A stretch of DNA of 64,000 bases from contig OY821742.1 of the NCBI GenBank assembly GCA_963682055.1, positions 14,663,752-14,727,751 of the forward strand, in the 5' to 3' direction. Position numbers and translations under genes: made by a program. The notes beneath the pieces were generated by a model. The model searched no databases and was not told the DNA's origin. It worked only from the letters and a program-made list of their open reading frames with translations. Of the stretch, positions 1 to 64,000 are shown piece after piece. The DNA comes from Primula veris (Eukaryota > Streptophyta > Magnoliopsida > Ericales > Primulaceae). Every line of letters starts with the position of its first letter. Position 1 is the stretch's first letter.

Positions 1-750
1 TCAACTGAATGCAATCCAGCTTTCTAGCAAAAGGAAATTAGAAAGCTTAGCCTTAAAGATTCAAACAAACAAGGTTTAAATGATATAACTAAGCTACCCC
101 AATAGACCATAGAGAATGATCAATTGAACATAATTTCAGCTAGCAAGTAACAAACAACAACAAAACACGTGTGTATATATACTCCTACTATAAATTACTG
201 AATACTCCATCCAAGCCTATTTAAGTGTCCTATATAAAACGTTCCAAAACAAGTGTACACTTTTTTTTACAGTAATTTATCTTTCTTAATTTTTGGAATG
301 ACTCTGGTAGTTAAATCATATCAAATTTACACCATTTGAAGTAAGAAATGGTTTTGTTTTTGAAAACTTTGATGTATCGATGCTTTTTTGTTGGATTTTA
401 AATTAAGTAGCATAGTTTTGAAATCACAGATATTACGGACGGAGAAAGTATGTGGGTAAATAAACCTAGTATAAATTACAAATATATATATAATAACTAT
501 GTTACCCCAACTAGAACATATAGAACGATCAATTGAACATAATTTCAGTTAGCAAGTAGCAAACAACAACAAAACACGTGTATATATACTCCTACAATAA
601 ATTACTGAATACTCCCTTTGTTCCAATTTAAGACGTCCCAAAATAAGTCTTTTAACTTTTTTTTTTAACTAAGCTACCTCAATTAGAACACAAGAGAATA
701 ATCAATTGAACATAATTTCAGCTAACAAGTATAACAAACAACAAAAAAAA

Positions 751-786
<36 letters not shown>

Positions 787-984
787 AATAAATAATAAAC
801 TACAGACACTACAAAATAAAAATAATTGATGTAACTAAGCTACCCAATTAGAAACAAGAGAGTAATCAATTGAACATAACTTCAGCTGTATAAAGTAACA
901 ACAACAAATAGATAGATAGATACATACATACATATAGATAGATAGATAGATATAGATAGAAATAAAAGTAAGTAAATAAATAAC
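1..984 (-). repeat. PEX5 intron 1 with four diverged direct repeats and microsatellites
   Basis: Four copies of an approximately 80-bp unit lie at about 82-162, 482-566, 660-742 and 828-908. Each carries AAGCTAC-C-AATTAGA, then ATCAATTGAACATAA-TTCAGCT, then an AACAACAA run. The first two also share a downstream AACACGTGTATATATACTCCTAC segment and part of a Stowaway end, so a larger block was duplicated. An (AT)n run lies at about 758-782 and a (GATA)n run at about 907-960. No coding exon is visible in this part. Confidence 0.7.
205..448. mobile_element. Stowaway-like MITE in PEX5 intron 1
   Basis: A 244-bp stretch is bounded by TA on both sides (203-204 and 449-450). The left end is CTCCATCC and the right end reads, on the other strand, CTTTCTCCGTCC, a diverged Stowaway-type (CTCCCTCCGTC) terminal inverted repeat. 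The interior (TTAAATCATATCAAATTTACA) is shared with a second diverged copy at 43388-43630. It has no coding capacity. A truncated left end of a similar element is at 607-655. Confidence 0.6.
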
Positions 985-1104
985 CTGGGTTTTAGAGGAG
1001 GAGCCAATAAAAGCGTTAGCAAAGGCACCGAGAGGGTTTGAACCGGAAGATGAACCGGGTACCGAACATGCCGCTCCACCTGTCACCAACTCACGCATCG
1101 CCAT
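985..1104 (-). CDS. PEX5: PEX5, peroxisomal targeting signal 1 receptor, exon 1 only (partial)
   Basis: The 40-residue first exon starts MAMRELVTGGAACSVPG and ends SSSKTQ. This matches, from memory, the extreme N-terminus of plant PEX5, the cytosolic receptor that binds PTS1 cargo and cycles through the peroxisomal membrane docking complex. The ATG at 1104 is chosen because the family starts MAMR; the frame is open four codons further up but without an ATG. The exon ends at CAG followed by GTTATT, a GT donor at 984-983. Intron 1 continues leftward past base 1, so all pentapeptide-repeat and TPR exons lie outside the window. Upstream, the promoter space is cut to about 200 bp by a copia LTR starting near 1307. 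The gene name rests on the N-terminal motif only. Confidence 0.8.
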
Positions 1105-1306
1105 CTTCTTCCCCAATTTGACTTATGTATCTATACCACCCTCTATATCTCTGTTATCCAATTTCTTTTTCTTTTTCTTTTTCTTTCGTCTCGAATTTAG
1201 TTGCTCCCGGAGTTTTAATTGTTTTCGGAGATAATTACACATATGCTACCCACTTTTTATAAAATTAATTTCATTTGCCTGTAATGTGGATTAAATCAGT
1301 ACCGAT
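1105..1306 (-). promoter_or_regulatory. PEX5 5' leader and remaining promoter space
   Basis: About 200 bp separate the PEX5 ATG from the copia LTR. It holds a CT-rich tract (TTCTTTTTC repeats at about 1151-1172) and the motif AATTTAGTTGCTCCCGGAG (about 1177-1195). The same succession is repeated four more times at 6797-7890, beyond the copia insertion. No clear TATA box is seen. Confidence 0.45.
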
Positions 1307-1523
1307 TTTATACATAGTATATTATTGGACTATTGGGCATTACTCATAGTGGGCCTAAGTTGAGCTTTCTATCTTGTATAACCCTAACCTCTTCTATATA
1401 AAGAAGGTTAGGGTCCCCTTATATTGATACATTCTGATTAATAAAGTCTCTCTTATTGTTGTCTCTCATATCTCTCTCTATATCTATACATATATCTATA
1501 ACGAGCTAATATGTCACACAACA
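1307..1523 (+). repeat. 5' LTR of left copia copy
   Basis: About 217 bp. The right end GAGCTAATATGTCACACAACA is identical in style to the LTR ends at 6637, 54096 and 61199 (the latter two on the minus strand). The left end (TATATTATTGG) matches the start of the intact LTR at 54319 but its first bases have decayed. It contains CTTCTATATAAAGAAGG, a TATA-like box inside a short inverted repeat, near 1393, and AATAAAG near 1440. Confidence 0.7.
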
Positions 1524-3455
1524 CGTTATCAACACTTTGCTCACAGAAATAAGATATATGCTCACGGATATTGGACATTTTGGCTAAACGCACGGATATT
1601 GGGTATCCATAAATCTTGAGATTTATCCGGGTTTAATTGGGTTCGTTTCGACCTTTTACAAAATAACAGGACTACGGTACATATAATATATTACTATGTA
1701 AACAAAATACCATTGCAGGACAATTGATACACGTGATTAAAATCATCATAAACTGAATATAGATAAGCTCTGCATGTTTGTAATTTTGTATTGTGTAAAA
1801 TACTTATGTTAAATGAAAATCATATTGCATGTAATATATAGCATATATTAACGCGTGAATGTGACTTGTTAATACTAGCAAACACTTGAAATATAAATGC
1901 ATATATGCTAAAATACCATGCTCAATTTGAAATATAAATGCATATATGCTAAAATACCATGCTTGAGCAGTAATTGTACTAGTATATGTTAATTGTTATT
2001 GTGTAAAACCCACACATATATACCCTGTTTGGGTGATTGAAAATATGTAGCAATCTGATGGGCTGGTTTTTTGTAACAATCTGAAACGTATGTACTGATT
2101 TGTAATTCTCTGAAAGTTGTAAACTATTCTGTAAATTACTCAAGGACTAAACTGAAACTTGTCTGAAATTCTGGACTGTTTATGTAATAACGCTGTAAAT
2201 AGATATATATTTTGCTTTAATTACACGCATGGTACTGTAGTATAATACTTATACGAAAACAGTACATATGGTTGATAAGATATAATATTTGGTATATATA
2301 CACACACATGCATATAATTTTTTTATATTAAAAGGCAAGCGAATAAAAATTGCATGTTAATTGAATAAATTGATATGTTTCCATGTAAATTTAACCACTT
2401 TACATGTTAAAATATTTTTTTACCATATATAGAATTGATTGGTAATTAAAAATATATTGTTTGCTTGCATGTTAAAACTACCATGTATAGAATTATTAAT
2501 ATGGCGATAAACATAGATAATTGATTGATATCTTGTTAGTATAATCATATCCTTTTGATATTATCATATATATAAATATCACATATGCCAGTAAATTATT
2601 GGATTAGATGTAATTGATAATATTAAATTGATTTGATTTGATATGTTAGAATCTTTATGGATTGATTGATAATCTTAAATTGATTTGTTTATAACACCAA
2701 ATCTACTGCATGATTAGATAAATCCTAAAATATATTTACTGCCTGTTTATATATATGTGGTTAATCTAGATAGATATTATCTATATTGTTAATATTATTG
2801 CCATATATAAAAAGCGAAAATCGTATATATTCACATTTAAGTTGGAAAAATTATGAATCTTCCCTAAATAGGCTCACATATTTGGATACGATGTCTAGGA
2901 AAGATAAAGGCGGAAGTCGTTCTCCTAATGAGGTCGGTTTTTAAGAGGCATTCGTGCCCACCCCCCTCACCGTCTTTCCTGGTCGTGTTCAAATAGTGCT
3001 ACCGAAAGGAGTTGACTAAATAATAATTTCCCCGAGTGTGTTTATATAGTGATGTATGTTTCGCTGAATTGGTGTTTCAGTATCGACCCGTCGTTCGATT
3101 AATGAGAACCGATTCACATGAAAAGCAAAACTAATGTTTTCGAACCTGTCGTTTCGGAAAAAAGTTTGTGCTTGTGCAAACCATAAAAATATAAACCAGT
3201 CGTTTTATATGATAAATAATCCAGAACTCCCAACACATGTTGGATGCCATCTATGATGAGAAAAATCGTAAAACATAGTTGCAAAATCACTGTTTAAATG
3301 TTGATTTTAATCCGTCACCACATGTTACTCACCCTGATGTGTGAAAATGTGATGCCCAATTTTTTTTTTGGATGCCATCTTTGATGAGTAAAACACAAAT
3401 TTGTTGTTACCATCAGGATGAATGCTAAGCCGTTGATTTTATTCCGCCGCCACAT

Positions 3456-3870
3456 TTGAGAAGTGATGACGTCTATGGTGAACATATGTCTGAAATTGAC
3501 ATATTGGAGCAATCCTTCACCAAAATACTAGCTTGGAAATTGCATTCCATAAGCAGTATCGTGAATTTATATTCACCATGTTCCTTTATCGCCCATCTGT
3601 TATTGGATAAGAAAATTACCCCGGCGAGTAGTTTTAATCCTATTGGGTCAATGGCGAATTGTTTGCCTGATATTAATGCTCTTCGTGTACATTTTTTTTC
3701 CACGAATCGAGAACCGAGACAAGTGTTATTTGTCTCGAACTGTCGTGATCCTGATGAATCGCATAGCCAAGCGAGATTTTAGACAATTGTCAAAATCGAA
3801 AACTTGTGGCTGCAAGACAGTAATTGAAAGGAACAATATGGTCCGTTGTCACAAAGCAAGAGATAATGCT
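3456..3870 (+). pseudogene. Copia gag remnant (Ale-like, UBN2 family), left copy
   Basis: The reading resembles the second half of Ale-type copia gag: GEHMSEIDILEQSFTKI corresponds to the conserved 'EDMLEKTF' segment, KQYREFIFT appears in another frame, and FIAHLLLDKK corresponds to the 'LISCLLVAEQN' segment. The frame must be changed at least twice to follow the family, so no functional gag is encoded. The same breaks occur in the right copy (58664-59102, minus). A zinc knuckle is not intact. The assignment rests on remembered family motifs. Confidence 0.6.
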
Positions 3871-6189
3871 CAATGAGGCAACTCTATGCTATAAAGACAA
3901 AGGTCATGCACGGTTACTCCTTAAATAGTTCACAACTATTATAAAGGTGAAAAAACCGATGCTAATGTGGTTAAAACTAACTGAAAGGAAACTCTTGAGA
4001 CCCCCGATTTTGTGGCTCAAATGAGTTTGATATCTTTTTTTTTTTTATAGATTTTGATAAATCATTGAGCCTTTTTTTTCGCTCATCTGGATTATGTTTT
4101 TCCATTTGGATTATGATTTTTCCATTTGGACATACTTTTGGATTATGGTTTGCCTGTTTACGAAATTTCTCGAAATAATTTAAAGTGTTTTGAGCAAATT
4201 CCTTTGACAAATGTGATCAAACTTTAAATTATGAAATTTTAGGCAATACTTGTGGTGTAGTTGGTTTTCTGGAAATACTGGGTAACAGTGTACCACATAA
4301 TTTCACCAACTACTTGCCTAAAAGAGTACTCGGTGACAATGATTCTGGACATGTCGTTCCAAAATCGAAATCTTTGGTAAAACCAAATTGATTTGTCAAA
4401 TATGAAGTCTTATACTCATGTAGGTCCTGTCGTACCTTGTTGAGTTATAAAATATTCGAGAAAACCAGTGTTATCTGGTAATAGCTCATGAAAGAATTAA
4501 AATTTCTTTACATAGCCTCCATTCAATACGACCAAAAGCGTATTTTAGAGGAGTTGAAATGTCTTTCAAGTGGTTGCTACCACATTCTTTAAAGCATTTA
4601 AAGTTACCTTATCATTTCGCCTGTCGTCGAAATGATAAATGATTTAAATGCTAAGACATGATTGTCTGTACTATCATTCGCCTGTCGTCGATTGATAAGA
4701 GCATTTTGATATTGTGGCATTGACCGGATGAGATATTCCCGGGTCAAAAGACGATGCTTGATTTATAATCGCATCGCATTTGGATTCTCTCTGAGAATAT
4801 ATTTCGTAATTAATCCGAAATTCATGCCACTAATGCTCACTTTGAAAGACTAGTATGTGTAAAGATCACGAAAATAACTCGTAGAATTTTTGTAAATAAT
4901 TGAAGGAGTTATTGTGGACTTATCCAACCATAAGACGGACCATAAATATAAATGGTTATGGTTGATGCATCGACAATAAGGTCACATGATTATTGTTGTC
5001 CACAGAAATGCAGCATTTCCTAAACTTCTAGCCCTATCATTAAGTTGATGGCTCATGATCCGGATTATCCTGAAAAGTCTAGTTGACTTGATAATTCCGA
5101 AGAGTAAAAAATCGAAATTTCGATTTGAATTACTTGAGTTTGGAAATTCAAATTGAACATCCTGTCGATTATGTTCAGACCCAAATGGACTCACGGAAAG
5201 TTTGATGATGCGACTGCAAATGATTGCACGCATTTCTTGGTCTTGCACACCAAGATTTATATTTCCGTGCGGGGTTATGCTATTTTGCTGCATTGGTCTG
5301 TCATGAGGCCCATAGACACTCAAACACCATATGCGTACCAGCTGGTTACTGGTTATGAGCCAGAAGTCTCATATTAACTCGTGTTTGGAGTGCTTAATTA
5401 ATATTTTGATTGAGCCGCTATAGCGTTCAAAATATGGACCTCTGAAGGGAACATAAGTCGATTATGAATCCCATACCTATCATTTGATAGAGTAACCTTG
5501 GCAAGCGATCTCTTTACCGCATGATATGAAAAAGTGACATCGCTAAGACTGTTCTCCCCGTCGTTAGAGGGAGATTTGCACGTTACTGTTGATAAGAAAC
5601 GACGTGAAGTAACGTGGCATAACCCAGTCAGTCTTAGCTTGATCCCCAAAACTGCACTTAGTGATTAGTAAGTGCATAGACTCCATCAAGTCTAACTAAA
5701 TGCCAGACGCATTTAATGACTTTATGAGATGTCACGAGATCATTTATACCTGCTGCAAAATGCTTGCAAGGATAGACGTCCCTGTCGGACGCCGTGTTCC
5801 TGTCGTAACACGTTGCTTTGGCCGAACCCGCCAAGCAAAGGACGCTGCCGTCGGCCGTCAGTCTGTCGTCCTTCCTAAGATATGAGGAAGTTGACCGGTT
5901 CCAAATTCGTTCAGCCCCAGAGGTGGTGAACTGAAACTCATTTGTCGCACAAGATTATAAAGGAGGAAGGAGATGTGTGATTTCCTCCTCATCCTAAGAA
6001 TCTCGAAATATCTGTCGATCATGATATCTTAGACGATATTGAAGCGAAACGAGACTGTTATTGATTACTTGTTCATATATTCGGTGACGACTGATAATAT
6101 GAGCAAATTATGACAGGGAACCATGTACCGTTGCCTGAAGTCAACGGAGAATAGACTGGACTAATGGAAACTTGTAATCCAAGTAGACT

Positions 6190-6603
6190 CTTTAGCAAAA
6201 GTGTGTTCGGACCTGTAGCTCCAACACCACCAATGTTAAACGAGTTCGTTTATTTGGTTATTCGTAAGGAAGAGTGATGAGAATAATGAGATTGTAGAAT
6301 GCTCGCCTAGTAGCGCAAGACTTCTCTCACACCTTGAAATTGATTACGAGATGGTTGATTTCCTCGTAATGGACATTATAATAGTCCCCTACTTTACCAG
6401 TTTAGTAGTTTCCGAAAAACTGAGTATGCAGCCATGAATGTGGTCACGGTTTTATCTCTATGAGGATTTAGACAAAGCGATATAAATGAAGGTCCCTGTA
6501 TGACTTCATAATGCTTGAATCAAGTAGTTCCTGACCACGGAACACGATCTCAATTGACTGAGACGTTCACTATATGGATTAATATAATCCGAACGGATGT
6601 GGT
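6190..6603 (+). pseudogene. Copia reverse transcriptase remnant, left copy
   Basis: Translated fragments resemble the Ale RT N-terminal region: SVFGPVAPTP followed by VYLVIRK (family 'VFGPVVPTP...YKWVFVRKR'), then AAMNVVTVLSL-GF-QSDI (family 'MDVVTAYLYGSLDSDIYM'). There are several in-frame stops. The fragment ends where the element is deleted and fused to an LTR end. The equivalent region in the right copy is about 55975-56390 on the minus strand. Confidence 0.55.
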
Positions 6604-6637
6604 ATATATCTATAACGAGCTAATATGTCACACAACA
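6604..6637 (+). repeat. Remnant end of 3' LTR of left copia copy
   Basis: TATATCTATAACGAGCTAAT and the following bases to 6637 match the last 33-34 bp of the 5' LTR (up to 1523). They are fused directly to RT-derived sequence, marking the breakpoint of the internal deletion. The LTR ends at 6637; CATATTGAAT follows. No convincing target duplication could be paired with the eroded 5' LTR edge. Confidence 0.7.
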
Positions 6638-7890
6638 CATATTGAATTTTTTATACATACAATTAATTATAGACGTTTTACCGTTATCATGCACTACTGG
6701 TTTTTACTTTTAGTATCATCAACTATAAGCATTTGATAATAACTTGATAGCCGATGATATTAAAATGGAATATAGTCGTTCCAACTATCATCAGCATCGC
6801 CATCTTCTTCTACTTTCCCAATTTGACTTATGTATCTATAGGACCTATATATGTGTAATCTAATTCATTTTCTTTTCTTGTTTGTTTTTGGTGGTTATTT
6901 GCTTAAATTTTAGTTGCTCTGCGAATATAATTGTTTTTGGAGATAATTACATAGTACCTACTTTTTAAAAAATTAATTTTATTTTGTTGAGATGGACATT
7001 GACTACGGATTTTTTACATATTGACTTCTCTTTTTTATATATTTCAAATCTCTTTTTTATTTATCTCTCCTTATGATTTATGTATGTATCTAATATGTGT
7101 AATTGAAATTCTTTTTCTTTCTTATTCTTATTTCTTAATATTATTATTAGAGTTTGGTCTTTGGTTGTTGTTGGTTCCTCTCGAATTTAGTTGCTCCCGG
7201 AGCAGTAGTTGTTTTGGGAGATAATTACACATATGGTACCCACTTTTTACAAATTAACGAAATGGACACTGAATAACGGATTTTGTACATATATACATTG
7301 TAAAACACTTCAAAAAATTGGATATGGTGATTAATTATCTATCCTATCTGTTTATTATCATCTACTTCCCAATTGACTTCTCTTTTTATCTATCTCTAGA
7401 GATGGTTTATGTATCAATCTATATGTGCATATTTGATTTATTTCTTATTCTTATATTATTATTAGAGTTTGGTTGTTGTTCGTTGGTCTGGGAATTTAGT
7501 TGCTCCGGACTAGTAGTTGTTTTGGGAGATCATTACACATATGGTACCCATTTTTTATAAATTATTAATTTTATTTGTCAGAAATGGACACTGAGTACGG
7601 ATTTTTTTTTTTACAAATTATCAACTCTATCAGAAATGGACACTTGAGTATGGATTTTTTACAAATTTTTAATTATATCATAAATGGACAGTGCGTAGGC
7701 ATCGCCATACAGACTTGTATCTCTTTTTATCTATCCTTCCAAATGTTTTATATTATGTATGGTATCTATATGTGTAAACTCAAATTCATTTTCTTTCTTT
7801 TTTTCTTATTTCTTCTTATTATTAGAGTTTGGTTTTTGATTGTTGTTCGTTCCTCTCCAATTTAGTTGCACCCGGAGTAGTAGTTGTTTA
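6638..7890 (+). repeat. Tandem copies of the PEX5 5' flank
   Basis: Four diverged copies of about 230-290 bp (about 6797-7021, 7022-7310, 7340-7615, 7703-7890) repeat the sequence found at 1095-1306. The order is CATCGCCATCTTCTTC (which contains the complement of the PEX5 start ATGGCGATG; only in the first and, partly, the last copy), CCCAATTTGACTT, TTATGTATCTAT, a CT-rich tract, TTAGTTGCTCCCGGAG, GGAGATAATTACACATATGGTACCCACTTTTTA, and AATGGACACTGAGTACGGATTTT. The copia insertion separates copy one, attached to the gene, from the others. ORFs of 60-96 codons here are by-products of the repeat. Confidence 0.75.
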
Positions 7891-9994
7891 TTACAGACTA
7901 GCAAGAAAGACCCGTCCAGTTGGACCGGGCTATCCTTCGGCATTAATGTATGTACTTAGTAAGGCACACACTTATTATAGTTCTCTTATTTCAATCGATT
8001 TTGGTTATGTAACTGACATAGCCGAATATTTTACATTTGTTATCTAAGTTTTCATGGTTGACGAAAACTTATAAGTTATGACACTGAAATCGGTAAACAT
8101 TTGTTTTCTCTCCTATTAATACATGTTATGGTAAATATTTTCCTTCTAAATTAATATTTATTATGATAAAAATCCTCACTATTCTTTTTATTATAATTAA
8201 AAAAAATAAAGCTTTTATTAATCATCATAAATTTAAATATAAAAAAATGATGTCTAACTAAGTAAATAATTTAATTTACTATTTTTTAATGTGTGTGCCT
8301 AGCAAGACCGGGCACTTAAATATTTTACTTTATTCCAACCATCGATCTTGGTTCCTCTACTGAATTCATAGCTAAATATAATTAGAAAGAAAGTTAAAAT
8401 TTATTTTTAAGTTGCCATGGTTGAAATAAGCTTTTGTTACATATAAATAACAAATTGACATTTGATACACCAATTTGAAATAAACATACCCACTCTCTTG
8501 ATTATTAGGTTAATATTGAATTCTAAACTTGTACAATATTGAACTAAAACGGTTGAAAATTGAATAAAAGTTGATTATTAGGTGAATATTGAAGTCTAAA
8601 CTTCTGTAATATTGAACTAAAACAGTTGCAAATTGAATAAAAATAGCCCGGATAAAGTGACAAAATCATTTAGATATTAAGTAATTTATTACTTTTAATG
8701 ATATGAGTCATCTAATTTGTTCTTTTTTAAAATACTTGGAGTTGAATCTTGGTAACGTAAAAAAAGAATTATACAAGTATTATACGAAATATGAGGTCTA
8801 TTGTCAAGTGGATTGGGTATGTAATTTGATAACTGACAAAGCATTAAGCACACATGTCACAATTGGTCAAGTGGACCGGCTATGTCACATCCATGTGATT
8901 TTAGCTTATCAAAGGGACGGACCAAATGACCAAAACCAAAGTGCCAAAGCATTAAACACATATGTCACAATTGGTCAAGTGGACCGGCTATGTCACACCC
9001 ATGTGATTTTAGCTTCTAAAAGAGACAGACCAAATGACCAAAGCCAAAGCTCAAAGTGGGAGTTAGTATATATACTAGCAAGGAGGCCTGTGCAATGCAC
9101 GGGGTCAACTTTTAAATTAGTCTGTACATATTTTCAGCTTTGCAATCAGATCACATACAAAGGTGAAAGAGCCAATATTAATATCTCCATACGAAGAATT
9201 AGAAACGCTAATAGGAAAAAAAAATACAATAATTAGTCTTCTCAGAACTTCAACTATCAAGTATTTACACTTAATCGTACATGGCATATTCACCTATTTT
9301 TCTTGTGGTAATTGTAGATTTTCTTCTCATAGGGGTGTGCGTAAAGGTAACTTGGTGTCCATTTCATTGGTCTTCATATCCACATCATAATTGTTCAAAA
9401 TATATCATCCCAAAATCAGTTCATACAGAAAGATGTTAATCTATTTCCTGTAGTTCATTTATTAAAGATAAATCGTCATCGGCAAAGACTAAAAATTTTT
9501 GTAGGGAGCTGGTGAATAGATAGCAATTTGCACGGCCATTACCATTCTGGAACCTGTCATCAGCAATAAGATAGAAGTTAAGAAAGTGAGTGCAAAACTA
9601 AACAATGCATCGTCTTAACTACTATCGTGATGCCTGCAAGAAAACAAGTTACAAAAACTTGTAACATAAGATTGGTTTTTCAATTGATGTTTATTGTAAC
9701 CTCAATCAAATAGTAGAAAACATGTATGGACATGGAGGGTTCAATGCTATTAAGGAAAAGGTGGGGAAATATCATTTTTTAAAGAACATAACTTAACAAG
9801 ATAAAATGGGACTCGATAGCTAATTGTACTATTGATTGTGAACATGGTATTGGTAGACACCTTTAGACCGGATATAACATTTCAATCATATATAATATCC
9901 ATCAACTCTCAAGTTCATGTCTAACGAACTCATCTATACCCAAAACACCATATCTAGAATTCGAATTTAATTGATTTAAGAGAACAAGAGTATG
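7891..9994. other. Intergenic stretch without a recognised gene
   Basis: AT-rich DNA. Two 'ACTAGCAAG...cccg' motifs (about 7898-7930 and 9071-9104, the latter with TGCAATGCACGGGG) resemble termini of common plant repeats. A third partial motif (CCTAGCAAGACCGGGC) is at about 8299-8314. Apart from the 108-bp repeat described separately, nothing recognisable is coded. Confidence 0.5.
8841..9055. repeat. Two-copy 108-bp tandem repeat
   Basis: GCATTAAGCACACATGTCAC at 8841 recurs as GCATTAAACACATATGTCAC at 8949, and the similarity continues through CAATTGGTCAAGTGGACCGG and TGTGATTTTAGCTT to AAATGACCAAA-CCAAA. The period is 108 bp. The 177-codon reading frame across it (8703-9236) is repetitive and not protein-like. 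Confidence 0.8.
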
Positions 9995-10548
9995 TGATAG
10001 AACATAAAAATTAGACCCGAATGTATCTATTCGGGTAGGAATCGACCCACCCATCATAGAGGGGTATCTAATGCTTAAATGGGCTATCTCAAGCCTTTCT
10101 TTGAGAATAGGATTGGATCTTACTAAAAGCCCAAGCCCACTTAAATAGGAACCCATGTTAGAAAAATCTCACAAGATAGAGACATTTGTCAACATCTTGG
10201 GAGGCATACTTGCCTATAAATAGCCAAGTATCCCCCCAAGACCATGGACCAGAAATCATACCTAAAAAATATAGAGAGAAGGAGAGAAAAGAAAAATACT
10301 AGTCAGGACGTATCACATCAAAAGCCTAACCGAGTCAGGCAGAAAGTCGAGCACAAAGAGAAGAGAAAGATCATCTTCCGGATCGAACAGCGGATCCGAG
10401 CATAAATATAGTGATATAAGTTGTAGTCCGAACAAGGGCGATTGCCGAATACTAATAAAGATCGAGAAGTGTTCATCGTTTATTGTCAATTCATGATTTA
10501 TTATTGTTGAAAAGCCTAACGCGACCGATCAAAGTTATGGCTTTGTCA
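9995..10548 (+). repeat. 5' LTR of gypsy/Tat element
   Basis: TGATAGAACATA...GCTTTGTCA, 554 bp. It contains a TATA box (GCCTATAAATAGCC, near 10213-10225) for the sense transcript and AATAAAG near 10455. Differences from the 3' LTR are seen at four positions (in AAAAATTAGACCCG, CATGTTAG and AAGATAGAG), all but one being transitions. Confidence 0.95.
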
Positions 10549-10549
10549 A

Positions 10550-10570
10550 ATGGCGCCGTCTCTGGGAATC
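10550..10570 (+). promoter_or_regulatory. Primer-binding site of gypsy/Tat element
   Basis: TGGCGCCGTCTCTGGGA starts two to three bases after the LTR. It has the TGGCGCCGT form typical of Athila/Tat-type plant Ty3/gypsy elements, where a host tRNA 3' end primes minus-strand synthesis. The priming tRNA was not assigned. Confidence 0.8.
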
Positions 10571-10628
10571 ATCTAGTTCCCAACTAGCTTCGAAATCGAA
10601 CACCAACGTTCTACCAGACGAGCAACAA

Positions 10629-12242
10629 ATGACGAACACCAACGAAGAAACTCGCCCGGAAGAAGTAGGCACATCGACAAACCAGGAGATCTCAATCCAC
10701 AAAGACGTGTTAGCGCATCTCCTCAACATCAGAGATCACTACGAAGCGCTTCGTGTCGAATCTCGACTCACTGTCTCCAATGTCCAAATAGAACAACAAA
10801 CCGATCATCCCCCTCAGGTCGACGGTCTTGTCGACGAAAACCCTACGGACACGGAGGTGGAATGAGCGCCATCCGCGACTGGGCATGTGGGGACACTATT
10901 GCCAGACAACCGCCATCCCAATAAGGCAGGGCCGAGCTCAAAGGCCCCTCAGCCAGCGGCCTCGGTCAACTCCAGTCCCCAACGAGTTCGTTTTCAAACG
11001 AACGAAACCAACCAGTACGGCCTGACCGACAACCCCATACTAGAACAGGTCGTCCCATATCCACCCCTCCCCCCGCAGATAATTACGCCGTACACTGTGG
11101 AACTACCAACCCCTGTTCGACAAGACAGGACTACGGCCGCACTGGCACGGGCCGCAGAAAAACGTAATGCCCTGCTACAAGCCCAGCTAGGGGCATGCAT
11201 GTCGGCCATGGCGGCGGCCGGCATCACGATACCGCCCATCCAACCGACCAACACGCTAACCGACCCTCGACGTGAAGCGGAAGATTCCGCTTACCGAGCA
11301 GCGATGGCCGAAGCGGGCCGACCTCAGGATACGAGGGTACCCAGACAAGGAGAACCCGTCCCGAGGATAACCCCGACGGTTTACGGTCATCACGGCGTGC
11401 CTCCTTTACCTAACCCCGATAAAGACCCGAACGACTGGAGGAACGGCGAGCATAGGGTCATAGTCGGTTACTATCCCCAACACCCCTATGGGGGATACGC
11501 CCCTCACTACCCGGCACCGGACGAAGCGTTCCAACAGGCTTGGGACGTATGCCAAGAGACTCCGTGTACCGATCAGATAACTCGGTACCGCAATCCTGCG
11601 GGGTTTGTCATCCCCGAATTCAGACTATATGATGGAAGGAGCTGTCCCATCGACCACCTCCGACATTACAAAACAAGGATGGAGTTGTGGAGTGACGACA
11701 GTGCACTGATGTGTAAATTTTTTAAGAACAGCTTGGGTCAAGAAGCATCGTCGTGGTATCATAATCTACCACGGGGATCCATACGAAGCTGGGCTGAGCT
11801 CCTCCGTGCATATTCCACCCGATATGCCGCTCATATGAAGAAGAAGGTTAACATTGAAACCCTTCTGAAAATGGCTATGCTGCCCAATGAGAGGCTTCAA
11901 GACTACTGCATACGCTTCATCGACGTGGCGAACCAGATACCGCAGTACGCCAGTAACATAGCCATCCAGAACTTCATCAATTCTATCCCCAGCGGCTATT
12001 GGGCGAGAAGGAAGTTCATCGGTAAGAACTTTCCAACCACCGACTCCCTTTTGGCTTATTGCACCCACCTTACCGACAAGAATGAAGAGATGCGAGCCCT
12101 TAACCGGGCTCCGCCAAGAAGAGAGACGGTCCGGGAAGCGCAGTTGGCCGCAAGAGGGCCAAGAACAACCAGGGGGAACCAGTCCCCCAATCCAAACGGG
12201 ACAAAGGTCCCGAGGTTCAGCGAAGGGAATACAGACCCGTAG
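10629..12242 (+). pseudogene. gag: gag of Tat element (capsid/nucleocapsid), one stop and one frameshift
   Basis: Translation begins MTNTNEETRPEEVGTSTNQ at 10629. An in-frame TGA at 10863-10865 (probably CGA originally) interrupts it, and the same frame continues to 12242. The capsid core lies at about 11600-12090, with FRLYDGRSCPIDHLRHYKTR, SSWYHNLPRGSIRSWAELL and the LLKMAMLPNERLQDYC segment, typical of plant Ty3/gypsy Retrotrans_gag. Between about 12100 and 12240 the frame that continues into pol changes by one base: in the alternative frame a basic segment runs smoothly into VEPEPKPLRIAYPMPPKPP. The TAG at 12240-12242 is therefore an effect of that shift. Gag would package the RNA in cytoplasmic particles; as it stands it is not made full length. 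Confidence 0.88.
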
Positions 12243-12277
12243 AGCCCGAGCCCAAGCCACTCCGAATCGCCTATCCA

Positions 12278-15200
12278 ATGCCGCCCAAACCACCTCAGCA
12301 AGGTCGTGGGCAAGAAAGGGAACGCCAGAGGCGTTATGAACCGGTCGAGTTGAAGTACACTTTCAACCTGTCTGCCGAAAATATCTTGAAGGATATTTGC
12401 AGAGAAATCTGGTACTCCCGACCCGAACCAATTCGTTCCTCCCCTGATTCCAGAGACACCAAACTCTTCTGCGCCTATCATGAGGATCACGGCCATGTCA
12501 CCGAGCATTGCCGACACATGCGGTGGAAGATGAACGCGTGGGGAGACGCGGGATTCCTCGACAAATTCATCAAAGGTGCTAGGGACAAAGGCAAGCAGCT
12601 AGTCATCGAGGGAACGGACAACCGACAAGGCAAGATGATCCACGTGGTCCACTTGTCAAGACCCAAAAGCACCGGGGGGGATCGATCCCAACAACGGCAG
12701 TTGGCCCACTTTGGGCAAGTAGCTAAAGCTTTGCAGGCGTCGACCTCAAAGCGACAATGCATGTCGCAGAAACACCCGCCCATTTCTTTCTCAGACCTTG
12801 ACGAAGAAGGGGTAATATATCCCCACGGGGACGCCATTAACCTCCGCGTCCAGATTGGTATCGATACGGTCAGCAGAGTGCTTGTTGACCAAGGAGCCTC
12901 TTGTGATATCATGTACAAAGAGCTCTTTGACAAGATGGAGCTCAAATTGCAAGATCTACAGCCCACTGACGTCACACTGATCGGGTTCATCTCTGAGACG
13001 ACTAAGCCGTTGGGAAAGATCGTCCTAAAGGTTACCACGGGATCCGTATCTGTTCCCGTGGAGTTCTTGGTGGTCAATGATAATTCCGACCACAATGCGA
13101 TCTTGGGCCGACCGTGGCTTCATGCTATGCGGGCGATACCTTCCACGTACCACCAGAAGGTGAAATACCCCAATGCCAAGGGTGAGATCGAGACAGCCCG
13201 AGGATGTCAGGAGGACTCAAGACGCTGTGAAGACATCACCGCTACGTTGAAGAGACAACTTGTAGTTGTCGAACAGCCCACAAGCGCAGGGAAGCTGATC
13301 AACCAAATAGCTCGAGCTGAGAGGGTTGTTGAAGAACAAGTCGGAGAAACACTCCGGAAGGTGTATATCCCGGATACGGATGAAGAGCACTACTTCCTCA
13401 TCGGAGATAGCCTTCCTAAAGAGGAATCCAAGGAGTTAGAGGCGTTCCTCTTCAGCAACATCGATAAGTTCGCTTGGAGCCCCAAAGACATGCCCGGTCT
13501 AGATCCGAAGATAGCATGCCATCATCTCAGCGTAAATGCCGAGTACAAGCCCATAGCTCAAAGGAGCCGGAAGGTGTCCGTCCAACACAGATCGGCTATA
13601 ATTGCTGAAGTCCGGAAGTTATTGGCAGCGGGAGCAATACGAGAAGTGTTCTACCCGAAGTGGCTGTCCAACCCGGTCGTCGTCCCAAAGAAGAACGGGA
13701 AGGAAAGAGTCTGTATAGACTTTACCAATCTAAATAAAGCCTGCCTTAGGGATCCATTCCCCCTACCAATGATTGATCAATTGGTGGACGCCACGGCTGG
13801 AGCAGAAAGAATGACTTTCCTCGACGCATACTCGGGATATCATCAAATCCCCCTTGCCCCCGAAGATCAAGAAAAGACTTCATTCATATCACCTCTGGGA
13901 AACTACTGCTATACGGTTATGCCGTTCGGCCTGCGAAACACCGGAGCGACATACCAAAGGATGATAACAAAGGTATGCCATAAGCATATAGGGAAGACAA
14001 TGGAGGTGTACATCGACGACATGGTCGTCAAGAGCGAAAAGGCCACTACACACCTCCAAGACATTAAAGACGTCTTCCAAACGCTGGGCGGGCACAAACT
14101 GAAGCTTAATGCTAGCAAATGTGCGTTCGGCATCAGCAAAGGGAAGTTTTTGGGGCACATGGTCAGCCAAAGAGGAATAGAGGCTAATCCCGACCAGATA
14201 ACGGCTCTGCAAAACCTAGCAGCACCCAAGAATAAGAAGCAGGTGCAAGAGCTCACGGGGATGATGGCCGCACTAAGCAGGTTCATCAGTCGATCTGCAG
14301 ATAAGGGATGACCATTTTTTGAGACCCTCAGGAAGGATAAGAAGTTCGTATGGGATCCGGCATGTGAAGAGTCATTCAACAACCTTAAGGAGTATCTCAG
14401 GACGCCGCCACTACTAGTAAGGCCGAACAAAGAGGATATTCTGGCCTGCTACCTAGCAGTTTCCACTACAGCTGTGAACGCAGTCCTCCTAAGAGAAGAG
14501 GGACGAGAGCAGTTTCCGATATACTTCGTCAGCAAGACTTTGGTCGAGGCCGAAACACGCTACCTACCGTTGGAAAAGTTGTGTTTGGTGTTGATCGTTG
14601 CTACCCGGAAACTACCACACTACTTCATAGCTCATAAATTCCAAGTCTACACGAAGTTCCACGTCAAGGAGTCCCTTCGGCGAACGGATATCAGTGGTCG
14701 GGTGGCGGCATGGGGGGTCGAACTATCCCAATTTCACATCGAATTCGCACCCCGACATGCCATAAAGGGACAAGTGTTGGCTGATTTCGTTGCGGAGTTC
14801 ACTGAAGGTTATGACGAGCCCCTGACCATTTCACCACAGTCGCACTGGGAGATACATGTCGACGGATCGTCCACCAAAGACGGATCGGGAGCGGGCATCG
14901 TCCTCAAGTCCAGAGAAGGGGCGATCATCGAGAAAAGCCTCAAGTTGGGCTTCCGAGCTACTAACAACGAGGCAGAATACGAAGCCATGATCAATGGCAT
15001 GCTCATCGCCCGATCCCTCGGATGCACCCACTTGATCGCTAGCTCTGACTCCATGCTAATCGTCAACCAGGCTACTGGAGAGTACCAAGCCAAGGACGAC
15101 CGAATGATCCTCTACCAAGAGAAAATCCAGAGCATAATGGTCAGTTTCGAACAATACGAACTAATAAGAATCAATCGCACCGAAAACGCACATGCCGATG

Positions 15201-16576
15201 CCTTAGCCACCCTAGCTTCGACATTAACGTTGGCCAACACTCGGACAATCACAGTGGAGCTTTTGGAAGCCCCGAGCATAACTAAAAGGATAGACCGAGT
15301 GACATCAGTACAATACAAGCTAGGATGGATGGACGACATGATTCGGTATTTGCGAAACGGGACGCTCCCGGCAGAAAAGATAAAGGCGTTGAAAATCACA
15401 CGAAAAGCCCCTCGTTTCTGGCTATCTGAGGACGACAAACTGTATAAATCTAGTTACCGAGGACCCCACCTTCTGTGCGTCCGGCCCGAACTGCAACAGC
15501 CTGTCTTGGAAGAGGTCCACGAAGGGTCTTGCGGAGCACACATCAAAGGGCGATCCCTAGCCAACAAGGCGATCACTCAAGGATATTGGTGGCCTTATAT
15601 CAAACGAGATGCAGATGTTTATGTCCAACAATGCGACAAGTGCCAAAGATTCGCCAAAATACCTCGTCTCCCATCATCCATGATGACCCCGGTATCGGCA
15701 CCATGGCCATTCGCACAATGGGCAATTGATATTGTCGGGAAACTTCCCAGAGCGCCCGGCAGCGTGGAGTATCTGATCGTAGCGACGGACTACTTTACCA
15801 AATGGGTAGAGGCTAAGCCTCTCCGGGAAATCAAAGCCAGCAACGTTAAGCAGTTCATCTGGGAGTACATCATCACCAGGTTCGGTATACCGTACGCTAT
15901 TGTCGCCGACAACGGAACCCAGTTCAGAGATGCCAATCTACAGCTGTGGTACGAGGAACTGGGTATCCGGAAGTTCTACTCGATGCCAACATATCCGCAA
16001 GGCAACGGACAAGCTGAAGTGTCAAACCGAACAATACTCGATGGCATCAAGACAACCCTTGAACAAGCAAAGGGGAGGTGGCCCGAGGGGATGCTCAACG
16101 TCTTATGGTCATGCTGAACTACTCCTAAAACGGGCACCAAGGAAACCCCGTTCAGCTTAGCATACGGCGTCGAAGCCGTCATACCAACAGAAATCGGGCT
16201 GTCCACACTCCGAACGACTTTAGTCGAGCAGGGGAATAATGAACAAAGAATGAGAGAGGAACTCGACATGCTAGACGAGAAACGAGAGATAGCAGCCCTT
16301 ACTCTAGCAAAATACCAACAAAGTGTAAAGCAAGCTTATGACAAAAGGGTGAAAGGGCCCAAGGAATTCAAGAAAGGAGAACTGGTATTGCGGCGAGTAA
16401 CAGTATACACCAGAAACGAGATACATGGCAAACTGGGCCCCACTTGAGAAGGCCCATACGAAATCGTCAAAAGAACAAGCCTGGCGACTTACAAGATCAA
16501 AAGCGTTCTATTCGGAAACAGCCGAGGGGAAAAGAATTCTTGGAACGTGACGAATCTTAAGAAGTACTTCATATGA
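12278..16576 (+). pseudogene. pol: pol of Tat element: protease, RT, RNase H, archaeal-type RNase H, integrase; three stops
   Basis: One frame (open from roughly 12150) encodes the full pol order. Seen: a Cys/His motif CAYHEDHGHVTEHC (12471-12512); protease core VLVDQGASCDIMY (about 12880), with Gln in place of the usual residue before Gly; RT motifs LDAYSGYHQIPL (near 13820), MPFGL and YIDDMVVKS (near 14010); RNase H from about 14470; a second RNase H of the archaeal type with HVDGSS (near 14855), NNEAEYEA, ASSDS and NAHADALA; an integrase zinc finger HEGSCGAH...CDKCQRF and DDE core WAIDIVG, ADNGTQF, GNGQAE. Stops TGA at 14309-14311, 16115-16117 and 16445-16447 lie in frame, consistent with CGA, CGA and TGG changed by transitions. 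The natural end is WNVTNLKKYFI at 16576. Confidence 0.92.
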
Positions 16577-17435
16577 ACGGGCTTCCATTACAGGTCACAA
16601 CGTACCTCTACTTTGTCATAACATTATTTTTTTAATTCAGAAGATATTTTGCTATTTATCAAGGATCAGGAATAATGAAAGTCCCCCAACGTAACCGGGG
16701 GCATAAGAAATTCCCAAAATGGCATGTAGCACTATTGCCTAGGAATACTGAAAGTCCCCCAACGTAATCGGGGGCATAAGAAATTCCCAAAATGGCATGT
16801 AGCACTATTGCCTAGGAATACTGAAAGTCTCCCAACGTAACCGGGGGCATAAGATATACCAAAATGGCATGTAGCACTATTGCCTAGGAATACTGAAAGT
16901 CCCCCAACGTAACCGGGGGCATAAGAAACTCCCAAAATGGCATGTAGCACTATTGCCTAGGAATACTGAAAGTCCCCCAACGTAACCGGGGGGATAAGAT
17001 ATCCCAAAATGGCATGTATCAGTATTGCCTAGGAATACTGAAAGTCCCCCAACGTAACCGGGGGCATAAGATATCCCAAAATGGCATGTAGCACTATTGC
17101 CTAGGAATACTGAAAGTCCCCCAACGTAACCGGGGGCATAAGATATCCCAAAATGGCATGTAGCACTATTGCCTATGAATACTGAAAGTCCCCCAACGTA
17201 ACCGGGGGCATAAGATATCCCAAAATGGCATGTAGCACTATTGCCTATGAATACTGAAAGTCCCCCAACGTAACCGGGGGCATGAGAAATTCCAAAACGG
17301 CATGTAGCACTATTGCCCAGGAATACTGAAAGTCCCCCAACGTAACCGGGGGCATATGAAATAATAGTTCAGTCCCACTTATGCAGGTACCAACTCTATC
17401 AAGAAAAAAGGGGGAAACAAGGGAAAATAATTGCT
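16577..17435 (+). repeat. Ten-copy 72/73-bp tandem array downstream of pol
   Basis: The unit begins GTCCCCCAACGTAACCGGGG and recurs at 16681, 16754, 16827, 16899, 16972, 17044, 17116, 17188, 17260 and 17332, i.e. periods of 72 or 73 bp. The rest of the unit is CATAAGATATCCCAAAATGG, then CATGTAGCACTATTGCCTAG, then GAATACTGAAA. Each unit contains CCCCC-AACGTAAC-CGGGGG, able to form a GC hairpin. The array is at the usual place for 3' untranslated tandem repeats in Tat/Ogre-type elements, a known source of satellites. Flanks 16577-16670 and 17360-17435 are ordinary spacer. Confidence 0.95.
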
Positions 17436-17438
17436 AAA

Positions 17439-17702
17439 GCTCACTTTACAGAAGCAATAAAATATCAAACGAAGAAATCAGCAAGGAAAATCAATCCCAT
17501 CAATGGAATATCAATACGATAATAAGAAGATCCGAACACAAGAACAGGGAAATAAAACAAATAGTCCTCGCTCACTTTACAGAAGCAATAAAATATCAAA
17601 CGAAGAAATCAGCAAGGAAAGTCAATCCAATCAATGGAATATCAATACGACAATAAGAAGATCCGAACACAAGAATAAAGAAATGAAACAAATAGTCCTC
17701 GC
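17439..17702 (+). repeat. Two-copy 131-bp tandem repeat
   Basis: CTCACTTTACAGAAGCAATA at 17439 recurs at 17570. The copies stay near identical through AAATATCAAACGAAGAAATC, TCAATGGAATATCAATACGA and AAGATCCGAACACAAGAA. A third degenerate start (CCCACATTACGGAGGCAACA) follows at 17701. It lies between the 72/73-bp array and the 3' end of the antisense genes. Confidence 0.9.
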
Positions 17703-17749
17703 CCACATTACGGAGGCAACAAGGTACAACCAACAATAAAGAAATTGAT

Positions 17750-18385
17750 TTAAGAACTACTACTACATGAGGAGCACGACGGCAATAGACCGAGCTCGAC
17801 CTCTTCGTCATCTGTCGACGTATCCCCATCGGTCTCCTCGCCATCAAAACGCTCCTCAGAGATGAGGGCGTCAAAGTTGGTCGTATGGGTACCAGCGCAG
17901 GACAGCGTCTTAAGCCGTGCGGAGAACTCGGCTCTTTTAGCGATCTCGTGAGCCTCCGAGGCCGCTTTACGGCGAGCATCATCGAAGGGAAGCTTACGAA
18001 TGTCGATCATAGCCGCAGAAGCATCATATCTAGATCGGGACAGACGGAAATACTTCACCAGCATATTGGCTTTGGTAACCAATGATTTTAGTTTACCGAG
18101 GTATTTTTCCTTCACACGCCAATATCGATCTAGACGACGCTCCTGAACCTTAACAACATGCTCGGCACGACGGACGTACTCACGAAAAGAGGATGCCTGT
18201 GTTTTCAATTTGGCCCTAAGTCGGGCACATCGATCGAGCAACTCGACGTTTTTGCTCATTAAAACAATGTAAGGCCAATTGGCATGCCCTTCACAAGCCG
18301 CACCAGATGAGACCTCATCCCGGGAAGCACCGATAGGCCCTAGCCCCAGACTAACAGGGCAAGGAGAACCATCCTGGTGCGACAT
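17750..18385 (-). CDS. Antisense coiled-coil protein with acidic/serine tail (possible last exon of the antisense gene)
   Basis: An open frame of 211 codons from the ATG at 18385 (MSHQDGSPCPVSLGLG). The middle is helical and basic, with many Arg/Lys and heptad-like spacing (VELLDRCARLRAKLKTQ onward). The C-terminus is acidic (EETDGDTSTDDEEVELG) and ends in a Cys/Ser run. Just upstream of the ATG (to about 18405) is a T-rich run and TATATAG followed by GCACATGCC, which could be an intron acceptor in phase with the frame. This may therefore be a terminal exon of the gene at 18530-26715 rather than a separate gene. No known domain is recognised. Confidence 0.55.
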   Translation of the reverse strand: MSHQDGSPCPVSLGLGPIGASRDEVSSGAACEGHANWPYIVLMSKNVELLDRCARLRAKLKTQASSFREYVRRAEHVVKVQERRLDRYWRVKEKYLGKLKSLVTKANMLVKYFRLSRSRYDASAAMIDIRKLPFDDARRKAASEAHEIAKRAEFSARLKTLSCAGTHTTNFDALISEERFDGEETDGDTSTDDEEVELGLLPSCSSCSSSS

Positions 18386-18529
18386 AGTGGCATGTGCCTA
18401 TATAAAAAAAAAATGGGAAAGAAAGGAAGAAATGAATATTCATCAAAAAATAAAGAAAGACAGGGAAGAAGAAAAACGAAGATTTTTATACAAGATACAA
18501 GTACAATGACAAAACAGGCTACTGCACCA

Positions 18530-19123
18530 TTAATCCGACAACCCGTCAACAGACACTGAGGTCTCGACGGCCTCAGCGAAATGAATATCTCGCAACGAGA
18601 CAATTTGCGTCCCCAAACGCTCCCGCACGACCGTATCCACTCGGTTCAAGGCAAACGTGGTCTCAGTTACCCCAGCCATCGCATCAACTATGCGCTCTGC
18701 CCGGGTAACACCACACATGCCTTTTACATGCTCGAGCACCTCTAATGCGCGACTTCGGGCCCAATACGCTTTGGCAAAGGATAGCAACAGGTTCGCGTCC
18801 TCAAAAACGGCCCCTAAAACCAAGTTCAAGCTCGTCACCCGGCCTCGGGAATCATCACGAGAACGCCGAAGCACGCTAAGAAGCTCTTTAGCCTTTCCCT
18901 TATTTGCCGTATAATGGGCGGTCTTCTTGCTGAACTTCTCCCCCAAGTCACGTAATCGAATCGACAAGTTTGCAATATGAATATTCAGACCCTCGATTTC
19001 ACGACGAGCATAATTCAATTCAGAAGTCAGGGACGCCTTAGATCTTTCAAGACCATCTATAACATCGCCCACACTACGACTAGGCGAGGTCCAGACCACC
19101 ATGGCAAGGGGATTGACAGGAAC
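18530..19123 (-). CDS. Antisense coiled-coil exon, probable continuation of the PF04195-type gene
   Basis: The frame is open from 19174 to 18530. The likely start of the coding exon is 19123, directly after an acceptor-like CTTGTCAG, because the previous exon ends at a CAG/GTGTAG donor (19347) in the matching phase. The product is helical: SVGDVIDGLERSKASLTSEL, then REIEGLNIHIANLSIRLRDL, rich in Leu heptads. It ends SVSVDGLSD before TAA. No catalytic motif is seen. The exon chain is inferred from splice-like sites, not from transcripts. Confidence 0.5.
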   Translation of the reverse strand, partial: VPVNPLAMVVWTSPSRSVGDVIDGLERSKASLTSELNYARREIEGLNIHIANLSIRLRDLGEKFSKKTAHYTANKGKAKELLSVLRRSRDDSRGRVTSLNLVLGAVFEDANLLLSFAKAYWARSRALEVLEHVKGMCGVTRAERIVDAMAGVTETTFALNRVDTVVRERLGTQIVSLRDIHFAEAVETSVSVDGLSD

Positions 19124-19804
19124 CTGACAAGATTTTGTTTTCACATCCTTCAAAAGATGACGACCCACAAACAAGGAAATTAACTAGGGAAGCCAAACAG
19201 AAAGACAACAGAACACATATATTATCACTTCAAAAAAGAATCTGTCTAGTTACAAAAGCGGCCCACAACTCGGGTACCAAAAGACCCTACGCTAAGCTAC
19301 ACAAAAAATAACAGCAAAAATACAAGTAAAATGATCAAGGCTACACCTGAGGGGATGCGGGTGGGGGAGTCACATCAGCAGCAGGCCGAGGAGTGGACGG
19401 GGCCGAAACGAAATGGGAAAGGAGCGCTGTTGAAGTCGTCTGCCCTGGCAGCCGGGGGAGCTCCTCGTCCCGAAGATTTGCCCAATCTAAGGGTCTCGGC
19501 GGTGCACCTTGGGGACAGGGGTACACCAATTCCGACCACGCCCGATCCGACACGGGAGCCTTCGCGAAATTGAGAGCGCGAACATGAGCGCAAAAGACAG
19601 AAAAGTTAGCCATCATTGCTAACTTTGCCCGTTCATCTGCTTGCGCTACTTTCAGAGCCGCAACCTCCGATGTTCCGGCCTCCACGTCCTCCGCCATGAG
19701 CAAGTTATCGACCTCCAGTAGGTCGTATTTTTCGACCAGCTGCTCTTTCTCGGCCTCCAGCTTCTCAACTTCCTCAGTCAGGCGTAAGTTGTCTCCCACC
19801 AATT

Positions 19805-21058
19805 TGTTGGCCCCGGTGCGGCTAAACCTTAGAGGGGGGGTGAATAAGGTTTCTAGGCGTTTTTGCGGAATTAAAAATTCTAAGCAACTAACAACCCAAC
19901 TTATGCAATTCTAAGCTTAAGCGTTTAACAAAAGTTAATGAATTGCTAAATTACTAAACGCAAGCAATAAATACGCAAGAATATAAGTTGCGGAAAGTAA
20001 AAGCAAGGGAAGAAAATGACACCGTGATTTATAGAGGTTCGGCAAACGTGCCTACGTCCTCTTCTCGGTACTACCGAGTATTTCACTAAAATGTTTCTTC
20101 CGGATTTTACAAACCCTATCGAGCTCAATCGACGGATTGGCTCACCCTCTACCCGAGGTTCCTACTCTTGATACAAGTGCAAGAGAACACGACTACGAGT
20201 CTACGACTCCCCCTCAATTTATGAGTACCCGAATGAAAAACCTAGAGCTTTTAAGCTTCACTTGCTTACAAAGCCTCTACCCGTTCACTCGCTCACAATT
20301 GAGTTTATAAAACACTCGATACAAATTTTGTTACAAAAATGTAACTACACTCACTATTCTAATTGCTTCTTAAAAAGCTAATTGGTGAGTTGTTGATGAT
20401 GATCGAGCTTGAATCTCTTTCTCTTTTATTTTCCTCTTTCTCGAATATATATGCACCAAAATGGTGATATTAGGGTTTTAATGAGAGGTTGAAGGAAGTT
20501 GATTGGTATTGTGATTGGTTGATTTGGGAGAGAGATTTGGTTGGTATATATATGCCAAACAGTCTGTTTTTCTGTATATGACCGTTGGAAGTGGTTATGG
20601 CTATTTTTCAGTGGTTTAAGCTATTTCCCAGAAATTGCTGAAAAGCTGTTTTCGAAAACTGCAGAAAACGATCGGTCGTTCTCTACAGTCGATCGGTCGT
20701 TTTCAGAAAACGATCGGTCGTTTCTGAGTTTCGACCGGTCGTTTTTTCGACCTGCTCACTGGAATATTTTGGACCAAAAACGATCGGTCGTTTTTGTCCA
20801 GTCGATCGGTCGTCTGTAATTCTGGCAGTTTTTCGGTCTTCTCCGAAAGCTTGTAACTTCTTCGTTTTAGCTCCGATTTTGGTTCCGCTTGAACCTATGG
20901 CTTCGTTATCGAATGCTCTATCATTTAAAGACCTGAAATGTACATTTTCTCTTCTTTGGAAAAGACAAGCATTATATCAATGAAATAGAGAAATAGTAAA
21001 ATCATTAAAACATAATCAAGGTTATAATCAAAATCATTATTGAACTCTAAGTTCAACA
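19805..21058 (-). repeat. 3' LTR of nested gag-only copia element
   Basis: 1254 bp, on the minus strand starting TGTTGAACTTAGAGTTC and ending GGGGCCAACA. Its plus-strand interior holds six CGATCGGTCGT-type motifs at 20669-20815 (see the separate entry). ORFs of 60-92 codons inside occur identically in both LTRs and are not genes. Confidence 0.95.
20664..20815. repeat. Cluster of six CGATCGGTCGT motifs in the LTR
   Basis: Six motifs start near 20669, 20688, 20711, 20735 (as CGACCGGTCGT), 20779 and 20802, alternately preceded by AAAA and GT. Each core contains the palindrome CGATCG or ACCGGT. The same cluster recurs in the other LTR at about 24277-24428. A decayed version with GACCGATCG cores is in the solo LTR at 37575-37657. 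A role as LTR regulatory sites is inference. Confidence 0.7.
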
Positions 21059-21324
21059 ATCTCCCCCATTTTGATTATGACAAACTAATGATGATTTTAC
21101 AAGAAAAATATCTCCTCCATTTAAATAAAACGCATTTCCTCGAAATATATCATTTTTCTCCCCCTTTGGCATTATCAAAATGCAATCAAAAAATATGGGG
21201 TTATGTGAAGGGTTTTTAAAGAAAAACCAAAACATGAAAAATGTTATTATTAAGCATATACCCACACATATATGTAGACATAAAAGAGTAGAGTATACCG
21301 AATATGTGATGGTGAGTCCGCTCG

Positions 21325-23355
21325 CTAATGGCATTTGCATTGAGCGTTGCCGATGCCAAATAGGTGGTACCACTTGTTGGTATGCCTTCCACCTTTGTTG
21401 ATTAATGGCACTTCCTTCTTGATGGTGGAGTCGATCTTCTTGACTTCCACGACTTTTGCCGGTGTCGCCAACCACTTGTTGATTTTCTCCTTTTGGATGG
21501 AGATACCTACAACACAAGTTTTGTCCTTTGGTACCCAATTTCTTTTGGGTCCGACATTGTTAGTGGCTCGGGTCTTTACTACCCATTTCAAATCGCTTCT
21601 ACTAACATGAAAGCGATTTGGGCATTTAGAAGAAAAATGCTCATTTCTACTACAATGTATACAATGCATAGACTTTTTCGTAAAACGAGAACTATGCGAC
21701 TTTTTGTAGGAAGTTTTAGAAGTATGATGAGCGGTTTTGGTTTGAAAACCTAAACCTCTTCTATTATTACAAGAGTTCGGCAAAACTCTTGAAGTACTCC
21801 CTTGTGTAAAAACAACCTTTTGTATAGGCGGAATAGGAGTTGTAGACAAGCTAGGAGATTTGACAAAGCGGGTTGTGCTTGAGCCAATAGAGTTGGAATC
21901 GAAACCCACACCGCTTTTGTCATTAACATCTTTTTGACAACTCAAAATTTCGTCCAACACGGTTTTCCCTTTGGAAAACCTTGAGATTGTTAACTCGAGT
22001 TTTTCGACCGCAATGACAAGCTCATCGTTTTTATTTTTCAAAGAGTCATTTTCGGTTTTTAAAAACTCGTTTTTATCTTTTAAGTCTTCCTTTTCGTCAT
22101 CTATATCATGTAAAGAGAATGACGATGTCGGAATAGACTCATTTTCAATTTTATCTCTTTTCAAGGATCTTATTTCTTCATTGAGGGAAGAATTTATCCT
22201 TTTAAGAGAGTCGACCTTTTCAACAAGCTTAGGAAATTTTTTGGAATAAATATCGCACATATGAAGTAATTCATCATAAGATAGATCATTTACCTCATCG
22301 GCTTCACTTTCGCTTGAGTTGTCGCTTTCGCTTGAAGACGATTTGTTAGGCTCATTTTTGTCTTCCATGGCCATATAGCAACCAAGGTGAGCGACTTCAT
22401 CTTGGTCGGAGCTATCGCTAGAGCTTGAAGCGGATATCTTCTTCTTTCCTTTGCTCTTGCGATTCTTAAGGCAATCTCTCGCCATGTGTCCTTCCTTGCC
22501 ACATGTATAGCAAACAAAATCGTTAGAATAAATTGAATTATTTGACGATTTACCTTTATGTTTGCGTTGGTCCTTTAGCTTTAGGATTTCCTTGACGATT
22601 CGAATGATTTGCATTGAATTTTCGTCGTCATTGGATAGCTCATCGCTTTCGTCACAAGTTGTTCCTTTGAAAGCTATCTCCCTCTTTTTCGAGATTGGCT
22701 TGTGACTATTGAGGGTGATCTCGTGTGTAATGAGCGAACCCGTCAATGCATCAAGAGAGTATGTGTTCATGTCGTGCGCCTCTTGAATTGCGGTGACCTT
22801 TGGTTCCCATTCCTTCGGCAAGCTCCGAATCACCTTTGAGACCATTTCCTTACAAGACAAACACTTACCAAGAGATGTTAATCCATTAGTAATAGTTGTA
22901 AACCTAGCAAGCATATCGGAAATAGTTTCACCCTCGCTCATTTTAAAAAGTTCGTAGTCATGAACTAAAAGTTGGAGTTTGCAATCCTTAACTTGGTTAG
23001 TTCCCTCGTGCATAACTACTAACTTATCCCACATACCCTTAGCGGTTTTACAAGCGGAAATTTTGTTGTACTCGTTAGGAGAAACGGCACAAACAATAGT
23101 ATACATCGCTTTAGCATTAGTAGAGTAGGCTTCTAGTTGAGCATTATCTAGGTCCTCTACGGGGATTGGGTTTTCGCTATTTTCGTGTTTGGGAGCGGAA
23201 TATCCTACTTTAATAATCTTCCAAAGATTAACATTATAGCTTTGTAGGAACATGCTCATCCTATCCTTCCAATATGAATAATTTACACCATCAAAAAATG
23301 GTGGCGTATTGGGTGATGATGCAATGCCGGAAGTGAAATTAAGGAAGTTAGCCAT
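21325..23355 (-). CDS. gag: gag of nested copia element (676 aa, intact)
   Basis: ATG at 23355 (MANFLNFTSGIASSPNTPP), immediately downstream of the primer-binding site. N-terminal UBN2/DUF4219-type capsid: PFFDGVNYSYWKDRMSMFL, DKLVVMHEGTNQVKDCKLQ, FTTITNGLTSLGKCLS. A CX2CX4HX4C zinc knuckle (CYTCGKEGHMARDC) lies near residue 280, followed by Ser/Asp-rich and coiled-coil stretches (about residues 370-460). A second, variant knuckle CIHCSRNEHFSSKC precedes GPKRNWVPK, the sequence that in SIRE-type copia polyproteins lies just before protease. The frame ends (GNAQCKCH) before any protease. The ORF is uninterrupted, in keeping with recent activity. Gag would form particles into which RT from a related autonomous element must be supplied. 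Confidence 0.92.
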   Translation of the reverse strand: MANFLNFTSGIASSPNTPPFFDGVNYSYWKDRMSMFLQSYNVNLWKIIKVGYSAPKHENSENPIPVEDLDNAQLEAYSTNAKAMYTIVCAVSPNEYNKISACKTAKGMWDKLVVMHEGTNQVKDCKLQLLVHDYELFKMSEGETISDMLARFTTITNGLTSLGKCLSCKEMVSKVIRSLPKEWEPKVTAIQEAHDMNTYSLDALTGSLITHEITLNSHKPISKKREIAFKGTTCDESDELSNDDENSMQIIRIVKEILKLKDQRKHKGKSSNNSIYSNDFVCYTCGKEGHMARDCLKNRKSKGKKKISASSSSDSSDQDEVAHLGCYMAMEDKNEPNKSSSSESDNSSESEADEVNDLSYDELLHMCDIYSKKFPKLVEKVDSLKRINSSLNEEIRSLKRDKIENESIPTSSFSLHDIDDEKEDLKDKNEFLKTENDSLKNKNDELVIAVEKLELTISRFSKGKTVLDEILSCQKDVNDKSGVGFDSNSIGSSTTRFVKSPSLSTTPIPPIQKVVFTQGSTSRVLPNSCNNRRGLGFQTKTAHHTSKTSYKKSHSSRFTKKSMHCIHCSRNEHFSSKCPNRFHVSRSDLKWVVKTRATNNVGPKRNWVPKDKTCVVGISIQKEKINKWLATPAKVVEVKKIDSTIKKEVPLINKGGRHTNKWYHLFGIGNAQCKCH

Positions 23356-23399
23356 CGGGATCTTAACTCTAGAATCGTTAGATTCTTATATGCAAGAGC

Positions 23400-23417
23400 C
23401 TTGGCTCTGATACCAAT
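23400..23417 (-). promoter_or_regulatory. Primer-binding site (tRNA-iMet type) of nested copia element
   Basis: The minus strand reads TGGTATCAGAGC two to three bases inside the 5' LTR, the standard plant copia primer site complementary to the 3' end of initiator tRNA-Met. Confidence 0.95.
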
Positions 23418-24671
23418 TGTTGGCCCCGGTGCGGCTAAACCTTAGAGGGGGGGTGAATAAGGTTTCTAGGCGTTTTTGCGGAATTAAAAATTCTAAGCAA
23501 CTAACAACCCAACTTATGCAATTCTAAGCTTAAGCGTTTAACAAAAGTTAATGAATTGCTAAATTACTAAACGCAAGCAATAAATACGCAAGAATATAAG
23601 TTGCGGAAAGTAAAAGTAAGGGAAGAAAATGACACCGTGATTTATAGAGGTTCGGCAAACGTGCCTACGTCCTCTTCTCGGTACTACCGAGTATTTCACT
23701 AAAATGTTTCTTCCGGATTTTACAAACCCTATCGAGCTCAATCGACGGATTGGCTCACCCTCTACCCGAGGTTCCTACTCTTGATACAAGTGCAAGAGAA
23801 CACGACTACGAGTCTACGACTCCCCCTCAATTTATGAGTACCCGAATGAAAAACCTAGAGCTTTTAAGCTTCACTTGCTTACAAAGCCTCTACCCGTTCA
23901 CTCGCTCACAATTGAGTTTATAAAACACTCGATACAAATTTTGTTACAAAAATGTAACTACACTCACTATTCTAATTGCTTCTTAAAAAGCTAATTGGTG
24001 AGTTGTTGATGATGATCGAGCTTGAATCTCTTTCTCTTTTATTTTCCTCTTTCTCGAATATATATGCACCAAAATGGTGATATTAGGGTTTTAATGAGAG
24101 GTTGAAGGAAGTTGATTGGTATTGTGATTGGTTGATTTGGGAGAGAGATTTGGTTGGTATATATATGCCAAACAGTCTGTTTTTCTGTATATGACCGTTG
24201 GAAGTGGTTATGGCTATTTTTCAGTGGTTTAAGCTATTTCCCAGAAATTGCTGAAAAGCTGTTTTCGAAAACTGCAGAAAACGATCGGTCGTTCTCTACA
24301 GTCGATCGGTCGTTTTCAGAAAACGATCGGTCGTTTCTGAGTTTCGACCGGTCGTTTTTTCGACCTGCTCACTGGAATATTTTGGACCAAAAACGATCGG
24401 TCGTTTTTGTCCAGTCGATCGGTCGTCTGTAATTCTGGCAGTTTTTCGGTCTTCTCCGAAAGCTTGTAACTTCTTCGTTTTAGCTCCGATTTTGGTTCCG
24501 CTTGAACCTATGGCTTCGTTATCGAATGCTCTATCATTTAAAGACCTGAAATGTACATTTTCTCTTCTTTGGAAAAGACAAGCATTATATCAATGAAATA
24601 GAGAAATAGTAAAATCATTAAAACATAATCAAGGTTATAATCAAAATCATTATTGAACTCTAAGTTCAACA
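23418..24671 (-). repeat. 5' LTR of nested gag-only copia element
   Basis: 1254 bp, near identical to 19805-21058. It supplies the promoter for the gag transcript. TATATATGCC (about 24159-24168) and TATATATGCACC (about 24059-24070) are AT-rich TATA-like stretches. The motif cluster is repeated at 24277-24428. Confidence 0.95.
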
Positions 24672-26715
24672 CAATTTATCGTAATCCGAGGACAACTTCG
24701 CCATCTTGACTCTCTCCTCGGCCGCTATTTTATTTTCGGCCACCAGCTTCTCTTTCTCCGCCTCTAGCTCGGAGACCAACTTCAACTGCTGAGCTTTATC
24801 CTCAGCCATTACTTTGTTTTCGGCCTCTAATGCCGACAGCTGATCCCTTAACACCGCAATATCCACGAAAACATGCATTTAGAAACATCAGACAACAGCT
24901 AAAAGAAGAGCGTCACCACCTATGTAATCAAATGCGAACGCAACATACCCGAAGCGCATCAGCGCTGGCCTTCTCTATAACTGACTTCACATGCAGAGCG
25001 GCTATTTTCTCTGCATCCTTAACGACGAGGGGCTCAAGAGCAGTATACCCCATCCTCAAGACTCGGGGTTGCTCCAACAATTCACCCCCACAACGCTCAA
25101 TGTAATGAGTCATTGCAGCCCCGTCTATCAACACCTTTTCAGGTCCCTCGGGAACCTCCTCCTCACCACCAATCGCAACCTCCACGGCAGTTTCCTTGCC
25201 GGCTTCCACCTCCTCTTCTTCCCTCACCTCCTCTGAAGGACCAGTCTCAGGGGCCCTATGCTCGATCACCTCTACGGTACGGATGGGCGAGTAAACAGGA
25301 AGATCTATCGGATCCTCGGTATGAGTAGGCGAGATGACAGGCAGGGTCATCGTCTCCTCGCCCATGTTCACCAAGAGGTTCATATGACTGAATACGTTAT
25401 CAATCGACCCCTGAAACACAATAATACCCATAGACCGGGCAAGAGCAAGGGTAACCAATGAAGAAGTCAATAACTGAAACAAGATAACGTATAAAGAAAG
25501 GAACACTAGAGTTCAAAGTCGACTATTCACACAAACAAACATACACGTACCTCACCATGCGCAGCAGCCTCCTCGGTAGTACCAGCATCCGCAACCTCTT
25601 CATTCACCGAGGTCTCTGACCCCTTAGCCTTCTTCAAGGTCCCAACAGCATCATCTGATGCTCGGCGTTTAGGACGAGCAAGCTTTTTCCCTCCCCGTGA
25701 AGCGCTTCTCGCCCTGACAATTTTGAGGAAGTCCTCCTCAGTCGCCTTGGGAATCTCGGGCGCAGGATTGCCCTTGGTCACCGGCCCCGTAGGATAACCT
25801 AAGAGCATGGGAGCAGTACGGCTCGCCGGATCCTTTGCCGGTCTCGGCCCCCACCAGTTCCAAAGTGCCAAGAGAGCTTAGACATTGGGAGCACCTAGGT
25901 CGGGACTATCCGGAGCCGTCGTAGTAGGTCCGGGAATCAGGTGTTCGGCACAGCACCATTCTCCGGAAGCAATCACAATGCCAAGATTGTGCTCCTTATT
26001 CGTATCAGGAAGACTGAGGACAAGCCGCGAGAATAAGCGCAATGACTTCATATACGAGCTCCGACGCTCAAAACTCAAACTATATACCCCGAACACATCT
26101 TTCAGTTCGATTTTTATCCCAGACAACTCCGATAACCTCTGGATACCGATCAAAGTACGGTAACCATTCAAAGCCAGTTGGGCCGGCGCTATCTGGACGG
26201 CCTCAAAGAACGAGGCCACCCATTCGGTGAACGGAAGTCTAAGACCCCCGGTAAAGAACGTCGAGGAACGTACGGCCACCTCACCGGCCGGAACAAATCC
26301 CATAACCTCCTCGTCGGAGACAGGCAGCCGAATGCGTATGTTGTCAGGTATCCCGGCGAGCTTCTTGAAATCCTCTTCCACAAACGGGCCAACTTGGGCC
26401 CGGCATTGGGTCAGAATGTCCTATCCCAACATCATAAAAATTTCAATCAATATCCTAAACAAAAACACAACAATACGCGAACCCCCCCCCCCCCCCCAAT
26501 TTACTAGAAACCCTAAGATTTTCTACTCAACCAACAAAACTCCTATACATGACGAAAAACCACCAATCACCAACCCAGATACATATATATAGGCAAACAC
26601 GACCGTATCTCATACAGCACATACATAACAGCAACAACCAATCAAATACAGGCCCTAAACACAGCCATATACAGAATACCAAGCAAAATACGAAAACACT
26701 TACAGTCATAGTCAT

Positions 26716-27440
26716 GAGCAAGCAGTAGATCGAAGCAGCAAATCTATCAGTTATCCGGTGAAACCCTAGATCGAGACGCAAGTTATTTTTGGCGGGAAGA
26801 GAAAACCCTAGAGAGAGACAATAAGAGATATTTTTTTTCAGCAAATTATGGGATAAAAAACAAAAGGGATTACTTAGCACAGTTAAAAGAAGTGGAGCCA
26901 CAGAAAGAATAAAATATTAACCGTCCTTTCGTGTGACAGAGGTTTACCTTTTTTCCAACCATAGAAAAGTCCACAACCGCTGCTCTTTTCGACAGATAAA
27001 CGCTCCAGATCTTGCCACGTCACATAGTTTATCCCACTAACCAAGGCAGTTCACATCATTACACCTATATAAACGGCCCGTGGACCCTACCACGAAAAGC
27101 TTCTACCATACGCTACCAGTATTACCAACCGAGGACACCCTCCGAGTAAGTTCCTCGACGTCAAAACCGTTTCTTACCGAAATGGTACACCGAACAAGGT
27201 GAACGGCGACCGTTCCTAGCCCGACGACATTTAAGCGTCCAGTCTAACAACGCTCTCCGGGGGGATAACATTGGTGTACCTTGCTCGGTATCCAATGATG
27301 TCAGCACGAAGGCAAAGCAAATAACACAGCGAAGACGCAAAGACAAATAAAATAGACATGATCAAATTGCAAAACACAAGTTTTATTCATCCACAAAGGG
27401 GGATACAAACAAACAACAGGAAAAGAAAAGTTTACAAGAA
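26716..27440 (-). promoter_or_regulatory. 5' leader and promoter space of the antisense gene
   Basis: The minus strand upstream of ATG 26715 has a plant-leader-like tract (CTCTCTCTAGGGTTTTCTCTTCCCGCC, complement of about 26788-26815). Further up, CCTATATAAACGG at about 27065-27077 is TATA-like on the plus strand but weaker (TATATAGG) on the minus strand, so the start point is unclear. 27080-27440 holds no ORF worth reporting and contains a GAATAAAAC signal for the next antisense gene. Confidence 0.4.
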
Positions 27441-27455
27441 AATACAACGCCCATC

Positions 27456-27815
27456 CTACTTCTTCGAACTACCCCCCATATCGGCATCCTTCTTCGCCAA
27501 GAGCTCCCCCAGACGCTCTTTTTCCCTAACCAAATGGGAAATGCCAATCTCCACTTGTTTTAAAGCATAAGATTGAGACTTGCACTTCTGCTCGGCAACA
27601 AAACGAGCAGCGCTCTCCTCCTTCCAGTACTGTTTGAACCGCCTCATTTCGGTCTGAGCACACTTAAGATCGTGTTTCAACCTTGATATCTCGATGTCTT
27701 TTAGTTGAAGCGGCGTCAATTCCTCCTTCCCATAACCAGGGGGACGGGGTAGCAAGAAGGTGTGCTCTTCAACTACGGTTTTCTTTTTGGAAGCAGACCT
27801 GGTGATGGGAGCCAT
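27456..27815 (-). CDS. Short antisense coiled-coil protein 5 (119 aa)
   Basis: ATG at 27815: MAPITRSASKKKTVVEEHTF. A basic N-terminus is followed by a helical region (LTPLQLKDIEISRLKHDLK, FKQYWKEESAARFVAEQKC, SHLVREKERLGELLAKK) and a Gly/Ser/Lys tail. A TATA box (CTTTATAAAT on the minus strand, about 27891-27900) lies about 80 bp upstream, followed by a CT-rich leader. GAATAAAAC (minus strand, near 27376) can serve as polyadenylation signal. No known domain is recognised. The layout is the same as in four neighbours. Confidence 0.6.
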   Translation of the reverse strand: MAPITRSASKKKTVVEEHTFLLPRPPGYGKEELTPLQLKDIEISRLKHDLKCAQTEMRRFKQYWKEESAARFVAEQKCKSQSYALKQVEIGISHLVREKERLGELLAKKDADMGGSSKK

Positions 27816-28070
27816 CTCAGTTAAACACTAATAGGGAAAGGAGAGAGAGAAAGGAAGAATGGATACTGAAACACAAAGACAATAGGGAGCATTTATAAAG
27901 AATCAAAGGGCACAAAGTACGAAAAGGCGCCAGGAACGAGGCGTTGCAAACGGTTCAATATACAAAGAGGAATGGAATACGAAAAGGTACAACTTATCAA
28001 AAACAAAAAAATTTATTACTTGATACAGATTACAAAACGGGAAATACATCAGAAAATAAGCCCAATCTAA

Positions 28071-28550
28071 CTAAGGATCAATGGGCGAAAAAACCGAACT
28101 GCCAGACCAAGAGAAAGACATCCGAGCTGCGCAATTTAACCGAGCTTGGTAGGAATCATTCATGACGACCAAGCATTCATTCTCCGAGGAGAGGTCGTTG
28201 TTCTCCTCGATAAGAACCTTAATGCGCCCCTCAAGACGAGCATTTCTAACCATCATGCTAGCTATGCCTTGAGGGGAGTTATCAAATTCACCCTGAGCAT
28301 GGTCCCAAATCTCCTCGGCATCATACCATGAGCGGGCTAAATGATTTCTCTGTAGCAACAACCTGTCGAGCTGACGACTCAAAGCCGAGATCTCAGTCCA
28401 CTTTATGGTTTCCTCGGGATGAGGGACGGACCGACTCAAGGCAAAGGTACCATACTCCTTCTCAAGTCTGGCCATCCGATGACGGACCCGAGATACCTCA
28501 GCATCTAAGCCCTTCATCTGAGCATGATATCTCACCACGAGCTCAGACAT
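28071..28550 (-). CDS. Short antisense coiled-coil protein 4 (159 aa)
   Basis: ATG at 28550: MSELVVRYHAQMKGLDAEVS. Almost entirely helical with heptad Leu/Met (VSRVRHRMARLEKEYG, ISALSRQLDRLLLQRNHLAR, VRNARLEGRIKVLIEENNDL). The minus strand has CTATAAATACTCG at about 28645-28656, about 100 bp upstream, then a long CT-rich leader. TAATAAATT on the minus strand (near 28015) is a possible polyadenylation signal. Function unknown; related in style, not clearly in sequence, to its neighbours. Confidence 0.6.
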   Translation of the reverse strand: MSELVVRYHAQMKGLDAEVSRVRHRMARLEKEYGTFALSRSVPHPEETIKWTEISALSRQLDRLLLQRNHLARSWYDAEEIWDHAQGEFDNSPQGIASMMVRNARLEGRIKVLIEENNDLSSENECLVVMNDSYQARLNCAARMSFSWSGSSVFSPIDP

Positions 28551-28559
28551 TATGAAAAG

Positions 28560-29450
28560 TTGTGTTTAGATAGAAGGAGATGGGAGATGAAAGAGAAGAA
28601 GAAAACAATAGGAGTGTGAGAAATGATATTACTAAGGAAAAGACGAGTATTTATAGAACAAAGATAGTATGGCATTGACTGACAAGTGTTGGGGAACGTG
28701 CATGTTCGCCTGACAAACACTTGGGAACATGCGTATTATCTGACACAGCATGGGAGCCTGCATCATATACAGGCCCCTCAAACGTCACTCGGCTGCAGTA
28801 CGGCAGAAAATAAAAATTCAAGATATTCAAAGATCCACATTCCAACAAAACGACAAACCACAAATGCAAGGTAAAGAAAAGTGCAATATACAGGGGCAAA
28901 GAAAATTTTCATTAATAAAGATGAGATACATCGCTGTTCATTACATCACGGGACTACATCGAAATGAAAAACTATTACATCATAAAAGGAGACCTATTAC
29001 ATTCGAGAAAAAATCTATTACATCCAAAGGCTACATAGCCAAAGAAGATCGACTATATCAGCAAACCCAGCTAACAGGAGCGAGCAGACAACGATGGGGA
29101 AGAGGAAGAAGAGAATGAAGACGAACATAAAAAAGAAGTGAAAAGCAAGAAGAGAAAAATGAAAAATGACAAAAACCCTAGAAGTAACAAAAAACCCTTA
29201 GGATCACAGGGTTGATTGTTACATCGTAGTGGTGCAGAAGAAGAGAAAAAGGAAAAAAGAAAAAGAAAAGAACAAAGCATTAAACAAAAGAGGAAGAGCA
29301 AGAAATGAAGAAAACTGACAAATAAAAAGGAAGTCAAAGAAACAAAACAAAAAAGAAGAAAAAGAAAAAGAGTGATGGGAGAGAAGATGAAGAAAAAGAA
29401 AGAAGCGCAGAAGAAAAAAAAATATAAAAAGAAGAGAAGAAAGGGGGAAG
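28560..29450. other. Spacer between antisense genes 4 and 3
   Basis: It holds the TATA-like box and leader of gene 4 (28560-28660), two copies of a short motif around 28685-28740 (GACAAGTGTTGGGGAACGTG and GACAAACACTTGGGAACATG) and a long A/G-rich tract (about 29090-29450) that is CT-rich on the minus strand. No convincing coding sequence; the plus-strand frame 28750-29118 is low complexity. Confidence 0.5.
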
Positions 29451-29451
29451 G

Positions 29452-29745
29452 TTAGGGGAAAGTCGATCGGTATCGATGAGAGGGCCCGGCAGAGACATTC
29501 CTGTCCCGAAGTGTCGGGTTTCCCCTCAACACCTCATTCTCTTCGACTAGAGCCTGACGAGCACGTCGGCAATAATCCAGTTCGGATCTTAGCCAAGTCA
29601 ATTCCCGAACCATCTCGGTATGGTGATAACGCATCACCTTCAACTCTTCCTCAGCATCCTTCAACAGCTTTAGTGCATGGCCATAAGAGGCCTCGAAAGC
29701 CTCCACTTGCAAGACCAAGGCAGATTTGGTAGAAGGACCAGCCAT
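29452..29745 (-). CDS. Short antisense coiled-coil protein 3 (97 aa)
   Basis: Start at 29745 (MAGPSTKSALVLQVEAFEAS). The frame is open 24 codons further up, but a TATA box (CTATAAATACCCTC on the minus strand, about 29827-29838) lies in that part of the spacer, so the internal ATG is preferred. The helical body GHALKLLKDAEEELKVMRYH, LTWLRSELDYCRRARQALVEE ends in a short Arg/Ser tail. No known domain. Confidence 0.6.
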   Translation of the reverse strand: MAGPSTKSALVLQVEAFEASYGHALKLLKDAEEELKVMRYHHTEMVRELTWLRSELDYCRRARQALVEENEVLRGNPTLRDRNVSAGPSHRYRSTFP

Positions 29746-30304
29746 TTTGAGAAAATTATAAGGCAAAATTTTATATATGGCAACAAGATATATGGGAGAG
29801 ATTATGAAAAAACCCATATCTTAAGAGGGTATTTATAGAACAGTTAAAGATGGTTTAATGTGGGGAATGGCAACCGTTCATCAAAAGGCGCTGGAAAACA
29901 TGGGTAATGGGAAAGGTGCGTCTGTTGAGAAGAAACGCTTGGGTTCAAGCCAGTATTTAAAGAGGGTAAATCTCCATAAAAGCTTCTACACGTGTCAATT
30001 ACGCCAGCATTTAAAGGAGGAAGTTGAACAGTGTCAAGATTTAAAAGATAAGATTTGTGCACAAGTCTCAAGGAATCCCATTAGTTCCCAGATACAAAGA
30101 CTCAAAAGATTCGGTGGATAAGGTCAAGCACAAGACCCAAGAAAAATCATTAATGAAGCCACAAGCATGCGCCGTCAAAATTAAATGCATTGGGAAAATA
30201 AATCATACAAGAACGAGAAAAAGAAGAGTTTTCATTAATCAAGGGGAACTTCATTACAAGATACTTCTCGACAAAAAGACATTACATCACAAAGAAAAAT
30301 AGGA

Positions 30305-30643
30305 TTATTTTGTAGAAGTACCAGCTTTTTCACCGGGCTTCCTCTTCGACCGAGCATACACTTCCTCAAGGGCTAATTTGTAAGCCCTCTTGGAAGCAAT
30401 TTGCCTGTCTCTGGAGGCCTCAAGCTCTTTGATCCGAGCACGAGCATGAATACTGTCGAGCAAAGACCTCTGGTGCTCCTTCTCCATGGCGTCCAATCGT
30501 TCGTCTAGTTCGACGGCCCGACGAGCTTCCACCGACAACCGGGCAACCCTCTTCTCGAGATAACGCACTTTCTTAACTTCCTCTTCAAGATGAGCAACAT
30601 ATTCAGGAAGGTTATCACCATTAGTTTCATAAGGAGAAGTCAT
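30305..30643 (-). CDS. Short antisense coiled-coil protein 2 (112 aa), paralogue of protein 1
   Basis: Start chosen at MTSPYETNGDNLPEYVAHLE because it aligns with MASPNSSTGDNSSDYVAYLE of the neighbour at 30936-31247, and because the TATA box (CTATAAAAAGGGGG on the minus strand, about 30689-30702) lies about 55 bp upstream, inside the longer open frame. Shared C-terminal motif: KRAYKLALEEVYARSKRKPG versus KRAYKLAFKELHDRTKPGSE. The middle is a coiled coil (LEKRVARLSVEARRAVELDE). The pair results from duplication within the element. Confidence 0.65.
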   Translation of the reverse strand: MTSPYETNGDNLPEYVAHLEEEVKKVRYLEKRVARLSVEARRAVELDERLDAMEKEHQRSLLDSIHARARIKELEASRDRQIASKRAYKLALEEVYARSKRKPGEKAGTSTK

Positions 30644-30935
30644 TTGTTCGTTAATAAGGAATGAATTACACAAAGAAGACAATGCAGCCCCCTTTTTATA
30701 GGGAAAAATGAGGGACATTAATGATCGTCTCGAAGAAAGAACAACCCTCATGAACTTCCCAAGTGCATTCAAGGCTAACTAACAACAATTTCCAAGGTCC
30801 AATTGAGTCATCCAATGAGGTATTAAGGAAACAAACACACAGGAATAAAAGTAGGAAATATTTTATTAATATTTTCAATAATTCGGTTACAACTTGGAGA
30901 TAATGCCTAATTACAAAGAAATCACAAAAGACTAA

Positions 30936-31247
30936 TTATTCCGAGGAAGAGCTTGCTTCAGCGCCCTCCGACCCCGGCTTGGTCCGATCATGCAGCTCCT
31001 TGAAAGCGAGCTTATAGGCCCTCTTTGCTGCCTTTTCCTTAGCCAGGGAAGCCTCGAGCCTCTTTATACGTTCAAAGGCCCAATCCAGGTCGGCCATCGT
31101 CAAGTGATGAGCCGCGTCCATATCAGACAACCTTTTGGTCATGTCCGCCAGCTTCCTTTTCATAACGCGAGCCTTCTTAACTTCATTCTCCAAGTAAGCG
31201 ACATAATCCGAAGAATTATCTCCAGTAGAACTATTGGGAGAAGCCAT
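30936..31247 (-). CDS. Short antisense coiled-coil protein 1 (103 aa), paralogue of protein 2
   Basis: ATG at 31247. MASPNSSTGDNSSDYVAYLE is followed by ENEVKKARVMKRKLADMTKR and a second helix, then KAAKRAYKLAFKEL and an acidic/serine tail (EGAEASSSSE). The TATA-like CTATAAAGAGGG on the minus strand (about 31295-31306) is about 50-60 bp upstream. AATAAAATA on the minus strand near 30860 is a possible polyadenylation signal. It is the gene nearest the 3' LTR of the gypsy element and is transcribed towards pol. Confidence 0.65.
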   Translation of the reverse strand: MASPNSSTGDNSSDYVAYLENEVKKARVMKRKLADMTKRLSDMDAAHHLTMADLDWAFERIKRLEASLAKEKAAKRAYKLAFKELHDRTKPGSEGAEASSSSE

Positions 31248-31543
31248 TAAATCACAAGATGGTGATGGAATAAGTAATTGTGGGAATGGTATTCCCTCTT
31301 TATAGTAAATGGATCTTTGGAAAGGTCAAGGGTTTCCTCGAATAAAGATACTGAGGGTCATATCAAAGTCAAATAGCAAGTTTGCAAGTTTCCAAGACAG
31401 TAAGTGGGTCCCAAGGAACAGTTATAAAAAGGGGCATTTGTCGAATGAAACATAAGGGAGCAGCTAAACCAAAGTCATCTCTTCGACAGACCAATCATGA
31501 CTCCCTCGACATGGAAACCATGCCGAGGAAGTCAGGGAGCACT

Positions 31544-32097
31544 TGATAGAACATACAAATTAGACCTGAATGTATCTATTCGGGTAGGAATCGACCCACC
31601 CATCATAGAGGGGTATCTAATGCTTAAATGGGCTATCTCAAGCCTTTCTTTGAGAATAGGATTGGATCTTACTAAAAGCCCAAGCCCACTTAAATAGGAA
31701 CCCATGTCAGAAAAATCTCACAAGACAGAGACATTTGTCAACATCTTGGGAGGCATACTTGCCTATAAATAGCCAAGTATCCCCCCAAGACCATGGACCA
31801 GAAATCATACCTAAAAAATATAGAGAGAAGGAGAGAAAAGAAAAATACTAGTCAGGACGTATCACATCAAAAGCCTAACCGAGTCAGGCAGAAAGTCGAG
31901 CACAAAGAGAAGAGAAAGATCATCTTCCGGATCGAACAGCGGATCCGAGCATAAATATAGTGATATAAGTTGTAGTCCGAACAAGGGCGATTGCCGAATA
32001 CTAATAAAGATCGAGAAGTGTTCATCGTTTATTGTCAATTCATGATTTATTATTGTTGAAAAGCCTAACGCGACCGATCAAAGTTATGGCTTTGTCA
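31544..32097 (+). repeat. 3' LTR of gypsy/Tat element
   Basis: 554 bp, preceded by a purine-rich stretch (GAGGAAGTCAGGGAGCA, the probable polypurine tract, about 31526-31541) and followed by the target duplication GTATG at 32098-32102. Near identical to 9995-10548. Confidence 0.95.
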
Positions 32098-34334
32098 GTA
32101 TGTATATACGATCATCTGTAAAGGTAAAGGACGAAAAAAGAACAACCCAATAATCAACAACCATATACCTCTTATAATCTGGTGGATTGTTTGTAGAATT
32201 TAAATTACAGCTGTGAAATAGTTAGGACATGTTCACTCTTATGAGTATTCATCAATCCATTTCTACGGGATACAACATAACAGATGTCTTTATTACATAT
32301 TTTTATGTACAATTTGATATGTACACCACACCGCCTGTGAGTTGTTTTAGCCATTGGCCTAAATTAGGGCCCCTCATTCCTCCTAATAATCCTTTTGATT
32401 GGAAGTGGTTTAGTGTGAACTCTGTGTTATATTTTAATTGCAAACAAATATATGGTCAAAACTGAACTGAATCAGAAAAGATAAGAGTATAAATTTTGGG
32501 TTTTTATCCTAGGTACGGACTGCTTATTCCTTTTATAACGATAGATGAACTACAAGCCTAAAAATTAAGATACTCCAATTTAAGCCTGCGTCGGGGCAAC
32601 TACAATTTCACAAATCAAAGAACCGGAAAACAGATACGATACAAAAAAAGTAAATAATTTTGAAAAATGCAATGTAGCTTACTCAATTAACGATGTGAAA
32701 TGAAAGTTGTGATGAGCCAAACAATTATGATGGATTGTCTCAAAGTCCTAAATAATAGACGTGTTCAATTGATATGTCAAACAATTACTGATAACTGGTG
32801 AGCATTCACTTTACCAAGAAAGACCTCGACACGGATTTATAATCAGAAGTTAAAGGGATATAAAAAATCGGATAATAGTAAATCCATAATTATGTATGAG
32901 GTTGAAGAAAGAGACGGTCATAAAGAAATAGTTGTAATATATAAAAGAATGAAGCATAGGAACTCAAAATCATTATTAGTTGATTAGTAAAAGCTAACAC
33001 ATGGCTAACTTTTTTAATTAGATTGAAAAACTAAAGAGCAATTCACATCTATCAGAATGAACCTATACTGTAAACAGAACTAAAATTCTATCCTTGGATT
33101 GCAGTTGAGGAAAATTGTAGATCATATAAAGAAAAGTATAGCTCCAAATTGGAGTTAAAGAAAGCCATTGATAATCTATTTGCTCTCTGTGTAATTAGAG
33201 GTTTTACTTTTTGGTATATTAGTGTTTGCCTAGTTTTCCAAAATATGGTACAATTATTGAGCTAAAAAAATTAGTTTCCCATACTATGCTTATTATTCAA
33301 CTAAACATATGGTTCAAACATGAATTACAGAGAATATTTAGATACTTTGAATAATTATACTCGATATAACAGCATTTGTCTCTATCTTTCGGGAGGACCA
33401 TACTTCAACCATATTATTCCTATATCATACCTTTAGAACACTTTACAGTCTCTTTCCTTATAGGAAAGACCTCACGAATAGCAAATCAGTAACAAATGTT
33501 TGAACTCTATGATTTAAAACCCTCAGTTTGAACATGCAAATGGTGTACAACATTTGTATTGTATATAACACATGCAAATGGTGTACAACATTTGCATTGT
33601 ATATAACAGGTCACACAAATCAAACGGCTAAGGACCCAAAAGTATTCAATCAATTAAACAATTCAAAGCAAACAAATAATTGTCGTTGAGAGCATTTAAA
33701 AGATTAAAAAATATATCTGATTTCCAAAAGAAAGAAGATAGGTTATCATATCACGTATATTGATGGCATAGAATGGATGAGAAGACTGAAATTTATTCTA
33801 ATTCATCCGCGATATCAACTAAGAAAATCTAACCATATACCACTTACCGACAACTTTAATAAAATAAAAAAATACTATTATGATTCCTGCTAAATCAGCG
33901 GAAAACTTATTTAGACATTTCCTCAAGCAATTGAAGTGCATGGCTAAAGAAAAATCTCTAACTTATGCATACTTATGAATTGATATATAAAATAAGTGTC
34001 TAAAGTTTAAGATCTAAAAACAAGGAGCAATTATGAATAAAAGAACAAAAGTCGGGTCATGATAAACACAAAAAACAGCTCGGAAATTGAAAACCTGAAT
34101 TGTTGTGTATAAACAGGTCACACAAATTAAATGGCCAAAAATAAAAATATTTAATCAATTTAAAAATTCAAATAAACAAGTAAATGTTGTTGAGGGTATT
34201 TGAATGATTAAAAAAAATATAACTTCATATATGATTTAAAAAAATTTAGAAATAATGATTACCATATTAAGCAGCAGTATATTATTGATGGCATAGAAGA
34301 ACCTACGAGGAAAAACAATCATTCGTATTTCAAC

Positions 34335-34379
<45 letters not shown>

Positions 34380-34770
34380 TAATTAAATCGAAACCATAAA
34401 ATTGAAATCACATAAATTAATAATAATAATATTATTGAAAAAAAAAAAAAGGAACTTTTCATATTGAAAGTGGGATGACAATGACAGTGAACGTAACATA
34501 GTAATTTTATTTAGTATTTATTTTATTTATAATTTAAATAATTAAATGAGTTTTTTTTTAAATAGTTGTTTTAATAGTATATAGCTCTATTTGATTATAT
34601 CGTGGCAGTAGATGGAGCACTGAGTATTGCATCATAATATGAGTATATGACACGTATTCAGAAGAGATGAAGCGATGCTAAGTGTAGTATATAAATAAAG
34701 TCACAGGCGTGGAACAATAGCAGTTCAAAGGCAATATAGCCCTTGAAATAGACGGACCAAAGTAACGTAT
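32098..34770. other. AT-rich intergenic DNA with two local duplications
   Basis: No gene is recognised. A 38-bp tandem (CATGCAAATGGTGTACAACA at about 33534 and 33573) is present. A block of roughly 190 bp at 33600-33790 (CAGGTCACACAAATCAAACG ... GATGGCATAGAA) recurs diverged at about 34112-34300. A pure (AT)n microsatellite runs from about 34340 to 34378. Confidence 0.6.
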
Positions 34771-34774
34771 TACT

Positions 34775-35065
34775 TAGATTTAGATAGATGTTTTGTTTTG
34801 AAAAACGCTTTAAATCAATATTTGATTAATGCAAATCTTTACGGTTTCACGACGGAAACATAAATATGCGTCTTTTTTTTCATGAGATATATAATGATAT
34901 GTTTTGAATTTTTAAATTTTACCATAACTTCGAAAACATGCCATTATACATCTCGGAAAAAAAATAAAATAAGACGCATATTTGTGTTCCCGTCGTGAAA
35001 CCATGAAGATTTGCATTAACCAAATACTGATTTGAAGCATTTTTACAAAAAAATATCTAAATTTG
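34775..35065. mobile_element. Foldback/MULE-like MITE with ~100-bp inverted repeats
   Basis: The left arm (AATATTTGATTAATGCAAAT, TTTCACGACGGAAACATAAA, TATGCGTCTT) is matched in reverse complement by the right arm (AAGACGCATATTTGTGTTCC, CGTCGTGAAACCATGAAGAT, TTGCATTAACCAAATACTGA). The arms are about 100 bp each around a ~90-bp centre. No coding sequence. Long inverted repeats suggest a Mutator-like or foldback element; target duplication not resolved. Confidence 0.7.
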
Positions 35066-35094
35066 TGTCGAAGTTGATGTTTATGTAACGTCTC

Positions 35095-35185
35095 TATGAA
35101 TATATGATAACCACTTTTTACAAATTATTAATTCTATTTGTCTGGACGTGTGTACGGATTTTATACATTATTCATTTTAAAAATA
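35095..35185 (+). repeat. Isolated fragment of the PEX5-flank repeat
   Basis: ACCACTTTTTACAAATTATTAATTCTATTTGTC...TGTACGGATTTTATACAT resembles the 3' part of the units at 6797-7890 (CCCACTTTTTACAAATTA, ATTTGTCAGAAATGGACACTGAGTACGGATTTT). The flanking parts of the unit are missing. Confidence 0.5.
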
Positions 35186-35281
35186 TATAATGATCTATCT
35201 ATATATCTAATATATATAGTATTATATACTTCTTTGTCCTTGTAAAATATAATTATTTTATTTCTTCATTGGCCCCAATTA

Positions 35282-35483
35282 CACTATAGAAAAAATAGTC
35301 ATATAAATAGTTTAGTTACAATTTGTCTGATACTATACGGGTTGTTGCTAAAATTTAGCAACAATATAGCAACAATTTCTGTTGCTAAGTGCTGATAAAT
35401 GTTACTATACTGTTGCTGAATTTTCTGCAATAAGCCGTATAATAACATATCAATTGTTGCTATACAGTTATTTTCTTATAGAA
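35282..35483. mobile_element. Short element with CACTATAGAAAAA terminus (CACTA-like MITE candidate)
   Basis: The left end CACTATAGAAAAAATAGTC and the right end, complemented CTATAAGAAAATAACTG, resemble CACTA-type termini, and AATTA flanks both. The interior is built from TTGTTGCTA / TAGCAACAA inverted motifs. No ORF. The terminal CACTA is not conserved on the right, so the class is tentative. Confidence 0.45.
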
Positions 35484-36529
35484 TTATAGCCGTTAGTTTC
35501 ATATATACCTATATTAAAAGAGAATTGTCAACAAGTAAATATTAATCACCCACATGATTTAAAGAATAAAATTAATAAAATAGTAAAACTGTAAACAATA
35601 TAATTATCTTGATTGAATTTTTCTTAATATTGGTGACGAGCAAAATAATACTATGATTCAGGACGGATGAAGTATTTTATGTACTTTTGAGTTTATGTAG
35701 TTATAGTATACAAGAAAATTAAAGGTTGTAAATATATAGTGAAAACTCATAAATCTTAGTCATAAGTAACAGTATGTTTTTCCCGTGGAGCGTTTAAGGA
35801 GTGCTCACCGAGGTGACCGCATAATTGACGTTCAAGAAGGGAACAATAAGCGGATTTATAACAATAAGCGGATTTATAAAACTAGGCATATACATGTTTG
35901 TGTCATTCGTTGTTTATCAATCATAATTCAATCGCAATAGTAACGACACGACACGACACGACACTGCTATATCAAAACAAAAAAATGTGACAATACTAAG
36001 TTTTGTGGAGAAAAACACAATGTCTCTTACTGATGAAAAACCGCACAGACTTAAGAATTTGTTTGATGCAATCATAAATTGATATCCTAGTTCTCAATTT
36101 CCCGTAAGAGCAGATGTACTAGCAGAATCCATTAGTTTAGAGCTTTCACATTTATAAATTCATTAAGCATGTTTATTGATTTAAAAAAAAAAAGTGAAGT
36201 AACTATATATATATATATATACTAGTAATCTTAACCTACGCGTTGCGTGTGTGACGCGCAGTGCAATCAAAATATAGAATTACACGATTATAGCTTTGTA
36301 GCTCCGAGATGCTATGGACAAATTAAAACAATTTATCATAAACCTATAACCATATCTTAGTTCATAAATGATACATACAAACTTATATATAAATTCACAC
36401 ACACACATATCTATATATATATATACATATATACGTATATATATTTATGATTTTGGATATATATCAATATTTACTTTTTTGTTTTAGAGCGATATATCTA
36501 ACAAAGTGAATAGTAGCAAATATTTACTT

Positions 36530-37140
36530 TTTTTAAGAAAATTAACAAAAATCATACTTCTAAAAAGTATGTTTTTATAAATGTTTACTTTTTCCATAAG
36601 TATACTTTTTACATACAAACCAAACACCAAACACATTTTACCTTTTTAAAATAAAAGTAAAATTAATAAAAATCATACTTCTAAAGAGTATGTTTTTTAA
36701 ACCTAATCATACTTCTAAAAAGTATGTTTTTTAAACGTTTACTTTTTCCATAAGTATACTTTTTACATACAAACTAAACACCAGAGGCAGATGTATAGTG
36801 GGACTAAATGGTGCATTCGCACCCCCACAATTTACGAAAATATCATTTTTTGTATAGAAAAAATTTAGAATAATTTAAAAACGACCAGTCTCGCAAGCCC
36901 ATGAAATAACAATTTGATATGTGCAACCCCAAAATGTTAATTCTGGCTCCGCCCCTGCCAAACACCAAACACAATTTACTTTTGTAAAATAAAAGTAAAA
37001 TTAACAAAAATCATACTTCTAAAAAGTATGTTTTTTAAGCGTTTACTTTTTTCCATAAGTATACTTTTTACATACAAACCAAACACCAAACACATTTTAC
37101 TTTTTTAAAATAAAAGTAGTGAAAAGTATGCTTTTAAGGG
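36530..37140. repeat. Repeated 'TCATACTTCTAAAAAGTATG' block split by a MITE
   Basis: A unit containing ATCATACTTCTAAAAAGTAT, TTACTTTTTCCATAAGTATA and ACATACAAACCAAACACCAA recurs about three to four times (starting near 36550, 36668, 36700 and 37010). The block is divided by the insertion at 36782-36957. ATACTTCT...AGTATG can fold into a small hairpin. Upstream (35484-36530) is AT-rich spacer with a (CACGA)n run at about 35946-35962. Confidence 0.65.
36782..36957. mobile_element. hAT-like MITE, 176 bp
   Basis: Ends CAGAGGCAGA on the left and, complemented, CAGGGGCGGAGCC on the right, a standard hAT MITE terminus. The 8-bp flanks CTAAACAC (36774-36781) and CCAAACAC (36958-36965) match in seven of eight positions, the expected hAT target duplication. 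No ORF. Confidence 0.85.
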
Positions 37141-37370
37141 ATTACTCTAACAAATAACCCCATGAAGTGGCAATAATTTAGATGTAGTGTGAGAGTCATA
37201 ATAGAAGAACATATAGTTCTAGACTTTACTCTAACAAATCTTGATAGTTCATGCACGATCAAGCCAATGAAACAAACATTTAGATTTCTCCGTCGAAATG
37301 ATTTCAGGAGTATCGTAAATACAGAGTTAGTTTAGCATCTAAACAATTCAGGCACAAAAGAATAAGAATC

Positions 37371-38429
37371 CGTTGAATCATGAGTTCAATAATTGATTTT
37401 GATTATACGTGTGATTATATATTAATAATTTTACGATTTCTCTATTAGATGATTTAATACTTTATAATTTCCAAAAAAAGAAAAAGTATATTTTCAGTAC
37501 TTAAAATGATAGAACATTGAATAACGAATCCAACGGTTCAAGAAAAACGGAAGACCGGAATTTCACCAGGTTTGACGACCGATCAGTTCAGTCGCAAAAA
37601 ATTACAGAATATTTTGGCGACCGATCGCCTATGGCCGACCGATCGGCCCACTGTGGCGAATTCAAAATCAGCTTTTTACTTTTTGGAAAATAAGTTTTTA
37701 CTCATTGAATAAATCCCATTTCCAAATGGTCAAAAAATGTCCAAGGGTCATTTGGGACTACAAAACAGTCATAATTCATCACTAATCACAAACTAATATA
37801 CCATCTCTCCACCCCTCCATAAAAAAAACTAAAAACTCAATTGTTAAACAAAAAAACTCAAAAAGAGGGAAAACAATTAGAAAAGAGATTAAGCTCAAAC
37901 AACATCAAAAGCTCATCAACTAGCTTGTTTACAAGTAATAAAATAGTGAGTATGATTATATTATTGTAAATAGCAAATTTATAAGCTCATTTGTGAGTGA
38001 GTGATCAGGTAGAGCATTTGTAAGCAAGTATGAGTTAAAAGCTCTAGATATTTTCATTCGTTATACTCATAGAGTGAGGTGGGAGGTTAATTCACGGATT
38101 ATTTCGTTAGGTTGTAATCTTGTGAAGAAAATTATAGTGATAATACCCGGTAAAGTTAATTCCGGAGAGATGACTAGGTGGGTTTGCCGAATCTCTATAT
38201 ATCGTTGTGTCATCTCTTCATTACTATTTACTTTCCGCAACTTATATTATTTATGATTGTGCGCATGCTTCAATTTATTCATCGATTATTATCGCATATT
38301 ATTGTTACTAAATTAGAAATCGAGCTAGTTGGATTGTTAGTTGCACTTAAATTTTAATTCTGCGAAAAACGCATAAAAACACATAAAAACTTATTCACCC
38401 CCTCTAAGATTTAGCCACATGGGACAACA
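37371..38429 (+). mobile_element. Solo LTR related to the nested copia element
   Basis: 1059 bp bounded by GAATC on both sides (37366-37370, 38430-38434), a perfect 5-bp target duplication. It starts CGTTGAATCATGAGTTCAAT (the nested element LTR starts TGTTGAACTTAGAGTTCAAT) and ends CACCCCCTCTAAGATTTAGCC...GGACAACA (nested: CTCTAAGGTTTAGCC...GGCCAACA). It retains decayed GACCGATCG motifs at 37575-37657. No internal sequence follows, so LTR-LTR recombination removed the rest. The 60-codon ORF at 38074 is within the LTR. Confidence 0.9.
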
Positions 38430-38434
38430 GAATC

Positions 38435-38897
38435 CAAAAACGATGTCGATCGTTTTGGTCCAGAAATTACAGTTAAATTAAATTTTAATTACACAACTAT
38501 CTCGTAGATGGTATTTGTTATTTTTAAATATGTCATCAAGTTGATTTTATTATTTGGTATTTCTTTTTCGTGTGATTTTTATTGGTATGACGAAAAAAAA
38601 GAATAAGGCATAGAAAAAAGTCGCAATTGAGATGCTAATAGTATCAACTCTAGGCCACCTCTGCATGGATATTATCACGACATTTGGTATTGTTCTTTTG
38701 ACGACAATGGTTGCACTGGATTCGTGCATGCGCATAAGATACCTCACAATTTTCCCCAAATTTACATTGAAAAACACACAGTTTACACTGAAAAACTTTT
38801 ACATAAAAAACCAGCTTTTTTATCATCTTCCTTATACTAAATGAAATATAATTTTAACTCATTACTTCACATTATTTTATGATGTTAAAACTTTTTT
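38435..38897. other. AT-rich spacer
   Basis: No gene, RNA or mobile element is recognised; the short ORFs at 38550-38844 overlap on opposite strands and have no family features. Confidence 0.4.
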
Positions 38898-39048
38898 GGA
38901 TAAGGGGTGCCGGACTATACAGTGAGTATAGTCTGGAAAAATATCTCTGTATCACTATTGGATCCTTACAGGTTGTAGACCAATCTGTTGATCCAATGAT
39001 GACACATATGAGAGTTTTCCAGACTATACCCAGTATAGTCTGGCTCCC
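38898..39048. mobile_element. Small foldback element with nested palindromic arms
   Basis: The left arm GGGGTGCCGGACTATACAGT GAGTATAGTCTGGAAAA and the complement of the right arm GGGGGAGCCAGACTATACTG GGTATAGTCTGGAAAA match over about 36 bp. Each arm is itself a near-palindrome (GACTATAC...GTATAGTC), so the DNA can form either one large stem or two small cruciforms. No coding sequence. Confidence 0.7.
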
Positions 39049-39144
39049 CCTCTGCAGGTGGCATTGGTGGAAGTGGTGATATAAGATAGATGTGACAAAC
39101 TATTAATATTTAACTTATTGATTCCCTAACATATTCCCTTGAAA

Positions 39145-39515
39145 TAAGGTCTGAGTGCACATTTGTTCATCATATTATCATTTTTTTCATTTCTATTCGT
39201 ATTTTTTTTGTTTTCTTAAATTAGCGTTTTATTTTATTTGTAAAATATTTTTTTTTTAAAAAAATCTATAAAATTTGACTTTTTATATATTTTTGAGTAT
39301 TTATTATTATTATTATTATTATCTTATAATTTGCCAAAATATACAATAAATACCCAAAAAATATATAAAAAAATCAAATTTTACAGGTTTTTTTGAACAA
39401 ACACTTTAAAAATAAATTAAAATGTTGATTTAAGAAAAAAATTCGATTTATTTTTACAAATACATATGAAAAAAACGATAACATGACCAAAACGTGACCT
39501 TACAAACATGGCCAA
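39145..39515. mobile_element. Foldback/MULE-like MITE with long inverted repeats
   Basis: The left arm (TTATCATTTTTTTCAT, TTTTCTTAAATTAGCGTTTT, CTATAAAATTTGAC, GAGTATTTATTA) is matched by the complement of the right arm (TTATCGTTTTTTTCAT, TTTTCTTAAATCAACATTTT, CTGTAAAATTTGATT, GGGTATTTATTG). Arms exceed 130 bp with a short centre. Non-coding. Confidence 0.7.
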
Positions 39516-41687
39516 ATGTCCTCCGAATTAATGTCACCTTCCCTTAGGATAAGGATATCACATAAGGGACACTGATGCATGCTTATTTTTTCCATTGAAA
39601 CCACAATTTTAAGAGATATCGGTGATTTGAGGCATGAGATGTTGATGCTCTTTAGACTCTAAACTTATCATGAAATTTAATTAGTTTCAAGATTCCATGG
39701 TATGCTCATTATTGATTTAATTAGACTTTACATACATATGTACATATTCATTGACGACTCTGTACAGTAACTAGCAAATAAACTGTTTATATCATAAATT
39801 TTGTATCATGAAATGAAATGATATGATTAAATTAGTTATCTTTAATACTCCGTATCGATTGATCAACATAGCGATCCATCATTTGATGTTATAAATAGTC
39901 CTTTACTTTTAAAAGGAAATAAAAACAAGTGTTTGTTAATCATCTTGATCCCAAAACATGTATGCGAGATGTTAGATCAACAATGTACCTTTTAACTACT
40001 GTATATTGACAAATTACTGTAAATATTTGAGAATAAAATGGCCAAATGAAATTAATATTGACCAAATGTACGCAATTAACAAACCATAATGTACCACAAA
40101 CAACAGAAAGGGAAACAGACCTATAAATGAAATCATTATAGTAGTACTAGTATCTAAAAAGAAAAACAGTCAAAAGTAATTGACACGTGGCTAGTTTTTA
40201 TTCGTTAGTCAAACCATTATTGCCTTAACGGCTTTGTCCTGGCCCACAAAAAACTTTTGATTAATCAATAATTAGAAACGGAAAATAATTAAATAAGAGT
40301 TAAGTGAACAGGTCCTCGTAGTTTCAAAATCCTAAAAGTTGATGATTTTCGGTTTCCAGTTAAGTCTAATGCGCTCATATATGTGCTATAAAGTAACAAA
40401 TATGGTATCTGAAATTAACAAAGTGACAGTATAGACTAACATTTTCTTGATTTCAACATCGCTATATATCATGCTCATAGTAGAACACTGCCTGCTAAGA
40501 ATGATTACTATGATGTAAAGGATAATGATATATCTATTTTATTATGTTCACACAAATTTTTGAAGTGCTTATAAAATATGGAGTAAAAGATATATTTGTT
40601 GTGCCAACACTATTTTTTCATGCGTAAATGGTTTTGTGTGTCAAATTAGTTAAGATTGAATGAGTCGTTATTTATTGTTGCGATGCTCTAAATTTTTTTT
40701 AGTTGTGCAAATGAAACCATGATACAATTTTATGCAACATTTAAAAGCTTTATCGATGACATGTGGGAAATTAACATGCATATTTCATCTTGTTATCTTG
40801 CTTAAAACATGATTACCTTTGTTTTTTAATATATAATTTCGTTGTTTTGCATATGTTAATTTATTTAGCATAACTAAAATTGTCAAAACAATCTCTAAGC
40901 ATGTGTCATTTGATATGATTATATTTGTATCATTTAGTTTGACTTTTAATGAGGACCATTTTCGAAACATCTTCAAAGTTTTAATTAAGTGAAGTATAGG
41001 TATCAAATAAATTACCAACTCGAACTACTCCAATTAACTTTTTTATAATATAAACTTCTCCCATTTTATATTTGCTTCCAAGTCCCAAATTGGCTTGACT
41101 TGTAACTACCACTATAACCGAGGAATAGCTCAAACATAATGTATAAAGCGTTGAAATAACGTGTTTTTACAAAACTAATTAAGAGTTCAAATGCTAAACA
41201 AAATTTTCATTTCAACGGTTTATATACCCTTTAATAGAGTCACCAAATTCCACTTGCTCTATAATTTTGAAGAGTTTAGCTTCAAAATTCAACTACATCA
41301 GCCTCATAATAAACTCTCTATTTTTGAAGAATATCACTATAAATCTTTACAAATAAAGAATAAATAGAACTCACCATTAACTAAAAATCAATGGACCACA
41401 TTTTAATTATGTATATGTTATTCCTCAAAATATGAATTTTACATTAAAATATAATGTTAAAATAGCTAATTATTGATATAGAGCATGTTTTAAAAATAAT
41501 ATAAAATATACATGACTCTCTAAATACCAAGAATTTAATTTTTCACTCCATATTTGAAGAGAATTTTGATGAGCCTGATGTGAATGCTCTAAGTATCATA
41601 ATCTCGTCGAACCTACATAGCAGATCACTATACTATTTTAAGACGTCACTAAATAGTTGATGATATTACTCTTTTAGTAAAAAAAAC
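39516..41687. other. AT-rich intergenic DNA, nothing recognised
   Basis: No ORF with family features, no RNA gene and no repeat with clear ends was found. The 77-codon minus frame at 40785-41018 lacks any recognisable motif. Confidence 0.4.
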
Positions 41688-41994
41688 TTATAAAAATTAT
41701 TATTTTACCGTTTACAAAATGAAATCTAAGTACCTAATACAATTCAAACGCATTTTTTTTTATGTGACAATCTTTTCTGTAGGTATTATTATAAATTCAT
41801 TTACACCTTATTAATTTTCATTTATATCCAGACCTATTAGTAATTAAAATAAAAATATAGGCCAAATAATTTGTAAAAATTATCATTTTAACAATCTGAA
41901 ATCTAGGACCTAACACAATTCAAACGCATTTTTTCATGTGACATTTTTTTTCTGTAGGTATTTACGCATTAATTTTCATTCATGTCCAAACATA
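41688..41994. repeat. Two-copy direct repeat of about 150 bp
   Basis: AAAAATTATTATTTTACCGT...AATCTAAGTACCTAATACAATTCAAACGCATTT...TTTTCTGTAGGTATT at 41690-41795 recurs at about 41874-41962 (AAAAATTATCATTTTAAC, ACCTAACACAATTCAAACGC, TTTCTGTAGGTATT), followed in both by ATTAATTTTCATT-AT-TCCA. Confidence 0.75.
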
Positions 41995-42223
41995 CTCTCT
42001 CCGTATCACTTTATATATCATATACGAAAACACGCGTACTTTTATCGGTTTTGAACATGTAACTAAATTGCCGAAATATTTTTAAAAAAAGTTCTATTAT
42101 ATAGTTTAACATTTAAACTGTGTAAAAAAAGTTAATTAAATTTTTTTATTTTAACAATTTAGTTACATGTTCAAACCTAATCAAAATTACGTATGTTTGG
42201 TATAAAAATGGATACGGTGGGAG
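41995..42223. mobile_element. Stowaway-like MITE, 229 bp
   Basis: The left end CTCTCTCCGTATCACTTTATA follows a TA. The right end, complemented, reads CTCCCACCGTATCCATTTT, followed outside by TG (a decayed TA). Inside, TAACTAAATTG and CAATTTAGTTACATGTTC form further inverted symmetry. Non-coding. Confidence 0.7.
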
Positions 42224-42339
42224 TGAGCAGTAATTAAAAAAAAGTACAGAGGCCAAATAATTTAGTACTAGTAGTAGTACCTAGCAATCTAGCATTAGCA
42301 CCGTTACATTACATAATAGTAACATAATAATAATAATAA

Positions 42340-42945
42340 GGAAAAATTATAAAAACATATCACTTTTATAACTAAATTATAAAAAACATACCCCAAACTT
42401 TTTAGTTACAAAAAACATACTTTGATGACGTCATATTATCTCTCTTCTCCATTCTTCTCCATTCTTATCTCTCTCCTCCATTCTTATCTATCGTGTATGA
42501 AATTTTGAAATTAGGGTATGAAATTTTAAAATTAGGGTATGAAGTTTTGAAAGTAGGGTATGAAGTTTTGAAATTAGGGTATGAACTCTTTTTTAGATAT
42601 TTGATTGTGATTCAGAACATTTAGGGTATGATATTTTAAAATTAGGGTATGACATTTTATAATTAGCATGTGAATATTTTATGAATTTTTAGTCAATTTG
42701 AGAGAGAGGGATAGGTGATTAGCATGTGTTAGAAATATGTGCGATTATCGTGTGTTAGAGAGAGAGGTACGATTAGAGAGAGAGAGTTGCGGTTAGAGAG
42801 AGGGGGGTTACATTATTGTTTGATTAGAATTAGAAAAATAATAAGTATATATATATGTATGTTTTTTATAAGTTAAGTTTTAGAGGTATGTTTTTTGTAA
42901 TATAACAGATGCAGGGTATGTTTCTTTGTAATTACCCCTAATAAT
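42340..42945. repeat. Element-like block with 21-bp tandem repeats
   Basis: Seven or so copies of a 20-21-bp unit (TTAGGGTATGAAATTTTGAAA and variants) run from 42493 to 42670, with one spacer. The outer parts (ATTATAAAAACATA...AAAAAACATACCCCAAA at 42345-42405, and the complement of 42845-42940, ATTACAAAGAAACATACCCT...TTACAAAAAACATACC) form an imperfect inverted repeat, suggesting a MITE with internal tandem expansion. CT/GA-rich microsatellites follow. Confidence 0.6.
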
Positions 42946-44899
42946 AATAATAATAAAAATCAATTTAGTAACAGAAAGACAAGTGTGTATGCTTAGTGCC
43001 TAGTCTCTCTCTCTCTCCAAAGAGATTCCATGCATTTCCGCTGTTTTTAACCAATCCCATATCTCTCTCATTTCACCTGGTCTGTACACTTATTACATAT
43101 ATAGAGAGAGAAAAAGAGAATTTACGGGTAGTTGTGTCTATTCTTCCTTTTCCCAAAAATTTATAAATAATAATAATAATTAAAATCTTCTAAATATCTT
43201 TATCAGAAGGGTGGGTCAGAAAAAAAAGGTTATTATAATAATACGTACAGAATATAGTATATATATACACACTTTTTGACTGTACCAATATCTTCATTTC
43301 TGTTATTTTCACCAGGTACTTTTACCTACTAACCTGCATCTCTCTCTCTCTCTATATATATATATATAAATTTAAATATGATATTTTGGGAGGTGAATAA
43401 GTGTCCGATTTCCTTTTTTTTTTTTTTATAGTAAATTTTTAATTTTTATTTTCTTGAAATATCCATTTTTTGTGGTTAAATCATATTAAATTTACACTTA
43501 TAGCCTCATATATTATCTAAGAAATAGTTTTTGTGTGAAAAATTCGACTTTTTGATACTTTTTGTTGAATTCTAAGAGAAATTGTTTCGATTCCTTAAAT
43601 AACACCATTTTGGAAGCAGAATGGAGTGAGTATATACATATATATATGTTATTTGTTTAATGATTAATGATGTTCTGTTTAGCTCGTGTGTACAACTATG
43701 GGACAGCTTTTTGTTAGTCTATGTTTAGATATTTGCTGAATTTGGGTAAATTTTCCAAATTTGGAGATAAAACTCAGATTTTGATGTTTTTTTCAGCTAT
43801 AAATGGGTAATTAAACAGTAAAAGGTCATTATTTAGTCCTTGGTTGTTATTTAAAATCTTAGATTGTCTCAAATTTTATATCTGTACTGGAAGATTTGAT
43901 TTTGGGTAATAAATGTGGAAATAAATTTATGTTTTTCTACAAAATTTCCTTCAAATCTTTTAAGGTCAGCTTATTTTTTCCTTTTATTTTTTTAAAGCTG
44001 TTTTTTTTTCCTCCTGAAACTATTAAAATTTAGTTAGACTAACCCATCTTTTTTTATACCATCCTCAAATAATTAGGCTTATTTGCAAAGCTATGGGTTC
44101 TTAAATAAATAACTAGAAGCAGATTTATGTTGTTTTAACTGTTTTCAGTGTCAAATTTTATTTATTAATTTATTTATTTTCACTTTGTTGAAAACTTCCA
44201 ACTTTATGTCTGTACTGGTAGATTTTGTTTCCAGTTAATGAATGTGGGGAATAGATTTGCGCTCTTTATACTATTTCTTTAAATTGATAAATTGTATTGA
44301 AAATTTCCAGATTTATGTCTGTACTGGTTGCTGCTTTCAAGCCTTCTTAGTTGAAGATTTCTTTACAATGCTATTTTTCTGTCCATCTTAAAAAAGCTGA
44401 TTTATCTTTTTGTGTTTTTACCGGAAGAAACCAGAAATTTTAAGAATTGTCAGTTTCAAATATACCTTACATTCTTAAGAGATACAGCCAAACAAGCTTA
44501 TCTGTTGAGTTAACATGATTACTTTCCATAGTTGGAAAGTGTAAATTTTCTAGCTATTGTTGTTGGCTAATGACTAATGAGTGTTTGATTGTTGATTTTT
44601 TTGAGCTATTTTTTGAACTTTAATACCAATGGAAATGCCACCAAACAACTCTATGAATTGTTTCGTCGTCACAGACTCTCCTTTTGAATTCTGAGTCGTT
44701 ATCGAGTTCCTAGATTACTTCAATTTTATTCACTAATTACATCTGTTAACTAGCTGGTATTTTTTTCTTACTGACAGAAGTCTAATAATTTATTTTATGC
44801 AATTTGAATTGTAGTATATGTTGGATTACTCCGTGATATTACGATACACCCACAAATTCGAATAAGGAGGCATAAAGTTTGATTGAGAAAAGGATCATA
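42946..44899 (+). promoter_or_regulatory. Upstream region of the WRKY gene, including a probable leader intron
   Basis: It contains CT microsatellites (about 43006-43018, 43341-43353), an (AT)n run and a diverged Stowaway-like copy at 43388-43630 (shares TTAAATCATATTAAATTTACA with the PEX5 intron element). The long T-rich stretch 43700-44850 without repeats, with repeated TTTATGTCTGTACTGGTAGATTT motifs (near 43880, 44204, 44311), looks like an intron in the 5' UTR, but exact splice sites cannot be fixed. No TATA box is confidently placed. Confidence 0.45.
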
Positions 44900-47800
44900 A
44901 TGGGGGAACAAGACGATCGTGTATCTGATTACGGTGATTGGGGAACTCTTAGCCCGAGCCCAAGGACATTTTTCTCGTCCTTATTAGGTGATGACATAAC
45001 CTCAAAGCAAATATTTGAAAACAGCAATAACATGCTATTTTGTTTGGATAATAACATGATGGGCCAAAACAACGACAATGACAAGACAAATGGCGATCTA
45101 ACGAGATTGGATTTGTATTCTCAGCAGAAAATGAACTCTCGTGGGGGGTTATTAGAAAGGATGGCAGCTAGAGCCGGATTCAATGCTCCGAAATTAAATA
45201 CGGAGGGTGTTAGGCCGAGTGGCATTTCTGAAAACCAAGATAGTCGTCGGTCTACTTTTTTGACGATTCCTCCTGGATTAAGTCCCACGACACTATTGGA
45301 ATCTCCGGTTTTTCTTTCCAATTCGTTGGTAAGAAGCTCAAATATATGAAAGTTTTTTTCTAATAAATCTTTGTGTAAAAAAATTGGCTGATGTGATGCA
45401 TAGTATATTAGTTTTGATTCTTGTTATTTATAAGTTACTTTAAGAACATCGTTTTGAAGAGATTCTGTTTTGTTTCATATACAAATATACATTTTAGGTT
45501 TGTAGCTTGAGAAAGACGTGGGCAGCTCATTTGTTAACTCTCTCAGTTGTCCTGTGATGAGTATTAATAATTTATGCTGATTAAAGGAGTCAAAAAAGCC
45601 TAAAGGGGAACCTTTTTCTTCTTTACTTTTTTAATATAACGTATTATGCTATTTACCAAGTAACTGTTGAATTATGTGGCACTTATAGTGGTTAATGACG
45701 CCTTAAGGGGGATCATCTTATTTGTAATGAATATTCTTGTCCATTAATGTGGCATTTGAGTGTGAGTTGGAATAAGTTTGTGTCATGTTTCGGCTGATAG
45801 ACATTAGCTAGTCTTTAAAAAGAAAAAAAGAGAGAAGCATTGACTACATTGAATTTGTTATGTTGCCCTGTTTTGCCGTTTGGGAAGAAACTAGAATCAT
45901 CCAGTTTAACTGTTGAGCATTTTGAGGCCAAATAACCAAAAAACTCTTGGGTACAAACCTAATCCACCAAATAAAGTTGAATTTTTAAATAAAAGTACAA
46001 AAAACTTAAATTTAAAAGATGTAACCTACAAGACCACAAGTCTCCCTAATCAGCCTAAAGCTCTTCTCAAATCCATATTTTTCTAGGATTTTCAAATTAC
46101 TTCAACTTTGAGTTTTCACATACTGCAGAAGTTACTAATTTTTGTAAATAATGTAGGCTCAGCCATCTCCAACGACTGGAAAGTTTCCGTTTTCCTTTGG
46201 TGGTATTAACGATAGAAACTTCTCATTAGCTACGGAAGGTTTTGATAAAAGTCAAGATAATTTATACGGACAAACAGACGCCTCATCATTTGCGTTCAAA
46301 ACTGTCCCGGAATCAGGACACTCATCTTTTTTTGGCCCCTCAAACAACGTAATTTCTCTTTAAAAATTTGCCTTTTACCTTTCTATTTGCTTTGTTATTC
46401 CTTTCCTTTATTTTAATCTCTCATTAGAAAAAAATTTGGTGATACTCAATGCCCCCTTCATACAACTAAGGCCTTGTTTAGTTGCAGATTTTAAGCCCGT
46501 TTTTTCCCCTAAAAGGTGAATTTAACCAGCATAAAAGGTGGGATTATTTGGTTCATTGATCTGAAAAGTTAGAAGTTATACTGGGGGAACCCAGCTTTTC
46601 ACTGAATCTAAAATCCAGCTTATTTGCTTATATGCTGCAACCATACAAACCCCAGTTAAGCTTTGTCATGTCAAATCCTAGAAAAGTTCAGCTTCTAAAC
46701 TGATCAACCAAATGCAGTACAACTTCTTAAGCAGAAAAATGAAGGAAACCAGTTTTTTAGTTCTGAGATAATTTATAATAGCCTGATCGATGAACTTGTT
46801 TGCATACAACCTTTAAACTTAGCATGATTTTCTTTTCTTTTTGGTTACTCAATAGCTAACGTGCTTTTCGTTGATCAGCTTATTAGCTGAGCTTTTCTAG
46901 GCTTTTTTAGCCTGGAGAAGCTAGAAGGTGGAAGCTGGACAAACACAGCTTTTCCATAGCATAAAAAAAACCCAGCTTATTTGCTTAAAAGCCAGGGTTA
47001 ATCTAATATTCAATTTTCCTGCTCTCTTCCTCATCAGAACTTTCCTGGATTTGAGGTTTCAAGGGCGGAGAATTTGTCACCGCCAGACGATCAGCAAGAC
47101 GAGGAAGTACATCAGCCTAGCAGCGGAGATCTATTGCCAGGTGGGGCCCCAGCAGAAGATGGTTATAATTGGCGTAAATACGGACAAAAACAAGTTAAGG
47201 GTAGTGTATACCCTCGAAGTTACTACAAATGCACACATCCGAATTGCACGGTTAAGAAAAAGGTGGAGAGGTCCCAAGAGGGACATATTACGGAGATCAT
47301 CTACAAGGGGACCCATATTCACCCCAAACTTCCGGCCAATCGCCGATCAGGTGCAGATTTGCTATTAGATACTGAAGCTGATACTGCGACATCATCGGCA
47401 TCTTTGGGAGCTCAGAATGATGATAACGGAGAGGATGATGATCGAGCAACACATGGCAGTGCTTCATTGGGTTATGATGAGGAAGAGGACGAGACTGAGT
47501 CAAAGAGAAGGTAAATCACTTGTTTCTCTTGCAATATGTATGTGAATTACTGTAAGTTCTTTTATCCAGACTCCAAAACCAGACCCTAATCCAGATTGTG
47601 TCTAAGTAGCTAACAGACCTCATCTTGTGCTTGAACAGTCTGGGTTCGTGTCTGGTCTTGAGTGTGGGTACATACATGGTTACCCTTTAATGGTGTGCGC
47701 TAGAGGTGGATTTATAGCAAATTAATTTATTTTTTTGAATTTTTTCTATATATTTGTTGGTGCAGGAAAATAGAAGCAGCTTATGCAGCGGATATGTGCG

Positions 47801-48825
47801 GGGCTACTAGAGCGATTCGGGAACCTAGAGTTGTGGTTCAAACAACCAGTGAGGTGGACGTTCTAGACGATGGATATCGCTGGCGCAAGTATGGACAAAA
47901 AGTCGTTAAAGGAAATCCTAACCCAAGGTTTACTTCTCATACTTCATTCCCACTATTTTATAACACGAACACCATGATGGCACATCTCACGTGCTACCAC
48001 CAGCGATGCTGGTTAAAAGTTAAACCAGCAATTATATATTATCCTAGTTTTCAATATGGATATTGGTGGTACCATATTGGCATATATCTGTTCATTAATT
48101 TTGGGGTTCCATGGGAATGTCGGTAAGGTATTCGGGCTAATACCGAGTTTTTCCATTATGGACATTTAATATTTTTTATTTTGTTGTTTCTTAATCCAAA
48201 TATTGGATATATGTTACTTGTGGGCGGATTAACCCTCATAAGTAATAAGGATTAAATATTTACCTAAAATAATTTAAGGTCAGATATATCTACATAAAAC
48301 GCTTCATTGATAAAATACGTATTTATCTTTTTGTTCCTCGTGGATAGGAGCTACTACAAGTGCACACATGCTGGCTGCAATGTACGTAAGCACGTGGAGC
48401 GGGCATCAAATGACCTTAAGTCAGTTATAACCACGTACGAGGGCAAGCACAACCACGAGGTCCCTGTGGCCCGCAACAACTCTCACCAAGCCTCTGCCAA
48501 TGGGCCTGCCCGTAATCAGAGGTCCGACGCAGCCCAATCACACAACGGCACTGATAGGTTTGCTGGGAATCAGTTTGGACCTGGACTTGGGTATGGTTTT
48601 GGGATGGGCCAGCCCAGCCTCGCAAACTTGGCAATGGCTGGGCTTGGGCCAGATAGGATTGGGCTCTCCATTATGCCACCTCATCAGTATTTGGGACAGC
48701 ATTTTAGGTTCGAGGGGATGGGATTTATGTTGCCGAAAGGAGATCCTAAAGTGGAACCTTTTACGGATATTAATTTTCCGAATGGGTATTATCAAATGAT
48801 GAGTCGGTTACCCCTTGGACCTTAA
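44900..48825 (+). CDS. WRKY20: Group I WRKY transcription factor, WRKY20-like (five exons, 577 aa)
   Basis: Exons: 44900-45328, 46157-46348, 47038-47510, 47766-47927, 48348-48825; all introns GT-AG and phases consistent (total 1734 nt). ATG 44900 ([14 protein letters not shown]) is the first AUG in frame. Exon 1 has [15 protein letters not shown], then [20 protein letters not shown] and, in exon 2, [10 protein letters not shown], the Ser-Pro cluster that in group I WRKYs is a MAP kinase target region. N-terminal WRKY domain in exon 3: [15 protein letters not shown] with a C-X4-C...HIH zinc site. C-terminal domain split by the conserved intron after [49 protein letters not shown] before it is a likely nuclear signal. 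It binds W-box DNA in the nucleus. The WRKY20 assignment is by remembered similarity ([16 protein letters not shown]); WRKY2/34 are relatives. Confidence 0.92.
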
Positions 48826-49226
48826 ATGTAAAAAAATTTAATAGAAGTATTAATTAACGGTGGATCAGCAGTAAATATCTGGTTCCAATCGTGTAGTCAA
48901 AGAACTTGGTAAGCTGGTATAGAATCGGAAGAAATTTCTCAGACATTTGAAGATAGAAAGCATTAACTAACCAAAGGGGAAAAAGAGCGGTCCGGTACGA
49001 TCTTTCTTCTTTTCAATATAGAGAAGTTTAGTTATATAGAGGTTTAATTGGATCTATCTGATATTGTTCGGAATGAATTTTGGCTTTGGCTTTGCAGTTA
49101 CATTTACTGTTACATTACCCATTTTATGATAATATTGTGCTTGTTTCTTTTCTGTGGTAACCTAAAATTCATTCTACTTTAATTATTTTGGTAATCCAGA
49201 AATTCATTCTACTAGTCGGCTTATAC
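48826..49226 (+). other. 3' untranslated and downstream region of the WRKY gene
   Basis: AT-rich sequence after the TAA. No canonical AATAAA is well placed; ATAATATTG near 49128 and TTTAATAGAAG near 48837 are weak possibilities. No ORF. Confidence 0.4.
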
Positions 49227-49460
49227 TCCCTCCGTCCCAAAATATTGGGACACTATATATCTTCGTGCAAATTTGATCGGCAAATATCTCGTATTTAAAT
49301 TGTTAAAATGTAAAATTTTAAAATTTGTTCATATAGTTTAACATTTGAAATATGTGATTAACTTTTGAAAAAATCAATTTCGATAACTTAGATATGAGTT
49401 ATTTATCGGTCAAAATTGCACGTAGTTTCGTATAGTCCCAACAATTTGACACAGAGGGAG
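49227..49460. mobile_element. Stowaway MITE, 234 bp
   Basis: CTCCCTCCGTCCCAAAATAT at the left and CTCCCTCTGTGTCAAATTGT (complement) at the right, flanked by TA at 49225-49226 and 49461-49462. A textbook Stowaway terminal repeat and target duplication. Non-coding. Confidence 0.9.
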
Positions 49461-49875
49461 TATTTAAGCTTTTGCATATCTAACGTGAATACAATTTTGT
49501 TTTAGTCTTGAAATCAAACCATTTTTTTAATCTCAGTCTAAATTATTTTATTATTAAATAAATCAGTTAATCTAAATTGTCTAGGTGCTACGTTCAATTG
49601 CAATATGACTTACAACAAAATATTCAAAATTTATTATATATTTTAGCATTAAGGGACAGAAATGAAGTATAAAAAGAACATAAAATTACGTTTGAGAATG
49701 TAACAGACGTTTGAAGCAAAGACAGAAAGAACAGGAAATAAGTTAGCTTTGAGTAGGAAATAATCCTACTAGCTTATTCAATATAAAGTTCAAGCAAGCT
49801 ACACCAAAAATAGACTTTTAAAAGCTAATGTGGTACAACGTATGAAAAGTGAACTTCTCAAGATAATCATGAAAG

Positions 49876-50092
49876 TCAATTGAAGCCTGGAAAGATATCA
49901 AGTGCATCCGGGCTGGGATTTGTGAGACATTTCTTGCGGTATTCGGAATAGCAAAACGGGCGGTAAAGTGGAGGGTGTTGATCGTCAGAGAGCTGAGGTG
50001 GCACCTCCAATATCACTTCCTTCTTGGAAACAAATGGAATCCACACGAGAACCTCTCCTCCGAACCGCTCATAACGACCCTGTGTTTTAGAG
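49876..50092 (-). pseudogene. 2-oxoglutarate/Fe(II) dioxygenase, last-exon fragment
   Basis: Reads QGRYERFGGEVLVWIPF, EVPPQLSDDQHPPLYRPF and ends in a TGA at 49876-49878. It corresponds to the C-terminus of AOP-type plant 2-oxoglutarate-dependent dioxygenases. The part that should precede it, containing the iron-binding His and the 2-oxoglutarate-binding Arg ('HRV'), is absent: at about 50093 the sequence passes into a GGGTCGGGA-rich repeat. The enzyme cannot be complete. Confidence 0.65.
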
Positions 50093-50680
50093 CAGGGGTG
50101 GTTTAGGGTCGGGACTCGACCCGTAAACGCTCAACCCGTATCCCGACCCGATTACTTTTGGAAGTGAAAAAAAATCCGATCCCGACCCAACAAAAGTTGG
50201 GACCCGACTTTTTCGGGATCCGAATTTTCGGGATCCCGTAGGGTCGGGATATGTTTATCTCGAATCTCCTGACATATTTTTTTTATTTTACGACGACGTA
50301 ATTTTTTATTAACAATTTTCATTTGAAAAGTGTAAACATGTTATTAACACGAAACATATTCCTAGTTTAAAAATAACATTCCTAATAAATGAAAAAAGAA
50401 ATTACCATGCAGTAGTAAAAATAGTGTGAAACTACAAATAATGGAATATATAAAAAAATTGATACGTTTTTTATCAGATTCTTTTATTATTTAGTTTTAT
50501 TCAAACAAGAAACAATTATCATACTAAATGAGATACATTATCATTATAATTTTTATAATCGGAAAATAATTATTATTTATCTTTCTTGAAAATAACAATA
50601 TAATTTTTTTAATTTAAATATATTTTTTATTTTAATAGTTTCATATATTCAAAAATACAAATCTTACCTTATATATATGT
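50093..50680 (+). mobile_element. GGGTCGGGA-rich repeat element, half copy, inserted in the dioxygenase remnant
   Basis: It begins GCAGGGGTGGTTTAGGGTCG and contains clustered GGGTCGGGA / CCCGACCCG and GGGATCCCG motifs, followed by an AT-rich body (GTAAACATGTTATTAACACGAA, ATACGTTTTTTATCAGATTC). The same succession is found complemented at about 53150-53745. A GC-rich, motif-dense end on an AT-rich body is reminiscent of hAT (Ac/Ds-type) subterminal regions, but no terminal repeat or target duplication could be fixed here. Confidence 0.55.
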
Positions 50681-51126
50681 ACTAGATATCTAGGCGATGT
50701 GTGATAGCTCATTTCTGTTTATCACAGTATTTTACTACGAAAATCTTGGTTTTACACGCATATTTAGTAAAATCGCAAAAAGAGAGTGCAGGCGGAAATA
50801 AGTAAAACTCAGTGTTAAACTAGTCGAAGGGTTTCAGTGTAATTAAAAACTGGTGACTTTTTAACCTGCAACCCTAAAAGCCCTGACCTTTAAACCACTG
50901 GAATGGGCTCTTCATCAATTTCATTATGATGAAAATGTTAGGATAACAACAAACGTCTATTGTTTTCTTGATGCTAAAGTGTATGATTAAGCACCTAACA
51001 TAATGTATGTTGCTATCATGACAATTTTCTTGCAGTATTTTCTTTTTTGCCAGGAAATTTGGTGTAGAGGACTGGAAAAGTATTTAAAACTAGTATTGAT
51101 CGTTAGTAATTAGAGTATGCACAGAC
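50681..51126. other. Spacer between repeat and dioxygenase exon
   Basis: Former intron of the dioxygenase gene by position. No coding sequence or repeat is recognised. Confidence 0.35.
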
Positions 51127-51454
51127 CTGAAGAGCATCTCCGACAACGACTGCAAGGGATCCGTTAGGAATGGTAGGAAAGACCCAATTCCCATCTTTAG
51201 TTAGGCCTTGAAGACCATGGACTGAATTTTGAAGCAAAACCGCAAACAGGTTCTTATCGACGTGGGGTTGAAAACCAAGGCTCTCTTCGTCGCTTTTGGG
51301 CAACCTGTACTTTATTGTACGGAAAGTGCTTGTGGTGTTCTCGTCGAAAGCTTTTTTCTCGTAATACTCCTGAAGTCCATAGCTATCAGATATCATCTTT
51401 AGTAATAAGAGGCATAGTTGCATCACACTTGCATTGACAGAGTCGAAAACCTTG
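51127..51454 (-). pseudogene. 2-oxoglutarate/Fe(II) dioxygenase, internal exon
   Basis: Exon bounded by an acceptor (TTTCCTTTTAG before 51454) and a donor (GTCTGT after 51127). It reads KVFDSVNASVMQLCLLLLKM, then FRTIKYRLPKSDEESLGFQP, then HVDKNLFAVLLQNSVHGLQG, ending IPNGSLAVVVGDALQ. HVD is the His-x-Asp iron-binding pair of the 2OG-Fe(II) oxygenase fold. The N-terminal exons that should lie above 51454 are not found up to 52880, and the exon with the distal His is missing below. It is a gene remnant, AOP-like by memory of the family. Confidence 0.75.
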
Positions 51455-52887
51455 CTAAAAGGAAACATCAACAAATAAATTCCAAATCAACTTCTATCCA
51501 CATTAAGGGCTTGAGCGATGACAGCTTCAAGAATTTAACCTTTCGTAAGACTCTAGGATTTTGAGCCTGGAGTACCCAAAATGAAAATAATAAAATTGAC
51601 CGACCAGTAATTGGTAACCAAGTACACCGCAATATATAGCTGGTCTTCTATGACAGCAGAGTTATAGGTTTCATGAGCTCATGGTGTCGAAACATGTGAT
51701 AGTTCTCTGAGAACAAACTTCCATGCCATCACCGTGTGCTTTATATTTCATTTGTCGAAAGGCGCTGAGATGACTTGTTTCTATAATCACTACTGTTCTA
51801 ATTCGCTAATAGTATAAATTTACTTTTAAAAGAAAAAAGTTTCAGAAAAAAATTGAAACATACTGAAAGCGGTTAAATGATTTTTTTTTTAAAATGGGAC
51901 CAAACAAGTCCTTAACTAGAAGTGGGATCTGACTATTTTTTTATAAATAAAATCTCCTAGTACTCTTTATGTTGTTATGCTGTCGATTTTTCTCAATACA
52001 TGAATTAGCAATAGACAGACATATGAGGCAGGCGTGGACTTTGTTCCTCCTGTGTCGCATCGTTGGCGTCAAGTTGTGTGTAGATGGTGTAGATGTTGAG
52101 TAGGCACACCCAAAGGTGTTCAAGAAGAGTATTACTTAATTAATTTGTAAATTTACTTGTGAAAAATGTGAACTTGTATTATTTTCTGTTTATTGTTTGT
52201 GTGTTTTCTTGACATCTAGAAAAATAACAAAATTATTCAAGCAAAATTAGGATAACATCGGCACTACATGGAAGACCTCCAAGAGCATGTGAAGGACTAA
52301 AACTTGGGGGATTGGAGGTATTTTGTAGATTAAATGTGTTTATTTACTTCATACTTAGTTTGTTTATTGAGTACTTAGCTACTTTTATATTCAGAAAGTC
52401 TTCGGGCTTCCCTTACGGATGCCATCGTCTATACAACTTGTTTGTCTATAACAGTCGATAGCTTTCGTTTGCACTCGAGCATATATTTACGCGTTAAAAG
52501 AAAGAGGGAATGATGCCTTCACTCGTTGTTGTTCCGCTTGATGAACATCAATAAAAAAAATTGTAATGTCAACTTAGCCTAATCAATGTGAGTTTTCTTT
52601 TTCTAAAATTGCATATCTGTAATGATAGTTATCATTTATGTACTTCTATTTTCATAAGGGTGAGTACGTATGACTAATGCTGGAGATATAATCAGCTAGC
52701 CGAGGAGCAGAGCCCCTTACACGGGTATGCCAAAGGACACAAAAATCTCGGGCGTCTTTCGAGTTAAGGACACAAAGTGGAATTTTGTATTTATTGGCTT
52801 TTGTTTACAGTTTTAATTTAAATAATTTTGATGAACTAAAGATTACCAAAGTGAGTTGTTAGCTTACACTATAAAGTATACTCCGGA
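51455..52887. other. Intergenic DNA without a recognised feature
   Basis: AT-rich. The 60-codon minus frame at 51941-52123 has no family features. The stretch 52400-52760 is of more ordinary base composition (GAGCAGAGCCCCTTACACGG) but encodes nothing recognisable. Confidence 0.4.
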
Positions 52888-53745
52888 GTAGTGCTGCGAA
52901 AAAATCCCGAAATCCGACCCGACAAACTTCGGGATCGGATGACAATTTTGACTTCGTCGGGTGTCCTGACCCGATCCGACCCGATTTTAAATTAATTTAT
53001 ATTTTATATAAAAATATAAATTAATTTATATCAAATGCAAGTGATAAGAATCGAACTATGTACATCTAGCATACCATGTAAGCACTCTACCATACGAGAT
53101 ACAATCATTTTCATTCTATATATTAGTTATAATTATATAAGTATAATATAGATTTGTATTTTTGAATATGTGAAACTATTAAAATAAAAAATATACTTAA
53201 ATTAAAAAAATTATATTGTTATTTTCAAGAAAGATAAATGATTATTATTTTCCGATTATAAAAATTATAATGATAATGTATTTCATTTAGTATGATAATT
53301 ATTGCTTGTGTGAATAAAACTAAATAATAAAAGAATCTGATAAAAAACGTATCAATTTTTTTATCTACTCTATTATTTGTAGTTTCACACTATTTTTTTC
53401 ACTACATGTTAATTTATTTTTTAATTTATTAGAAATGTTATTTTTAAACTAGGATCATGTTTCGTGTTAATAACATATTTAGACTTCTCAAATGAAAATT
53501 GTTAATAAAAAATGACGTCATCCTAAAATAAAAAATAAGTCGGAAGATTCGGGATAAACATATCCCGACCATACGGGATCCCGAAAATTCGGGTCCCGAA
53601 AAAGTCGGGTCCCGAAAAAGTCGGGTCCCGACTTTTGTAGGGTCGGGATCGAGATTTTTTTTTTTCACTTACAAAAGTAATCGGGTCAGGATACGTATTG
53701 AATGTTTACGGGTCGGATCCCGACCCTAACCTACCCGTATTCGGG
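52888..53745 (-). mobile_element. GGGTCGGGA-rich repeat element, fuller copy, inverted relative to 50093-50680
   Basis: Both ends are dense in the motif: CCGAAATCCGACCCGAC... at 52905-52985 and GGGATCCCGAAAATTCGGGT...CCCGACCCTAACC at 53550-53735. Between them is the AT-rich body shared (complemented) with 50093-50680. It contains no transposase ORF, so it is non-autonomous. The hAT class is suspected only. In 53590-53640 AAAAGTCGGGTCCCG is tandemly repeated. Confidence 0.55.
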
Positions 53746-54095
53746 AGAGTCTAAAAAAACGAGGATACCTCAAAAATAAGATTTAAATAATTAATTATTA
53801 GTAACAAGAGATTTGAGAATAGAAAAGTAGAGACAAGAGGAAAACAACGGAGATATTATTGTAGTTGACTTGTGTAATACTGTAAATGATGAAGTTGGTT
53901 AAAAAAATTCCAGATAATTTGTACAACCATTATTTTCCAAAATTTCAAATAAAAACCAGACCAAAGACAATCTTATTGATATGTAGAGTAGTGCTTAAAA
54001 AAAAAACGACCTAAGTGTATTTTAGCGAGAATCAAATCTAATATATTGAAGAATGAAGTAGAAAATATACAAATTGTGGTTTATAAATATTTAGT
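53746..54095. other. Spacer next to the right copia element
   Basis: AT-rich, no ORF or repeat of note. Confidence 0.4.
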
Positions 54096-54319
54096 TGTTG
54101 TGTGACATATTAGCTCGTTATAGATATATATAGAGATATGTATAGATATAGAGAGAGGTATGAGAAACAACAGACGAATTATTTATTCATTAATATGATT
54201 GTATATATAGAGAGATACATTAAGAGACTCCTGACGCTCTTTATATAATAGAGAACAGGGAAAGCCCAATATAGGCCCAATAGAGTAAGGCCCAAGATGA
54301 CCAATAATATCCTACAACA
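54096..54319 (-). repeat. 3' LTR of right copia copy (complete)
   Basis: 224 bp, on the minus strand TGTTGTAGGATATTATTGG...ATGTCACACAACA, perfect TG...CA ends. It is preceded by the polypurine tract AAAGGGGGAG (complement of 54320-54329). It contains TATTATATAAAGAG (TATA-like). It defines the LTR boundaries used for the other three, less complete LTRs in the window. Confidence 0.88.
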
Positions 54320-54329
54320 CTCCCCCTTT

Positions 54330-55975
54330 GAACGTTTTGATTTCTTCGTATTCATGCTGTCGATGTGAGTCGAGTTTATTCGCAGTGCTAAACACATAAA
54401 AACCTTAGGGATGGAAAACCCAGTGTGAGACAAAATCGGTAGTTAGGAGAAACTGTGTAGCCGAATGATATAGGCCAAAATATCATGTAAGTAATTAACC
54501 ACAAAAACAGTGTGCCTCATCAAAACCTTGCCAGAGCAAACCCAATGGGAAAATCTCTGATCGAAGAAAAAAGAGTGCAACAATGGTAGTAGTAGGGATC
54601 AACCACAAAACATGTGCCTCATCAAAACCTTACTAGAGTAAACCCAGTAGGAAAAACCTCTAGTCGAATGACAAAAGAGTACACAGTGGTAAGAAGTATA
54701 CAACAGGATACTCCCCCTAATTTCGGCAATCTTAAGTGAGATATGATGGGAACGTGTCTCGCTAAAAACCTTGCCAAAGAAAACTCAGTGGAAAAAAAAC
54801 CTTGATCTAAGGACAAAAATAGTACACGAGCATGCGACTGGATGCTCCCCCTCACTTGCACACGATAGGGTGCGAGGATTTCGACTAAGTAGTAATTAGT
54901 GCAATAAACATTCACTTGGATGCTCCCCCTCACTTGCACACGACTGAGTGCAAAGATTTCATATTCCAAGAAAGAGTACGAGCATTCGACTGGATGCCTC
55001 ATTTACTTGCACACGACAGTATGCAAAAAAATATAACGTGGAATAAAATGAGCATTCGACAGGATGCTCTTAAACTTCATATGTGAAGATTTATTTTGGC
55101 AAGAAATGCTAAATAGCATAATCTAGTCATGTCTCTCTTGATCGATAACAACAAGTTGTCCTCAAATAAGACAAGTGTTTTAACTGGATCGTGAGACAGA
55201 GCATATGTAATTCAAATATGGCTAATACGAGCTCGAAGCCATATACACTCTCTAGTCGTCTCATAGAGCACGGGTAGATCAGAGTGATTCGTTTGGAGTC
55301 ATTTTAATAACTCCAAGATATTGCCTTATTCCTAATGGTAAAGACAGACCATGTTAGGAATATTCCTTATGCGGGTCTGATAAGTAACCGTCATCGGTAT
55401 AACCGAAAAAGGGTTGCGTTAATTCGAGTACCGAATGGGGTAGGTACACTCGATGACGCAAATGGGATAAACTAGCCCACTTCCAAAATTACCATAAGGT
55501 AAGGGAATATGTCTTTAGTGCTATTTTGATGGCAGCGTATTAGCGCGATACTGAGTCGAGCTATACCATTCACAGCAGACGAGATATTCGTCCTAGCACA
55601 TTAGACCAAGTACAATGATGCGCTTATTGTACTTAGATATGAACATCATGGTTCAATATCTCTTCATCGTCTCATCAGGGACGGACTGTGTCTATATCAA
55701 TGTCTAGTGATCGAACGATCATTGGAGAATCTGACGACTTAGCGTCATGATGAATAAAACATCATAACACCTTCTGGGTGTAGTCTGAATCATGGACTTA
55801 GATTCAATCTTTATAGGACTCGATCATCGGGCCGAGTCACTACCGTGTCTTCCCAAGATCCTTCATCTCGAAGGCAAATCCAAAAATAGATCGCGTAATA
55901 AAACACGCAAGGGCATAATACTTGTTCAAGTATCCCAAGCTAATCAAGTACTCACTTAGGTGGGTATACCACATC
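54330..55975 (-). other. 3' internal region of right copia copy, hairpin-rich, with a triplicated motif
   Basis: It includes the segment CTTGCCAGAGCAAACCCAATGG (complement of sequence often found between RT and 3' LTR in Ale-like copia elements), twice more as CTTACTAGAGTAAACCCAG and CTTGCCAAAGAAAACTCAG. A unit with GGATGCTCCCCCTCACTTGCACACGA occurs at about 54838, 54915 and, degenerate, 54991. Inverted repeats such as GAGCAT-TCGACAGG-ATGCTC (near 55049) and GACTCG...CGAGTC (near 55818) are frequent. No coherent RT/RNase H frame could be read by eye. Confidence 0.5.
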
Positions 55976-58663
55976 CGCTCGGATTATATTAATCCATATA
56001 GTGAACATCTCATTTAATTGAGATCGTGTTCCGTGGTCAGGAACTACTTGATTCAAGCATTATGAAGTCACACAGGGACCTTCATCCACATCTCTAGTCT
56101 AAATCCCCACAGAGATAAGATCGTGACCACAATCACATGCTGTATAATCAGTTTTCCGGAAACTACTAAACTGATAAAGTAGATGACCGTTATAACGTCC
56201 ATTACGAGGAAATAAAGTATCTCGTAATCAATTCCAAGGTGTGAGAGAAGCCTTGCGCTACTATGCGAACATTCTACAATCTCATTATTCTCATCACTCT
56301 TCCTTACGAATAACCAAATAAACGAACTCGTTTAACATTGGTGGTGTTGGAGCTACAGGTCCGAACACACTTTCGCTAAGGAGTCTACTTGGATTGCAAG
56401 TTTCCGTTAGTCCAGTCTATTCTACGTTGACTTCAGGCAACGATACATGGTTCCCTGTCATAATTTGCTCATATTATCAGTCGTCACTGAATATATGAAC
56501 AAGTAATCAATGACAGTCTCGTTTCGCTTCCATATCGTCTAAGATATCATGATCGATAGATATTTCGAGATTCTTAGGATGAGGAGGAAATCACACATCT
56601 CCTTGATCCTTTATAATCTCGTGCGACAAACGAGTTTCAATTCACCACCTCTGGGGCTGAACGAATTAAGAACCGGTCAACTTTCCCATATCTTGGGAAG
56701 GACGACAGACTGACGGCCGTCGGCAGTGTCCTATGCTTGGCGGGTTCGGCCAAAGCAACGTGTTACGACAGGAACACGGCGTCCGACATGGACGTCTATC
56801 CTTGCAAGCATTTTGCAGCAGGTATAAATGATCTCGTGACATCTCATAAAGTCATTAAATGCGTTTGGCATTTAGTTAGACTTGAAGGAGTCTATGCACT
56901 TATCACTAAGTGCAGTTTTGGGGATCAAGCTAAGACTGAGTGGGTTATGCCACGTTACTTCACGTCGTTTCTTATCAACGGTAACTTGCAAATCTCCCCC
57001 TAACGATGGGGAGAACAATCTTAGCGATGTCACTTTCGCATATCATGCGGTAAAGAGATCGCTTGCCAAGGTTACTCTATCAAATGATAGGCAGGAGATT
57101 CATAATCGACTTATGTCCCCTTCAGAGGTCCATATTTTGAACGCTATAGCGGCTCAATCAAAATATTAATTAATCACTCTAAACACGCGTTAATTTGAGA
57201 CTTCTGGCTCATAACCAGTAACCAGCTAGTACACATATAGTGTTTGAATGTCTATGGGCCTCATGACGGACCAATGCAGCAAAATAGCATGACCCCGCAC
57301 GGAAATATAAATCTTGGTGTGCAAGACCAAGAAGTGCGTGCAACCATTTGCAGTCGCATCATCAAACTTTCCGTGAGTCCATTTGGGTCTGAACATAATC
57401 GACAGGATGTTCAATTTAAATTTCCAAACTCAAGTAATTCAAATCGAAATTTCGATTCTTACTCTTCGGAATTATCAAGTCGACTAGACTTTTCAGGATA
57501 ATCCGGATCATGAGCCATTAACTTAATGATAGGGCTAAAAGTTTGGGAAATACTGCATTTCTGTGGACAACAATAATCATGTGACCTATTGTCGATGCAT
57601 CAACCATAACCATTTATATTTATGGTCCGTCTTATGGTTGGATAAGTCCACAATAACTCATTCAATTATTTACAAGAATTCTACGAGTCCATTTCGTGAT
57701 CTTTACACATACTAGTCTTTCAAAGTGAGCATTAATGGCATGAATTTCGGATTAATCGTGAAATATATTCTCAGAGAGAATTCAAATACGATGCGATTAT
57801 AAATCAAGCATCGTCTTTTGACCCGGGAATATCTCATCCGGTCAATGCCACAATATCAAAATGCTCTTATTAATCGACGACAGGCGAATGATAGTACAGA
57901 CAATCATGTCTTATCATCTAAATCATTTAACAATCGACGACAGGCGAAATGATAAGGTAACTTTAAATGCTTTAAAGAATGTGGTAGCAACCACTTGAAA
58001 GACATTTCAACTCCTCTAAAATACGCTTTTGGTCGTATTGAATGGAGGCTATGTAAAGAAATTTTAATTCTTTCATGAGCTATTACCAGATAACACTGGT
58101 TTTCTCGAATATTTTATAACTCAACAAGGTACGGCAGGACCTACATGAGTATAAGAGTTCATATTTGACAAATCAATTTGGTTTTACCAAAGATTTCGAT
58201 TTTGGAACGACATGCCCAGAATCATTGTCACCGAGTACTCTTTTAGGCAAGTAGTTGGTGAAATTATGTGGTACACTGTTACCCACTATTTCCAGAAAAC
58301 CAACTACACCACAAGTATTGCCTAAAATTTCATAATTTAAAGTTTGGTCACATTTTTCAAAGGAATTTGCTCAAAACACTTTAAATTATTTCGAGAAATT
58401 TCGTAAACAGGCAAACCATAATCCAAAAGTATGGTCCAAATGGAAAAATAATAATCCAAATGGAAAACATAAACCAGATGAGCGAAAAAATAGCTCAATG
58501 ATTTATCAAAATCTATAAAGAAAGGTATCAAACTCATTTGAGCCACAAAATCGGGGGTCTCAAGAGTTTCCTTTCAGTTAGCTTTAACCACATTAGCATC
58601 GGTTTTTCCACCTTTATAATAGTTGTGAACTATTTAAGGAGTAACCGTGCATGACATTTGTCT

Positions 58664-59102
58664 TTATAGCATAGAGTTGGCTCCTTGAGCATTATCTCTT
58701 GTTTTGTGACAACAGGCCATATTGTTCCTTTCAATTACTGTCTTGGAGCCACATGTTTTCAATTTTGACGATTGTCTAAAATCTCGCTTGGCTAAGCGAT
58801 TCATCGGGATCGTGACAGTTCGAGACAAATAACACTTGTCTAGGTTCTCGATTCGTGGAAAAAAAATGTACACGAAGAGCCTTAATATCAGGCAAACAAT
58901 TCGCTATTGTCCCAATAGGATTAAAACTACTCACCGGGGCAATTTTCTTATCCAGTAACAGATGGGCGATAAAGGAATATGGTGAATATAAATTCATGAT
59001 ACTACTTATGGAATACAATTTCCAAGCTAGTATTTTGGTGAATAATTGCTCCAATATGTCAATTTCAGACATTTGTTCACCATAGACGTCATCACGTCTC
59101 AA
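58664..59102 (-). pseudogene. Copia gag remnant, right copy
   Basis: Reads GEQMSEIDILEQLFTKI, FIAHLLLDKK and NPIGTIANCLPDIKALRV, the same degenerate Ale-type gag as at 3456-3870 with the same frame changes. The sequence corresponding to the Arg/Gly-rich tail and zinc knuckle is not intact. Confidence 0.6.
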
Positions 59103-59274
59103 ATGTGGCTGCGGAATAAAATCAACGCCTTAGCATTCATCCTGAGGGTAACAACAAACTCGTGTTTTACTCATTAAAGATGGCATCCAAAAAAAAATTT
59201 TGGCATCACATTTTCACACATCAGGGTGAGTAACATGTGGTGACGGTTTAAAATCAACGTTTAAACAGTCATTT

Positions 59275-59444
59275 CGCAAGTATGTTTTACGATTTTTCTC
59301 ATCATAGATGGCATCCAACATGTGTTGAGAGTTCTGAATTATTTATCATATAAAACGACCGCAAGTATGTTTTACGATTTTTCTCATCATAGATGGCATC
59401 CAACATGTGTTGAGAGTTCTGAATTATTTATCATATAAAACGAC
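59275..59444. repeat. 85-bp perfect tandem duplication in right copia copy
   Basis: CGCAAGTATGTTTTACGATT...CATATAAAACGAC is present at 59275-59359 and again at 59360-59444. The left copia copy has a single copy (about 3193-3285), so the duplication arose after the two separated. The junction falls inside a TATAAA-ACGAC hairpin. Confidence 0.9.
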
Positions 59445-61198
59445 TGGTTTATATGTTTATGGTTTGCACAAGCACAAACTTTTTTCCGAAACGACAGGTT
59501 CGAAAATATTAGTTTTGCTTCTCATGTGAATCGGTTTTCATTGATCGAACGACGAGTCGATACTGAAACAACAATTCGGCGAAACATACATCAATATATA
59601 AACACACTCGGGGAAATTATTATTTAGTCAACCCCTTTCGGTAGCTCTAATTGAACACGACCAGGAAAGACGGTGAGGGTGGAGGGCACGAATGCCACTT
59701 AAAACCCGACCTCATTAGGATATCGACTTCCGCCTATATCTTTCCTAGACATCGTATCCAAATAGGTGAGCCTATTTAGGGAAGGTTCATAATTTTTTCA
59801 ACTTAAATGTGAATATATATGATTTTGCAATTCTACCATTCATGGCAATAAATAACATATATATCTATTCTAGATAACCACATATATATACAAGGCAGTA
59901 TAAAATATATTCATGATATATATCTAATCATGCAGTAGATTTGGTGATAAACTAAATCAATTCAGGATTATCAATCACACAAATTATATCATACCAAATC
60001 AAATCAAATCAATTAGATCAAATCAAACAATTAACTGCCATATGTGATATTTATATCTATGGTAATATCAAAAGATATGTGGATTATGCTAACAAGATAT
60101 CAATCAATTATCTACGGTTTATTGCTATATAAGTAATTCTATACATGGTAGTTTTAACATGCAAGCAAACAATATATTTTTAATTACCAATTAATTATAT
60201 ATATGGTAATTTTTAACATGTAAAGTGGTTAGATTTACATGGAAACATATCAATTTATTCAATTAACATGCAATTTTTATTCACTTGCATTTTTAATAAA
60301 TATATATATGCATGTGGGTGGATATTTATACCGAATATTGACTTTTATAACACATATATACTGTTTTTATACATGTAATATACTACAGGGACTATCCGTG
60401 TAATTTCAGCAAACTATATATCTATTTACAGCATTATTACTGCTTCAGTCCATAATTTCAGACAAGTTTCAGTTTGGTCCTTTAGTAATTAACATGCACA
60501 GTCAATAGTTTCAACGAATTACAAAATAGTATTCCTGGTTTCAATTCATCACATATTCAGTCTGACTTATAACTATATGTTCATAATTACATGATTTTCA
60601 ATTGATTACATGACTTTTAATCCAATTCATAAGCAATATTACAGAGCGAAATAGTGTGATACACAGATGGTTTCAATTTTCACAGTATATTCAATTTATG
60701 ACAAAACAAACAATTGCAGTTTGTATTCATTAATACTTTTTATACAGTACTCGCTAGCAATTATTAATCTGTCTAATTCATGGTAATTTTTGGTACAATC
60801 ACGCAATTGTTATTTATGACATAGACTTAATATAGTAGTCAAACAGGTAGCATCGTATATTAATCAAAACACAATTGTAATTCTAACATGCAAACTCCAA
60901 ACAAGTTATTTCAACCGTAATTGACATATGTTTATTATAGGTATCCGGTTTGTAAACTAGCATATGGCATACAGTGATACAACGAATTACTTTTTTTTTT
61001 CATGCGTTTTGATCATACGTGTAAGTATAAGAAAAAATATACCGTATCTTGCTATGTTGTTGAAGGCCAATATAGCAAAACCCTAAAATTACGAATAAAC
61101 CTCAAGGTTTATAAATACTCAATATCCGTGCGTTTATCCAAAATCTCCAATATCCGTGAGCGTATATACTATTCTCCGCGAGCAAAGTGCTGATAACG

Positions 61199-61393
61199 TG
61201 TTGTGTGACATATTAGCTCCTTATAGATATATATAGAGATATGTATAGATATAGAGAGAGGTATGAGAAACAACATACGAAATGTTTATTCAATTAATAT
61301 GATTGTATATATAGAGAGATACATCAAGAGACCCCTGATCCTCTATAGAGGATAGCCCAATATAAACCCAATAGAATAAGCCCTAACCATTAA
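61199..61393 (-). repeat. 5' LTR of right copia copy, outer end eroded
   Basis: The minus strand ends ATGTCACACAACA at 61199 and is followed by the primer-site-like CGTTATCAGCACTTTGCTCG. At the outer side similarity to 54096-54319 fades after CCAATAGAATAAG (61364-61377) and the final TGTTGTAGGA is missing, so about 10-15 bp have been lost next to CT-rich DNA. Confidence 0.75.
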
Positions 61394-64000
61394 TTCTCTC
61401 TCTGTTTCGTCACACCCCCCACACATGCATCATGCATGTCAGCCATATATGAAGCAGGGATTGCACCGTTGGCTCCGTAACGTCACCCCACGCTCTCTCT
61501 CGTTGTACATTCAGGTCATTTTTCTCTTTTTTTTATGCCTGTTTTTGATTATTTTTCGCTTTCCCTTGTTACCAATTTTTTTTATGTATATAAATTTTAT
61601 TTTACAGTAAAAACGAGTCTTTGATTGAATTCTGGTGGTTCTCAATTGATCCAATTTCGTCGCGAGCTCAGTTGAAAATTTAGGGTTTTGATTCTTGATG
61701 GGTTTTTTTGTGTGTGAATCAATTTGTTTAATTTATTCTCTCTATCGTGTTCCAAAAGGATACGTTTTTACACTCTAGGGTTTCAAATCTCAATAGATTT
61801 TGCTCTCTATATATAGTTCTACTGGGTTTTATCACAAGTGACTTGATGGATTTTTCTCTCAATATAGTTTTATTGGGTCTAATTTAGGATACGTTTTTAT
61901 TGATGTCAAATTGAGTTAACGTCAATCAAGCACCCAATGATGAAATATCAAACTTAAAAAAGTGACGAAATTTGTCCACTTTAAAAAAGAATTAAATTCC
62001 TTATAGGCTGTCAATTTTTATTGTAACTCATGTTGGATTGTTGATCTTTCTTATTCCATACAAATTTTGAGCATATAAAGAATTTTAATATATGTTACTG
62101 TACTTTGAATGAAAATGTTACAGCTGGTTTTTAAAATTTATTGAATTTGCGTTAGAGTTGTGATTTTTATTGGGATCTGTTTTACACTCTTGTTAAATGA
62201 GCCGGATGCTATTTCTAGGGATTTTAATTGTAGCGCTCTCTATATACTTTTTGGGTTTTCAAAGATTACTTGTTGAAATTTATAGGTTATTTATTAAATT
62301 TAGTATAATGTACATAAGGACCAATCTTTATGTCGTGTTGATTAGTTAGGTCAAATTATGTACCAAGAGATATTAGGTAGTGTGGATGATTTTTCGACCT
62401 CCCCCTGTCCACTGAATTTGATGGTAACAAAAGGTTATTTCGCTAGATTGTAAACAGATTCTTATACTCGGCCCATGAATATATTTTAGGTGTTCTATAT
62501 TTGTTACCAAGCCTATCTAAAGTGTAGTTGCTTATATTTTTGATGATATGTATATAAATTTAATTTTCCAGCTAGTGTAGAGGTCGCTGCTAACTGCGTA
62601 TAACTGCTTTCTCTATGGATTTTTTGATTTTTTCTACTCGTGTTTGTTTTCGTAAATTTATGTTTGAACTTGTCGGACTCATATTTGAAGTTTGATCAAG
62701 TCGAATAACCTTAATTTTTTTCCAAGCCTAAATAGGCCAGCTTATTTGCTTATGGCTGAAGCCAACAATCACTTAATGTCATCTGAAATTCTTTTTTTAA
62801 TTCATATCAGATTTTGGCCATATATACTTATTGATGTTAGCAAGGTAGACATGCTCAACACCACTGTTAAATTTTATCCATGCCTATTATGTTTCTCTAT
62901 AACTATGCAGAAAATGGCTCACCCCTGATGATATGTTGAATGTTTTCTTCAATTCATGTCTCACTAGGTAATTTTATTTTCTTAAAAAAAAGAATGTTCA
63001 TAATTCCCTAGTATGTAAACACAGGTTTGGCAGACTAAGTTCAACACTTCAACTTGATAAATTTTTAATCCTCATCAAAATTTACACAAATATTGAAGTA
63101 TTGAACTCTACTTTAACCCTTGAAGTCTTTACTTACTCGAGTTCAATTGTAACTTTTATTTTGTGAATATTCCTATTCTCAAATATGTATTTGTACTATG
63201 TTGAGTTGACTTTAAACTAAAGTAATATCAACAGTAGGTATAAACAATACATATTGACTTGGTAACATATTCGGAATTTGTCAATTCCGTATATACAGAT
63301 TCTACGAATATTAAAAGTCCTTAACTTGACCTTAATCCTTGTACAGGGGAGGGAGTAAGCAACTATTAGAGCTGCTTCATCTGCTGGCACCATTATGGTT
63401 AGCAACTTCACATTTCAACCTCCTAATTTTCGATGCATTTTTACTACTTTTTCTTGTTTCAGTTAATAGCTTTAAGTTTCTTCTTTGGTAAAGTAAATTT
63501 AAAAATGACCACTCATTGAGAAATGCCTACTATAAGTGCGAGGGTAAATTATGGTTTAGTGACATGAGTTTTGGCCAATTTTAGGATAATTGACCTAGGT
63601 TTTTGCAATTCCGGTTTTGTGAACTAAGTTTAACTTTTGTATTGTTTTAGTGACCTTGCGTCAATTCAGTGGACGGAATACGTTACACGTGCTATTACGT
63701 GCCCTCACGTCTGTTAACTAAAAGGGTAAAACATTATTTTCCCAATTAAGTTAAACAAAATGACCAATATGCATATATACCCAGATTAGGGCTTATACAG
63801 ACACATATATACTCATATATATATAGAGAGATATAGATACAGAGAGAGATAAATTAAGTTAAAAAAACAACCAGTTGATGCTAATTCAAATTAGGGTTTA
63901 TACAGACGACCAATTAAAGAGACGATTGATGGGTTGGTGTGTGCATGAAAATGTTCATTCGCCCCAATATTGTAAGTGCTCTCTCTCTCTTGTTATTGTA
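61394..64000. other. Non-coding-looking DNA, possibly the 5' part of a gene beyond the window
   Basis: It starts with a CT-rich stretch (TTCTCTCTCTGTTTCGTCAC at 61393-61412, CGCTCTCTCTCGTTGTACAT at 61491-61510) and continues with T-rich, intron-like sequence to 64000. No ORF with family features is present; the frames at 61425-61610 and 62692-62928 are short and featureless. The succession would suit a leader exon plus long intron of a gene to the right, but this is inference. Confidence 0.35.

What the first reader, a model, noticed from the sequence alone, without database searches (positions are those of the whole stretch)
26704..31247. Tandem set of self-contained antisense coiled-coil genes inside a Tat retrotransposon
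Five consecutive minus-strand ORFs (27456, 28071, 29452, 30305 and 30936 as left ends) each have a TATA-like box (CTATAAAT or CTATAAA(A/G)) about 50-105 bp before the ATG and an AATAAA-like signal after or near the stop. Each encodes a short protein that is almost all coiled coil. At least two are clear paralogues (YVAHLEEEVKK / YVAYLENEVKK; KRAYKLALEE / KRAYKLAFKE). An antisense ORF in Tat elements is known; a battery of separately promoted short coiled-coil genes next to it is not something I recognise. They may bind the long coiled-coil antisense protein or Gag, acting as co-factors or dominant inhibitors.
Basis: partly seen in the sequence, partly recalled or inferred. Interest (0 to 1): 0.75.

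Follow-up and report, generated by a model that had tools for sequence, protein, structure and literature searches.

The report
Five antisense mini-genes in a retrotransposon
A plant jumping gene carries, on the strand opposite its usual genes, a row of five small genes that each appear to have their own promoter and that evolution has kept intact as proteins, so they probably do something for the element, although what they do is not yet known.

Summary
Window 9995-32097 is a Tat/Retand-type Ty3/gypsy element with both LTRs (554 bp, 4 mismatches) and TSD GTATG. Between TRP28 (weak PF04195 match) and the 3' LTR lie five minus-strand ORFs; shuffles give 0.39 such ORFs, and 0 of 2000 reach five. 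Two starts are corrected: o3 to 29745, o4 to 30643. The five minus-strand [CT]TATAAA sites of the region lie 57-105 nt before the five ATGs.

The host genome holds many copies. Of 30 fetched (chosen by o5), 24 carry all five ORFs in one order and strand. Median dN/dS among diverged copies is 0.17-0.26 per ORF, frame-specific, and indels avoid the ORFs. TATA boxes persist in 23/26 to 30/30 copies. o1-o4 have 75-87% identical proteins in public contigs.

So these are real, selected antisense genes, each with its own TATA. Antisense accessory genes are known (TRP28, Grande gene23); a row of five short ones is new to me, and the main survey read counted ORFs of at least 600 bp unless they carried TRP28. 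Only o4/o5 are clear paralogues. Function is inferred; no transcripts were available.

The parts
9995..10548 (+). 5' LTR (TG...CA), preceded by TSD GTATG
10866..12242 (+). gag ORF (PF03732)
   Evidence: E=1.6e-10
12107..16577 (+). pol: protease, RT, RNase H, second (RVT_3) RNase H, integrase; the frame runs on to about 16577 with in-frame stops in this copy (14309-14311, 16115-16117, and one further on)
   Evidence: domains scanned only to 16114
16668..17433 (.). 72-73 bp tandem repeat array
19804..24671 (.). nested copia-type insertion (LTRs about 1.26 kb, 99.8% identical), inside the antisense coding stretch
25878..26420 (-). Transposase_28 (TRP28)-like exon of the long antisense gene
   Evidence: PF04195 E=0.005-0.008, below the Pfam cut-off
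27456..27815 (-). o1, 119 aa antisense gene
27892..27897 (-). TATAAA of o1, 82 nt before the ATG
   Evidence: kept in 26 of 26 copies
27382..27387 (-). AATAAA after o1
   Evidence: 17 of 19 copies with AATAAA or AATGAA
28071..28550 (-). o2, 159 aa antisense gene
28650..28655 (-). TATAAA of o2, 105 nt before the ATG
   Evidence: 23 of 26
28012..28017 (-). AATAAA after o2
   Evidence: only 6 of 25 copies
29452..29745 (-). o3, 97 aa antisense gene (start corrected from 29817)
29832..29837 (-). TATAAA of o3, 92 nt before the corrected ATG
   Evidence: 26 of 26
30305..30643 (-). o4, 112 aa antisense gene (start corrected from 30751), paralogue of o5
30695..30700 (-). TATAAA of o4, 57 nt before the corrected ATG
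   Evidence: 28 of 29
30231..30255 (-). two AATGAA signals after o4
   Evidence: 24 of 24 copies with at least one AATAAA or AATGAA
30936..31247 (-). o5, 103 aa antisense gene
31299..31304 (-). TATAAA of o5, 57 nt before the ATG
   Evidence: 30 of 30
30862..30867 (-). AATAAA after o5
   Evidence: 29 of 30 with AATAAA or AATGAA
31544..32097 (+). 3' LTR, followed by TSD GTATG

Best explanation
The five ORFs are genuine element-borne accessory genes. Each looks like a compact RNA polymerase II unit (TATA box, short leader, intronless ORF, in three or four cases with a nearby poly(A) signal) read antisense to gag-pol, so it could be expressed without the 5' LTR. Each makes a small, largely helical protein kept by purifying selection at the protein level (selection shown; helical nature and transcription inferred). 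The likely role (inferred) is that of non-enzymatic accessory or regulatory proteins that assemble through helical contacts with themselves, the TRP28 protein, Gag or chromatin factors and help the element's expression, particle assembly or nuclear steps. Separate TATA boxes and cassette-like exchange between subfamilies suggest that the genes can be regulated and replaced one by one.
For: More ORFs than chance, with codon-position GC like pol. dN/dS medians over diverged pairs: o1 0.21 (17 sequences with the window, 56 pairs), o2 0.26 (26, 202), o3 0.17 (25, 185), o4 0.23 (29, 228), o5 0.17 (31, 242). The pattern is frame-specific: frame 0 gives 0.20-0.32 pooled, the other two forward frames 0.91-2.13; the one reverse frame that mirrors the low value (0.28-0.39) shares third positions and has 5-9 stops in every window ORF. 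In 12 diverged copies (11 for o3 and for the o2-o1 spacer) indel events per kb are 0, 1.2, 0.3, 2.3 and 5.6 in o5, o4, o3, o2 and o1, against 9.1-20.7 in the four spacers. Start codons are kept in all copies examined (26/26, 26/26, 26/26, 29/29, 30/30). TATA boxes are kept in 26/26, 23/26, 26/26, 28/29 and 30/30, with those TATA columns 96-100% identical to the window against 82-89% for the whole 130 nt upstream. 24 of 30 copies hold all five in one order and strand. o1-o4 relatives at 75-87% identity end at the same residue and carry at most one one-residue gap; in P0005 the body is 84 of 97 identical but the stretch before the corrected start only 9 of 24.
Against: No RNA or protein evidence was available. 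o5 anchored the choice of copies, so o5's own conservation is biased upward; o1-o4 are not directly selected on, but gapped o1 alignments (seven) were dropped from its dN/dS. Near pairs show weaker constraint (0.35-0.57), as expected after insertion. Some copies carry stops (3, 1, 3, 5 and 0 for o1-o5). o3 lacks a nearby poly(A) signal and o2's is poorly kept. The helical or assembly role rests on composition and heptad tests alone. o5 had no hit in the protein database. No gag-pol dN/dS was computed for comparison.
Confidence: 0.66

Rival explanations
1. The ORFs are exons or pieces of one long antisense transcript (for instance of the TRP28 gene), not separate genes.
For: The TRP28-like gene here looks multi-exonic (my reading, not tested), and all five ORFs lie upstream of it on the same strand.
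Against: Each ORF has its own conserved ATG and its own conserved TATA. A stop codon stands at the aligned end in 16/19 (o1), 25/25 (o2), 25/26 (o3), 23/24 (o4) and 30/30 (o5) copies. The three AATAAA on this strand of the region fall just after ORFs. No profile similarity to TRP28 pieces above probability 30.
Confidence: 0.1
2. The selected product is antisense RNA (dsRNA or siRNA tuning of the element), and the ORFs are incidental.
For: Antisense transcription can feed small RNAs; PMC7264820 discusses this for antisense ORFs (read).
Against: Substitutions concentrate at third codon positions in all five ORFs (0.52-0.60 of differences) and indels avoid the ORFs but not the spacers. Selection on RNA alone would not do this.
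Confidence: 0.07
3. The five genes are captured host genes carried as passengers.
For: Short intronless ORFs with complete promoters resemble small host genes, and plant elements do capture genes.
Against: No Pfam family passes its cut-off for any of the five. Copies are numerous and diverged (o5: 2675 first-look candidates, 150 scored, 83-100% identity) and keep order and constraint across subfamilies. But a genome search for host single-copy relatives did not complete beyond o5.
Confidence: 0.1
4. Chance open frames in a young, undecayed element (low stop density from the T-rich minus strand).
For: LTRs differ at 4 of 554 sites, so the copy is young. T-rich spacers do give long low-complexity open frames in some copies.
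Against: 0 of 2000 shuffles; dN/dS 0.17-0.26 at dS up to about 0.7; frame specificity; indel exclusion. This copy's pol, by contrast, already has in-frame stops.
Confidence: 0.02

Closest known systems
Retand-lineage antisense ORFs with TRP28 (PF04195); Vicient 2025, PMC11963269 (abstract, Background, part 1 of 2 of the structural-variability results, Discussion and found passages read)
   Same: Tat/Retand-type element; long pol-3'LTR region with tandem repeats; antisense ORFs between pol and the 3' LTR; a TRP28-like antisense exon is present.
   Different: That survey counted ORFs of at least 600 bp (shorter ones only if they carry TRP28; 104 antisense ORFs in 63 clusters), so none of these five (294-480 bp) would be scored. 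Here pol-3'LTR is about 10 kb net of the nested insertion against its 2.9-6.6 kb, and five short genes with their own TATA boxes precede TRP28.
Maize Grande gene23 (known to me through PMC7264820, first two of three parts read; the primary paper was not read)
   Same: An antisense accessory gene in the 3' internal region, transcribed from its own upstream promoter.
   Different: One gene there, five short ones here. The Grande protein is reported to be nuclear; localisation is untested here. Sequence relation was not tested.
Antisense genes of HTLV-type retroviruses (HBZ, APH-2), compared with plant antisense ORFs in PMC11963269
   Same: Works-like comparison only: a protein made from the antisense strand.
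   Different: HTLV has an antisense promoter inside the 3' LTR (PMC7264820); here each unit has an internal TATA. No sequence comparison was made; o2's weak bZIP_1 score (E=0.0048) is below the Pfam cut-off.

Membership tests
Tat/Retand lineage of Ty3/gypsy (criteria from PMC6317226 passages) | extra RNase H (aRH) between RH and integrase | tested here: met
   RT_RNaseH 48-141, RVT_3 183-301, Integrase_H2C2 391-447, rve 466-561 in one ORF; that RVT_3 stands for aRH is recalled
Tat/Retand lineage of Ty3/gypsy (criteria from PMC6317226 passages) | antisense ORF with Transposase_28 (PF04195) between pol and 3' LTR (PMC11963269) | tested here: inconclusive
   right place and strand, E=0.005-0.008, 17 bits against a cut-off of 26.2
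Tat/Retand lineage of Ty3/gypsy (criteria from PMC6317226 passages) | long pol-3'LTR region with antisense ORFs, often tandem repeats (PMC11963269) | tested here: met
Tat/Retand lineage of Ty3/gypsy (criteria from PMC6317226 passages) | RT phylogenetic placement in Retand rather than Ogre | not tested
   no reference RT set was at hand
[quoted passage not shown]
   24 of 30 copies chosen by o5 hold all five
Conserved antisense aORF (aORF-3R) | protein-level constraint | tested here: met
Conserved antisense aORF (aORF-3R) | antisense transcription from own promoter | not testable with these tools
   only conserved TATA boxes; no RNA data
Coiled-coil proteins | heptad periodicity above shuffled sequence | tested here: met
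   P 0.008, 0.002, 0.000, 0.042, 0.000 for o1-o5 (500 shuffles each), home-made score, best 35-residue stretch only
Coiled-coil proteins | predicted or solved coiled-coil structure | not testable with these tools
   structure prediction switched off; no PDB relative of o2 at E 0.1

The most novel reading that the evidence does not exclude
The element carries a multi-gene accessory module: at least six antisense genes (TRP28 plus five short ones), each short one separately promoted and selected, which modulate the element or its host's silencing much as complex retroviruses use accessory genes, with genes exchanged as cassettes between subfamilies. Such small-gene batteries would be widespread in Retand-type elements but unseen because surveys use a 600-bp ORF floor.
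Probability: 0.3. Interest if true: 0.8.

Novelty: new variant of a known kind. Interest (0 to 1): 0.62.

Why it matters
Antisense ORFs of plant Tat elements have been described for years without a known role, mostly as one or two long ORFs per element. Here selection can be read on five extra short genes at once, each with its own conserved TATA box. That makes the question of what the antisense strand does for these abundant elements testable gene by gene, and shows that ORF-length cut-offs can hide coding capacity. It also means that some unknown small proteins and minus-strand transcripts in plant annotations may be transposon accessory genes.

Tried and rejected
Considered and rejected: chance frames, a single spliced antisense gene, RNA-only selection, all five being paralogues (o4/o5: z=24.8, hhalign probability 99.5; of the other nine ORF pairs and the pairs with seven antisense pieces and gag, none was reported above probability 30; o2/o5 had z=3.1, within its shuffles), coding on the opposite strand (the mirrored reverse frame has 5-9 stops in each window ORF; the plus-strand frame that is open through o5 has no constraint, pooled ratio 1.24), and a sixth conserved gene in the T-rich o3-o2 spacer (ten open frames of six copies translated and looked at by eye: the ones in that tract are low-complexity or unlike each other).

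Led nowhere: o5 in the protein database (0 of 5 candidates at E 0.01); viral contigs for o2 and o4 (1 and 17 pattern matches, none confirmed); PDB with the o2 profile; Pfam (only weak scores below cut-offs); tRNA scan. Literature searches: in the listings and the sections I read I saw no report of a row of short separately promoted antisense genes in a plant LTR element. The library lacks most subscription papers, so this does not show absence from print.

Rows dropped before counts: 8 gapped alignments (seven o1, one o2), tblastn hits covering under 90% of an ORF, and o4/o5 cross-hits under 60% identity. In one search the 12 diverged copies include L059, whose o1 and o2 stretches align to unrelated sequence and raise the o1/o2 figures. 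One search failed with a script error and was redone. dN/dS pairs share copies and are not independent; the method is Nei-Gojobori with Jukes-Cantor, without a tree. The 130-nt poly(A) counts take AATAAA or AATGAA and have no chance expectation. The o3 upstream-ATG question stays open.


Full report
What was checked. They sit inside an LTR retrotransposon with both ends, window 9995-32097: LTRs of 554 bp with 4 mismatches, TG...CA ends and a TSD GTATG on both sides. The plus strand carries gag (PF03732) and pol with protease, RT, RNase H, a second RNase H (RVT_3) and integrase, in that order. The second RNase H between RNase H and integrase fits the Ogre/Retand part of the Tat clade by PMC6317226 (passages), and an antisense Transposase_28-like exon (25878-26420, weak: E=0.005, below the Pfam cut-off) points to Retand. 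RT phylogeny was not done. A 4.9-kb copia-type element is nested at 19804-24671, inside the antisense coding stretch. The pol frame runs on to about 16577 with in-frame stops in this copy at 14309-14311, 16115-16117 and once more, while all five antisense ORFs are open. Net of the nested element the retrotransposon is 17.2 kb and the stretch from the pol end to the 3' LTR about 10 kb, against 2.9-6.6 kb in a survey of recently active Retand elements (PMC11963269).

More than chance. Dinucleotide shuffles of 26900-31540 give 0.39 minus-strand ORFs of at least 95 aa on average and never five in 2000. Codon-position GC (high, low, high) resembles that of pol, less so in o4. The region has exactly five minus-strand [CT]TATAAA sites, one 57-105 nt before each ATG once two starts are corrected; with all seven TATAAA sites placed at random in the non-coding part, P = 5e-5. 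The corrected ATGs are kept in all copies examined (26, 26, 26, 29 and 30 of the same numbers for o1-o5). The upstream o3 ATG is also kept in 25 of 26, so a longer o3 is not excluded; but between the window and P0005 that extension has 9 of 24 residues alike against 84 of 97 in the body.

Sister copies. The host genome (436.5 Mb, 34 contigs; the window is C3:14663752-14727751) gave 2675 first-look candidates for o5, of which 150 were scored: 83-100% identity, and three rows with an internal stop. I fetched 20 near copies (L031-L050) and 10 more diverged ones (L051-L060), all chosen by their o5. Of these 30, 24 have all five ORFs detectable, in the same order and strand in 24 of 24, and 21 have at least 95%-length alignments of all five. 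The six others lack o3 (L034, L047), o1 (L043), o1-o4 (L041), o1-o3 (L049) or o1-o2 (L059).

Selection. Median dN/dS for pairs with dS 0.15-1.5 is 0.21 (o1), 0.26 (o2), 0.17 (o3), 0.23 (o4) and 0.17 (o5); near pairs give 0.35-0.57 pooled, as expected when copies decay after insertion. Internal stops occur in 3 of 17, 1 of 26, 3 of 25, 5 of 29 and 0 of 31 aligned sequences, the window included. In the two other forward frames the pooled ratio is 0.91-2.13. On the reverse strand one frame shares third positions and mirrors the low value (0.28-0.39), so the ratio alone does not name the strand; but that frame has 5-9 stops in every window ORF, while the ORF frame has none. 0.52-0.60 of all differences are at third positions. 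In 12 diverged copies (11 for o3 and the o2-o1 spacer) indel events per kb are 0-5.6 in ORFs and 9.1-20.7 in spacers. o5 was the bait, so its own figures are biased; o1-o4 were not. Protein-level selection is therefore shown for o1-o4 and likely for o5. No gag-pol yardstick was computed.

Promoters and ends. [CT]TATAAA is kept in 26/26, 23/26, 26/26, 28/29 and 30/30 copies for o1-o5. The TATA columns are 96-100% identical to the window against 82-89% for the whole 130 nt (o3's second TATA-like site at -30 is 88%). AATAAA or AATGAA within 130 nt of the stop: 17/19, 6/25, 0/26, 24/24, 29/30. o3 is followed by a long T-rich tract without a conserved frame that I could see, so its 3' end is unexplained.

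Relatives elsewhere. In 5.8 billion predicted proteins o2 has two relatives (79% and 75%). A query alignment of o1, o3 and o4 found one for each (76%, 87%, 86%). All five relatives end at the same residue; P0003 has one extra residue, P0001 is listed from five residues further in, and P0005 with the longer start. o5 alone found none. Their organisms are unnamed. The best of the own-genome copies fetched match them at 83-94%, so they may come from the same or a related plant.

What they are. No Pfam family passes its cut-off, and there is no PDB relative for o2. Heptad periodicity beats shuffles for all five (P up to 0.042), but conserved segments unlike coiled coil exist (the o1 N-terminus, the o3 and o2 C-termini). 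Only o4 and o5 are clearly homologous (hhalign probability 99.5; no other pair among the five ORFs, the antisense pieces and gag reported above 30). So the set looks like five genes from four families, not one amplified family. Divergence differs along the same pair of copies: L042 and L047 differ by 2-4% from the window from the o5 upstream stretch to o4 but by 10-23% beyond it, and L040 has o2 at 3% between spacers at 23% and 15%. This suggests exchange between subfamilies, which template switching would explain (inference).

How it probably works. Shown: five antisense ORFs under purifying selection as proteins, each with a conserved TATA box. Inferred: separate transcription, helical assembly, and a role as accessory factors. 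The published parallels are Retand TRP28 ORFs and Grande gene23, which is reported to be transcribed from its own upstream promoter and to make a nuclear protein (PMC7264820, first two of three parts read; primary papers not read). The survey in PMC11963269 counted ORFs of at least 600 bp, with shorter ones only if they carried TRP28, so short genes like these (294-480 bp) would not be scored. I therefore file it as a new variant of a known kind. Whether other plants' elements carry such rows is the open point, and the whole-genome search tool did not answer for o2 or P0004.

Noticed in passing
window 19804-24671: A young copia-type element (gag with zinc knuckle found, no pol domain in the one ORF scanned; LTRs about 1.26 kb, 99.8% identical) is nested inside the antisense coding stretch of this copy.
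   Followed up: partly
window 17750-18397 and 18530-19183 (minus strand): Two further long antisense open frames between the tandem repeats and the nested element. There is no [CT]TATAAA there, but a G-TATAAA lies 105 nt before an ATG at 18385, and AG acceptor-like sequence stands at 18398, so 17750-18385 may be another short gene or an exon.
   Followed up: partly
window 16668-17433: Array of 72-73 bp tandem repeats just after pol, as often seen in Retand-type elements.
   Followed up: no
L040, L042, L047: Mosaic divergence along the antisense gene row: stretches 2-4% different from the window next to stretches 10-23% different, pointing to recombination between subfamilies.
   Followed up: partly
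window 29071-29451 and copies L031, L051, L054, L056, L058: Long T/C-rich minus-strand tract after o3 that is open in some frames by composition alone; it carries a short conserved stretch but no conserved ORF that I could see.
   Followed up: partly
window 30990-31250 (plus strand): An 86-aa plus-strand frame lies opposite o5, and 86-aa frames appear on that strand in some copies too; the frame shows no constraint (pooled ratio 1.24).
   Followed up: yes
window 34792-35053: Inverted repeat of 88-nt arms, 86% complementary, outside the element.
   Followed up: no
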